DNA of 40,546 nt from a virus. Location of the stretch: positions 1 through 40,546 of IMG/VR virus record IMGVR_UViG_3300031772_000094. One strand, 5' to 3'. The notes beneath the pieces were generated by a model. It searched no databases, had not been told where the DNA came from, and was given only the letters and a program-made list of their open reading frames with translations. The stretch's first letter is position 1. Every line of letters begins with the position of its first letter. Both the position numbers and the translations under genes were made by a program. Positions 1 through 40,546 of the stretch are shown piece by piece.

Positions 1-1810
1 TTACCGCACCCGCCCGTTCCTCTGGTGCAAATATGATGTTGCCGTTAGTATCTAATAAATTCCCCGACAATCTAATATTCCCCGCTACATGCAACAACGC
101 CCCCGGCGTCGTCGTCCCGATGCCGACGTTGCCGTTGGAAGTGGCGAAATAAGCGGAGCCAGTGGAACCGATTTGGGTAGTGGAAGCGTTGCCCATAGTT
201 AATTTTCCGCTATGTGTCCAATTACCCGTAATAGTTTCATCGGCGTATGTTCTGGCAAGTCCTTCGTCAGCTATCGTAATCGGTGATTCAAAGTGAGAAT
301 AATAGTTATTATTTTGATAAGTCCAATGGATTGTTTTTGCTTGATTTGAATCTGTCCAGCCCTTAACAACCATTACAAGTCGGTCTGTTCCATCAGAATT
401 AAAAGGAAAGTCAGTAAGTCCAATAAAATTAGCAATAAATTCAGCGACAGATGCTGAATTTATTTCAGTAGTAGTGGCTTGTCCGATATAGGATTCCACT
501 CCTGCGGAATCTCTCTTATAACCGTTAAATTCAAGTTTTGATATTCCACTCGGAGAATCAACATAAGTATAAGCTCTAATTCTTGTTAGTCCTGCGGGGT
601 AATTTAAGATAGCAATATCGGTGGTAGTCGAGATATAAGTATCTATCGTGCAATAACCGCCTGCTATATCAGAGTCAGCCCCACAAGACTCATCAATAGC
701 GACAGCACCTTTTGGATAAGTAAGCATATCTTCATAAATTCCAATTTCGGAGGTATCGTTATTGGGATAAAAATTAACTTGGCTTCCTTCAAATCCAGGC
801 GTATCCCAACATTCTCCAAGTCCGTTGCAGATTTGATTGATAGTTAAAGTGCCAGTGGTAGAAGCGTTGGTGAAAGTCTGAAGTTCTGTCCAAGTATTCG
901 CTTGTGCCATATTAAGATTAAGCGCCGAAGTCCCGCCCAAAGAGATAAGCGAAGTTCCGATTGTAATACTTCCCGAAGAAGTAAGGCCGATAGTTGAATT
1001 TGTTAAGGAAGTATTGGCGATTGTTGAACTGGCCAAATCCCATTTATTATTCCAAGAAGTCTGCATAGCAGTAGTTGGAATAAGATAACCTGAAGTTAGA
1101 GAGAAATCTCCCGTAGCGGAAGTGTAAGTTAAACCTGTAGCCGAAGAAGAAATCGCGACTCTAGAACGAGCGTCGGTGTAAAACAGGTTTACGTTTTCAA
1201 CTAAATCCGAAGTTTTTATCGCCATTGAAGAAGTAGCTACGATTGAAATAGCATTGACCGAACGGGAAAGAGGATAATTGAAGGTTAAAGGATTTTCATA
1301 AGTTCCGAAATCCGAAACTTGGCTTTTAGTAATTGAAAGATTTGAAAGAGTGATAATTGAAGCGATTGAACTGGAAGCCGCCATTCTGTTGTCCCAAAGA
1401 GTGTTAGACCAATATTTATTTATTGAACCCTCATCTAAACCGTTAGTAGTGGTCGCATACCAGGAAGTAAGCGAAAGATAACCGGTAATCGTAATATCAT
1501 CAGGAATATAAGCATCCTCGATAGAAGTTCCATGCCATACGCCGGTAGTAATAGTGCCGATCGTGCTTAATTGAGGAAAAGAAGTCGTGGCCATTAAGGT
1601 ATTCACCTGATAGGTCAGAGTTGATTTTGAAGTAGTGGCATTAGCACCAATACGAGTTTCAAGGGCATTCCACATTTCCGACTCTATGACATCGCCATCT
1701 TCAACGACATTCTCTGTAGTCGGAAAGGTATTCGCCAAAGCAAACCCAAATCCTACAAAAAGCAGAATTAAGACAATAAAAGATAAAATGTTATTTCGTA
1801 ATAATTTCAT
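1..1810 (-). CDS. Tail fibre-like protein with signal peptide (N-terminal part, runs off left edge)
   Basis: About 603 residues are visible with no stop before the edge. The start at 1810 gives a typical signal peptide: basic MKLLRN, then a hydrophobic run to about residue 26 ending in FALA. A DGDVIESEMWNAL segment follows, then long Ser/Thr-rich beta-type sequence (many TST/TTT runs). Near the cut end stands a GNVGIGTTTP motif followed by a LHVAGN block, a module common in phage fibres and bacterial adhesin-like proteins. The fibre remnant at the right edge starts inside the same kind of module and carries the missing C-terminus, so both are probably one gene. The role is inferred: receptor-binding or appendage protein. 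The leader is AT-rich without a Shine-Dalgarno motif. Confidence 0.8.
   Translation of the reverse strand, partial: MKLLRNNILSFIVLILLFVGFGFALANTFPTTENVVEDGDVIESEMWNALETRIGANATTSKSTLTYQVNTLMATTSFPQLSTIGTITTGVWHGTSIEDAYIPDDITITGYLSLTSWYATTTNGLDEGSINKYWSNTLWDNRMAASSSIASIITLSNLSITKSQVSDFGTYENPLTFNYPLSRSVNAISIVATSSMAIKTSDLVENVNLFYTDARSRVAISSSATGLTYTSATGDFSLTSGYLIPTTAMQTSWNNKWDLASSTIANTSLTNSTIGLTSSGSITIGTSLISLGGTSALNLNMAQANTWTELQTFTNASTTGTLTINQICNGLGECWDTPGFEGSQVNFYPNNDTSEIGIYEDMLTYPKGAVAIDESCGADSDIAGGYCTIDTYISTTTDIAILNYPAGLTRIRAYTYVDSPSGISKLEFNGYKRDSAGVESYIGQATTTEINSASVAEFIANFIGLTDFPFNSDGTDRLVMVVKGWTDSNQAKTIHWTYQNNNYYSHFESPITIADEGLARTYADETITGNWTHSGKLTMGNASTTQIGSTGSAYFATSNGNVGIGTTTPGALLHVAGNIRLSGNLLDTNGNIIFAPEERAGAV
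111..133. repeat. 23-bp direct repeat, copy 1 (other copy 40422-40444)
   Basis: An identical 23-bp stretch lies here and at 40422-40444. It encodes the GNVGIGTTT motif in both fibre fragments. Such internal fibre repeats are natural recombination points and also points where an assembly of a circular genome tends to break. Confidence 0.85.
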
Positions 1811-1820
1811 ATTGATAAAG

Positions 1821-2015
1821 TTAAGTTTTTAATTCTTTAGTGCTTGATTCCGCCACTTTCGGCTCTTTAGTTGTTTCGTATCCGGAAGTTTCGCCAAATC
1901 TTGCTGAACCGAAAGTTCCGTGTCCGAATCCGGTGGATTGGCTTTTTAAAGTTCCGCTTCTCGGTTTTTCCTCCAATGTGGGAGTGCTTGTAGGTTTTGC
2001 TTCAATGGTTGCCAT
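1821..2015 (-). CDS. Small Thr/Ser/Glu-rich hypothetical protein (64 aa)
   Basis: This gene lies between the adaptor-like gene, which ends 2 bases upstream, and the fibre gene, which starts 10 bases downstream. The sequence is low-complexity and polar (TSTPTLEEKP, SGTLKSQSTGFGHGTFGSA), with no predicted fold, membrane segment or cysteine. I do not recognise a family. The tight spacing on both sides is the main support for it being real. A small disordered virion or assembly factor is possible. Confidence 0.55.
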   Translation of the reverse strand: MATIEAKPTSTPTLEEKPRSGTLKSQSTGFGHGTFGSARFGETSGYETTKEPKVAESSTKELKT

Positions 2016-2017
2016 AT

Positions 2018-2746
2018 TTATAATGAAAATCCGTCATCGTATAAATCCGCCGAAGGCGGAAGTTCGCCGACAATTTCCAAATTTAAATCTTCTCGCGCGA
2101 TAGCGTTTAATTGCCTTTCCAAATCATTCTGGTAATTCTTTTCCGTTTCATTAAGCGGTATCGGCTTAGGTCTGCTTCCTTTCCATTCGATAGAAACGCG
2201 CCGGGCCAAGAGTTCGTGGAATTGGCGGGGGAATCCGTGCGTTGTGGTTGAAGGGTCAACGGACATATCGGTAGTGCTTCCCGTGCCGCTTATAATCGGA
2301 TTTGCCGGATAAGTCAGATACCAATATCTCAATCCGTTCGTAACGGCCGAGATAGTTCCTGAAAGAATTTGTATCGCGCGGCGCCGGATATAGTAAAAAC
2401 ATTCTCCTAAAACATTGGCGTAATCTTTTACAATTTCGCTTTCCGTTTCCGAACCTTCGTAATCTTTTATTGCGACAAGAGGAATACGGGAATCGCTGGC
2501 GGAAAACTTAACCTCAATCTTAACCAGGCTATTTAGTCGGTCATCCGGTATCGCGTAAGACCTTTGATCCGCCACAAGGCTATCCGTTGCAGGCACGGCA
2601 AAAATCATCGGATTTTTCTCGGTAATCAATGAGGAAATTTCATCTTTGAAAGTTTTTACAAGTGGAAGTTTATTTGCTGGCGTAAAAGTAGTATCATTCG
2701 TGCCACACTTGAAATTTATTAGACTATTTAATTCTGCTCCATTCAC
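2018..2746 (-). CDS. Putative head-tail adaptor (connector) protein, 242 aa
   Basis: The position after the capsid genes and before the fibre is that of a connector. The C-terminal part, with HELLARRVSIEWKGS followed by KPIPLNETEKNYQNDLERQL, looks like the helical tail of adaptor proteins found next to N4-gp56-type capsids. The N-terminal half (YAIPDDRLNSLVKIEVKF) resembles the beta part of that family, which covers residues in DNA-packaging connectors. No catalytic motif is seen. The protein probably binds the portal ring after DNA filling. Identification rests on pattern and gene order, not on a search. Confidence 0.6.
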   Translation of the reverse strand: MNGAELNSLINFKCGTNDTTFTPANKLPLVKTFKDEISSLITEKNPMIFAVPATDSLVADQRSYAIPDDRLNSLVKIEVKFSASDSRIPLVAIKDYEGSETESEIVKDYANVLGECFYYIRRRAIQILSGTISAVTNGLRYWYLTYPANPIISGTGSTTDMSVDPSTTTHGFPRQFHELLARRVSIEWKGSRPKPIPLNETEKNYQNDLERQLNAIAREDLNLEIVGELPPSADLYDDGFSL

Positions 2747-2760
2747 ATCTTTTAATTTAA

Positions 2761-2811
2761 CTAATAAAAGGGCAACCCGCCCTTATTCGAGGCTCGGCAG
2801 AGAGCCAAGCC
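2761..2811 (-). terminator. Tandem hairpins, second one terminator-like
   Basis: Read on the minus strand, an 8-bp stem GGCTTGGC / GCCGAGCC (2791-2811) is followed by AAGGGC-GGGTT-GCCCTT (2768-2784) and then TTATTAG. The first stem has a G.U pair on the minus strand but a C.A mismatch on the plus strand, so the minus-strand RNA is the one selected for. It may partly terminate or protect the capsid transcript upstream of the adaptor gene. Confidence 0.55.
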
Positions 2812-2825
2812 CCGTAAAGAACCGG

Positions 2826-3491
2826 TTACTTAACGTGGTAGAAAGCTCTGATAGTGGTGGTTGCCAAACCGGTCTGCCCATAGATTCTCACAACAAGATC
2901 GCCAACTCCGGGATAACTTTTGTAAGCTCCCATAGGACTTACCGCCATTGTGGAAGAAGTCGCGAAAAGAGAACTGCTTGAATCCTTATCGTTGGTGATG
3001 AATCCGGTTGTGGTAGCTCCGTTAAGTCCGAGTTTCATCGTAGAAAGACCGTAATCCAAGACCACTCTTTGGTAAGGATCATAATATGTCGAACCCCCAG
3101 GACCATTACTACTGAAAGAAACCGTGTCGAAATAACTTATGTCCTGATACACTCCGCTTGAAGTAGTGGAAGCAATCACACCGAATTTCAAAGTGGTGGT
3201 CGCGTTAGTAAGAGATTCCCATCCGATCTCAATTCTTGAAATACGGACTTCTCCTGACCACGGATGGGGAAACATATTGACGTTGGAAACATCAATAAGT
3301 TGCATGCCAAACGTGGTGGAGGTAGCGACCGTGATTACGGCGGCGGTATCTTCCTCCTGCTGCTGCGTGGCGACTACGGTGTATTTGCTGGTGTAGCTCG
3401 CTCTCTGATAGACATAGGCGCTGGCCGTAACAGAGATCAGAAGAGCAAACACGATACCAGCCGTTAACAGAAATTTATTTTCTTTGCTCAT
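2826..3491 (-). CDS. Secreted or membrane-anchored structural-type protein (221 aa)
   Basis: The start at 3491 gives MSKENK and then a strong hydrophobic segment (residues 8-26, LLTAGIVFALLISVTASAYV), a signal peptide or N-terminal anchor. The rest is beta-rich and full of Thr/Ser (ATSTTFG, TNATTTLKFG, GLATTTIRAFYHVK), like the other fibre-type proteins of this genome. The gene sits directly after the capsid block. A head fibre or decoration protein is possible, but a secretion signal on a phage structural gene is odd. No known family is recognised. The leader has no Shine-Dalgarno motif. Confidence 0.75.
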   Translation of the reverse strand: MSKENKFLLTAGIVFALLISVTASAYVYQRASYTSKYTVVATQQQEEDTAAVITVATSTTFGMQLIDVSNVNMFPHPWSGEVRISRIEIGWESLTNATTTLKFGVIASTTSSGVYQDISYFDTVSFSSNGPGGSTYYDPYQRVVLDYGLSTMKLGLNGATTTGFITNDKDSSSSLFATSSTMAVSPMGAYKSYPGVGDLVVRIYGQTGLATTTIRAFYHVK

Positions 3492-3530
3492 AGGTCGAAT
3501 TTAAATTACTTAATAATTGCGTTTTTTGTT

Positions 3531-3863
3531 TTATCCGATTGCGATCCAGTTCAGCTGTTCGCTCGTTACATTCACATCCGTATCCAGTCCGATTATGAAA
3601 GTGGTGGCGGCAACGGTAATGCCGTTTGTGGTAACAACGGTTATATCTCCAGCTAACGCGCGTTTAAGCGCGGAAGCGGCAGCCATTCCTTCATACCATT
3701 CAAAGCTCGAGCTTGAAGCGTTCTGGTTTATCACTCTAATCCATCTTGCCTTGAAACCAACCGTAATAGTGATGGCCGCAGCCGTTCCGTCGGTAATATA
3801 TCTTCCAACGGCGACATTGCAGACGCTGGCTGGTTGTATTGATTGAGTTGATGTTATGGTCAT
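3531..3863 (-). CDS. Putative head decoration or structural protein (110 aa)
   Basis: A small protein of beta character (VGFKARWIRVINQNASSSSFEWYEGM, split over residues about 36-61, then GDITVVTTNGITVAATTFIIG). It lies two genes after the major capsid gene, where phages often encode a decoration, head fibre or minor structural protein. The phrase with an aromatic residue after a VRVIN-type strand is common in small phage structural proteins. No catalytic residues or membrane segment are seen. Function is inferred from context. Confidence 0.65.
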   Translation of the reverse strand: MTITSTQSIQPASVCNVAVGRYITDGTAAAITITVGFKARWIRVINQNASSSSFEWYEGMAAASALKRALAGDITVVTTNGITVAATTFIIGLDTDVNVTSEQLNWIAIG

Positions 3864-3906
3864 ACTCAGTTTTTAGTTTAGTTTGGAGTGCGATCTCCAA
3901 AGGTTT

Positions 3907-4338
3907 TTAAGATAACGCGTCGATTGATTTTTCGTCCCTGTCCAAACCGAAACGGGCGTCCATTTCGGCGTAAGCGGCTTCAACCTGCGCGTGTGCTTTT
4001 CTGATTACTTCCGCTATCTGATGAGGTAAAGAAACATAAGTGTTCTTCGGGATATTCAGTTTGTAGCCGTTAAGATTGACGATTTGCGGAACTGATTTTG
4101 CTTCTCCCGGTTCGTGAGGAATAAAGGTGACGATTTCGGATTGTTCCATCAACTTTTCCCTCATTACTTTGGCTTTCCCCTGATAATGCGTTATTTTCTG
4201 TCCATTCTTGTCGGGGGCTTCAAAAGCAAACCAAGAATGCTTTGTTTCTTTTTTAGCCGATTCATCCTTTTTGTTCTCTATTCTTTCCGGTTCGGCTTCC
4301 GGTTTTATCCGTTCTTCTTTTTTTTCTTTTTTAGTCAT
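3907..4338 (-). CDS. Capsid-adjacent hypothetical protein (143 aa)
   Basis: The N-terminus is highly charged (Lys/Glu repeats to about residue 33). A globular part follows with WFAFEAPDKNG, FIPHEPGEAKSVPQIVNLNGY and a helical C-terminus (AHAQVEAAYAEMDARFG). It directly follows the major capsid gene, as in other phages with N4-gp56-type capsids, and may be a minor head or completion protein. Its leader shares the TTTAATCGC...CTCATAAAAAA sequence with the capsid gene leader. I cannot name a family with certainty. Confidence 0.65.
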   Translation of the reverse strand: MTKKEKKEERIKPEAEPERIENKKDESAKKETKHSWFAFEAPDKNGQKITHYQGKAKVMREKLMEQSEIVTFIPHEPGEAKSVPQIVNLNGYKLNIPKNTYVSLPHQIAEVIRKAHAQVEAAYAEMDARFGLDRDEKSIDALS

Positions 4339-4369
4339 GATTTTTTATGAGCGATTAAACCTAATAATA

Positions 4370-5338
4370 TTAGGCAGTCACTCCATGCTGAAGAACCAAT
4401 AAGAAATCTTCGTTTAGGATTTTTGCCACAAATGTCGCTTTCCAAGCTGATGTGCTTCTCTGGTCTAACGGGTCCCCTGTACCGGCTGATCCGAGAGGCT
4501 TAACGATGTTCTCAAGGGCTTTGCCGGAAATCCTTGTGATTCCGTAAGCGTCGCCTGCGAGAATAATCGTGTAGTGGACATCGTTGCTATTCGCTCCTGC
4601 CGCTGAATTGACGTAAGCGTTCGTGGTCATGACGAAGCGAACTTCATCAAGAGCGCCGACTTCGCCTTCCATCAATCCTTCCTTGCTCGCGTATTTTTCA
4701 ACCGGGATGAAAGTGGTGATGAGTTTAAGATCGTAAAGAGTGTCTTCTGAAACGATACCGACAAAGCAGGGAGGAATAGGAGAGGAATTGTAGCCGGTTT
4801 TGGGGTCAATCATGGAGGTCATCTTCTGCGCGTTATTGCCCTGCAGAGTTCTGACCGCTTCCATAATTTCCGCTTTGCTGATGGGCATGTTCGCGGTTAT
4901 TTCATTGGTAGCGGTTGCGGTTGAAGCGTATTGGATTGTCGTGCCTGCCGCCAAAACCGTCCTTGTCAGTTGGTCAATGGAATTTCCCGCCTGTTGGCCC
5001 AAAAGTTTTGAAGTTTCGGTCAAGATAGGATCAAGAGTTTCCATTAAAACCTTATCGGTGATGGTGATAAAATCACCGTATTGAAGCGCGGTTGCGTTTA
5101 CGAAAGTTCTTGTTAGTTGACTTCCACTGGGAGTTACGCCTTCTGATAATGCGGTTGTATTTGCTGAAAGTAGTGAATAGCGGCTGAATCTGATTGAAGC
5201 AGTTCCGCTATTTGCGGGGATGTCTCTTATCTGCGCCCATTTGGTGTGGGTGAGGAAAGGACGCGCCGCCTGAAGCAAAGTGCGGTTATATACATAATTG
5301 ACTTCATCCGCAATCTGCGTTTTCGTTGTATTACTCAT
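4370..5338 (-). CDS. Major capsid protein, N4-gp56 family (322 aa)
   Basis: The sequence follows the N4-gp56 family pattern through its N-terminal two thirds: YNRTLLQAARPFLTH, a stretch on replacing contacts (IPANSGTASIRFSRYS), LSEGVTPSGSQLT, a QYGDFITITDKV strand and LGQQAGNSIDQLTRTVLAAGT. These proteins adopt the HK97 fold and build the icosahedral head. The length fits the family (about 300-400). The scaffold-like gene is just upstream and small head genes lie downstream, as expected. Its leader holds a 7-bp hairpin and no Shine-Dalgarno motif, although this should be one of the most highly translated genes. Confidence 0.9.
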   Translation of the reverse strand: MSNTTKTQIADEVNYVYNRTLLQAARPFLTHTKWAQIRDIPANSGTASIRFSRYSLLSANTTALSEGVTPSGSQLTRTFVNATALQYGDFITITDKVLMETLDPILTETSKLLGQQAGNSIDQLTRTVLAAGTTIQYASTATATNEITANMPISKAEIMEAVRTLQGNNAQKMTSMIDPKTGYNSSPIPPCFVGIVSEDTLYDLKLITTFIPVEKYASKEGLMEGEVGALDEVRFVMTTNAYVNSAAGANSNDVHYTIILAGDAYGITRISGKALENIVKPLGSAGTGDPLDQRSTSAWKATFVAKILNEDFLLVLQHGVTA

Positions 5339-5356
5339 AGTGCCGTTTTTTTATGA

Positions 5357-5379
5357 GCGTCGTCTTGCGAAAACGACGC
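5357..5379 (-). promoter_or_regulatory. Hairpin in leader of major capsid gene
   Basis: A perfect 7-bp inverted repeat GCGTCGT / ACGACGC with a 9-base loop lies 19 bases upstream of the capsid start. The flanking sequence (TTTAATCGC before, GCTCATAAAAAA after, minus strand) recurs without the hairpin upstream of the gene at 3907-4338, as if the hairpin had been set into a duplicated leader. It may stabilise the capsid mRNA or act as a processing site. Confidence 0.6.
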
Positions 5380-5386
5380 GATTAAA

Positions 5387-6025
5387 CTAACTTTGTAATG
5401 CCGGTGCGATTATTTTTCTGCTGAAATCCGCGTCTGACATTTCTTCCATATCGTCCACAGAAGGCAATCCGCTTGCTGTTTTTTCCGTCTTTGGCCTGTT
5501 TCCTCTGCCTTTTGTTTTGGAAAGATTGGCTTCAATGTCGGCCGCGCTTCTTTTCTTCGCGCCGGTTTGTTCTGCTGAACCGAACGCCAAGTGATGATAA
5601 ATCACGGCGGGCGGTATATGTTCGTAAGGCTTTACTCCGTTCTTTTCAAAGGTCATGAATCTTCTGATAAGTTTGTCGAAGTCTTTCGCTTCTGGTTCAT
5701 CCGCGTATAGGTTGTTCAGAAGGCTTTCCGTTTCTCTCGTGATTTCCGCTTCACGGAAAGGAGCGAATCGCTCATCCAGTTTCTTGTCCAATGCTTCATT
5801 TGCTTCCGGTGTCAGTTCTTCTTCCTCCTCCTCTTTGGCCTTCAGTTTTTCTATCTGTTTGTTCTTTCTGGCGATGATGTGCTGAAAAGTGCTTGTGCGG
5901 ACCGGAATTTCTGTTTCTTCTTCTTTCGGTTCGATTTCTGTATCACCCTCTTTTTTGTCGGGCTTAGGTTCGCCCCCCTCGATGACTTTTTCTTCGTCAT
6001 CGGAAACGATTTTATCGTCTGCCAT
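5387..6025 (-). CDS. Putative scaffolding protein (212 aa)
   Basis: A very acidic and lysine-rich protein (DDEEKVIEGG, EPKEEETEIP, KAKEEEEEELTPEANEA), with predicted long helices in the middle (RKNKQIEKLKAKEEEE) and a basic region near residues 170-190 (KTKGRGNRPKTEK). Placement directly before the major capsid gene is the classical scaffold position. No protease motif is seen. I take the ATG at 6025; an in-frame GTG at 6040 would add five residues. Function is inferred from composition and order. Confidence 0.75.
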   Translation of the reverse strand: MADDKIVSDDEEKVIEGGEPKPDKKEGDTEIEPKEEETEIPVRTSTFQHIIARKNKQIEKLKAKEEEEEELTPEANEALDKKLDERFAPFREAEITRETESLLNNLYADEPEAKDFDKLIRRFMTFEKNGVKPYEHIPPAVIYHHLAFGSAEQTGAKKRSAADIEANLSKTKGRGNRPKTEKTASGLPSVDDMEEMSDADFSRKIIAPALQS

Positions 6026-6080
6026 ATTTTTGTTTTGCACGCTTTATTTGAAACGGCGAGAAACAAATAAAACGGACAGA

Positions 6081-6099
6081 TTGAGTCGTAAGGACTCAA
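6081..6099 (-). other. Perfect 7-bp hairpin after tRNA-like element
   Basis: TTGAGTC-CTTAC-GACTCAA on the minus strand, followed by TCTGTCCGTTTTATTT. It stands directly 3' of the tRNA-like element. It could be a weak terminator or a processing hairpin. Confidence 0.5.
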
Positions 6100-6100
6100 G

Positions 6101-6179
6101 GGTAAGTGCGTATAAGAGATTTGAACTCTTGTCTCCGCTTTCGCGGAATATTAGACCACTATACTAATACACACTCACC
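6101..6179 (-). ncRNA. tRNA-like element with extended acceptor stem and no normal anticodon loop
   Basis: On the minus strand a 13-bp stem (two G.U pairs) joins 6167-6179 to 6101-6113. Inside it are a D-arm-like hairpin with an AGTGGTCTA loop, a stem TCCGC-GAAA-GCGGA at the anticodon position and a perfect T arm, AAGAG-TTCAAAT-CTCTT. D and T arms are clearly tRNA-like. The anticodon arm is instead a stem capped by a GNRA tetraloop. Opening two pairs would expose GAA (Phe), but without the usual U33. The body measures 67 bases from acceptor to acceptor, about five short of a normal tRNA. It may be a degenerate tRNA, or a structured RNA or processing site in the head transcript. Confidence 0.6.
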
Positions 6180-6188
6180 ATTGAATCC

Positions 6189-6479
6189 TCACTCTTTCGG
6201 ATAAGGATCAAGCTCCTCATCCTCTAAATCCGGGTTGTCAAGGCGCTGGATTATTTCTTTCGGCAGTTCTTTCAACTCATGCAAATGCGTTATCTTGTCT
6301 TTGATATTTTCCATAGCCAATTTGTAAGCGTCTGCCGGAAGGCTTGCTATGGAATCGCTGTCTCTTTCTTTTTCAAGTTTTTCAATTCTATCGTCTAACT
6401 CCTCGCAGATTATTTTCCAAAATTCCGATTTGGCGCTGGCTTGAAGTATTGCCTGAATTGTTTGTGGTGTTTTTCTCAT
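6189..6479 (-). CDS. Small helical hypothetical protein (96 aa)
   Basis: The start MRKTPQTIQ at 6479 overlaps the stop of the HNH gene (ATGA), which supports it over an in-frame ATG further upstream. The protein is mostly helical and charged (ELDDRIEKLEKERDSD, NIKDKITHLHELKELPKEI) and ends acidic (PDLEDEELDPYPKE). It lies between portal and scaffold. The terminase ends with a similar EEEVLDPYPNP string, perhaps by chance. No family is recognised; a small head-assembly factor is possible. Confidence 0.65.
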   Translation of the reverse strand: MRKTPQTIQAILQASAKSEFWKIICEELDDRIEKLEKERDSDSIASLPADAYKLAMENIKDKITHLHELKELPKEIIQRLDNPDLEDEELDPYPKE

Positions 6480-6895
6480 TGTGTTAAATGATGTTTTGAA
6501 TGGCATTTCTTACAAAGCGTTATTAAATTATCAGGATTGCAATTTTTCTTATCGTGGTTTTTATGATGAACTTCATTTCCGTATTGACTACAAATCTGGC
6601 AGATATAATTGTCCCGTTCCCGAATACTTCTTTTAAGGGTTTCCGTCCAATCGATTGAATAAGGTTCAAATGATTTACCACCTTTCCATTTCCAATTTTT
6701 CTCTCCTCTAACTGCCAGATATGGTTTTCCTTTATTCCAAGGAATCCTACCTACACAATTCTTATTCCCTAATGCTTTACCTTTTCTATTCTTCTTTATT
6801 TTTGCTATTGATTCTGGTGTCTGTCTAATGCCAATATGTGCTTTTCCGATATTCTTTTTCCAATCTGCTGAAAGTTGTTTAATTCCTTTTGGCAT
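6476..6895 (-). CDS. HNH homing-type endonuclease (139 aa)
   Basis: The C-terminal part is an HNH nuclease: CQICSQYGNEVHHKNHDKKN, then NPDNLITLCKKCHSKHH, with two Cys pairs for zinc and the His-His of the active site (residues about 96-138). The N-terminal half (IGKAHIGIRQTPESIAKIKK, NKGKPYLAVRGEKNWKWKGG) looks like NUMOD3-type DNA-binding repeats of homing endonucleases. It sits between portal and the next head gene, a usual landing place for free-standing homing endonucleases. It probably cuts intron-less or gene-less relatives and spreads by repair. No intron boundaries are visible around it. Confidence 0.85.
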   Translation of the reverse strand: MPKGIKQLSADWKKNIGKAHIGIRQTPESIAKIKKNRKGKALGNKNCVGRIPWNKGKPYLAVRGEKNWKWKGGKSFEPYSIDWTETLKRSIRERDNYICQICSQYGNEVHHKNHDKKNCNPDNLITLCKKCHSKHHLTQ

Positions 6896-6907
6896 AAATT
6901 ACTTATA

Positions 6908-8842
6908 CTACATTGTTGGTGTTGTTGGTTGAGGTTGTCGCGGCGGTTGCTGTGTCTGTTGGCCCGGCTGGTTAAATTGCGGTTCTCCGGCCGGAGGAAA
7001 TACTTCCGGCATGTTTCTTTTCTCCACCATTAACTTGCGATGGCGTATTATGTGAGCCATTAAAGCAGCATTCAAATTCGCTTTGGCGTGAATCGCCAAA
7101 TGCGTCTGATGATCGTCTCGTATGCTTATATCCGGGGCTTTATCATTGTTAATCAAAATGTTTTCTTCTTCGGCCTGCAATTCGTCAACGGTTGGAGGGA
7201 AAGTCATATCAATTTCCTCTTTGGTAAAACCGTGAAGTTTGGCCAGTTTCTTTTGAATGAACCGCCGATTGTTCGTCGGATCCTGCAAAGCAAGTCCGGC
7301 AAACGCGGAGTAGGATTGCCTGTCTCTTTCTCTCTTGGCTTCCGAGATAATCTTGCTTTCTATCTTCACGTCAGGATCAACGTGGGCAATTATGTTCTCG
7401 CGTGTAAGCGGGCGCCATATCGGAGAAAATACTCCCTGAATCCTTATAATCTTTTCGTCGATTCCTTCTTTGAAATGCTTTTTATAAAGCCAATACCATT
7501 GCCGCCAGAATTTCGCCTCTGATAATCCGTAGAGTTTCGCGCTCATCGAATAGCGGGTGTCAACTTTTGAAGCGACTAATTGCAATTCGCCAAGCGTTCT
7601 CTGTTCTTTGCTTTGTATGCCTTGCTGGATTTCCGGCGTGGCCGTAGCTTTCTGGGCCGCTTGGTCAAGAATATCCATAATCACATTGACGTATTGGTGC
7701 ATCGTGGATTTCTGAAACGGCACTATGGCATTATCAACTCTGCCTTGAACCGGAATAAACTTATTAAATTTAAAGTTCAAATCTTTTCTGTTAGTGATTC
7801 TTGAAGCGTCGTAGAGATAGTTCGGCAGGACATCGGCTTTAGCCGACTTCCCGGCAAGGTTAAGCAATACTGCTTTGAATCTCTGCTTATCTTCCGTTAA
7901 ATCGGGAATGGAAACGCCGTCCCAATCGTGTGCTATGGGATATAAAGCGCGGTCAATGATCGGCCACAGGTCCCCGAGCTTGTAAATTCTTACGACAAGG
8001 CTTCTCTGATTTCCCAATTCAACCATTATCTTTTTGCCTTTGAATGTGGTGAACCAGCGCAACAAAATAAATTCGTAATTGCCGGACTTATCAAGTGCTT
8101 CTTCTTTGGTGTCAAATCTTGTGCGTCCCTGTGCCGTGGCTCTTTCGTCCGCCGCTTTGTTTTTGAGAGAGTTATAATCCTTCCCTTTCTTGATAGAACC
8201 CAGATTGAAATACGCCGGGTTGTCTTTCATCTCCCAGTAAGACAATCCGATTTCATATCCGCCGAATCTCATTGCCCCTCTGCCTTCCATATCGCCGTTG
8301 ACCGATTTCGCTTTCGGATCGCGTATCCAAGTCGTCGGATCAATCACTTCCGGAGACGGACATTGTTTTCCTTTATCGCGGTTAAAATCCATTTCAAGCA
8401 TCAACCCTCTGCCGAAAAATTCAGCGTCCCAGTTCCAGTCGTAATCCAGTTCCGCTTTCTGTATTATGTCGTAGTCAAAAACGGATAAGGCGTTCAGGTT
8501 ATCTTCCACGTCTTCGTCGCCCTGTCCTCCTCTGCCTTCCCAATTAACCATAAGCCGGTCATCCCAAAGCGCGGCGTGAATGGTATTGAAAATCGTGAAT
8601 ATTAAAGGCTCGCCAACTAAATCTTGGTCGCGATTTTGATTATTGTAGAGTTTAAGACGAAGCAACCAACTGGCCCGTTTGGCTTCTGTGTCGCCGAAAC
8701 AAACATCGTATTCCTTGTCTATCTGCCTTAAAAGCCTGGCCTGTTCATTAACGCTTAAAATCTTCGTGACAATCTTGTCATCTTCAACTTCTTGATATTC
8801 TACATCGTCAAATTCGCTGCCTTTGTAAATTGTCTTGCTCAC
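6908..8842 (-). CDS. Portal protein (644 aa)
   Basis: Length, charge pattern and position after the terminase fit a portal of podovirus-like phages. Features include an N-terminal helical part with FNTIHAALWDDRLMVNWEG, a middle part with VIDPTTWIRDP and FEFILL-like strands, a stem region (IMDILDQAAQKATATPEIQQ) and a Pro/Gln-rich tail (FNQPGQQTQQPPRQPQP). It would form the dodecameric ring through which DNA is packed and ejected. The start is a GTG at 8842, two bases after the TGA of the preceding small gene; no ATG fits in frame nearby. Confidence 0.8.
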   Translation of the reverse strand: MSKTIYKGSEFDDVEYQEVEDDKIVTKILSVNEQARLLRQIDKEYDVCFGDTEAKRASWLLRLKLYNNQNRDQDLVGEPLIFTIFNTIHAALWDDRLMVNWEGRGGQGDEDVEDNLNALSVFDYDIIQKAELDYDWNWDAEFFGRGLMLEMDFNRDKGKQCPSPEVIDPTTWIRDPKAKSVNGDMEGRGAMRFGGYEIGLSYWEMKDNPAYFNLGSIKKGKDYNSLKNKAADERATAQGRTRFDTKEEALDKSGNYEFILLRWFTTFKGKKIMVELGNQRSLVVRIYKLGDLWPIIDRALYPIAHDWDGVSIPDLTEDKQRFKAVLLNLAGKSAKADVLPNYLYDASRITNRKDLNFKFNKFIPVQGRVDNAIVPFQKSTMHQYVNVIMDILDQAAQKATATPEIQQGIQSKEQRTLGELQLVASKVDTRYSMSAKLYGLSEAKFWRQWYWLYKKHFKEGIDEKIIRIQGVFSPIWRPLTRENIIAHVDPDVKIESKIISEAKRERDRQSYSAFAGLALQDPTNNRRFIQKKLAKLHGFTKEEIDMTFPPTVDELQAEEENILINNDKAPDISIRDDHQTHLAIHAKANLNAALMAHIIRHRKLMVEKRNMPEVFPPAGEPQFNQPGQQTQQPPRQPQPTTPTM

Positions 8843-9007
8843 TCATTTAGATTTATTTCTCTTTTGCGTAAGAGATTTATAAGTGTGGGTTTCGCCCGGA
8901 TACGACTTTCCGTTGAGAAAACAGATTTTAATATACTGGGATTTGTTCACTCGTTTGCTTCTGACATGGCCGCCTTTTTTAACACAATTATTAAATGGTG
9001 CTGGCAT
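8843..9007 (-). CDS. Small basic protein (54 aa)
   Basis: An unbroken frame from ATG at 9007 to TGA at 8843, filling the gap between two genes: the previous gene ends 11 bases upstream and the portal starts immediately after. The product is strongly basic (Lys/Arg about a quarter) with VKKGGHVRSKRVNKS and YKSLTQKRNKSK and two cysteines. I know no family. A small nucleic-acid-binding or head protein is possible. Confidence 0.55.
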   Translation of the reverse strand: MPAPFNNCVKKGGHVRSKRVNKSQYIKICFLNGKSYPGETHTYKSLTQKRNKSK

Positions 9008-9018
9008 AGGTTTCAAAA

Positions 9019-9261
9019 TTAAGCATAAGCTGTTAATTTATATTTTTCATGCAGTTTTCTTAATTGCCGTTTAAATTCTGGATCTTTCATATTCTTCTCT
9101 CCAAACGCTTCAATAGATTCTTGCGTTCCCCGAATCAAAGTTGGCCTTTTCCCGCCCGGCGATAAGGGAATTTTCCTTATCTCTTTTTCCGCATCAAGTA
9201 ATTCCGGATAAGTAAATTCCGATCTTTTCTTCCTCGTTAGTTGTGAAAGTCTTATCGCCAT
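9019..9261 (-). CDS. Hypothetical protein (80 aa)
   Basis: A basic, soluble, probably helical protein (LTRKKRSEFTYPELLDAEKE, KDPEFKRQLRKLHEKYK). It stands in the short-gene run between terminase and portal, five bases after the preceding gene. No motif allows a function. Codon use and tight packing argue that it is expressed. Confidence 0.6.
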   Translation of the reverse strand: MAIRLSQLTRKKRSEFTYPELLDAEKEIRKIPLSPGGKRPTLIRGTQESIEAFGEKNMKDPEFKRQLRKLHEKYKLTAYA

Positions 9262-9266
9262 TTATT

Positions 9267-9632
9267 TTAATTTAGCGATTTGGTAATCGTGAAAGCGTCG
9301 CCGTCCCACAAATAGGTATCGCCGTCAATCACGCAACTGGCAGGATTGGCAAGAAATTCGCCTCCGTAGATATTACAAGCGATTCCCTGCTTTTGCAGGC
9401 TAAGCAAACGGCTTTCATCCGTATTTCTGCGGGCAATATCGTTCACCATTGAGATTGCCTGCTCGCAAGAGAATGTGCCATATTCAGGAATTGAAATCTG
9501 GCAACCTTCCGGAATAACTACATTATCCGAAATGACTCCATTTGAAGGAGCAATGCCATATCCAGCAAGACCGGCAAGTAATGCTAAAAGCAATCCTCCG
9601 GCCGCGATTACTGATTTAGTTGGTTTAATCAT
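9267..9632 (-). CDS. Secreted or membrane-anchored small protein (121 aa)
   Basis: The N-terminus (MIKPTKS, then VIAAGGLLLALLAGLAGYGI, residues 8-27) is a signal peptide or anchor. The outer part has four cysteines (EGCQIS, FSCEQA, IACNIY, ASCVID), which could form two disulfides outside the cytoplasm. It overlaps the preceding gene by 8 bases. A role in the envelope, such as superinfection exclusion, is possible but not shown. Confidence 0.65.
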   Translation of the reverse strand: MIKPTKSVIAAGGLLLALLAGLAGYGIAPSNGVISDNVVIPEGCQISIPEYGTFSCEQAISMVNDIARRNTDESRLLSLQKQGIACNIYGGEFLANPASCVIDGDTYLWDGDAFTITKSLN

Positions 9633-9909
9633 TTTGCTTTTTTTGGTTAGTTAATAATTCGTCTATTCTACCAAAGGCGTCTTGTAATATCGCCGATTTC
9701 ATTTTAGCCAGTTCTTCCGGAGGGAAAGGAAATTTGGCAATTCCCAGTTTCCATTTGATCCGATAGAACACTGAGGGCTTAAAGAAATCGTGGCGGTAAT
9801 AAAAGACTCCCTTGTGGACGAACAACTGAATGAATGAATAATCAAAGTTCAGGATTGTTATCGGACATTGCTTATAATTAGTGATAGCGAGACAGTTGAT
9901 AGTTTTCAT
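9625..9909 (-). CDS. Hypothetical protein (94 aa)
   Basis: Aromatic-rich N-terminal half (NFDYSFIQLFVHKGVFYYRHDFF) and a helical C-terminus (ELAKMKSAILQDAFGRIDELL). ATG at 9909 overlaps the stop of the preceding gene by 4 bases, showing coupling. No family is recognised. No membrane segment is convincing. Confidence 0.6.
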   Translation of the reverse strand: MKTINCLAITNYKQCPITILNFDYSFIQLFVHKGVFYYRHDFFKPSVFYRIKWKLGIAKFPFPPEELAKMKSAILQDAFGRIDELLTNQKKQND

Positions 9910-10139
9910 TTCTTAAACCAATACTTAATTTTTATCCAAACGCGTTGATACCATTTCAGATTCGCCCAATATCTTTCCATCTCTGCTCTTTGTTTCCGAT
10001 AATGACGTTCTGCCAATCTCTGCGGGTTATAATTCCTCCGGTCAATTTTAATCTGAAGATTTCTTAATTTCCGTTGCTTTAGCTGTTGTGAATGCTTATC
10101 GTGCCATTTTTTAGTTGTATCGACTGCTCCTTTTAACAT
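9906..10139 (-). CDS. Very basic small protein (77 aa)
   Basis: Rich in Lys, Arg, Trp and Tyr (KQRKLRNLQIKIDRRNYNPQ, ERYWANLKWYQRVWIKIKYW). It overlaps its upstream neighbour by 29 bases and the downstream gene by 4. The composition suggests nucleic-acid or membrane-surface binding. No family is known to me. Confidence 0.55.
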   Translation of the reverse strand: MLKGAVDTTKKWHDKHSQQLKQRKLRNLQIKIDRRNYNPQRLAERHYRKQRAEMERYWANLKWYQRVWIKIKYWFKK

Positions 10140-10302
10140 AATCTTCTAAATTCAACTGCTTTATAAAATGTTTGTAATCGTGGCCTAGATTTACTTTCTC
10201 TATCGCGCCGTCAAGGTATCTGATAATTCTGTAATTGCCTTCTCTTTCCGGCTCGTTTAACGTTAATAGAAATTCCTCTAAATTTTTCTTGTGCCACCTC
10301 AT
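10111..10302 (-). CDS. Small hypothetical protein (63 aa)
   Basis: It starts at 10302 in an ATGA overlap with the terminase stop, so it is translationally coupled to the large terminase. The charged sequence (RWHKKNLEEFLLTLNEPERE, YRIIRYLDGAIEKVNLGHDY) has a mixed alpha/beta look. No motif. It might be a packaging accessory protein. Confidence 0.6.
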   Translation of the reverse strand: MRWHKKNLEEFLLTLNEPEREGNYRIIRYLDGAIEKVNLGHDYKHFIKQLNLEDYVKRSSRYN

Positions 10303-11846
10303 ACTCGCATTGGATTAGGGTAAGGGTCTAATACTTCTTCTTCGTCTATGTGCTGGAATAATTGATAAAGAATAAATTGCGGTTCGTGCAGAAGTAATCT
10401 GTGCAGGTTTTCCGGCTGGTGATCCTGTTTGTCTCTTGGCGTGGCTCTCGGCTGTTTCTCATCGGCCCCTTTGCCTTTCCATTCCTGCCAGACGTATTCC
10501 TCAATCTGTTTAATGGCTATGAAGCAGGTGTCAAAAATAAATATCTCCGGCTTCCTGACCATTTCGCCTGAAATCATCTGATAGTCAAACGCCTCGTTGG
10601 TTCGTTTTATGCCCGCCTGTAAATCTTTACTGCCTTTAATAAAGAACATTCCCAAATCGTGCAATCGGCTGCCTACGCTCTTTTCCTCTTGGTGCTGGTC
10701 ATCCGTGAAAGCGGAAGGGTCTATTATTCTGTCCCGCATCCGGTAATGGCCGGCTATCTCAACTGCTTTGATTCTTTCAAATAATTCTCTTGTCGTTCCG
10801 GAACTTAATAACTCCGCGCAAATATATTTCTGTCCGTTCTTGTCAACCGCAAGCCACAAAGCGTGATCGTCTATTCGTGGATGAGGGTCAAGCGCCATAT
10901 AAACCGTGTATCTTTTTTCGTCGAGCGGAAACGGCCGGATGACATGAATCTTGCGGCTGAATTTCTTATGCACTCTGCCGATTAAGTGTCCGAACTTTCC
11001 GAACGCCCGGGCTTGTTTCTCGTCTTCGGTCATGGCGTTTACCATTTGCAGAATGTTTTTGTGTTCAAGGTGTCCCCGGACTCCGTGAGATTTGCATGCG
11101 TCCTCTATTTCCGCTTCAACCCAATCGGCACCGACATCAATAGCCTTATCTATAATCTCGTCTTTAACCCAAGCGGTGTGGAATAAAGGAGTCAAGGTAA
11201 AGAAGATAATGCAACCTAATCTTGTCCGGCCCAAGCATGCTTTGTAAATCGCTTGCGATGGCGGCTCGTCAAACCAGATCCAACCCAAGTCAACTGATTC
11301 AAACTCTTTCGCATCCTGTTCGTTGCTCATTAAGTCAATTTCCCAGCCGGTCTTTGTGATAAATTTAGCTTCGTAATTCTTTCCTTCTTTCGCGGTTTCG
11401 TATTCGGCTTCAGGAAAGGTTAAGGAATAACTGCCCGGCAACCACTTCTTTAATTCAGGAACTATCTTTTCTTTCAGCGTTGTCGGATCTGAAATTATCC
11501 TGCCTCGTTTCATATAGGGAAATTTCCGGTAAAAAGGATATTCAAAATACTTATTCTGCGGACCATAACAGATATTCGCGACGATGTTGCAACCGGTGGC
11601 CGTCTTTCCCACTCCGTTAGCCGCCACGAATAGATTTATAAAAGAACTTCCTTGTCCGACTATTTTAATAAATTCTGTCGCTTTCTCATTCGGTTCGTAA
11701 TGCTGTGCGGCTTCCTGTCTGTCTTTTTCCAATAAAGCCTCTTTCGCTTCGGCTTTCTCAATCAAGGTCTCCGAGGATAAATTCAACAATCTCTTCTTTA
11801 GGACGTCCCTGCCACTTGCTTGTGAATTTGACTCCGTTAATTCCAT
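10299..11846 (-). CDS. Terminase large subunit (515 aa)
   Basis: The ATP-driven motor and nuclease that packs DNA into the head. Walker A is VAANGVGKTA (residues about 74-83), Walker B is WIWFDEPP (189-196), followed by a coupling TLTP motif. The C-terminal nuclease part opens with VYMALDPHPR, carrying the first acidic metal ligand, and later IIDPSAFTDD. Length is normal. It overlaps the small-subunit-like gene by 89 bases in another frame; a TTG inside the overlap, just before that gene's stop, could be an alternative start. Confidence 0.93.
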   Translation of the reverse strand: MELTESNSQASGRDVLKKRLLNLSSETLIEKAEAKEALLEKDRQEAAQHYEPNEKATEFIKIVGQGSSFINLFVAANGVGKTATGCNIVANICYGPQNKYFEYPFYRKFPYMKRGRIISDPTTLKEKIVPELKKWLPGSYSLTFPEAEYETAKEGKNYEAKFITKTGWEIDLMSNEQDAKEFESVDLGWIWFDEPPSQAIYKACLGRTRLGCIIFFTLTPLFHTAWVKDEIIDKAIDVGADWVEAEIEDACKSHGVRGHLEHKNILQMVNAMTEDEKQARAFGKFGHLIGRVHKKFSRKIHVIRPFPLDEKRYTVYMALDPHPRIDDHALWLAVDKNGQKYICAELLSSGTTRELFERIKAVEIAGHYRMRDRIIDPSAFTDDQHQEEKSVGSRLHDLGMFFIKGSKDLQAGIKRTNEAFDYQMISGEMVRKPEIFIFDTCFIAIKQIEEYVWQEWKGKGADEKQPRATPRDKQDHQPENLHRLLLHEPQFILYQLFQHIDEEEVLDPYPNPMRV

Positions 11847-12165
11847 ATCGCTTTTTAATTTTATAACCTTTATCCAATCCCGAGTCGCGCGCTCTCCAAT
11901 CTTTGTGTTTCAGTAATCCTTTATGGACTTTCATTAAATCTTTGTCAGGCAATTCTTCTTCAAGTAATTCGTTCCATGCTTTTGTTTTATGTATCTGTCC
12001 AGCTTTCAAATATGACTCTTTATAATTTTGTTTTTTGCCCGCTTTTATAATCGTTGATTTTCCGAGAGTATCCGAGATTTCTTTCAGTATCGGTCTTTGT
12101 CTAATTTTCGCTTTTTCAATCCGCATATCAACTCTTTTCTCTTTTTTTTGTTTCTTCTTTCCCAT
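11758..12165 (-). CDS. Putative terminase small subunit (135 aa)
   Basis: Directly precedes the large subunit. After a Lys-rich start, a helical DNA-binding-like part (RPILKEISDTLGKSTIIKAG, NYKESYLKAGQIHKTKAW, as in HTH regions of small subunits) leads to DLMKVHKGLLKH and RARDSGLDKGYKIKKRYG. That last pattern, a helix plus DKGYK-K-Y, is common in small-terminase-like proteins. It would recognise the packaging site and assemble as a ring. Assignment rests on order and pattern. Confidence 0.65.
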   Translation of the reverse strand: MGKKKQKKEKRVDMRIEKAKIRQRPILKEISDTLGKSTIIKAGKKQNYKESYLKAGQIHKTKAWNELLEEELPDKDLMKVHKGLLKHKDWRARDSGLDKGYKIKKRYGINGVKFTSKWQGRPKEEIVEFILGDLD

Positions 12166-12218
12166 GTCGTTTATATTTAATACGCTGTTCTCGTGTTAGC
12201 CGGCGGCCGTTAATCTTT

Positions 12219-12554
12219 TTATACTTCTTTACCAAATTTTTCTTCAAACATTTTATCTGCGTTTTCTAATATTTGGTCTGCTGAAGTTTTTCCGGTTAGA
12301 AGTTCTAAAATACTTTCGGTTGCCTGCTTTTTTAAGATGTTTGCGATAGATTCCTGACATGATTCGTCATTTAGATCTTCTTTTTCATCTAATCGGATAT
12401 AATCGCCGTAATTCTTACCATTATATTTCCATAGCCAGGCGAAGTAATCTCCTATTCTCAATAAATAAATCTCCTGTTTTCCGATTGTCTTTGACAGAAG
12501 CGGGTCTGGTTTCTGCTCAATTTCTATTTTTTGAAAATCAATTCCTTGTAGCAT
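12219..12554 (-). CDS. Hypothetical protein (111 aa)
   Basis: A soluble mixed protein. The first half is beta-like (EIYLLRIGDYFAWLWKYNGK), the second helical (ESCQESIANILKKQATESIL). It lies in the leader region of the packaging operon, before the small terminase. No family recognised; the size and place would fit an accessory head protein. Confidence 0.6.
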   Translation of the reverse strand: MLQGIDFQKIEIEQKPDPLLSKTIGKQEIYLLRIGDYFAWLWKYNGKNYGDYIRLDEKEDLNDESCQESIANILKKQATESILELLTGKTSADQILENADKMFEEKFGKEV

Positions 12555-12606
12555 ATAATCTATATCAACTCTTAATTTTTAATTCGACCTGACGCAACCT
12601 CGTGCG

Positions 12607-12948
12607 TCATTTATTCCAAAAAAACCTTTCAAACCAGTTTTGCTTGGATTTGGCCGCTTTTTCAATAATCAACCTTTTCATCAGTTCCGCGTGTTCCACT
12701 GCCCAAGCTGTCCAACCTTTCCGATCTTCTAAATCTTGAAAGCCTTGCGGAGTCATTAGGTTCTGAATGTTTAGGATTTCTTCCGGCTCTTTTAAGAGCA
12801 AAAGTTTTAAAAGTGAAAACTTTGTAATAACATTTTCCCCCTGCTCAAAGAACTCTACTCGGCATCCGTATTCTCTGCCGATGTGGCGCCAGACTACTTC
12901 CGCGAATAATTTCCTGACTTCTTTTTGTTTTTCCTCGGTTAAAAACAT
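12607..12948 (-). CDS. Hypothetical protein (113 aa)
   Basis: The start MFLTEEKQ at 12948 is chosen because it is preceded by AAAGGAT, one of the few Shine-Dalgarno-like motifs here, and lies one base after the stop of the membrane protein upstream. The protein is helical (EVRKLFAEVVWRHIGREYG, EHAELMKRLIIEKAAKSK) with an aromatic C-terminus (NWFERFFWNK). No family is recognised. Confidence 0.65.
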   Translation of the reverse strand: MFLTEEKQKEVRKLFAEVVWRHIGREYGCRVEFFEQGENVITKFSLLKLLLLKEPEEILNIQNLMTPQGFQDLEDRKGWTAWAVEHAELMKRLIIEKAAKSKQNWFERFFWNK

Positions 12949-12949
12949 T

Positions 12950-13120
12950 TTATCCTTTGTCCATTCCACCGATCGGCGGAGTGAATTGATAATTCGGTTC
13001 GGTTTGAGAATTCGGCTGGATGTCTTCGTTTGAGATGTTGCGGGTTAAATTCCAATACACAAAATACACGACTGCTATCGCTAATGCTATTAAAAGAATT
13101 ATTATAATTTTTCTTGGCAT
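12950..13120 (-). CDS. Small membrane protein, first gene of the late transcript (56 aa)
   Basis: Frame ATG at 13120 to TAA at 12950. It encodes MPRK, then one transmembrane helix (IIIILLIALAIAVVYFVYW, residues 5-23) and a polar tail rich in Asn, Gln and Pro. Its stop is one base from the next start, so the two are coupled. A longer overlapping frame in this place (start 13157) has no such features and is a shadow. It could be a small late-gene membrane or virion protein. Confidence 0.65.
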   Translation of the reverse strand: MPRKIIIILLIALAIAVVYFVYWNLTRNISNEDIQPNSQTEPNYQFTPPIGGMDKG

Positions 13121-13155
13121 ATTTGCGTCCTAAATTCGATTCTTTTTGGCGTTTC

Positions 13156-13185
13156 ACAATAGGATTTCCTCTTTCGAGGTCGCAA
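13156..13185 (-). promoter_or_regulatory. Candidate promoter of the late transcript
   Basis: Minus strand TTGCGA (13180-13185), 18 bases, then TATTGT (13156-13161); each box matches four of six consensus positions. Between the boxes stands the palindrome CCTC-GAAA-GAGG (13168-13179), a possible operator. It is the best candidate between the terminator region and the first late gene, but weak. Confidence 0.35.
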
Positions 13186-13309
13186 CCCGTCGTAAAACGT
13201 TGCCATCGACCTTTTCAATTTAAGATTTCAGTTGGGCTTTTGAATTGGCCCGGCTGTTTATTATGAAAATAAAATTGATGCCGGACGTTTTCTTCGCTTT
13301 CCCTGCTTT

Positions 13310-13338
13310 CTTAAATTTTTAAAAGAACCGAATTTAAG
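13310..13338. other. 8-bp inverted repeat in noncoding region
   Basis: CTTAAATT (13310-13317) and AATTTAAG (13331-13338) form a perfect AT-rich stem with a 13-base loop, just after the terminator. The 13121-13493 stretch otherwise holds no credible gene; it contains this repeat, the candidate late promoter and the structured terminator region. Confidence 0.5.
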
Positions 13339-13346
13339 AAGTAAAT

Positions 13347-13486
13347 AAAAAATCCGCCTATCCTTAATTCAACCTGCAATAAAAAATTACAAGTTGATAG
13401 ATGGCGGCCCTGTAAGAACCGGAATATACGATTCACGCTGCCGACGTATCAGCAGATTCGTCTATCAAAGTTCGATTACTTCGAAC
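13347..13486 (-). terminator. Structured terminator or attenuator at end of early operon
   Basis: On the minus strand CCGCC (13403-13407) pairs with GGCGG (13354-13358). This encloses a 10-bp stem AACTTGTAAT / ATTGCAGGTT (13371-13395) with a T5 loop, and is followed by ATTTTTT: a strong intrinsic terminator. Upstream, TTGATAGA (13461-13468) is perfectly complementary to TCTATCAA (13394-13401), which overlaps the terminator's 5' arm, so two exclusive folds are possible. A hairpin GTTCGA-AGTAA-TCGAAC (13470-13486) follows the last early gene. This looks like an attenuator or a small RNA with its own terminator. Confidence 0.65.
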
Positions 13487-13493
13487 ACCTTAA

Positions 13494-13703
13494 CTATACC
13501 ACGATTTTGACTTTCTGTGTCAAATGTCTCGAAGTGGATAACCTCTCTATCGGAATTATCCTTATTTGAAACACTTTTTCGGAGATAATTGTCTGGTCTG
13601 CCTTGCAATTTCCACAACGTGTCCTCACTTCAAATTCTTTTTCTTCTTCTAATTGCATTACCGGATTTCCGCAGGAACAACAATTAACAATTATTTTATT
13701 CAT
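13494..13703 (-). CDS. Small zinc-ribbon protein, Com-like (69 aa)
   Basis: Two Cys pairs (NCCSCGNPV and TRCGNCKADQ) around a short beta hairpin form a zinc ribbon of the type seen in small phage regulators such as Mu Com. The rest is a basic beta-type tail (QIRIIPIERL). It is the last gene of the early operon and overlaps its upstream neighbour by 4 bases. Binding of RNA or DNA is likely; the target is unknown. Confidence 0.7.
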   Translation of the reverse strand: MNKIIVNCCSCGNPVMQLEEEKEFEVRTRCGNCKADQTIISEKVFQIRIIPIERLSTSRHLTQKVKIVV

Positions 13704-14011
13704 TGAAGTAAATGCTTAACGTGCTTAAATTTCAGATCCTCGCAATGGAAGTTTTTGCACATTTGGGGCCGGTATTCGTAAATTTGACAAGTATTATCTT
13801 TCCCCAAGTAAAAACAAGGTTCATTGATTCTCAAGAAATATCTATCTTCTAATCGTAAAATGTGGAACTTAGACCTCTCTGAACTTACGGTAAAAAAATG
13901 AAACCTTGCCCATTTTAACCAATCATCTGAAACCTTATCGGCTATTTCGATAAGCATGAACCGACAACAACGGCCGCAATAATTTCCTTTTTCGTCTTTA
14001 CAATCAAGCAT
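13700..14011 (-). CDS. YkgJ-type Cys-cluster protein (103 aa)
   Basis: The N-terminal YCGRCCRFM, then EPCFYLGKDNTCQIYEYRPQ and MCKNFHC, give the pattern CxxCC ... C ... C ... RPxxC of the YkgJ family, proposed to bind zinc or an Fe-S cluster. Function of the family is poorly known. It overlaps both neighbours (8 and 4 bases). In a phage it may act in RNA modification or redox sensing, which is only a guess. Confidence 0.75.
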   Translation of the reverse strand: MLDCKDEKGNYCGRCCRFMLIEIADKVSDDWLKWARFHFFTVSSERSKFHILRLEDRYFLRINEPCFYLGKDNTCQIYEYRPQMCKNFHCEDLKFKHVKHLLQ

Positions 14012-14456
14012 TTTTTATTTTCTCATATTTAGCCACAACATTTTCACAAACGACCTTTTCTTCCGGCGTTCCGGCTTTGTCGAAAATGTATCTTACATAA
14101 GCGATCATTTCCTGCTTGCCTTTTTGGATCTTAATCTCTTTTGTTTCAGGCAACGGCGAAGCGAATGCTTGAACAGATCTAAAATCAATTAAATTATCGG
14201 CATTCCTTTCAATAAGCATTCGCGTCAAATTGTAATCAGAAATGGCTCGCCCGGCTTCTTTTATTCCTTCTTCCACGGCCACCAGAGCAGCCGGCAAATC
14301 ATAAGTAAGCACGAGCGTTAAAATCATTTTGTCCCTGATGGCTTCGTCCGGAATATCCTTGTGCGTGGAAACAATGGCGTAAATTTTCAATTTAAAGTTT
14401 TTCTCAATCGGCAAGGCCTCCAATGGCAAATTATTCAATAAATTAAAATCTGACAT
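14004..14456 (-). CDS. Hypothetical helical protein (150 aa)
   Basis: A soluble, helical protein (DEAIRDKMILTLVLTYDLPA, EEGIKEAGRAISDYNLTRML, KQEMIAYVRYIFDKAGTPEE). It is the longest of the small genes at the end of the early operon, one base after its neighbour. No motif for a function. The regular amphipathic helices could serve protein-protein binding, for instance to a host factor. Confidence 0.65.
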   Translation of the reverse strand: MSDFNLLNNLPLEALPIEKNFKLKIYAIVSTHKDIPDEAIRDKMILTLVLTYDLPAALVAVEEGIKEAGRAISDYNLTRMLIERNADNLIDFRSVQAFASPLPETKEIKIQKGKQEMIAYVRYIFDKAGTPEEKVVCENVVAKYEKIKNA

Positions 14457-14457
14457 A

Positions 14458-14760
14458 TTATTTTAGGTATTTTTCCTCTAAAAATCTATCTACGGCTCTC
14501 GGTTCTTCGGCATAAACATCTGCGTCGGTATAATTGTGTTTACATAGCCAGTTGGTATATTCTTCCAGAATCTCCTCCCTCGCCGCTTTTTCTAGTTCGG
14601 TTTTCTGTTTTTGAAGAGCCATTTCCGCATAAGAAAGCAAAACTAAAGCACCTCCTCTTTCTTTACATTCGCCTTTTGGAAATTCCTGTTCCAAAACTTC
14701 CACTAATTCATTCCAATATTTGCTTCTTTTGTTTTCTTCTTTCATCTCTTTATTTTTCAT
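14458..14760 (-). CDS. Hypothetical helical protein (100 aa)
   Basis: Charged, helical (SKYWNELVEVLEQEFPKGEC, EMALQKQKTELEKAAREEIL). The start MKNKEMKE overlaps the upstream stop by 4 bases. The same MKNKEMK leader occurs inside the start of the gene at 15430-15645, one of several repeated gene-start segments in this region. No family recognised. Confidence 0.6.
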   Translation of the reverse strand: MKNKEMKEENKRSKYWNELVEVLEQEFPKGECKERGGALVLLSYAEMALQKQKTELEKAAREEILEEYTNWLCKHNYTDADVYAEEPRAVDRFLEEKYLK

Positions 14761-15086
14761 CTTTTAATTGTTAATGGGGGTTGTATTGGTTTTTTACCAG
14801 TAATCCGCACCATTACGCCATAATTAAACTTTTGCAGGGGGTTTTCTTGAACAAGAGCAATGCCTCCAATAACAGCTACTGTTCCGCCTTTACTTTCAAC
14901 ATAATCCCTTACCGCCTCATAGAGCTTATCGGTTATCTTGTTTCCCGTTTTTATTCTTTTGATTGTTTTCTTTTCTTTTTTCATATATTTTTTAGTTAAT
15001 TTTTCTCGACACTTTTCGCAATAACTTATTCCCGTAGAGTCGGTTTCGTGGGAATTGGTGCAGGAATGGCAGGGTTTTGTTTTCAT
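14757..15086 (-). CDS. Zinc-ribbon and basic domain protein (109 aa)
   Basis: The N-terminal CHSCTNSHETDS and YCEKCREKL make a CxxC...CxxC zinc ribbon (residues 6-27). After a basic linker (MKKEKKTIKRIKTGNK) comes a small alpha/beta domain (KLYEAVRDYVESKGGTVAVI, NYGVMVRITGKKP). The linker is coded by a 25-bp sequence that recurs in 15891-15915. Nucleic-acid binding is likely. It overlaps both neighbours by 4 bases. Confidence 0.65.
   Translation of the reverse strand: MKTKPCHSCTNSHETDSTGISYCEKCREKLTKKYMKKEKKTIKRIKTGNKITDKLYEAVRDYVESKGGTVAVIGGIALVQENPLQKFNYGVMVRITGKKPIQPPLTIKR
14961..14985. repeat. 25-bp direct repeat, copy 1 (copy 2 at 15891-15915)
   Basis: Identical 25 bp at both sites, coding MKKEKKTI on the minus strand in two otherwise unrelated genes. 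One of a set of shared gene-start segments in the region. Confidence 0.8.
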
Positions 15087-15421
15087 TTTTTTATCTCTCT
15101 CTTATCTTGATGGGTATAAGCTTTCTGACATTTATTAGAACACCAACTTGCTATTTCACCTTCCTTATTCTCTCCAGTTTGAAAGGTTGCCTTTTTCCCA
15201 CAGTTATCACAAATCCAATCAGAAAAAACTTCTTCTTCAAGCTTAACTAATCTTTTTTCAACTTCTTTACTTCTTTGCTCAATCTGCTTCCAACATAAAC
15301 TACAAACAATTTGATAGCTTTTAATAATGACACTTTCATTAGTGCTTTTATAATTTTCTACTATTACTCCACAGTTATTGCATCTTATATTGCTATCGTA
15401 TTTTTTTATTTTTCTTTCCAT
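15083..15421 (-). CDS. Double zinc-ribbon protein (112 aa)
   Basis: Cys pairs IRCNNCGVIV, IVCSLCWKQI, WICDNCGKKA and SWCSNKCQKA make two four-Cys zinc sites joined by a helix (RSKEVEKRLVKLEEEVF). The ATG at 15421 is chosen; a TTG four codons upstream overlaps the previous stop. Such proteins often bind nucleic acid or a protein partner. No family name can be given. Confidence 0.7.
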   Translation of the reverse strand: MERKIKKYDSNIRCNNCGVIVENYKSTNESVIIKSYQIVCSLCWKQIEQRSKEVEKRLVKLEEEVFSDWICDNCGKKATFQTGENKEGEIASWCSNKCQKAYTHQDKREIKK

Positions 15422-15423
15422 AA

Positions 15424-15445
15424 CTTTAATCAATTATTTTGATAA
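15424..15445. repeat. 22-bp direct repeat at gene end, copy 1 (copy 2 at 16422-16443)
   Basis: Identical 22 bp around the stop codons of the genes at 15430-15645 and 16424-16642. Those two genes also share their first codons (see 15608-15634), while their middles differ. Confidence 0.85.
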
Positions 15446-15645
15446 TAAATATCAGTAATTTGATATTCTGGATTCATTTCTTTTTCAGCTATTTTCTTTG
15501 CCTCTTTAATGTTAAATGCCTGCACCTCAATCTCATCATAGGGTTCTATTATTTCTAATTCCACAATATAAGTTTTCTTTATTTTTTTCATCTCTTTGTT
15601 TTTCATACCTTTTATCTCGCGGGGATTTTTCTTTCTTGTTTTCAT
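15430..15645 (-). CDS. Small cassette-type protein A (71 aa)
   Basis: The frame begins at 15645 in a 4-base overlap with the upstream gene, giving MKTRKKNPREIKG, MKNKEMKK and then a small domain (TYIVELEIIEPYDEIEVQAF, EAKKIAEKEMNP). That domain has a beta-beta-alpha look, like small DpnD/PcfM-type proteins. An internal ATG at MKKIKKTY is an equally good start. Both ends of the gene are repeated around the gene at 16424-16642. Confidence 0.55.
   Translation of the reverse strand: MKTRKKNPREIKGMKNKEMKKIKKTYIVELEIIEPYDEIEVQAFNIKEAKKIAEKEMNPEYQITDIYYQNN
15608..15634. repeat. 27-bp direct repeat at gene start, copy 1 (copy 2 at 16599-16625, one mismatch)
   Basis: Codes the KKNPREIKG start segment of two small genes. 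A third, shorter copy at 16393-16415 matches 16610-16632 over 23 bp and lies in a 13-codon frame. Confidence 0.8.
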
Positions 15646-16133
15646 TCCTTTTTGGCTTTCTTAAAGTTTGTTATAATTTCCGTTTTCCATTTTTTGTATC
15701 GAGGCGGAATTTTCAAACCAATTCCCATATCGCTAGGCATATCTTCCGCAAACCAGCAATAAATCCTTCTTTCCCTTAATAACCACCATAAGATTTTTTC
15801 TACGTGTTCTGGCGTCGGCCCCGAATCTTTGACTATCCTATCGTGCAACTCTTTGAAAGGTTTCCATTTGATTTTATAGTCCAAAATGTAGATTGTTTTC
15901 TTTTCTTTTTTCATAGGGTTAGGGGGATTAATTTTCTTTAATTTCTCCACACTCGGGCGAGTTTCAACATCTTTAATTTCATGGGCGATTTCACTTATTG
16001 ACAAACCACCGAAAGATTTATCAATTTCCTTTATCTTTGAATTTAAAATCTCTATATCCTTTTCCAAATCGTCCAACTTGATTACGATAAGTTGTAATTT
16101 CGTTTCGGGGTCGGTTTTTGTGTGGATGTCCAT
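15642..16133 (-). CDS. Hypothetical two-part protein (163 aa)
   Basis: Start MDIHTKTD at 16133, 4 bases after the preceding stop. The N-terminal part is a coiled coil (IKLDDLEKDIEILNSKIKEI); after a Pro-rich joint comes MKKEKKTI and a globular part (FKELHDRIVKDSGPTPEHVE, WWLLRERRIYCWFAEDMPSD). The internal MKKEKKTI is coded by the 25-bp repeat at 15891-15915 and could be a second start. No family recognised. Confidence 0.6.
   Translation of the reverse strand: MDIHTKTDPETKLQLIVIKLDDLEKDIEILNSKIKEIDKSFGGLSISEIAHEIKDVETRPSVEKLKKINPPNPMKKEKKTIYILDYKIKWKPFKELHDRIVKDSGPTPEHVEKILWWLLRERRIYCWFAEDMPSDMGIGLKIPPRYKKWKTEIITNFKKAKKE
15891..15915. repeat. 25-bp direct repeat, copy 2 (copy 1 at 14961-14985)
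   Basis: See 14961-14985. It codes MKKEKKTI in the middle of the gene at 15642-16133, where a coiled-coil half meets a globular half, as if two genes had been joined there. Confidence 0.8.
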
Positions 16134-16137
16134 ATTT

Positions 16138-16368
16138 TTATTTATTTTTTTCAATAAACGAAATTTCATTTATATCTCTCCAGCCAGAATAACTGGAATC
16201 AAAAAGTATCTCTCTTTTAGCGGTCATTAAAAACATTAAACCAATTCCGCCTATACATAACATCCAAATCAATCTGCTTACAGAAATCTCGCCTATAATG
16301 AATAAAAACAAACCTAAAATTCCCCAGAATATACAGAATATATTAAATATTTCCCAAAATGTTTTCAT
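16138..16368 (-). CDS. Small membrane protein, two helices (76 aa)
   Basis: Two transmembrane segments: IFNIFCIFWGILGLFLFIIG (residues 7-26) and LIWMLCIGGIGLMFLMTA (33-50), followed by a charged tail. Early phage membrane proteins of this size can block superinfection or act on the envelope; nothing here proves it. Its start is 9 bases after the 13-codon frame at 16378-16419. Confidence 0.65.
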   Translation of the reverse strand: MKTFWEIFNIFCIFWGILGLFLFIIGEISVSRLIWMLCIGGIGLMFLMTAKREILFDSSYSGWRDINEISFIEKNK

Positions 16369-16377
16369 ACTTTTATT

Positions 16378-16419
16378 TCACTTGGCGGGAAAACGGGGAT
16401 TTTTCTTTTGTTTTTTCAT
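16378..16419 (-). pseudogene. 13-codon remnant of a repeated gene start
   Basis: ATG at 16419, coding MKKQKKNPRFPAK and a TGA. The first part copies the KKNPREIKG start of the two neighbouring small genes (23 bp identical to 16610-16632), after which the frame ends. It looks like a leftover of a lost cassette, or a leader peptide for the membrane protein. Confidence 0.45.
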
Positions 16420-16421
16420 CT

Positions 16422-16443
16422 CTTTAATCAATTATTTTGATAA
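16422..16443. repeat. 22-bp direct repeat at gene end, copy 2 (copy 1 at 15424-15445)
   Basis: Covers the stop of cassette protein B and matches the end of cassette protein A exactly. Confidence 0.85.
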
Positions 16444-16642
16444 GAACAGGAACGACTTTTGATAATATAGATTTATTTCTTTCAACTTCTGCCGATTTTT
16501 TATCAATAAAAATATCATAACTATAAATAAGCATCCCATCGGAATATTCGTGGGGAAGTTCGCAAATCTCTCCTGTTTTTTTATATATTATTGCCCAACC
16601 TTTTATCTCACGGGGATTTTTCTTTTGTTTTTCTTCTCTCAT
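16424..16642 (-). CDS. Small cassette-type protein B (72 aa)
   Basis: Begins MREEKQKKNPREIKG, as does cassette protein A, then differs (WAIIYKKTGEICELPHEYSD, YDIFIDKKSAEVERNKS): a small beta-rich domain. The stop lies in the 22-bp repeat also found at the end of gene A. Function unknown. Confidence 0.6.
   Translation of the reverse strand: MREEKQKKNPREIKGWAIIYKKTGEICELPHEYSDGMLIYSYDIFIDKKSAEVERNKSILSKVVPVLIKIID
16599..16625. repeat. 27-bp direct repeat at gene start, copy 2 (copy 1 at 15608-15634)
   Basis: Codes the KKNPREIKG start segment of cassette protein B; one mismatch to copy 1. Confidence 0.8.
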
Positions 16643-16651
16643 ATCTTCATT

Positions 16652-17089
16652 TTATTTTTCTAATGAGGCCAATAAAGTTTTAGTTTTATTTTTATAGTCT
16701 TCTATCATTTTTAAAAGTTCAAACTCCTGAAATTTTTTAATCTGTTTATCTTCTCTCTCTAATTCTTCATCAGCTCCGAATCCATACATCTCAATTATCT
16801 TTCTCCGATATACAAGCGTGTTGCCTTTAAGATTTATGTTGCAGTTGTAGCATTGAGCATTCGTTCCTTTTTCGGAGAACAGATTGGCATTATGTCTTCC
16901 CGGAATGAAGTGGCCGGCCTGTAAAAGTTTGATATGGTATCTTTTCCCGCAGGTTATGCAAAGTCCAAATGAAGCACAACCGGTTGTTTTTAAACAATCT
17001 CTCGTGCGGATATACAACGAGAAAATCGGCCAGAGTTTGTTCTTCAATTTAGCAAGTGTTGGTTTCTTCTTTGCGTTTATTTTTGGCAT
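16652..17089 (-). CDS. NinG/Rap-like recombination nuclease (145 aa)
   Basis: Shows the NinG pattern: LWPIFSLYIRTRDCLKTTGC, CITCGKRY, then AGHFIPGRHNANLFSEKG and AQCYNCNINLKGN, with zinc cysteines and the His of an HNH-like centre, and the FGADEELE helical end. NinG (Rap in lambda) acts on branched DNA in recombination. It starts 1 base after the methyltransferase stop and follows a NinB-like gene, as in lambdoid nin regions. Length is slightly below that of lambda NinG. Confidence 0.85.
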   Translation of the reverse strand: MPKINAKKKPTLAKLKNKLWPIFSLYIRTRDCLKTTGCASFGLCITCGKRYHIKLLQAGHFIPGRHNANLFSEKGTNAQCYNCNINLKGNTLVYRRKIIEMYGFGADEELEREDKQIKKFQEFELLKMIEDYKNKTKTLLASLEK

Positions 17090-17090
17090 A

Positions 17091-18032
17091 TCATAAAAGT
17101 AAATCTTGTCTTAATCTTTGGTTAGCCGTTCTAATATCTTTAGAATTTAATTCTATTCCCAAATATTTCCGGTTAAGTTGTTTAGCAACAATAGCCGTAG
17201 TTCCTGTCCCCATAAAAGGATCTAAAACGATTCCTTCCTCCGGTGATCCGGCTTTTATCATCGGAATAATTAAATCGGCCGGATAAGTAGCATAATGTTC
17301 TGTGCCAGAAGCGCGAGTTCCAACACTCCAAACACATCTTTTAGTTCTTCCTTCTTTATTGCCGGCCACAAAAGCTCTTTGAGTTTTAATGGCGCCTCCA
17401 CTTTCTTTCGCCCACTTGCCTCCATATTCAGTTCTTGCCCGGGCCATGCGCGCCCGATCATAATCATTACTTTGGAATGGTTCAAACTGCGTTTTGAAAA
17501 AATACTTTTTAGATTTCGTGAAGAAAAAAACATATTCAAAATCTACGGTAAATCTATTCTTGGCGCTTGACGGCATACAGTTCGGCTTATGCCAAATGAT
17601 AACATTTCTAACCAGCCAACCATTATCCATCATATCAATCGCAAATCGTTCAGGCACTAAAGCCAGACTTCTATCCGGCCCCCGAGGTCCCGGAACAGTA
17701 TCTCCAAGATTTACTAATCCGCGCACCGATTTTGATTTTATTTTCGGGTTATGATTTCCTTTGTTCCGTCCACCGCCATAATAAGTATCACTTATAACCA
17801 CAAAGCAAGTTCCGGTTGATTTCAAAACTCTCTTAACCTGTAAAAAAACTTCTGCCAAACGGATTAAATATCCTTGCACTGATTCCTCTAGACCAATTTG
17901 ACCCTTAACTTCGTAATCCCGAAGTTTCCAGTATGGCGGCGAAGTAATCACGGAATCAATACATTCATCCGGAAAAGTTTTCAAAACTTCCAATGCGTCG
18001 CCTTGATAAATTTTATTTAATTCAGGTGTCAT
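17091..18032 (-). CDS. DNA methyltransferase, beta-class, probably N4-cytosine (313 aa)
   Basis: Catalytic motif IV is TSPPYW (residues 30-35) and the AdoMet-binding motif I is DPFMGTGTT (271-279); the order IV to I is that of the beta class. SPPY usually marks N4-cytosine enzymes, but some N6-adenine enzymes also have it. No restriction partner is visible, so it is an orphan enzyme that probably protects phage DNA or alters its regulation. It overlaps the NinB-like gene by 4 bases. Confidence 0.9.
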   Translation of the reverse strand: MTPELNKIYQGDALEVLKTFPDECIDSVITSPPYWKLRDYEVKGQIGLEESVQGYLIRLAEVFLQVKRVLKSTGTCFVVISDTYYGGGRNKGNHNPKIKSKSVRGLVNLGDTVPGPRGPDRSLALVPERFAIDMMDNGWLVRNVIIWHKPNCMPSSAKNRFTVDFEYVFFFTKSKKYFFKTQFEPFQSNDYDRARMARARTEYGGKWAKESGGAIKTQRAFVAGNKEGRTKRCVWSVGTRASGTEHYATYPADLIIPMIKAGSPEEGIVLDPFMGTGTTAIVAKQLNRKYLGIELNSKDIRTANQRLRQDLLL

Positions 18033-18460
18033 TTGAATTGACTTTGAAAATAATCTTCTGGATCCGGCAAAGTAATTCCAAGTTGTCCGGCTTCGGCAGA
18101 AATACGCATTATATATTCCACAAAATCTCCTTTACCTAATTTCGTTGTGCTACGTGGCATTTTTATATCTCGACCTCTATATTTTACCACGATCGGAGGC
18201 AAAAATAAACGCTTAAAAATCTCGTGTAATTCGTCTATTGTGTGTCCGGTATGAGCTGAAATTTCCGGCAGAACGGCGCCCCAATAGTAACGATTTTGAT
18301 TATCACTCCGCTTGCTTTTAATCCTCTCAATGCTCATTTGATATTTTCCATTACAACACTTTCCAATCTCACGGTTGAATAAATACCAAAAATTCTGTTT
18401 CTTTTCTTCGGTTTCAAAAAATAATTTTCCGCCTTGAATTTTCAGATTAAAATTATTCAT
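18029..18460 (-). CDS. NinB-like recombination protein (143 aa)
   Basis: The core RIKSKRSDNQNRYYWGAVLP, then HTGHTIDELHEIFKRLFLPP and a KLGKGDFVEYIMRI helix, matches the NinB (lambda Orf) pattern, a DNA-binding partner of phage recombination. Context agrees: Rad52-like protein, nuclease and NinG lie in the same operon. I choose ATG at 18460; an in-frame start at 18499 would overlap the loader gene and add 13 residues. Confidence 0.75.
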   Translation of the reverse strand: MNNFNLKIQGGKLFFETEEKKQNFWYLFNREIGKCCNGKYQMSIERIKSKRSDNQNRYYWGAVLPEISAHTGHTIDELHEIFKRLFLPPIVVKYRGRDIKMPRSTTKLGKGDFVEYIMRISAEAGQLGITLPDPEDYFQSQFK

Positions 18461-18476
18461 TTTTGAACGGCTTTTA

Positions 18477-19025
18477 TTAAGATAAACGCCTATCCACACC
18501 TTTTAATTCTACAATATCGCAAGATTCCACAATTCTCGACACTATCCGGTCCCCGAGCCTTCCGGCTAAATCGGATATTTTAAAATTGCTTGTAAAAATC
18601 ATCGGCAGCATTTCCTCATAGCGCTTGTTGATTATCAGGTAAAAGGTTTCCTGAACCCATTCTGTTAGTTTTTCGCTGCCGAGATCGTCTAAAATCAAAA
18701 GTCCTTTGAATTGCAGTATTTGAGCGAATAAATCATCGTAATAATTCCCGGCGGGCTGATCAAACTGGGATTTTATCTGTCGTAGCATATCAGTTGTGTT
18801 GAAAATCATTACTTCCAATCCTTTCCAATCGTCTATGTTTATTTGGCTTAAAGCATAAATCAGGTGAGTTTTGCCGGTTCCTACTCCACCCCAAATATAA
18901 AGACCTTTGCGGATCTTTCTCATTTGTTCGAATTTATCGCGGAGTTCTTTGGAAACGTCTAAATATGCGGAATGTTGGAAACGCGCCGGTATATTTTTAG
19001 TTTTTAGGGGTATTAGGCTAATCAT
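18477..19025 (-). CDS. DnaC/IstB-like helicase loader, AAA+ ATPase (182 aa)
   Basis: Walker A GGVGTGKTH (residues 46-54), Walker B LLILDDLG (109-116) with two acidic residues, a sensor FTSNF strand and RLGDRIVSRIVE with the arginine finger region. It is shorter than host DnaC and lacks a long N-terminal helicase-binding domain; residues 1-40 would have to do this. It probably loads the host replicative helicase at a phage origin. It overlaps the initiator gene by 4 bases. Confidence 0.88.
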   Translation of the reverse strand: MISLIPLKTKNIPARFQHSAYLDVSKELRDKFEQMRKIRKGLYIWGGVGTGKTHLIYALSQINIDDWKGLEVMIFNTTDMLRQIKSQFDQPAGNYYDDLFAQILQFKGLLILDDLGSEKLTEWVQETFYLIINKRYEEMLPMIFTSNFKISDLAGRLGDRIVSRIVESCDIVELKGVDRRLS

Positions 19026-19741
19026 ATGTTTTTGTATTTATCTGTTATTTTGCTTGGTTTTACGCCGAAATCTTTTTTTAAGCAGTTTAAGAGAAAAGAT
19101 TTGTAATTGCTGTATTTTCTGCCTTTTGATTGGCAATAAAGGTGTAGATCCTCGGCCTTGTCTTTGATTTGCACTTCGGTAATATTAAATCTTTCGGAGA
19201 ACTCTTTTAAGTCTTCTTCTGGGATTTCTAAAAGATAAGATATTTTGTTCTTTGGTTTTTCCGAGGGAGCTTCCTCTTCTTTATCCTTACCTAATTTAAT
19301 CTTATTTAATCTAATTTGTGCGTCCATTTTGTTTACATTTTGTATACATTCTGAATTATCCTTTAATAAAGACATATTTTCACTATTACCACTTGATAAT
19401 AAATATTCTTTATTTTTCGCTAGCCCTAATTGGCTTTTTTCCTCTAAATGCTGCGTTTCTTCATATCGGTCTTTTTGAATATAGTTGTGAACGCGCCAAT
19501 GCCGGATTACACAGATTCCGCTTTCAAAAGGAATAACAAATCGCTTAGCCGTTAAAACTTTCATATCATCATCGTTTGAGCCGGATATTTTGAGTATTCT
19601 TTTAGGATTTGCCACGAATCCATCGTCATCGGCGCGCAACGATAAGTGAAAATAAAGCAGTTGCGTGCTTTGCGGCATATCTAAAAACTCATCCGTATCA
19701 ATAACTTTTAAACTAAACATTCTGCGTTTTCCCTGTGCCAT
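19022..19741 (-). CDS. DnaD-like replication initiator (239 aa)
   Basis: The N-terminal part (MFSLKVIDTDEFLDMPQSTQ, LLYFHLSLRADDDGFV) is the winged-helix start of many phage replication proteins; ICVIRHWRVHNYIQKDRYEE continues it. A linker of low complexity leads to a C-terminal helical part with YCQSKGRKYSNYKSFLLNCL, typical of the DnaD-like end. I start at MAQGKRRM (19741), two bases after the preceding stop. It should bind the origin and recruit the loader that follows. Confidence 0.8.
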   Translation of the reverse strand: MAQGKRRMFSLKVIDTDEFLDMPQSTQLLYFHLSLRADDDGFVANPKRILKISGSNDDDMKVLTAKRFVIPFESGICVIRHWRVHNYIQKDRYEETQHLEEKSQLGLAKNKEYLLSSGNSENMSLLKDNSECIQNVNKMDAQIRLNKIKLGKDKEEEAPSEKPKNKISYLLEIPEEDLKEFSERFNITEVQIKDKAEDLHLYCQSKGRKYSNYKSFLLNCLKKDFGVKPSKITDKYKNI

Positions 19742-19743
19742 GT

Positions 19744-20022
19744 TTACAAACTCGTTATTCCTTTTTCTGTTAATCCCCACGCAATCGCCGTTCGACCCGT
19801 TGCTTTGCAAGGCCGGCGCTTTATTTCTTCTACTAATCCCTTTTCTCTTAATTCAAAAACTCTCGGTGTTAGGCAATTTATGGGCCATTGAAGGAAGTTA
19901 GCTAATTCGGTATTAGTAAAATTTTCTTTACACTTAAATGCTTCTAAAACCACTTTCTGGCGTTTTCCTAAAGTCGGTTTTACTTCTTCAAAATATGCCT
20001 TCAATGATGTTTGCTGAATCAT
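19744..20022 (-). CDS. Winged-helix DNA-binding protein (92 aa)
   Basis: A winged helix: GKRQKVVLEAFKCKENFTN, ELANFLQWPINCLTPRVFEL (recognition helix), REKGLVEEIKRRPCKATGR. Small phage proteins of this pattern often stand next to replication initiators. It is preceded by an AAGGAT motif 9 bases from its ATG. It may regulate the operon through the structured sequence just upstream, or help at the origin. Confidence 0.75.
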   Translation of the reverse strand: MIQQTSLKAYFEEVKPTLGKRQKVVLEAFKCKENFTNTELANFLQWPINCLTPRVFELREKGLVEEIKRRPCKATGRTAIAWGLTEKGITSL

Positions 20023-20051
20023 AATTTTCTTATCCTTGGAAACATCAGCGG

Positions 20052-20126
20052 GGGTTCAATAGCACTTAAGTTCTTTGCATCGGGAGGCCCGTCGAAAGGC
20101 CTGTTCCGAACTATTGAACGCACCCC
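20052..20126 (-). promoter_or_regulatory. Long inverted-repeat structure upstream of the wHTH gene
   Basis: GGGG-TTCAATAG (20051-20062) and CTATTGAA-CGCA-CCCC (20111-20126) form an outer stem with a small bulge. Inside, AGGCC (20085-20089) pairs with GGCCT (20098-20102), extended by flanking G and C. It stands between two early genes, in front of the DNA-binding protein and the replication initiator. It could be an operator, an origin element or an mRNA structure. Confidence 0.55.
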
Positions 20127-20150
20127 AATGATATTTCCAAGAGAATAAAA

Positions 20151-20300
20151 CTATACAGATTCTTCGTCTTTTTCTTCGGCTTTTTCAGCAGCGTCGTTCA
20201 TTTGCTCATTTTCTTCTTCGGTTTTTTCATCTTCTGTTGGCACGAAAAAGCCGGAGTGCAGGTTAAACAAAGCGATGCCTAATTTTGGATCAATTTCCAT
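20151..20300 (-). CDS. Small acidic protein (49 aa)
   Basis: ATG at 20300 to TAG at 20151. An N-terminal IDPKLGIALFNLHSGFFVP is followed by a tail of almost only Glu, Asp, Lys and Ala (DEKTEEENEQMNDAAEKAEE). The tail resembles DNA mimics or chaperone-like acidic tails. It fills an otherwise empty gap after the KH gene. No Shine-Dalgarno motif, as elsewhere. Confidence 0.55.
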   Translation of the reverse strand: MEIDPKLGIALFNLHSGFFVPTEDEKTEEENEQMNDAAEKAEEKDEESV

Positions 20301-20337
20301 AATTTTATTTTAATTTATCGGGTTGCGATATTAATAA

Positions 20338-20619
20338 TTACGACCTTTTTTCCAGTTCCGGGACATCGATTTTCAAAGATGCCCTGATGCCGTGGTGAAA
20401 TCCGGCGATGTCAAGAATTGCTCTGATTTTTGCTGCGTTCTGCCCGCCCTTGCCGATCACTCGGCCGGCGTCGCGGCTGTTCACCTTCGCCGTGAAAAGC
20501 ACTCCCATTTCGTCCGGTTCTTTTGCCTCTACGGAAACTTCTTCCGGGTAAAGAACTATGCCCTTGATCACTTCTGCAAGCCATTCCGCCATTTGGCGGG
20601 GATCCATTTGATTTTCCAT
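20338..20619 (-). CDS. KH-domain RNA-binding protein, KhpA-like (93 aa)
   Basis: Residues about 15-90 are one KH domain, with ADDED helix EWLAEVIKGIVLYPEEVSVE, then AKVNSRDAGRVIGKGGQNAA and IRAILDIAG. The GKGG at 56-59 is an intact GxxG RNA-binding loop. Bacterial KhpA is about 75-80 residues long and works with KhpB on small RNAs and translation. A free KhpA-like protein in a phage recombination operon is unusual; it may have been taken from a host. It might bind phage or host RNA, or act in place of host KhpA. Confidence 0.85.
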   Translation of the reverse strand: MENQMDPRQMAEWLAEVIKGIVLYPEEVSVEAKEPDEMGVLFTAKVNSRDAGRVIGKGGQNAAKIRAILDIAGFHHGIRASLKIDVPELEKRS

Positions 20620-20639
20620 TTTGGATTGTCTTTTTCATG

Positions 20640-21473
20640 TTAGTTTTCGGGTTGCGATTTCTTAAAAAAATCCTTCGTTTCTTTATCCCACAAAAAACCT
20701 TCATGGAAATTCAGAAACGCCTTGTAATCTTTATCTACTTGTCCTTTATCATTATCAAGATAAACTGGTTCGAAAGCAACATATTTTTCATTCGGCTTTC
20801 CTTTCTCGTCCATATCGGCTCTAAATTCGTCTTCATCGCGCTTTTCAATTCGGATCGCCCACCGGCCGTGTATTTTCGTTCCATTCATTTCCTCATAGGC
20901 TTTTGTATAGCCCGCCGTTTGAAGCAGAACGTCATTGTAGAGGCCTGTTCCCGTTTTATAGTCAATTAGGTATCTTTTGTTGTTTATAAGCGCCACAGCG
21001 TCAATTTTGCCGGAATAATCGTATCTTTTTGAATAGACTATTATTTCGCTTTCGATAAATTTGGCTTTGCTTTTCTTAACCCAGTCAAGAAAACCGTTAA
21101 TACCGATAATCACATTCTTTTCTTCCGGCATTGGGGGATTTTCTTTTTTTACATAAGCCTCTATCCAATCGTGGATCTTCGTCCCCACTAAACCGATTTC
21201 TTGAAGTCTTTTAGTATGAAGCGTTTTGGCTGCGTCAATATCAAACTTTGTAATTCCTCTCTCGCAGAGAATAGCGTGAAGGAATTTTGCCATTATTTTG
21301 GCTACCCAAAATTTCAAAGGAACGGATTTATCTTTGATTCCACCGATTGTCGTGCAACCTGTATTTCTTTCCCACGGCCCCCAAAAACCCTTTTTGTCTT
21401 TTTTGGCGATGTAATAGATATGCTCTCCGGCCAATTTGATTTTTATTGTTCCCTGATATATTTCTTTTTCCAT
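20640..21473 (-). CDS. PD-(D/E)XK exonuclease, RecB/Cas4-like (277 aa)
   Basis: Nuclease motifs: GTKIHDWIEAY (His 101), SEIIVYSKRYDYSGKIDAV with Glu 143 and Asp 158, YLIDYKTGTG with Asp 171 and Lys 173, and LQTAGYTKAYEE with Gln 185. This is the full PD-(D/E)XK set of RecB-type phage nucleases. Together with the Rad52-like annealing protein two genes upstream it makes a recombination pair of the lambda Exo/Bet or Rad52 type: the nuclease resects ends and the partner anneals strands. It starts one base after the preceding stop. Confidence 0.87.
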   Translation of the reverse strand: MEKEIYQGTIKIKLAGEHIYYIAKKDKKGFWGPWERNTGCTTIGGIKDKSVPLKFWVAKIMAKFLHAILCERGITKFDIDAAKTLHTKRLQEIGLVGTKIHDWIEAYVKKENPPMPEEKNVIIGINGFLDWVKKSKAKFIESEIIVYSKRYDYSGKIDAVALINNKRYLIDYKTGTGLYNDVLLQTAGYTKAYEEMNGTKIHGRWAIRIEKRDEDEFRADMDEKGKPNEKYVAFEPVYLDNDKGQVDKDYKAFLNFHEGFLWDKETKDFFKKSQPEN

Positions 21474-21474
21474 T

Positions 21475-21726
21475 TTATTTATCTTTAATTATTTCTTTAA
21501 TATCTTCTTCAATTTCTTTCCATTCCATTTTGTCTTGCTTTGTTTTTAAATGACCGTTGACTTTTAATAATTGTTTAAGCCATCTTAAATCAAACTCGTC
21601 TTTTACAAGTATTCTTAACGCTAACATATAAAGAACAGTATCTAATGAAAATGAGCCTTCGTTTTTTTCTTTTTCCAATTCCTCGGAAAAAATCTTCATC
21701 AATGTGCTTGGTGTATTATATTTCAT
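21475..21726 (-). CDS. Hypothetical protein between recombination genes (83 aa)
   Basis: Start MKYNTPSTL at 21726, two bases after the Rad52-like stop. A helical protein (LMKIFSEELEKEKNEGSFSL, DEFDLRWLKQLLKVNGHLKT, EEDIKEIIKDK). Placement between the annealing protein and the nuclease suggests an accessory factor. No family recognised. Confidence 0.6.
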   Translation of the reverse strand: MKYNTPSTLMKIFSEELEKEKNEGSFSLDTVLYMLALRILVKDEFDLRWLKQLLKVNGHLKTKQDKMEWKEIEEDIKEIIKDK

Positions 21727-21728
21727 AT

Positions 21729-22493
21729 TTATTTTTTTCTTAATTCTACTTGGCAACTTCGACAGAGTTGCTTTTTAAACATCTTTTTTGAATACTCTAC
21801 CTCCTCTTTAGACATGGGATTCCCGCAATTTTGGCATTCGGCATAGATTTGCGGTGAATCTTTCTTAACCGGTGCTGGAGTATCAGGAATTTCAACGCCA
21901 GCCTCTTCTTTGTATTCGCTTTTTCCGTAAACATCGGCGGCGATACCGAGTTGAGAGGCGCATTTCTTCAAGGCATCTGTGGCAGCCGCTTTCAAATCGT
22001 TTCCGAAGTCAACGGCTTGCGTAGGTTTATCTTTATAGAATTTTATGTCGGCCCGGCCGAATTGTGTTTTGGTGATAGTATCTCCCTTTTGGCTTTTGGC
22101 CGTCAATTTTCCGAGAACCCAAACAAGATTTCCTTCCCGTCCTTGATTGATTACTTCAAAATCCCATAGCCAACCGAAAGTGAAGTTAAGAACTTTCTGA
22201 ATATAATTGCCGGTGACATAATCAAAAGTCTGTCCGCCTTTTCCTTTACGCCGGAGAATGTATTGTGGAGGAGTTTTTTGAACCAACCGGAGAACCTGTT
22301 TCTCGGAAACCCAAGTCGCCGGAATAAAGTATTTTGAATTTTCTTTAATAGGTTCCAGTGCGGTTGGAGTGAAAGGGACCGGTAGGGTTTGAACTTTCAC
22401 GACTACTTCCTGGCGTCTTATTGACGCCGGTTTTTTGTGAGTAATTTTTTTAACTCTTTTTACTTTTTTCTGTTGTGATTTCTTTTTTTTCAT
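21729..22493 (-). CDS. Rad52/Rad22-like single-strand annealing protein (254 aa)
   Basis: The core resembles the Rad52/Rad22 family: GGQTFDYVTGNYIQKVLNFT, FGWLWDFEVINQGREGNLVW, VLGKLTAKSQKG, GRADIKFYKDKPTQAVDFGN and LKAAATDALKKCASQLGIAA. That order of strands and the DALKKC helix is typical. An N-terminal basic stretch and a C-terminal zinc ribbon (AECQNCGNPM and LCRSCQVEL) are added. It should bind single-stranded DNA and anneal homologous strands with the PD-(D/E)XK nuclease. Confidence 0.85.
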   Translation of the reverse strand: MKKKKSQQKKVKRVKKITHKKPASIRRQEVVVKVQTLPVPFTPTALEPIKENSKYFIPATWVSEKQVLRLVQKTPPQYILRRKGKGGQTFDYVTGNYIQKVLNFTFGWLWDFEVINQGREGNLVWVLGKLTAKSQKGDTITKTQFGRADIKFYKDKPTQAVDFGNDLKAAATDALKKCASQLGIAADVYGKSEYKEEAGVEIPDTPAPVKKDSPQIYAECQNCGNPMSKEEVEYSKKMFKKQLCRSCQVELRKK

Positions 22494-22497
22494 TTTT

Positions 22498-22560
22498 TTA
22501 TTTTTCTCTAAACATACCGGCTAAAATTACTACGACGATAAAGAATATAATTACGTCCAT
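22498..22560 (-). CDS. Tiny membrane peptide (20 aa)
   Basis: The ATG overlaps the preceding stop (TAATG), coding MDVIIFFIVVVILAGMFREK and TAA, 4 bases before the annealing-protein start. One transmembrane helix with a basic end. Such a short frame can be chance, but the overlap on one side and close fit on the other support translation. Confidence 0.45.
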   Translation of the reverse strand: MDVIIFFIVVVILAGMFREK

Positions 22561-22709
22561 TATAGCCAGTGTTCGATTGACTCTAATAATATAAATCCCG
22601 CGATTACGACCGATGCCCAAAACCAATACTTTGCTTTAGGGAATTTGTCACGGGTTTCTTCTTCGTAAGAATTGCTTATTAAAAAATTTCTAATTTCGCT
22701 GTGTGTCAT
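22560..22709 (-). CDS. Small single-helix membrane protein (49 aa)
   Basis: Polar N-terminus (MTHSEIRNFLISNSYEEETR), then a transmembrane segment (YWFWASVVIAGFILLESI, residues 28-45). It starts one base after the HTH gene stop and ends in TAATG overlap with the next peptide. Second gene of the early operon. A role at the host membrane, such as exclusion, is possible. Confidence 0.6.
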   Translation of the reverse strand: MTHSEIRNFLISNSYEEETRDKFPKAKYWFWASVVIAGFILLESIEHWL

Positions 22710-22710
22710 T

Positions 22711-22866
22711 TTATTTCTTTACCAATTCTTTTACGACCTTTCGTTTATAATAGAAAAACAAGTGCTTTGAAATGCCCGTTAATTTACAAATTTCCTTTTG
22801 ATTTAAGCCATTTGCGAGGTATTTAGCAATTTCCCCTTTTCTTTGGTTAGTTTCGCGTCTGTTCAT
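22711..22866 (-). CDS. Small HTH protein, first gene of early operon (51 aa)
   Basis: A single helix-turn-helix: NQRKGEIAKYLANGLNQKEI, CKLTGISKHLFFYYKRKVV. It fits small resolvase- or LuxR-type HTH proteins (GLNQKEICKLTGIS). The promoter lies so close that the mRNA would begin about 3 bases before the ATG, so a nearly leaderless start is likely. It may control its own promoter or an early switch. Confidence 0.7.
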   Translation of the reverse strand: MNRRETNQRKGEIAKYLANGLNQKEICKLTGISKHLFFYYKRKVVKELVKK

Positions 22867-22875
22867 ATATTAAGA

Positions 22876-22904
22876 ATACTAAGTGAAAGGTAAAATTCCG
22901 TCAA
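22876..22904 (-). promoter_or_regulatory. Early promoter, sigma70-like
   Basis: Minus strand TTGACG (22899-22904), exactly 17 bases, TAGTAT (22876-22881). Five of six and four of six consensus bases. It lies between a terminator and the first early gene, pointing to the early operon. The start point would fall near 22869, with ATG at 22866. Confidence 0.7.
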
Positions 22905-22932
22905 TAGAATTATCCACAGATTTTAACACAAC

Positions 22933-22960
22933 AAAAAGCCACATTTTTGTCAAATGTAGC
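22933..22960 (-). terminator. Rho-independent terminator of the lysis and tRNA transcript
   Basis: Minus strand stem GCTACATTT / AAATGTGGC (9 bp, one G.U pair), 5-base loop, then TTTTTGTTG. It separates the late transcript (lysis genes and tRNA) from the early promoter. Confidence 0.85.
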
Positions 22961-23028
22961 CTCTTGTTATAAATACAGAGTTAGGATCTAAAACATCGAC
23001 CCTGCCACTTGGCAGAATTAAATCCGTG

Positions 23029-23105
23029 CGGACCCGGGTGGAATCGAACCAAGCCATCACTCCTGTTGACAACAGGGTGTTCTTTATCCATTGAACTACG
23101 GGTCC
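23029..23105 (-). tRNA. tRNA-Asp (anticodon GTC)
   Basis: 77 bases. Acceptor GGACCCG / CGGGTCC perfect (7 bp); D arm GTTC / GAAC; anticodon loop TTGTCAA with anticodon GTC; T loop TTCGATT. The T stem has only three of five pairs and the first anticodon-stem pair is a mismatch, so the gene is somewhat worn. CCA is not encoded. The 5' end directly abuts the stop codon of the transglycosylase gene, so it must be cut from the late mRNA. A small hairpin CTGCC-AAGT-GGCAG lies 3' of it (23000-23013). Confidence 0.85.
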
Positions 23106-23735
23106 CTATTTATAAAATCCTTTAATTGCAATATTGTTCCATTCGATAAATCTTTCCGTTATTTTACACTTTTGGAAGTTGCTTTCCTTTACCAAAAATC
23201 CTTTCTCCATCAGTTTAGTTATTATCGCTATATGCCAGCTTTTCGGATACTGCAAAATCACCCCTGCTCCTTTTACAGGGACGGTGTTCCCTTCAAGTTT
23301 GCTTAAATCCGTTTTAAGAGGAATATCCAATCCCCAGAATCTTACGGCTGACATACATTCGCATCTAATTTTAACATAGTCTCTTATTTTCGGCGGAAGT
23401 TTATAAAGCCAGACTTCCATGCTTTGCTCCCATCGCCAATATTGTTCGTCCTCAATCATTTGCAGTCCGCACCTCCGGTTATCTTTTTCGTTGTAGATAT
23501 TTCCTTCGCATTGCTCGTCAAAGGTGGATTGAACTATCTGGAACGGCCCGATTCCATACCGGCATCCGTTTGTATTACACACATTCCTTCCCCCACTTTC
23601 CGCTTCCACGATGACCTTCGCTATCTCGGAGGTGTAAGATGACCTCTCTTGGGCCAATGTCCTACTGCTATCGCAAAAAATCACAACCAGCCCTATTCCC
23701 AGAGCGAGTATTAACTTTTTAAGTTTAGTAGGAAT
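23106..23735 (-). CDS. Lytic transglycosylase-like endolysin with N-terminal signal (209 aa)
   Basis: The catalytic part has VIVEAESGG with the presumed catalytic Glu and GIGPFQIVQSTF, as in SLT/goose-lysozyme-like enzymes that cut the glycan chain. Eight cysteines suggest disulfides outside the cytoplasm. The first ATG/GTG (23684) lies inside a hydrophobic segment; the open frame continues upstream through KLKKLILALGIGLVVIF, a good signal anchor, and the only plausible initiation point there is an ATT at 23735, 3 bases after the holin stop. I take that start with caution; otherwise the gene spans 23106-23684. Confidence 0.75.
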   Translation of the reverse strand: MPTKLKKLILALGIGLVVIFCDSSRTLAQERSSYTSEIAKVIVEAESGGRNVCNTNGCRYGIGPFQIVQSTFDEQCEGNIYNEKDNRRCGLQMIEDEQYWRWEQSMEVWLYKLPPKIRDYVKIRCECMSAVRFWGLDIPLKTDLSKLEGNTVPVKGAGVILQYPKSWHIAIITKLMEKGFLVKESNFQKCKITERFIEWNNIAIKGFYK

Positions 23736-23738
23736 AGG

Positions 23739-23984
23739 TTATTTACTCACAAAGAATTTCCGAGCCAAGCCGTAAAGGAAAAGGATGGCGGTAATAGTGG
23801 AACCTAAACCAATTATTACGTTAACAACACCGTCAATGACCTCATTAAGATTGTCGGGCGTAATATCCACAAAACCGAACATCGGAAGCAGAAAAACAAT
23901 CAACGGGATTAAGGCTTTTAATGTAAGCGATATTTTCGCCGGGTTAACCGAACTGCTATACCATTTTTTAACTTCGTTTTCCAT
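23739..23984 (-). CDS. Holin-like membrane protein (81 aa)
   Basis: Two transmembrane segments, ALIPLIVFLLPMFGFV and VVNVIIGLGSTITAILFLYG, with a short loop and a basic end (LARKFFVSK): the build of a class II holin. It lies between the two peptidoglycan hydrolases. Start MENEVKKW at 23984 is chosen over an ATG 13 codons upstream that would overlap the M23 gene. It should form the lesion that times lysis. Confidence 0.75.
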   Translation of the reverse strand: MENEVKKWYSSSVNPAKISLTLKALIPLIVFLLPMFGFVDITPDNLNEVIDGVVNVIIGLGSTITAILFLYGLARKFFVSK

Positions 23985-24029
23985 ATTTATTACTAATATT
24001 ATTACTAATAAATGGGGCTCCAAATCCCT

Positions 24030-24803
24030 TTAGATTTCAAATGCTTTACCTAAAAGATAGCCATAAGGAAATACCGACCATCTTTCTATCAGAAAACGTC
24101 TTGTCTTTGGCCCGCAATAACCTATGGTTGGGGTTAAGAAATACTTCTCCTGTAATTTTCTTACTGCTGTCATTGTCTTTCCTCCAAAATATCCAATCGG
24201 TTCAAAATCTACTTCCTCTCCAAGTTCTAATTTGAGGCATGTTTGTAAAAAAGAAACATCATCTCCGGAGCGGCCGTAATACAAATCCCGCGCGAAGTAA
24301 ATCGGAAGCCGGTCACCTTCTCTTATCAGGTAAGGAGTGGGATCAACGAAATCTCCGTATTCGCTTTGCTTTCCTTTTATCGCCACCGAAAAATGCAAAT
24401 GCGTTCCATCTCTGGGATATTGTGGCGTCACTTCCGGCCGGACAAAACCAGTGTTGCCCATAAGGCCGATAACTTCTCCTTGTTTTACTTGCTGATTACC
24501 TCTTACTTGAATTTCAGAAAGATGCCAGTAAATAGTTCTAAAAGAACCGTCTAAACTTTCAAGATAAATTCCGTTGCCTTTTGTTTTCCATTCTGTCTCA
24601 TATACTAAATCCTTAACTATTCCATCGTGAGCGGCCAATATCGGTTCGCCATATCCTTGCTTTTCTCCACCGACAGATATATCAAGTCCATTGTGACCTT
24701 CTAATCCAAAGTTTTTATAATATAAATCCCGATTCACTCCAAACAACTGACTAATATTATTTCCCCACTTGAAATCTTTAATAGGATATTGTAGTTTAAT
24801 CAT
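24030..24803 (-). CDS. M23-family peptidase with peptidoglycan-binding domain (257 aa)
   Basis: A LytM-type metallopeptidase (residues 1-160) with zinc ligands His 37 and Asp 41 in GHNGLDIS and His 137 in THLHFS, plus catalytic His 94 and His 135. It cuts peptide bridges of the wall. A PG_binding_1 domain follows (residues about 175-250: GRSGDDVSFLQTCLKLELG and YFGGKTMTAVRKLQEKYFL). There is no signal peptide, so export would need the holin, or the enzyme is virion-bound. It follows the giant gene after a 134-base gap. Confidence 0.9.
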   Translation of the reverse strand: MIKLQYPIKDFKWGNNISQLFGVNRDLYYKNFGLEGHNGLDISVGGEKQGYGEPILAAHDGIVKDLVYETEWKTKGNGIYLESLDGSFRTIYWHLSEIQVRGNQQVKQGEVIGLMGNTGFVRPEVTPQYPRDGTHLHFSVAIKGKQSEYGDFVDPTPYLIREGDRLPIYFARDLYYGRSGDDVSFLQTCLKLELGEEVDFEPIGYFGGKTMTAVRKLQEKYFLTPTIGYCGPKTRRFLIERWSVFPYGYLLGKAFEI

Positions 24804-24819
24804 ATTGACCTATTTTAAT

Positions 24820-24826
24820 TATAATG
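24820..24826. promoter_or_regulatory. TATAAT box in the gap before the lysis genes
   Basis: ATTATAAT is nearly symmetrical, giving TATAAT on both strands. On the minus strand it lies about 20 bases before the M23 start; on the plus strand 15 bases before a small frame at 24841. No good -35 box is seen for either. Confidence 0.35.
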
Positions 24827-24840
24827 ATATTTGGTAAATT

Positions 24841-24945
24841 ATGGAAGATAACATGGAAGACAATCTTAACTTTTTCATTTTCAAATCTCTTGCCAAAATC
24901 GCAGGTATTTTAGGCATTATTTGGATTATCGCCTCTCTCATTTGA
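24841..24945 (+). CDS. Possible membrane peptide, only plus-strand gene (34 aa)
   Basis: MEDNMEDNLN and then a hydrophobic helix (FFIFKSLAKIAGILGIIWII) before TGA. It fills the gap between giant gene and M23 gene and overlaps the giant gene's end by 8 bases. A TATAAT box lies upstream. A 32-codon minus-strand frame in the same place lacks such features. The evidence is weak; an antiholin-like or regulatory peptide is imaginable. Confidence 0.35.
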   Translation: MEDNMEDNLNFFIFKSLAKIAGILGIIWIIASLI

Positions 24946-27900
24946 CGCTTTTTATCCACCTACTGAAATCAGTAGTGCTGACAATCAAACTCTTTGAGGC
25001 CGCTTTTATCCTTTCTTGAAGTATCAAATCGGTTATATCGGCATAATCGGTTTTCATTTCTTGAACTTTCTCTTTTGCTTTTATATTGTATTCGTGAACC
25101 ATTTCGCGGGCTTTTTCTCTCTTTCCGTCGGCCAAGAGATTCATTGCTTCTTCTCTCATATTGTCGTATTTGTTTTGCAAGGAATTAAAAGTATCCCAAC
25201 CTGATTGATTTAATCTTTGCTCGGGAGATCGGCCGCCTAAAAATAATCTTCTAACCGCCTGTTCTTCGGTCAATTTTTCCTTCGGTTTGCCAGTAGCGGT
25301 TCTTAATTCTCCGCCGCCTTCCAATGCCATTTCTATCAACTCAACTTCTTTTATGGCCCGGGGTGTCGGGAATTTTGCGTTTAACACCCATTGCAAAGAA
25401 GGCGGAATCGCTATCTTCAATACGCCTCCTTTAATTTTATCGGAATCGCCATCCCATAGGCCGGTCGCAATATCGCTTAATCCTTCAAGAAAACTCGGCA
25501 CCATAGATTTGCCGACAAGTTCAAAAATTCCGAAACCCAATAAGGCAAGAGGATAAGCCAGAATAGCGGCATTCAATAAGAATCTGATAAATTCTCCGCG
25601 TTCACCTTTTGGCAAGTCGGAGATAAATTCTTTTGTTTTTCCTTGTTCCCTCGCTTTCTTAAAATCTTTTAGCAATTCCCGCGTTCTCTGATTTCTTAAC
25701 ATCTCGGCTACAAATTCGGCCTGCTTGATCGTAAAAGTATTGTATTGGTAATAAAGATCTCCGATAGGGTTATCAAAAATAACTGGTTTTTCCGTAAGAC
25801 CATATCTGAATTGCGTCATATCGGAAATGTCTCTTGCGTATGTTTTTGCTTCTTCTCCAAAAGCATCCGTAAGTTCCGGATATAATTGTGCAAATTTTCC
25901 CTTTCTCGCAAGCAATTCCATATTTTTTGTGGCGGCTAAAGCGGAGGCGACACGGTTATTAAACTCGGAAAGTTTTCCGAATAAGTTCAGCAATCCGCCT
26001 ATTCTGCCACCTGCCGCGTTAAACTCATTATCAATTACATTATCCATTTCCGTAAGCACGCCTTGTTCTCGCCAGTAATCCCATTTTGAAGGCCGGAAAA
26101 AGTCTATAAGCATTTGCCCGTAGCCGGCGAAAGCGCTTCTATAAACATCAATCATATTTCCCCGGAGTTTCGGAATCGTGTTTATCCAAAACTGCGTTAA
26201 GTTTACGGCATAAAAAGGAAGAGATCCGGAAAGATCAACCCAATAGCGAAGCATTTTATTAAATGGCAAAGCTTTTGTTGCCAATCTCGTCGGCACAAAA
26301 CTTTTCGGAATTTCAAGCACTTCTGTAATTCCATTCTGCAGTTCAACTTCAACTGGCTTGCTTAATCCAGGAATATGCGTAAGCGCTTTAACTATCGCTT
26401 CATCAAGGCCTTTTAAGTATGTATCAATCTTCCCGGGCCGGCCGAGAAATCTGTTTAATCTGCCTTTCATATAGACTCTTGATAAGAAAGGAATTTTATC
26501 TCCATAGAAACGCATAAATCTTTCGAATACCCGAACCGGCGGAGATAAATGAATGTATCGTCCGTGAATGCTCACCATCGCTTTTAACGCTTTCCAAAAA
26601 TCTTTTTTAATCGGCAATCCGCCTTTTCTCTGCAAAAGCAATCTATTGAATGCCCCGGCCGGGAATCTTTCTGACAAAACCGCGAATAGTTCGTTGGGTG
26701 GAGTTTTCGTTTCCTGAATAATAAACTTGGCAGCGTCGGTTAGTAGGTTGGTAATATAATTTTCCCGCCTGTTCATTGGTTCAAGCCCCATACCCTGCCT
26801 GGCTTCGTCAACCATATCGGCAGTTTCCTTCGCCATCATTCTTGCTTTATCCACGACCATCGCTTCTTTCTCCGATAATTTAATATCTTTTTCCGGATTA
26901 TTGATCGCTTCAAAAAGCCGTTCTGACTGTTCGGTCATACGTTTCTTGCCTTTCACGAGCATCATTAAACTTTCGCTTACTCCCAAAGATTTCTGCCATT
27001 TTTTGATTTCCGTTACTTTTTGAGCGATAAATTCTTTTTTGGCTTTGTCTCCCGCAAAAACAGGAGCGATTTCTTTCCCTACGCCAATTTTTCTAAAAGT
27101 GAATGAAGGAGTTTTGAACAAATCAAGTAATCCTACACGTTTAAATTCTCTTTCTGCTATTTCTTCCGTGACCAACACTTTTGTTTTAGGTATTGTGATT
27201 CCTCCTCCAAATTTCTCTTTAACTTTTTTAAGCATTTCAATAAACACGTCCGCCTGTTCAGGAGTCATTTTGAGCATTGAATCCACGCCGGTATATGCTT
27301 TTGCGAATTTCGCGAATTGAATATCGGTAATATCTTTTTGGCCCGCTATGATATGGGCTTCTGCTTTCTGCTCTTTTGTGGCTTGCAGTTCTTCAGGCAA
27401 GATTCCTCGTTTTTCCCTACCCATTTTTCTTATATCAGCCATAGCGTCAAATCTTCTGCGGGCTTCTTCCAATGTTGCGAAAGTTTTTATTCTTTTTAAA
27501 ATACCGGTGGAATAAGAAAGAACATAGGGTCGCGGGACCGATTGTTGCAATCTCCTTAACCGCAATCCGTATTTTTCAATCACTTCGCCGGGCTTCATCG
27601 GTTCTGCCGGCACTTTTTCCTTGACGGCTCTCGGCACTTTTGCCCGAGCTGATTGGATTACGCCTTTCTCTTGTAAGGATTTCACGGCATCAGAAAGTTC
27701 AACAGGAATCGGTCTGCCTTCTTGCACGGCCAAGATAACCGCCTGTTCTTCGGGAGTAAATTCTCCGTAGTTTGCGATATTTTCGGAAACACGACTATAA
27801 TATTGTTCTACTACGTTCATCGCTTTATAACTTTTATATGTTCCGTCTTTTTGGACAAAAACCGCATCCACAAAATCCACTCCGAGAAGATTTGCGTATC

Positions 27901-30900
27901 TCTGAATTTCCATTATTGGAATTTCTGCTGTTATATTCGGCTGATAATTGGTAGCGATCACTATTCCCCCGGAATTTGTTTTAGCGACTAATTCCGTAAT
28001 TTTTTTCTTTATTCCGGTAATATTACGAAAAGCTCGCGCCACGATTTGATAACCGTTGATTTTATTTCTACTATCTAACCCTATTAAAGAAATTGTCGGA
28101 ACATCAGAATTGATCGTTTCAGAAAAGAAACGCGCAATCGCCCCCGGATCACGCACCTGATTATTTTCGCTAACAAAGTTTTCATCTTGTATAATTTGTT
28201 CTATTTCGGTGATTGGGATTTTTTCCGGCTTAACTTCTTTTATTCCTTTAGTGGTTTGGGTGTAGATTTTAGTAAGTTGAGGTTTAGTTAACAAATTATT
28301 TTCTACTGTTCTTGCGGCAATTCTTATATACTCAAATTTATTTCTGCCTATAATCTCATCTAATAAATCTTGAATGGTATCTACTTTATATTTACCAGTT
28401 TCTAATTCACTTTCTACAATTCTAATAGCATTTCTAATATATTTTTGATTTTCGGCAGTTTTGGTATTTATAATATCATCAAGAATTTCAGGTATTGATT
28501 TATTTTCCTGTGCTTTCACAAACTCCTCCGCACTCTTATACTTACGGGCTTCTTGAGCTAATGGTTCAAGTTCTTTGGGGATAGTTGGAATCACAAGTCT
28601 TGGTATTCGCGGAGTATATTTGATAACTTCTCCACCACCTTCTTTGGGAATCCATCCATATTCCGTATGATTGATAATAACTCCCCCCGCAAATTCAATC
28701 CCCGAACTTTTAAATGTTTCCTTTAATCTTGCAACCGACATAAGATCGGCTTCCGATGGAGTAGTATCTCCGGATGGGTGATTATGAATAAAATAAACTT
28801 TCTTTGCTTTTGAGAGCAAGGCGGGTTTAATCGCCTCTGATGGATTTAACATTGAACTATCCACATCTCCGATAGAAATAAGACTTGCGTTTATCACTTT
28901 ATCGTCTTTGGTAAGATTCAGAAAAAATACTTTTTCTCTGGCCTCTCTTTTCAATTCGGAAAATATGTCGGCTACATCGTTGGCTGATTCTATCTGAAAA
29001 CTTTTTGCGTAGAAAAATCCCGATTCCTTTAGTTTCAATCTGACATTTGATTTTCTTAATGCGGGAGTTTTTTGCAATTCGTTCAGTGTATTCTCACCGT
29101 AATTCAAAGCACCTTCTCTGACAAATTCCCCGAGACCCAAAGATTGCTCCCTCATTAACATCGGTGCGGTTCCTTGCACGACATTAAACAAATCAATCTG
29201 TTCGGCCGTGGATGTTTTCAGGAAATCCTTTAGATAGTTTTTGTTGAAAACAATACCCCTACCTTTACCTTCAGATTTTATCTGCATCACCAAATAAAGA
29301 TTTTGATTCATTGATACTTTCTCCGGCTTTTTGAAATCGGCGTGTATTTCTCTATTAAAAGTAATTTCATCTGTCTTTGAGGAAAGATTTATTTTATTGT
29401 TCTTCTCGTCAAGATTGAAAGTTATGTCATTTAATTTGGTTTCGGGTGTTTCGTTCAGTGCGTTCAGCAATTCTTCCCGGCTGACGGTAATATGATTTTT
29501 TATTTCTTTCGGAAGGATTTTTTCGTATTCGGGGAATTTTCCGTCAGTTATCCTGCTTACTATTCTAAAATCGCCGAACTGAAATTGAATAAATTTATCA
29601 TCTATGGAAACATTTATGGCGTCTTCGGGCTTGGCCAGTTTAAGCACTCTTAAAAGTTTTTCCGCCGACTTTCCAGGCAATAGCGTTTCAAAATCTGCTT
29701 CTATTTTTGCCGGAATATAAAATTGATACAAACGAAATGAATCGGTTGCCGTCACTCTTAATTGATTTCCTTCGTTCTTAATAAGTATCGAAGCGAGTTC
29801 CGGTCTCATTTCGCTTGACGAAACGGCTTTAATTGTTCTGTTTAATCCTTCTATCAATCTGTCCGAAATAACACGAAACTGCGGTTTGGCTTTTACCTCG
29901 GGAATAAGAGGAAATTCCTCTATAGAAGTTCCTTTAATCTCAACTCCACCAACCTTTCCTGACATTCCCTCTATCATTACTTCCTCTATGCTTTTTCCTT
30001 TAAGAGCATCCGGCGGTAAAACAATCTCTCCTATTTCTCTACTGGCGGTGTATTCAACAGAAAATTCCAAATCAGTGGCGACTATTTTATTTTTCAAAAT
30101 GGCTATACCTTCAATCATTGGTAATCTTTTACTCGTCGCAATTTTAACAATATCAAATATCTTGCTTTGAATATTCCTCGCTGGAGTTTTTTTGACTTTT
30201 GCGGGCTTTTCCGGTGGCGGTTCTATTCCTTTCTTCTGCATAAAATCGGTGGTCAATTCAAATTTCTGTCCTATCTTTTCTTCGGGAAATACACCCTCTT
30301 TGATTTTTTCCTGTTCTTTTGTAAGTTTTGAAGGTTTCTTTAAAGACCACATATCAACCTCAACTTCTCCAGCGGACATTTCCACAATTGCCCTACCGTT
30401 ATCATAAATATTTTTTAAAAGCCCCATTTTTTCTCCCTGCGATGTAGTAAATTTCACAATATCCAATTTCTTAAAATCTCCAACCTCTATGCCATATCCT
30501 TCCTGAAGTTTTGCAGGATCGGCATCTTTATAAAGCACTGGCGGATAAAATTCGTCCAATGCTTCTTCGGTTAATGCTTCTTCGCTGATAAGTAATTCAT
30601 ATTTTCCGTTGCCTAAATCCTTAACAACTTCTTCGCCGATTTGTTGCGCGGATTGCGTATTATATTCATCGATTATTCCTCTTAAATTTTCAGGAACAAT
30701 CTTTCCAGCCCGGATAAGATTGATAACATATCCCAACTGGCTTCTTGGTTCTTCAATGGCCGATACTCTTGCTTTCGTTTCGGCGGTTGGGGTGTATTCA
30801 TCGGTTTTAGTTGTATGAAATACTTGTTTATTATCATCAAATTTTGCTTCACCATCGCCTTCTTTTTCAAGTCCCGCCTCGTAATCTTCATCGGTTACTG

Positions 30901-33481
30901 GTTTATAATCTTTCCAGTCTTCTTCCATCGCTTTCACATCAATCAACCCGCGCTTTTCCAATTCTGCGTTAACCGCATCCAACTGATTTTCCACGATTTC
31001 AAGAAACTCCTCGCTTTTGGTTTCGTCATTTAACTGCGTTTCTAAATTTTGTTTAATTTCTCGAAGTTTTTGGTCGGTTTCAATCGGCAAGCGATCCATA
31101 TTTAATTCAACAAATCCTTTCTCCACTACCTCAAATACTCCACCTGGACTGACAATTTTCCCCGGCCTATACTCAATCGGTATTCCACCCGGAGTTTCTG
31201 TTGGCACAACTTCGGCGATTTCAGGGGTTGGTTTTACTCTTTCTGGCGATACAGTCCATTCCCACTTTTTAATTTCTTCATTCAAAAGTTCTTTTTCTTT
31301 CGGACGATAGAACCTGCCAACAAACTTTTTTTCTTGTGTATCGTAAATGCGTAGATTTTTTTGTCCTTCAACTTCAACTTCTTTGGCGATAAATCTCTTT
31401 TCCCGGATCTCGGGGACCGGTTTTTCTTTTAGCGCCAAAACTCTGTCAATCGCTTTCTCAATGTTTTCGTCCCGGCCGGATTTGGCTACTATGCCAGTAA
31501 TTCCAAGTGGTTTATTAATATCGGTTTTAAATTCTTTGTAAAGATCCAAAACATCATTTTTGATTTGTTCTATTGTGGGTTTTTCTTTATAAACAAAATC
31601 TGTCTGATTTCCCATTTCGCCGAGAGAGTGCGGATAAGAAACTGTCGCTTCGTATTTATATCCGTCCTTGATATAAATTGTATCGCTTTCATCTTTCGGA
31701 TTAAGTTCTCTTATTTTATCAACAAAAGCATCAAGCGAGGATATTTCTTTATCAGTGTTATATTCTGGTAAAATTGCCTTTCTCATTGCCAATAATGTAG
31801 GGTGAATTGGCCTTTCCTCCTCTACGATAGGCGGTTTTGCCACTTTCTCTGCCCGTGGCACGATTATTTCCTCGGAGATGGGTGTTATGACCTCTTTAGG
31901 CTTTTCTGGCTTGATTTCGGCAGGTTTCGGCTTTACAATCTCCTCTGAAATTGGTTTTTTCTTTGGTGGCGCGAATATCGCCTCGGCGAGTTTTTCTTCT
32001 GTTTTGCGTTTGGCTAATTCTTGTTCTTTAGTCAATCTCTGTTTCAAAAGTTCTGTGCCTTTTTCCGTTTTTCTAAACCTTTCTTCTCCTACCAGTCTGC
32101 GTTCAATTCTGCCCGCCGCTATTTCTGCCGGGCCGGGACGATTCGGGACCTCGGGAGCCATTTCAATGATTTCCGGTTTTTGCTCTATCAATCTCACTCC
32201 CATTTCTTCGGCTTGTTTCTGTTTCGCCTTTGATAATTCTTCTTCTGCTTTTGCTTGAAAAGATTTAGACTTGCCTGTCATAAATTCATAAGCATTATTC
32301 ACCTGTGCCATTTTTTGATTGTCCGGTTTTGTTCCGACATCGGGATGATAAATCTTCGCCATTTCATTTCTGGCTTTTTTGATAGTTTCAAAATCCGCGT
32401 CTGGCTTTACTCCCAAAACTCCGGCGGCTTCATTTCTTAAAATCTTTTCGGTTTTTCTTCCTTCTATAAATTGATAACCTTTGCCTCCGGCCCTTGCCGA
32501 AGCGTCAAGCATGCCAAGCACAAATCCGCTTATCAAAGCGTCTTCGGTTGTCCCTCCGCTTAATTTAGTCAATCCGAATCCCAAACCGAAAGCGGCCGGC
32601 ACGGAAAACTTGGCCTGCTTTACATATCCCAAAGCCGAATAAGGCACGGCTAATGCCGTATCAAAAGCCATCCGTTTCAAACGTTCTTTTACTCCGCTTA
32701 CTTCAGGACTTAGTTGTCCATAAATATTAAAAGCGCCGATGGTTGATAAAAACGGCAAGGCGTGTTTCGCCAATGTCGGATAGGACTTTATGAAATTTTG
32801 TATTGCCACCGGTTTTGTTCCAAGAGCGAATAGTCCGGCGGAAAGATATTTTAATGAGGTTACTGTTCCTATGGCATAAGAGAAGTCTGAAACAATTTTA
32901 TCAACAATGTCTTGTGGCGCCGTTGTTTCTGGTTTAATAATTCCCCCAGTAAGACCACTTATCGCTTGCGTTCCATAAGCGAGTTTTCTGGTTATCTCTG
33001 CACCAGTTTTAACCGATATATCTACAAATGGTGAAACATCCTTTCCGCCAACCGTTCCGTAATCAATGATTTCTGTGAGTTTTTGATAAGTCTGTGCATT
33101 ATTGCCTATTTTTAAATACAATTCAGCCGGTTTATTTATAACATAGTCGTTAAAATAAGAAGAAAGTTTTTTTGAAGTATCCGAAATAGCGCCGCTAATC
33201 ATTTCTTCTCCGGCTTTGACAATTCCTTTAATGCCCTTATAAGATTCCGCTTCTTTCTGGTATTTTTCCGCTTCTTGCTGAAGTGTCAACTGAGTTTCGG
33301 GTTCTTCCGGTTTAAAAAATCCTATAATCTTTGACAAAATCCCCTGATTTTCTTGTTCGGTTGGTGCGGGGACAGGCGGTTCAAAAATGGTATCTATTTT
33401 CTGTTGAAAAGTTTGCGGAACATTTGGCTTTGTTTCCACAGAAGTTCCCCCGAAGATTTTATTTAATTCATCTTGAAGCAT
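24938..33481 (-). CDS. Giant polyvalent virion protein: J-domain, sliding clamp, JAMM peptidase (2847 aa)
   Basis: Domains in order: hydrophobic N-terminal part; DnaJ J-domain (about 350-410, HPD at 379-381, with YHPDVGTKPDNQ); long charged Pro/Lys/Glu linkers; a DnaN-like sliding clamp (about 1100-1445) with all three subdomains, shown by RPELASILIKN, TATDSFRLYQFYIPA, RITDGKFPEYEKILP and FNKNYLKDFLKT; a RadC/JAMM domain (about 1490-1620) with HNHPSGDTTPSEAD, His 1566, His 1568 and Asp 1579; a probable second JAB-like domain without its histidines (about 1785-1885, ATNYQPN). A helical C-terminal third with a hydrophobic segment near 2630-2655 resembles large polyvalent or internal virion proteins. 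It is probably injected with DNA. Coding is unbroken and one-fifth of the window. Confidence 0.88.
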   Translation of the reverse strand: MLQDELNKIFGGTSVETKPNVPQTFQQKIDTIFEPPVPAPTEQENQGILSKIIGFFKPEEPETQLTLQQEAEKYQKEAESYKGIKGIVKAGEEMISGAISDTSKKLSSYFNDYVINKPAELYLKIGNNAQTYQKLTEIIDYGTVGGKDVSPFVDISVKTGAEITRKLAYGTQAISGLTGGIIKPETTAPQDIVDKIVSDFSYAIGTVTSLKYLSAGLFALGTKPVAIQNFIKSYPTLAKHALPFLSTIGAFNIYGQLSPEVSGVKERLKRMAFDTALAVPYSALGYVKQAKFSVPAAFGLGFGLTKLSGGTTEDALISGFVLGMLDASARAGGKGYQFIEGRKTEKILRNEAAGVLGVKPDADFETIKKARNEMAKIYHPDVGTKPDNQKMAQVNNAYEFMTGKSKSFQAKAEEELSKAKQKQAEEMGVRLIEQKPEIIEMAPEVPNRPGPAEIAAGRIERRLVGEERFRKTEKGTELLKQRLTKEQELAKRKTEEKLAEAIFAPPKKKPISEEIVKPKPAEIKPEKPKEVITPISEEIIVPRAEKVAKPPIVEEERPIHPTLLAMRKAILPEYNTDKEISSLDAFVDKIRELNPKDESDTIYIKDGYKYEATVSYPHSLGEMGNQTDFVYKEKPTIEQIKNDVLDLYKEFKTDINKPLGITGIVAKSGRDENIEKAIDRVLALKEKPVPEIREKRFIAKEVEVEGQKNLRIYDTQEKKFVGRFYRPKEKELLNEEIKKWEWTVSPERVKPTPEIAEVVPTETPGGIPIEYRPGKIVSPGGVFEVVEKGFVELNMDRLPIETDQKLREIKQNLETQLNDETKSEEFLEIVENQLDAVNAELEKRGLIDVKAMEEDWKDYKPVTDEDYEAGLEKEGDGEAKFDDNKQVFHTTKTDEYTPTAETKARVSAIEEPRSQLGYVINLIRAGKIVPENLRGIIDEYNTQSAQQIGEEVVKDLGNGKYELLISEEALTEEALDEFYPPVLYKDADPAKLQEGYGIEVGDFKKLDIVKFTTSQGEKMGLLKNIYDNGRAIVEMSAGEVEVDMWSLKKPSKLTKEQEKIKEGVFPEEKIGQKFELTTDFMQKKGIEPPPEKPAKVKKTPARNIQSKIFDIVKIATSKRLPMIEGIAILKNKIVATDLEFSVEYTASREIGEIVLPPDALKGKSIEEVMIEGMSGKVGGVEIKGTSIEEFPLIPEVKAKPQFRVISDRLIEGLNRTIKAVSSSEMRPELASILIKNEGNQLRVTATDSFRLYQFYIPAKIEADFETLLPGKSAEKLLRVLKLAKPEDAINVSIDDKFIQFQFGDFRIVSRITDGKFPEYEKILPKEIKNHITVSREELLNALNETPETKLNDITFNLDEKNNKINLSSKTDEITFNREIHADFKKPEKVSMNQNLYLVMQIKSEGKGRGIVFNKNYLKDFLKTSTAEQIDLFNVVQGTAPMLMREQSLGLGEFVREGALNYGENTLNELQKTPALRKSNVRLKLKESGFFYAKSFQIESANDVADIFSELKREAREKVFFLNLTKDDKVINASLISIGDVDSSMLNPSEAIKPALLSKAKKVYFIHNHPSGDTTPSEADLMSVARLKETFKSSGIEFAGGVIINHTEYGWIPKEGGGEVIKYTPRIPRLVIPTIPKELEPLAQEARKYKSAEEFVKAQENKSIPEILDDIINTKTAENQKYIRNAIRIVESELETGKYKVDTIQDLLDEIIGRNKFEYIRIAARTVENNLLTKPQLTKIYTQTTKGIKEVKPEKIPITEIEQIIQDENFVSENNQVRDPGAIARFFSETINSDVPTISLIGLDSRNKINGYQIVARAFRNITGIKKKITELVAKTNSGGIVIATNYQPNITAEIPIMEIQRYANLLGVDFVDAVFVQKDGTYKSYKAMNVVEQYYSRVSENIANYGEFTPEEQAVILAVQEGRPIPVELSDAVKSLQEKGVIQSARAKVPRAVKEKVPAEPMKPGEVIEKYGLRLRRLQQSVPRPYVLSYSTGILKRIKTFATLEEARRRFDAMADIRKMGREKRGILPEELQATKEQKAEAHIIAGQKDITDIQFAKFAKAYTGVDSMLKMTPEQADVFIEMLKKVKEKFGGGITIPKTKVLVTEEIAEREFKRVGLLDLFKTPSFTFRKIGVGKEIAPVFAGDKAKKEFIAQKVTEIKKWQKSLGVSESLMMLVKGKKRMTEQSERLFEAINNPEKDIKLSEKEAMVVDKARMMAKETADMVDEARQGMGLEPMNRRENYITNLLTDAAKFIIQETKTPPNELFAVLSERFPAGAFNRLLLQRKGGLPIKKDFWKALKAMVSIHGRYIHLSPPVRVFERFMRFYGDKIPFLSRVYMKGRLNRFLGRPGKIDTYLKGLDEAIVKALTHIPGLSKPVEVELQNGITEVLEIPKSFVPTRLATKALPFNKMLRYWVDLSGSLPFYAVNLTQFWINTIPKLRGNMIDVYRSAFAGYGQMLIDFFRPSKWDYWREQGVLTEMDNVIDNEFNAAGGRIGGLLNLFGKLSEFNNRVASALAATKNMELLARKGKFAQLYPELTDAFGEEAKTYARDISDMTQFRYGLTEKPVIFDNPIGDLYYQYNTFTIKQAEFVAEMLRNQRTRELLKDFKKAREQGKTKEFISDLPKGERGEFIRFLLNAAILAYPLALLGFGIFELVGKSMVPSFLEGLSDIATGLWDGDSDKIKGGVLKIAIPPSLQWVLNAKFPTPRAIKEVELIEMALEGGGELRTATGKPKEKLTEEQAVRRLFLGGRSPEQRLNQSGWDTFNSLQNKYDNMREEAMNLLADGKREKAREMVHEYNIKAKEKVQEMKTDYADITDLILQERIKAASKSLIVSTTDFSRWIKSVK

Positions 33482-33483
33482 AA

Positions 33484-35244
33484 TTATACATTTCCACCCA
33501 AGGTTAAACCATAAACCGTTCTTAACCTTACTAATGCTGCTGGGCTAAACATATCTGCAACCGCCTTATCCAAATCACCTATATTGGCGTCGGGATATTC
33601 TGCCTGGAAAGCCTTGCGGGCTGCGACATATTTATCCGGGTCATAAAATCCATCTTTCCCCTTCGTTTTTTCTAATCCTGTAATAATAGAACTGATACCA
33701 GCATCAATAGTCGCTTTGGTTGGCTTAGTTTCCACATCGCCGCCGACTATTTCGGTAACTTTATAACTTCCATCCGCGTTTTTCGTCATAATACTATTCA
33801 CGCGTTGGCCGTCGGCATTTGTATAGGAATCTATATTTGAAATAGTTTCCGTTACGGTTTTACTAACGAGACTCAAAAACCCTTTTGGCCAACCAGCCTG
33901 CAATTCAATATTATTCCATTCCAATTTTGTTGATTCTGGAACAGTATCGGGATTGATATTCCCGCCCTTGATAAGATCTATAATAATTTGTCCATTTGCT
34001 CTCGCATTATCCGTAAGCCTTTCCTGATCGGTTTTCTGGCTATCGCTGATTCCTTTAATTAAATTCGTAAGGTTGATTGCATTAGTAATCTTATTCTGAT
34101 ACTCCTTGCTTGCCGTTTCGTAATCTTGGCCAGTCCATTTCATCATCATTTCCACGGTATTGTATTTCATATTCAACTGACCTACGATCCTTGCTCTTTC
34201 CACTTCCAGTTCGCCTTTCTGTCTTTGATATTCAATTCCTAAAGCACTTTGGCGTTTTCTTATTTGTGCCATAGAAACAAGTCGGCCTCCTTCCTCTAAT
34301 TCAGTAGTCTGCCAAGAAGCATCGAGTTGAGCCCTTCTAACATCATTTGCGGCTAAATCTCCCTCTAAAGTTCCCACATTCAAATCTGCAAGTAATTGTT
34401 TGCCGGTTGTAACCATGCTCGGCGCTGTCGGCGGTTTTTGTTCGCTTAATAAGGAAACAACGCTTGCGAACATTTTATTATAATCCGTCGTGCCTGTGGG
34501 CGCTTGAGCGTTTATAGTGGCTAAATCTTTTTGCATGTCTGCGTTGGCTTGCTGATCAGTCTGACCTATCAAAGCCGTAGGAGTTCCCGGAGCGTATGTC
34601 GGGGTTTTGGGAATAGGCGCGCCCGTGGCTTTTTCCACTGCTGTTCTCTGCTCCGGAGTTTGCCATTGAGAGGTTGCAGGAGTGGTTATCGGTTTTGCTT
34701 CCGGTGTAATCTGCGCTTTTAATTCGGGAGATATTTGAGTCGGTTGACCGATTTGTGTTCCTGCGGCAATTTGTGCTTGTTGTTCTGGTGTTGCACCGGC
34801 TCTGGCCAGATTTTCCTGGATAGAAGGACTTTTTGATATTGCTCCCGTAAGAGAAGATGTAATATCGGCTCCCTGCGGATTGATTGGCGAAATGGATTTG
34901 GTTATTACTTCTCCGGTGGAAGTCGGCGTTGTCGGATTGAACGCGCCCCAGTCGCCGGCCGTTGCCCCTCCTAAAGCTGTCTGCGCGTCCGCGCCACTAA
35001 AAGTAGGCAAAGATTCAAAATCCAATCCGTATTTGGATTTTAATATTTCTCTTCCTTTGCTTTCACTTACGCTTGCATGTTCACCTGCTTTCTGTCCTCC
35101 ACCCAAAGCCATTAAACTATATGCCTTGATTGTATTTCCTTCTCTTACATAAACAGCATAAGGGTCATTGGGATACCGAAATACCTGTCCCGTGTCCGGG
35201 ATATTAAATTCAAGGTTTTGATAAGGGACTTTGTATGTTGCCAT
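33484..35244 (-). CDS. Putative internal virion (ejection) protein (586 aa)
   Basis: N-terminal beta part (YKVPYQNLEFNIPDTGQVFR), then a long Pro/Thr/Gln/Ala-rich disordered part (residues about 95-270, with PEQQAQIAAGTQIGQPTQIS), then coiled-coil helices (AQIRKRQSALGIEYQRQKGE, LEVERARIVGQLNMKYNTVE) and a mixed C-terminus. It ends three bases before the giant gene. This build and place resemble ejection proteins of podoviruses, which form a channel across the envelope. Function is inferred. Confidence 0.65.
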   Translation of the reverse strand: MATYKVPYQNLEFNIPDTGQVFRYPNDPYAVYVREGNTIKAYSLMALGGGQKAGEHASVSESKGREILKSKYGLDFESLPTFSGADAQTALGGATAGDWGAFNPTTPTSTGEVITKSISPINPQGADITSSLTGAISKSPSIQENLARAGATPEQQAQIAAGTQIGQPTQISPELKAQITPEAKPITTPATSQWQTPEQRTAVEKATGAPIPKTPTYAPGTPTALIGQTDQQANADMQKDLATINAQAPTGTTDYNKMFASVVSLLSEQKPPTAPSMVTTGKQLLADLNVGTLEGDLAANDVRRAQLDASWQTTELEEGGRLVSMAQIRKRQSALGIEYQRQKGELEVERARIVGQLNMKYNTVEMMMKWTGQDYETASKEYQNKITNAINLTNLIKGISDSQKTDQERLTDNARANGQIIIDLIKGGNINPDTVPESTKLEWNNIELQAGWPKGFLSLVSKTVTETISNIDSYTNADGQRVNSIMTKNADGSYKVTEIVGGDVETKPTKATIDAGISSIITGLEKTKGKDGFYDPDKYVAARKAFQAEYPDANIGDLDKAVADMFSPAALVRLRTVYGLTLGGNV

Positions 35245-35269
35245 TTTATTTTTTTATTGTTAATAATTT

Positions 35270-36646
35270 TTAATCTTCTGTAACCGTTGTTTGTTCTAAA
35301 GATGTAATATCGTAATAAATGCGGAAATTTTTTATTTGAGAGTAAGGGTTTCCGCTTTGAGTCCTTCCCCAAAGTTGGACATTATCATAAGGTGCGACAG
35401 TAATATCTTCAGAATAAGTTATAAAATCAACAACTTCACTATTGGCTCTTTCCGTTCCTACTGCCACGTCATTAACATAGATTTTTCCCCTACCCTGTTC
35501 TCCTACATTATTTGGGTCGCCTCTTAAATCAAATTTGATTCTTATTGTTCCTCCTAACCTGACTATTATTTCTTTTTCTTGCGAATAACTGGTTCCTCCT
35601 ATCGCTTCTTGGGTATCTGCGCTTGCGACTAAAGTATTTGAAGCAGCTACTCCTGTAACATTTAGAAGCAATCCTACTATAGAAAGAGCTGAACCATCCC
35701 AAATCAATTTATTTCCTGCTGAATTACCTATTGAAAGTTTCGGAGTTCCGCCATCGTTTCCAATCCACCAACCAGTTCCAGTATCATAAGCAGTCTGTCC
35801 AGAACGAACTAATCCGCCAGATGGTAAAACTATTGTTCCTGCTGTGATTGCTCCCAAGTCGGCGGCAATGGCGGAAAGTTGAGCAACATTGATTTTATTT
35901 ACCGTGATTGCGCCATCTGAAACATCCGATTCCCCCACATTTCGTGGCGTAGCGGTCGTTCCTGCCGAAGCATTGAATCCCGAAGCATTGCCTTTTCTGT
36001 CAATCGCTTTAATCCAGTAATAATAAGGAGTGGCGGCGGTCAGTCCTGAATCAAAAAGCATATTGACTTTTACCGAAGCAATTTTAACCGCCGAAGCCTG
36101 TGTATCTGCGGTATAACGGTAAATGTCGTAATGGTCCATATCCGTTTCAGTATTCCAAGTCCACTTTAAAAATACGGATTGAATGCCTGCGGAAGCTGTA
36201 AGTCCTGTGGGTGAGGCTGGGGCGACACCATCATCAACCACAACTGAAAATCCAGTTGCTGTCTTTCCATCAATAGTGGAAGTTCCATCAATTACACATC
36301 CCGTAAAATAAGCAACTCCTGTTTTTAATACCTTCGCCACTGCCGAACCTATTGCCGCCGCTCCCCACCAAGCATCGCCGGTATTATTGACGTGAAAAGA
36401 ATTTGCGGTTGTGGTATCGGGAATATCTATTGAATTAGCGACTAAATTTCCTCTGAAAGTTCCTGAATTTGCCTCGAAATCTCCATTATCAGTCAATTTC
36501 CAACCTGCGGAATTGGCGACATAGTTATAAGAATGAATCGCGCCATTGATAACTTTAAATCCTATTTTTGACAAAAGACTCCGCAGATCCGTAAAGAGTT
36601 GTTTTGGTTTTTTCTGTGGTAATGGTTTTTGCTCTATGTATCCCAT
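35270..36646 (-). CDS. Tail fibre or baseplate protein with fibronectin type III domain (458 aa)
   Basis: Residues about 150-230 form a fibronectin III domain (PASPTGLTASAGIQSVFLKW, DHYDIYRYTADTQAS, ATPYYYWIKAIDRKGNAS). Before it are repeated strands of fibre type (NSFHVNNTGDAWWG), after it an SDGAITVNKINVAQLSAIAA segment frequent in phage tail fibres near the central spike, and TGTGWWIGNDGG. The C-terminus is a jelly-roll-like beta domain. It probably binds surface sugars or connects tail parts. Confidence 0.8.
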   Translation of the reverse strand: MGYIEQKPLPQKKPKQLFTDLRSLLSKIGFKVINGAIHSYNYVANSAGWKLTDNGDFEANSGTFRGNLVANSIDIPDTTTANSFHVNNTGDAWWGAAAIGSAVAKVLKTGVAYFTGCVIDGTSTIDGKTATGFSVVVDDGVAPASPTGLTASAGIQSVFLKWTWNTETDMDHYDIYRYTADTQASAVKIASVKVNMLFDSGLTAATPYYYWIKAIDRKGNASGFNASAGTTATPRNVGESDVSDGAITVNKINVAQLSAIAADLGAITAGTIVLPSGGLVRSGQTAYDTGTGWWIGNDGGTPKLSIGNSAGNKLIWDGSALSIVGLLLNVTGVAASNTLVASADTQEAIGGTSYSQEKEIIVRLGGTIRIKFDLRGDPNNVGEQGRGKIYVNDVAVGTERANSEVVDFITYSEDITVAPYDNVQLWGRTQSGNPYSQIKNFRIYYDITSLEQTTVTED

Positions 36647-36655
36647 ATTTTTATT

Positions 36656-38086
36656 TTACTCTAACCCATCGATCTCTATCGCAAGAGGTATTTCTAAAGT
36701 CGGCGCATCATTTGAAGAAACGGTAAATGCGACTTTTATTTGAAGTGAACCGACATTACCAACACTTAAATCCGCGGCAATTTCGTTAAGAAGTGAATTG
36801 GTGACGGAAGTCATGGCGACATAACCTGCCCCGTTAACATCGTATGAAAAAGTAATCCCGGTTGAAGCCGGCAGTGAATTATAAAAACAAGCCACCTTTT
36901 TTAATGTTTTTGAAACATCCCTTTTGTCCTGAAAAAGCATCATAGTCTCTAAATAAGCAGAGGCGTATTTGTTTGACCAATCAATAGCGTCAACTCCTTT
37001 ACTATCTCCGTTTTTCCACGCAACAAGTAGAGTAAAACCGGCAACCATAACAGCGCCGATTTCAATGCTTGACGTCGTTGCTTCAGAAATCACCCAAGAC
37101 AAATCCATTACTTTCGGATAATCTCTTGAATATCCTCCCAATGTGTAAATTCCCTGCGGGGCCGGATTACCCGCGCCATTACTGAATCCAAATATAGGTC
37201 TGTTCATAAAATTCCCGACAGAATCCGGATATACTTCTCCGTATTTCGCGGCCGAATAATCTCCGGGGATTCGTTTATACGGCTCAAGCTGTGAGCCGTT
37301 GTAAAAATACCAATTTCCCGCGAGTCCAGCTTGAACGTAAATATAATTATCATCTTCCATAAAAGCGTTGATTCCACATTCCTCTATCGGATCAGAAGTG
37401 TTCCAAGACGAGGAAACCAGATCCCATCGGATAAGTTCGGCAGTATTAACATACGAGTTTATAAAAGTCCCTATTAAAATATCTTCCTCGTATTTTTTTA
37501 AACATTTGATTCTATAACCGCTTGTCAGATCTAAAGCATTAGCTGTAAATCCGGTGCCGGGTGTGACGCTTATAGTTGAACCAATAGAGGCAAGATATTT
37601 TCCATCGCCAATCCAAAGAGTTAAATCTTGGATGCACATCGGGTGCCACGAAGTATCCGCGTTTGTGAAAGTAGCCCAATCCTGAACGGTTGAAGCCCAA
37701 GCGTCATCGGCATTTGCGACGGCGATCAAATGTATTCTGCTTGGAGTTGCCCATACGATAAATCCGTTATATTCCATAGCGCCTAAACACCAGTCGTCAC
37801 CGGTCCCGGTCGTAGTATGCGCCAAACTCCAAACTCCGGCCGAAGTCCGCGCCCATATCTTCCCCGAAGTGGAAGAAAACCAAAAACTATATCCATTTGA
37901 ACAAGCAACCTTCACTTTGCAAAATTCATCCGGTTCCGTTCCGGAGGTTTCTTTCGTAAGTTTCTGGTGAACTTTCAAAAGACCTGGCGTGCCGTGCAAA
38001 TCCAAACCGACACAGGCAAAAACAGAACCCAAAATTCCACTAAATTTTGAATCACTTAATCCACGAATTGTGTCGAGTATAATCAC
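36656..38086 (-). CDS. Putative tail tube/nozzle-type protein (476 aa)
   Basis: Beta-rich throughout, with repeated blades such as WARTSAGVWSLAHT, CLGAMEYNGFIVWAT, CIQDLTLWIGDGKYLAS and FMEDDNYIYVQAGLAG, which suggest a beta-propeller as in nozzle proteins of podoviruses (T7 gp12-like). Placement before other tail genes agrees. It overlaps the previous small gene by 4 bases. No enzymatic motif. The identification is structural inference only. Confidence 0.55.
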   Translation of the reverse strand: MIILDTIRGLSDSKFSGILGSVFACVGLDLHGTPGLLKVHQKLTKETSGTEPDEFCKVKVACSNGYSFWFSSTSGKIWARTSAGVWSLAHTTTGTGDDWCLGAMEYNGFIVWATPSRIHLIAVANADDAWASTVQDWATFTNADTSWHPMCIQDLTLWIGDGKYLASIGSTISVTPGTGFTANALDLTSGYRIKCLKKYEEDILIGTFINSYVNTAELIRWDLVSSSWNTSDPIEECGINAFMEDDNYIYVQAGLAGNWYFYNGSQLEPYKRIPGDYSAAKYGEVYPDSVGNFMNRPIFGFSNGAGNPAPQGIYTLGGYSRDYPKVMDLSWVISEATTSSIEIGAVMVAGFTLLVAWKNGDSKGVDAIDWSNKYASAYLETMMLFQDKRDVSKTLKKVACFYNSLPASTGITFSYDVNGAGYVAMTSVTNSLLNEIAADLSVGNVGSLQIKVAFTVSSNDAPTLEIPLAIEIDGLE

Positions 38087-38313
38087 TTTTTTATTATTAT
38101 TGGATTGCTAAATTTTGCTCCACCAAATCCAAATTTTTCTGTAGAAGTTTCCATTGATTTTATAATTGCGTCCGCCTGTTCCTGCGTTATACAAATCTCT
38201 TGTGCAGCCTTTATCACATAGGCGCATTCCGGCCTGTTAATTTGTGTTCCTGTAACAAATCCTCCTCCCAAAGTTGCCAAAGTTGCTATTGAAATTTTTA
38301 ATTTGTTATTCAT
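38083..38313 (-). CDS. Small secreted-type protein (76 aa)
   Basis: MNNKLKISIATLATLGGGFVTG looks like a weak signal peptide. The mature part has two cysteines (RPECAYVIKAAQEICITQEQ), which could pair, and a C-terminal tail (FGGAKFSNPIIIKK). It overlaps both neighbours by 4 bases. It might be a spanin-like or envelope protein, but no motif proves it. Confidence 0.55.
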   Translation of the reverse strand: MNNKLKISIATLATLGGGFVTGTQINRPECAYVIKAAQEICITQEQADAIIKSMETSTEKFGFGGAKFSNPIIIKK

Positions 38314-38537
38314 TCTTTCTCAAATTTAATCCCTCTATTTTCTAATAATTTATCCAGTTTTTGTTCAATTATCGGTATCCTTTCTATTCTCACCTCAATC
38401 GCGGAAATCTTGCTTTCGTGTTCAATTACTTTCGAATCCGTTCCGCTTTGCTGGTAAAAAATGTATCCAAAAATCGGCACGAGTATAGTCGCCCCCGCTC
38501 CTATCAACGCTAATAATAAACTTTGTCCTTTGTTCAT
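38310..38537 (-). CDS. Membrane protein with coiled coil, XhlA/holin-like (75 aa)
   Basis: Start MNKGQSLL at 38537, 4 bases after the LamG gene's stop. One membrane helix (LLLALIGAGATILVPIFGYI), then a coiled coil (VIEHESKISAIEVRIERIPI, EQKLDKLLENRG). This order is inverted relative to XhlA, where the coil comes first. A holin accessory or ejection-related membrane protein is possible, though it lies far from the lysis cassette. Confidence 0.55.
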   Translation of the reverse strand: MNKGQSLLLALIGAGATILVPIFGYIFYQQSGTDSKVIEHESKISAIEVRIERIPIIEQKLDKLLENRGIKFEKE

Positions 38538-38541
38538 AAAT

Positions 38542-39900
38542 TTAATCAACCTCATAAAATTCCCAACCTCCTCCTCCGCCGGCCTCGAACGGATATTGAA
38601 AACCGGCTCCGTTATTATAAAGAGCCGCCACTTCATCTGAAGTCAAAACCCTGTTCCAAATGGCAACCTCGTCTATAAGCCCGTCGAATAATCCGTATTG
38701 CCCCGCTCCGTTAACGGTCGCTCCGACTTCAAAAGCAGCGGCGTTATCCCCGATAGAAGAAGCGTTTTGACCCGGATAAGTTCCATCTTTTATTTCATTA
38801 TTCACATAAAGAGCAATATCTTTGGAACTTACGATAGCGGTTGTGATAACGTGATACCAAGTTCCGAGATTAGAAAATGCGTAATCGGTGTATTTGCTTG
38901 TGTAATTGCCTGAACTATCGGCGTAGATAAGTTGCAGATGGTTGGCATCTTCAATTCGGAAGGCATATCCGAAACTAGGCGAAGCGTCAACATCATACTT
39001 AGCCGCTATTACAAACTTGCCTGACGAGTCGCTCGGTTTGGAATCCAACTTTATCCAAGCTGAAATGGAAATGTTTCCCGTGATTGAAAGCGAAGCAGTG
39101 TCGGTTTTATAAGAATACTGCGAACTGTTTCTCGTATAATGAACCGCCTTTCCTATAATTCCAGTTTGATTAACCGTTCCATTGGTCGTTAAATTATTCG
39201 TAGTAACGGAATCGGCGAGGGCAGTCCCCGATGTTTCATCGCATTTCCAGTAAGAAACGAGGTTATTAAGAAGCGTTGAGGGGTCTAATTCACCGACAGA
39301 TTCGCTTCCTGTCGCCTTAATAAACCACTCGCCTAAATCAATCTGTCTCGCGGTCAGTCTTTCTTTCATTGGCAAAGAAGCGATGGCTTTTGAATAATCC
39401 GATTCCGCCTGAAAAAAAATCGTTTCGCCCGACCTTATAAAATAAGAAAAACTTTTATTTAAAATTTGGATGTCTTCCCATACGGGAATCGTTTTTATGC
39501 CGGAAGGAATAATCTCTTGAGTGGTTGTTCCTTTAGCGGGAATGAGCCGCGAAGAAGTCATTTGTGTATCGTTTCTGACGAATCTCCTCACGCTTTTTAA
39601 ATCCCATTTGGCGAAAAAAGCGATTTGGACATTTTGGTCTTTAGATGAAACATTTGAAACGGAAAAATAAATAATGTCTGAATCGTATATCTGCTTATCG
39701 CTCTTTATTATCAAATCTTCTCCATCTGTTTTGTCGGTGTAGGCGATAGAAACATTCTGTTCTCCCATGAAAAAAGAAGCGGGAATCGCGCCGAGTATAT
39801 CCGCGCGGGTCGGAATAAAAGAAGTTCCCGCCGCCAGAGCCACTCCTCCGATAAAAATTCCTATCAGCCACTTTTTGAATTTTTTAATAAAATCAATCAT
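38542..39900 (-). CDS. LamG-domain protein with N-terminal membrane signal (452 aa)
   Basis: Start MIDFIKKFKKW at 39900 overlaps the fibre stop by 8 bases. A signal or anchor follows (LIGIFIGGVALAAGTSFI, residues 12-29). Then comes a beta domain (DIIYFSVSNVSSKDQNVQIA) and a C-terminal LamG/concanavalin-like domain (about 230-435: LVSYWKCDETSGTALADSVT, ISAWIKLDSKP, GTWYHVITTA, GLIDEVAIWNRVLTSDEVAA). Such domains bind sugars or surface proteins. Together with the fibre it suggests an envelope-exported surface component, unusual for phage structural genes. Confidence 0.82.
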   Translation of the reverse strand: MIDFIKKFKKWLIGIFIGGVALAAGTSFIPTRADILGAIPASFFMGEQNVSIAYTDKTDGEDLIIKSDKQIYDSDIIYFSVSNVSSKDQNVQIAFFAKWDLKSVRRFVRNDTQMTSSRLIPAKGTTTQEIIPSGIKTIPVWEDIQILNKSFSYFIRSGETIFFQAESDYSKAIASLPMKERLTARQIDLGEWFIKATGSESVGELDPSTLLNNLVSYWKCDETSGTALADSVTTNNLTTNGTVNQTGIIGKAVHYTRNSSQYSYKTDTASLSITGNISISAWIKLDSKPSDSSGKFVIAAKYDVDASPSFGYAFRIEDANHLQLIYADSSGNYTSKYTDYAFSNLGTWYHVITTAIVSSKDIALYVNNEIKDGTYPGQNASSIGDNAAAFEVGATVNGAGQYGLFDGLIDEVAIWNRVLTSDEVAALYNNGAGFQYPFEAGGGGGWEFYEVD

Positions 39901-40546
39901 TTTTCGTCCCATAAATATAAATATGAATAATGCTCGGCTTCGTTCCTCCCACTGGCGAAGCATCGGGAATGTTGCAGTTTATAGTCTGCAAAGCAGTTAT
40001 GGCGGTTGAAGCGATTGTCGTGGAAGCCGTTTGTCCGGCTCCCGAACCGCATTGAAATCCTCCATTAGAGATATTCGTCCCTGCGGTATTGGGAGTTCCT
40101 GAATTTCGTATATCGCATTGAATCGTTGAAGTTCCCACATCAGTATCACAAGCGACTCCCGTAATAGTTGAAGCGATTGGAATTTTCTTTCCCATAAAAG
40201 TTCCCGTGGTCGTGGACATCGTGGAAGAACCGATATTAAAAGAAGCGAGAGGTTCGGTGTAAAGTTCGGCATCCGCGTCTAACGCAGTTCCATTAACAGT
40301 CATAGACCTTCCCCCAAATCCCGCAGGCGCGGTCAAGGTTGAAGTCGCCGTTAAATCTCCAATCGTTCCTTTTCCATCAACATATAATCCATTTCCCACT
40401 GTTAATTTCCAAGCGGGCGTAGTCGTCCCGATGCCGACGTTGCCTGTTGTTGATTGTATCCTTAGTCCCTCAACACTTGCAGACTTTAAGATTAAGTCAC
40501 CAGCAGTAGTTTTCATCGTCGCTCCAGACGCAGCTGAACCATGGAA
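39893..40546 (-). CDS. Tail fibre-like protein, C-terminal part (runs off right edge)
   Basis: The frame is open to the edge and the first complete codon reads FHGSAASGATMKTTAGD, then STTGNVGIGTTTPAWKLTVG, the same module as in the left-edge fragment. The C-terminal half is Ser/Thr-rich (SSTMSTTTGTFMGKK, GVACDTDVGTSTIQCD) with four cysteines and ends in IHIYIYGTKND. It is likely the missing end of the gene at 1-1810. The ATG at 40516 is internal to the module and is probably not the start. Confidence 0.8.
   Translation of the reverse strand, partial: FHGSAASGATMKTTAGDLILKSASVEGLRIQSTTGNVGIGTTTPAWKLTVGNGLYVDGKGTIGDLTATSTLTAPAGFGGRSMTVNGTALDADAELYTEPLASFNIGSSTMSTTTGTFMGKKIPIASTITGVACDTDVGTSTIQCDIRNSGTPNTAGTNISNGGFQCGSGAGQTASTTIASTAITALQTINCNIPDASPVGGTKPSIIHIYIYGTKND
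40422..40444. repeat. 23-bp direct repeat, copy 2 (other copy 111-133)
   Basis: Identical to 111-133, coding the GNVGIGTTT motif in the right-edge fibre fragment. Confidence 0.85.

Follow-up and report, generated by a model that had tools for sequence, protein, structure and literature searches.

A single uninterrupted frame of 2847 aa unites three unrelated activities in one viral polypeptide: a J-domain, a bacterial-type sliding clamp and a RadC-type JAB domain. The frame lies on the minus strand at positions 24938 to 33481 of the 40,546-nucleotide stretch analyzed here (the window; IMG/VR record IMGVR_UViG_3300031772_000094). A first-pass annotation of this DNA had read the frame as combining a J-domain, a clamp and a JAMM-type domain, a reading borne out by comparisons with Pfam, PHROG, TIGR00663, PDB and AlphaFold. 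The explanation that we find best overall, to which we give a probability of about 0.4, is that this giant is packaged and ejected, carrying a J-domain, a stand-in for the host clamp and a RadC domain that acts at the DNA.

The giant gene and its slot among relatives

The source genome, recovered as a metagenomic contig, is circularly permuted and nearly complete and belongs to a relative of the Pagevirus podoviruses. Its major capsid protein (4370..5338, minus strand; PHROG 1357, E 4e-67) is ≈36% identical to the capsid proteins of Bacillus phages Page and Pascal and, when used as query, retrieved 80 relatives from IMG/VR. The giant gene is found on the capsid strand among the late virion genes, between tail-fibre-like genes upstream (35270..39963, minus strand; a tail fibre family match at 35270-36646 and a lectin-like gene at 38542-39963) and an endolysin-like gene downstream (24030..24803, minus strand), the latter harboring an M23 peptidase and a peptidoglycan-binding domain. 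A 586-aa gene of no matched family (33484..35244, minus strand) ends just upstream of the start of the giant and, from its position, is a candidate second virion or ejection protein.

Giants of 1258 to 2951 aa occur in 16 relatives, likewise downstream of the capsid gene and on its strand; the distance is 8.6 to 16 kb in 15 of them, 4.3 kb in another that the contig end truncates, and 11.4 kb here. Because these relatives have giant frames in the same slot, an assembly fusion of separate genes, which the first-pass annotation had named as one finding that would undo its reading, is unlikely. The giant is known from a single metagenomic record, as the near-identical record L003 ends before it and no second record covers it; the similar size of the slot giants and a base composition nearly even across the domains (37–40% G+C) speak against an artefact, the chance of which we consider very slight.

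Domain scans of 15 slot giants returned LPD38 in five, ART-PolyVal and DNA methylase in three each, and LPD1 and Zeta toxin in one each. Page_20 of the isolated Bacillus phage Page likewise contains LPD38 and matches the giant of one relative, G022 (E 7e-78). The presence of LPD38, ART-PolyVal and LPD1 thus indicates that the slot encodes phage-type polyvalent proteins, LPD38-like domains being common among these proteins but outside the class definition. Mass spectrometry of unpurified particles of podovirus API480 detected 71 unique peptides of its slot protein, gp16 (PMC6937236); gp16 has no detectable similarity to the 2847-aa giant. Domain scans found neither LPD38 nor another recognized polyvalent marker in the giant itself. 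By analogy with its slot homologues and with gp16, it is probably a phage-type polyvalent protein carried in the virion, as had been proposed at first. Were it instead unpackaged and active late in the cytoplasm of the infected cell, for example in coupling replication to packaging, its location between tail genes and endolysin, the polyvalent markers of its slot homologues and the API480 mass spectrometry would all be at odds with that role, which we therefore regard as improbable.

A conserved linker motif, IPKELEPLAQEARKYKSAEEFVKAQENK (residues 1630-1663; 28493..28594, minus strand), resembles stretches 42–77% identical to it in phage giants of no other relatedness. The C-terminal region (residues 2150-2847; 24941..27034, minus strand) is mainly helical by hydropathy, with one membrane-like hydrophobic helix at residues 2631-2656 (25514-25591). 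This C-terminus is colinear with those of two other phage giants, L130 and L131, at a pairwise z of ≈3.5, a resemblance that is suggestive only, as profile comparison with other giants scored barely above or below shuffled controls; the structure model of this region was too poor for use.

The clamp and its flanking domains

The J-domain (residues 352-410; 32252..32428, minus strand) harbors an HPD motif at residue 379 and matches Pfam DnaJ over residues 355-405 (E 2.8e-8). The giant of one relative, G021, which also holds LPD38 and LPD1, has a J-domain in the equivalent position with HPD at 358, and the N-terminal half of our giant shows no similarity to it beyond the J-domain. That two seemingly unrelated giants place this domain alike suggests a role for host DnaK in giant-protein entry.

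The RadC-type JAB domain (residues 1490-1615; 28637..29014, minus strand) matches Pfam RadC over residues 1497-1608 (E 7.7e-24), and homologous RadC domains are found in three other phage giants (L130-L132). A 2017 survey of polyvalent proteins assigned RadC to conjugative elements only, and its authors argued that the ubiquitin-tail groove is missing from RadC and that a link to nucleic acids is more probable (PMC5512222). This argument weakens the peptidase role originally given to the domain as a JAMM peptidase, while the HxHPSG...D metal-site motif on which that assignment drew is indeed intact (HNHPSG at residue 1566, D in SEAD).

Between these two domains lies the sliding clamp (residues 1096-1450; 29132..30196, minus strand). 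The region matches Pfam DNA_pol3_beta_2 (residues 1206-1318, E 6e-16), DNA_pol3_beta_3 (residues 1321-1446, E 7e-6; slightly below the curated cut-off when the whole protein was scanned and above it in another scan), a PHROG clamp family (residues 1108-1393, E 6e-30) and TIGR00663 dnan (residues 1180-1445, E 1e-31), and a sequence search matched it to clamps in the PDB (E 4e-19). The TIGR00663 score of 110 bits falls short of the equivalog cut-off of 138, and judged by these scores the domain is a relative of cellular DnaN and not its equivalent. An AlphaFold model of residues 1096-1462 (pTM 0.64, mean pLDDT 63, poor around 1346-1411) aligned in Foldseek with solved DnaN clamps over ≈400 alignment columns with a probability of 1.00 and a TM-score of ≈0.69. 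Profiles and Foldseek together match along the whole clamp region, as the proposed check of a DnaN match over three subdomains called for, and the modeled structure supports the presence of all three, with domain I short.

The clamp departs somewhat from the canonical form. The Pfam model of the N-terminal clamp domain matched domain II and not domain I, which is instead traced by PHROG, alignment and the AlphaFold model; by alignment it spans ≈87 residues, some 30 short of the usual ≈117. A P-[VM] C-terminal tail that forms part of the lining of the partner-binding pocket is present in 19/19 stand-alone phage clamps compared and is replaced here by LGEFVREGA, so the earlier description of a "full" clamp is too strong. 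The first half of the pocket is kept: alignments show T172, R176, L177 and P242 (E. coli numbering) retained and V247 changed to Ile, positions that we take to have pocket roles in the E. coli clamp. The first multi-clamp alignment yielded no stretch conserved enough for scanning. QIDLF at residue 1428 is the sole strict match to a clamp-binding motif in the phage proteome; as it lies within a predicted domain III strand, we take the match as coincidence.

These features bear on what the clamp might be for. A shortened domain I, a lost tail and the mosaic nature of genes of this sort would fit an insert gained by chance recombination and currently devoid of clamp function; however, identity to other clamps is only ≈20–30%, yet domains II and III score strongly in profiles, which argues that the fold has long been retained under selection and makes decay a rather poor explanation. 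Clamps are natural DNA-encircling rings, the slot marks the giant as virion-type, and a degraded partner pocket is consistent with loss of partner binding, all compatible with the clamp fold serving in the ejection apparatus as a ring or collar that encloses the DNA or directs its path, either within the virion or in a trans-envelope channel. We know of no precedent for such a structural part, and other slot giants have no clamp, so the apparatus functions clamp-free; we consider a structural role highly unlikely. A decoy is a stronger contender, if still on the unlikely side: never encircling DNA, the domain would sequester host proteins that bind the clamp, be they the replicative polymerase or proteins of repair, initiation control or clamp-linked defence, and so halt host replication or blunt defence. 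In its favor, the clamp retains the main pocket residues but is altered in the two features that a normal ring and complete pocket require, the tail and a portion of domain I, and polyvalent proteins are generally held to counter host systems (PMC5512222); the retention of three domains, on the other hand, exceeds what a decoy pocket needs.

A clamp in such a protein had been called unusual at the outset, and the searches agree. No second clamp-bearing giant was found in IMG/VR by whole-protein, clamp, C-terminal and clamp-alignment scans, and none among 76 related or linker-sharing records or in the phage and plasmid collections searched; the INPHARED clamps examined are stand-alone. The 2017 survey mentions no clamp, DnaN, PCNA or DnaJ (PMC5512222). 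One candidate relative, L002, proved to be a stand-alone clamp and was rejected, and a single genome scan returned ordinary RadC and DnaJ proteins and nothing else. Since other phage giants also contain RadC or J-domains, it is the clamp alone that is unique to this one.

A proposed mechanism and its place among known systems

This phage relies on the host replisome. Neither a polymerase nor a clamp other than that of the giant was found in the near-complete genome, as had been noted for the window. DnaC-like and DnaD-like helicase loaders (18477..19810, minus strand) already give the phage a way to the host replisome; they do not figure in the first-pass annotation.

In the packaged-and-ejected reading, the giant would be made late, packed into the particle and expelled together with the genome, as the slot and the relatives suggest. 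The J-domain, near the N-terminus, would reach the cytoplasm early and recruit host DnaK, which may then aid in pulling, refolding or redirecting the entering chain. The clamp domain, beside the incoming DNA, could substitute for the host beta clamp and engage some host clamp-docking proteins, favoring early phage replication or diverting these partners from the host or from defence; tethering and decoy action both fit the present data. Capture of the host polymerase, as first proposed, would depend on a partner pocket whose tail is missing. The adjoining RadC-type domain may act at that site too, with nucleic acid or nucleotide as substrate. The domain evidence, the conserved slot with its polyvalent markers, the API480 mass spectrometry, the J-domain position shared with G021, the kept pocket residues and the helicase loaders in a genome with no polymerase favor this explanation. 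Weighing against it are the missing polyvalent markers, the weak C-terminal similarity to other giants, and the unpurified API480 particles and dissimilar gp16. With its tail and a portion of domain I gone, and with 1095 and ≈1400 residues flanking it, the clamp may close into a ring and load poorly, and, as the host owns a clamp, the gain from bringing one is not obvious. That the particle-borne clamp, J-domain and RadC seize clamp-dependent host proteins before phage gene expression, on ejection with the DNA, is a more tentative proposition still.

The giant resembles known phage-type polyvalent proteins (Iyer et al. 2017, PMC5512222) in its size, multidomain nature, late virion-gene location and slot homologues with LPD38, ART-PolyVal and LPD1, but differs in combining clamp, J-domain and RadC with no recognized LPD. 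Bacillus phage Page gp20 (Pagevirus, 1679 aa, NC_022764) shares the genome plan and slot and is homologous to the giants of relatives, whereas it lacks clamp, J-domain and RadC and has no direct sequence match to ours. Stand-alone phage DnaN clamps, such as gp203 of Nodularia phage kac65v151, belong to the same three-domain family at 20–30% identity but are separate genes with the C-terminal tail intact. Rki of phage RB43 (PMC3486835) is likewise a phage-encoded J-domain aimed at host DnaK; unlike the giant, it is a separate early protein made after infection, outside any virion-type giant.

Virion-delivered replication factors are rare, and the N4 virion RNA polymerase, of ≈3500 residues, is the best-known nucleic-acid machine delivered in this way. 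It too is a giant virion protein that brings such a machine into the cell (PMC5512222), its cargo being a catalytically active polymerase and not a clamp. Giant multi-tool phage proteins are already known, and what is new here is the clamp as cargo. With these findings, clamps, J-domains and RadC join the cargo known from phage polyvalent proteins, and a delivered clamp, if true, would mean that phages can bring the docking platform of the replisome itself.

A single frame with J-domain, clamp and RadC matches

The giant protein of the window is encoded at 24938–33481 (minus) by a single open frame of 2847 codons with an ATG start. Family searches placed a J-domain at residues 355–405 (best E 2.8e-8), sliding-clamp profiles at residues about 1108–1446 (best E 1e-31), and a RadC-type JAB domain at residues 1497–1608 (best E 7.7e-24), and the clamp region matched solved clamps on sequence alone (E 4e-19); as judged by these scores, the three matches are far beyond chance. 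The first-pass annotation, which had described a J-domain, a clamp, and a JAMM-type site in one frame, is sound on this point; its proposal of a peptidase role for that JAMM site has a weak basis.

Genomic slot and polyvalent relatives

A near-identical record (L003, ≈97% identity) joins the start of the window to its far end, and the window, itself an IMG/VR virus record, is therefore nearly complete as a genome and circularly permuted; some bases are rearranged or missing at the bridged junction. It encodes terminase, portal, and tail-fibre-like genes, an M23 endolysin, an exonuclease, NinB, NinG, and DnaC-like and DnaD-like helicase loaders, together with a weak single-strand-annealing match; no polymerase, clamp loader, or second clamp was recognised across this near-complete genome. 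For the capsid protein, IMG/VR yields at least 80 relatives, and identity to the counterpart in Bacillus phages Page and Pascal is ≈36%; Page shares the genome plan, both helicase loaders included. The DnaD-like loader and the Pagevirus kinship hint at a host among the Bacillota. The window also encodes a 93-residue protein with a KhpA/KhpB-type KH RNA-binding domain (20338–20619, minus; E 1e-12), to our knowledge unusual in a small phage, and a 192-residue protein without a family match (23106–23684, minus) that by eye looks lysozyme- or transglycosylase-like (ESGG...GPFQI) and whose gene adjoins a tRNA-Asp gene (23028–23105).

Of 19 relatives retrieved in full or for the most part, 16 have a giant frame (1258–2951 residues) on the capsid strand; the other three (G007, G016, and G019) showed no frame of at least 900 residues. 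The distance from the capsid gene downstream to the giant is 8.6–16 kb in fifteen relatives, 4.3 kb in one that the contig end truncates, and 11.4 kb in the window. A scan of 15 giants, that of the window among them, gave LPD38 in five, ART-PolyVal and DNA methylase in three each, and single cases of LPD1, Zeta toxin, and M48; LPD38 was not found in the window's giant. The protein in this slot in the isolated phage Page, gp20, carries LPD38 and matches the giant of relative G022 (E 7e-78). These domains and gp20 identify the slot, by sequence, as one for polyvalent proteins. In the Paenibacillus podovirus API480, the capsid protein of which is ≈31% identical to the window's, the slot protein gp16 was detected by mass spectrometry of unpurified phage particles (71 unique peptides; PMC6937236).

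The giant of capsid relative G021 combines LPD38, LPD1, and a methylase with a J-domain at the same N-terminal distance (HPD at 358 versus 379 in the window), and the sequences preceding the two J-domains are without similarity. Phage giants L130, L131, and L132 (2367–2619 residues) harbor a mid-protein RadC domain downstream of a ddrB-ParB domain, an order verified by Pfam in L130 and L132. Since the 2017 survey of polyvalent proteins confined RadC to conjugative elements and assigned ddrB-ParB to phages (PMC5512222), RadC in phage giants is an extension of that survey. L130 and L131 read HNHPA, not HNHPSG, which may mean a change in their metal site or in its serine. The C-terminal 700 residues of the window's giant are colinear with those of L130 and L131 (≈24% identity, z ≈3.5), a suggestive likeness.

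Mosaicism is strong in the giants of G021, G022, G023, and G030: G021 and G030 have in common a 285-residue stretch (70% identical) and G023 and G030 one of 83 residues (73%), and outside these stretches the proteins differ. A motif of ≈30 residues, PL.EEA.KY.SAEEFVKAQ, recurs at 42 to 77% identity in otherwise dissimilar phage giants (window 28493–28594, minus; residues 544–573 of L133 and 342–373 of L134; giants of G006, G009, and G028), and its core, AEEFVKAQ, is encoded in 28 IMG/VR stretches; it may mark module borders or be a processing or folding linker.

A divergent clamp

The Pfam N-domain model fell on clamp domain II, and domain I thus needed other support. Domain I is recognisable in an alignment with stand-alone phage clamps, though short by ≈30 residues relative to normal clamps. 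An AlphaFold model of residues 1096–1462, built with seven phage clamps (domain II well modelled, domain I fairly, and part of domain III poorly), matched solved DnaN structures over the whole length (TM ≈0.69, probability 1.00). All three subdomains are thus supported by alignment and structure match. The DnaN C-terminal tail is part of the pocket that docks the polymerase and other partners. All 19 stand-alone phage clamps compared retain the last strand and its P-[VM] tail, whereas the giant has LGEFVREGA there; the pocket's first half is preserved, with T, R, L, P, and I where E. coli has T172, R176, L177, P242, and V247. The domain scores below the DnaN equivalog cut-off, and its short domain I, lost tail, and half-kept pocket characterize it as a divergent clamp relative.

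The sole strict clamp-binding motif match in the phage proteome, the canonical QIDLF (29186–29200, minus; residue 1428), lies within domain III of the clamp itself. It falls on a predicted strand and is therefore probably a coincidence. Elsewhere, phage frames of 200–253 codons (L197, L198, L199, L200, L201, and L203) encode clamps without domain I and with a short domain III that keep FPDYRR and a C-terminal MP-type motif; these are possible two-domain mini-clamps.

A clamp within a giant was found in 0 of 76 other virus records. The annotated clamp matches listed among 50,697 phage records are clamp genes or unnamed genes; the 15 unannotated phage matches examined are stand-alone frames of 375–465 codons; and the best 25 plasmid matches are either dnaN genes or unannotated. 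Neither the 2017 survey nor literature searches yielded a clamp in a polyvalent protein. In the records covered, this arrangement was not found elsewhere, which, with the slot and the relatives' domains, upholds the initial view of a polyvalent, probably injected protein with an unusual clamp.

Probable ejection and possible roles

We infer that the giant is packaged in the virion and ejected. The J-domain would recruit DnaK while the chain enters the cell; RB43 Rki is a phage J-domain protein that acts on DnaK (PMC3486835). The RadC domain would act on nucleic acid or nucleotide, and the clamp would engage host clamp partners. The mere provision of an absent clamp is an unconvincing role, given that the phage brings helicase loaders of its own and the host already possesses a clamp; a better fit is a decoy, or local tethering close to the entering DNA. 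Structural use and decay of the clamp are both possible, and the pocket's loss of its tail leans toward a modified clamp role.
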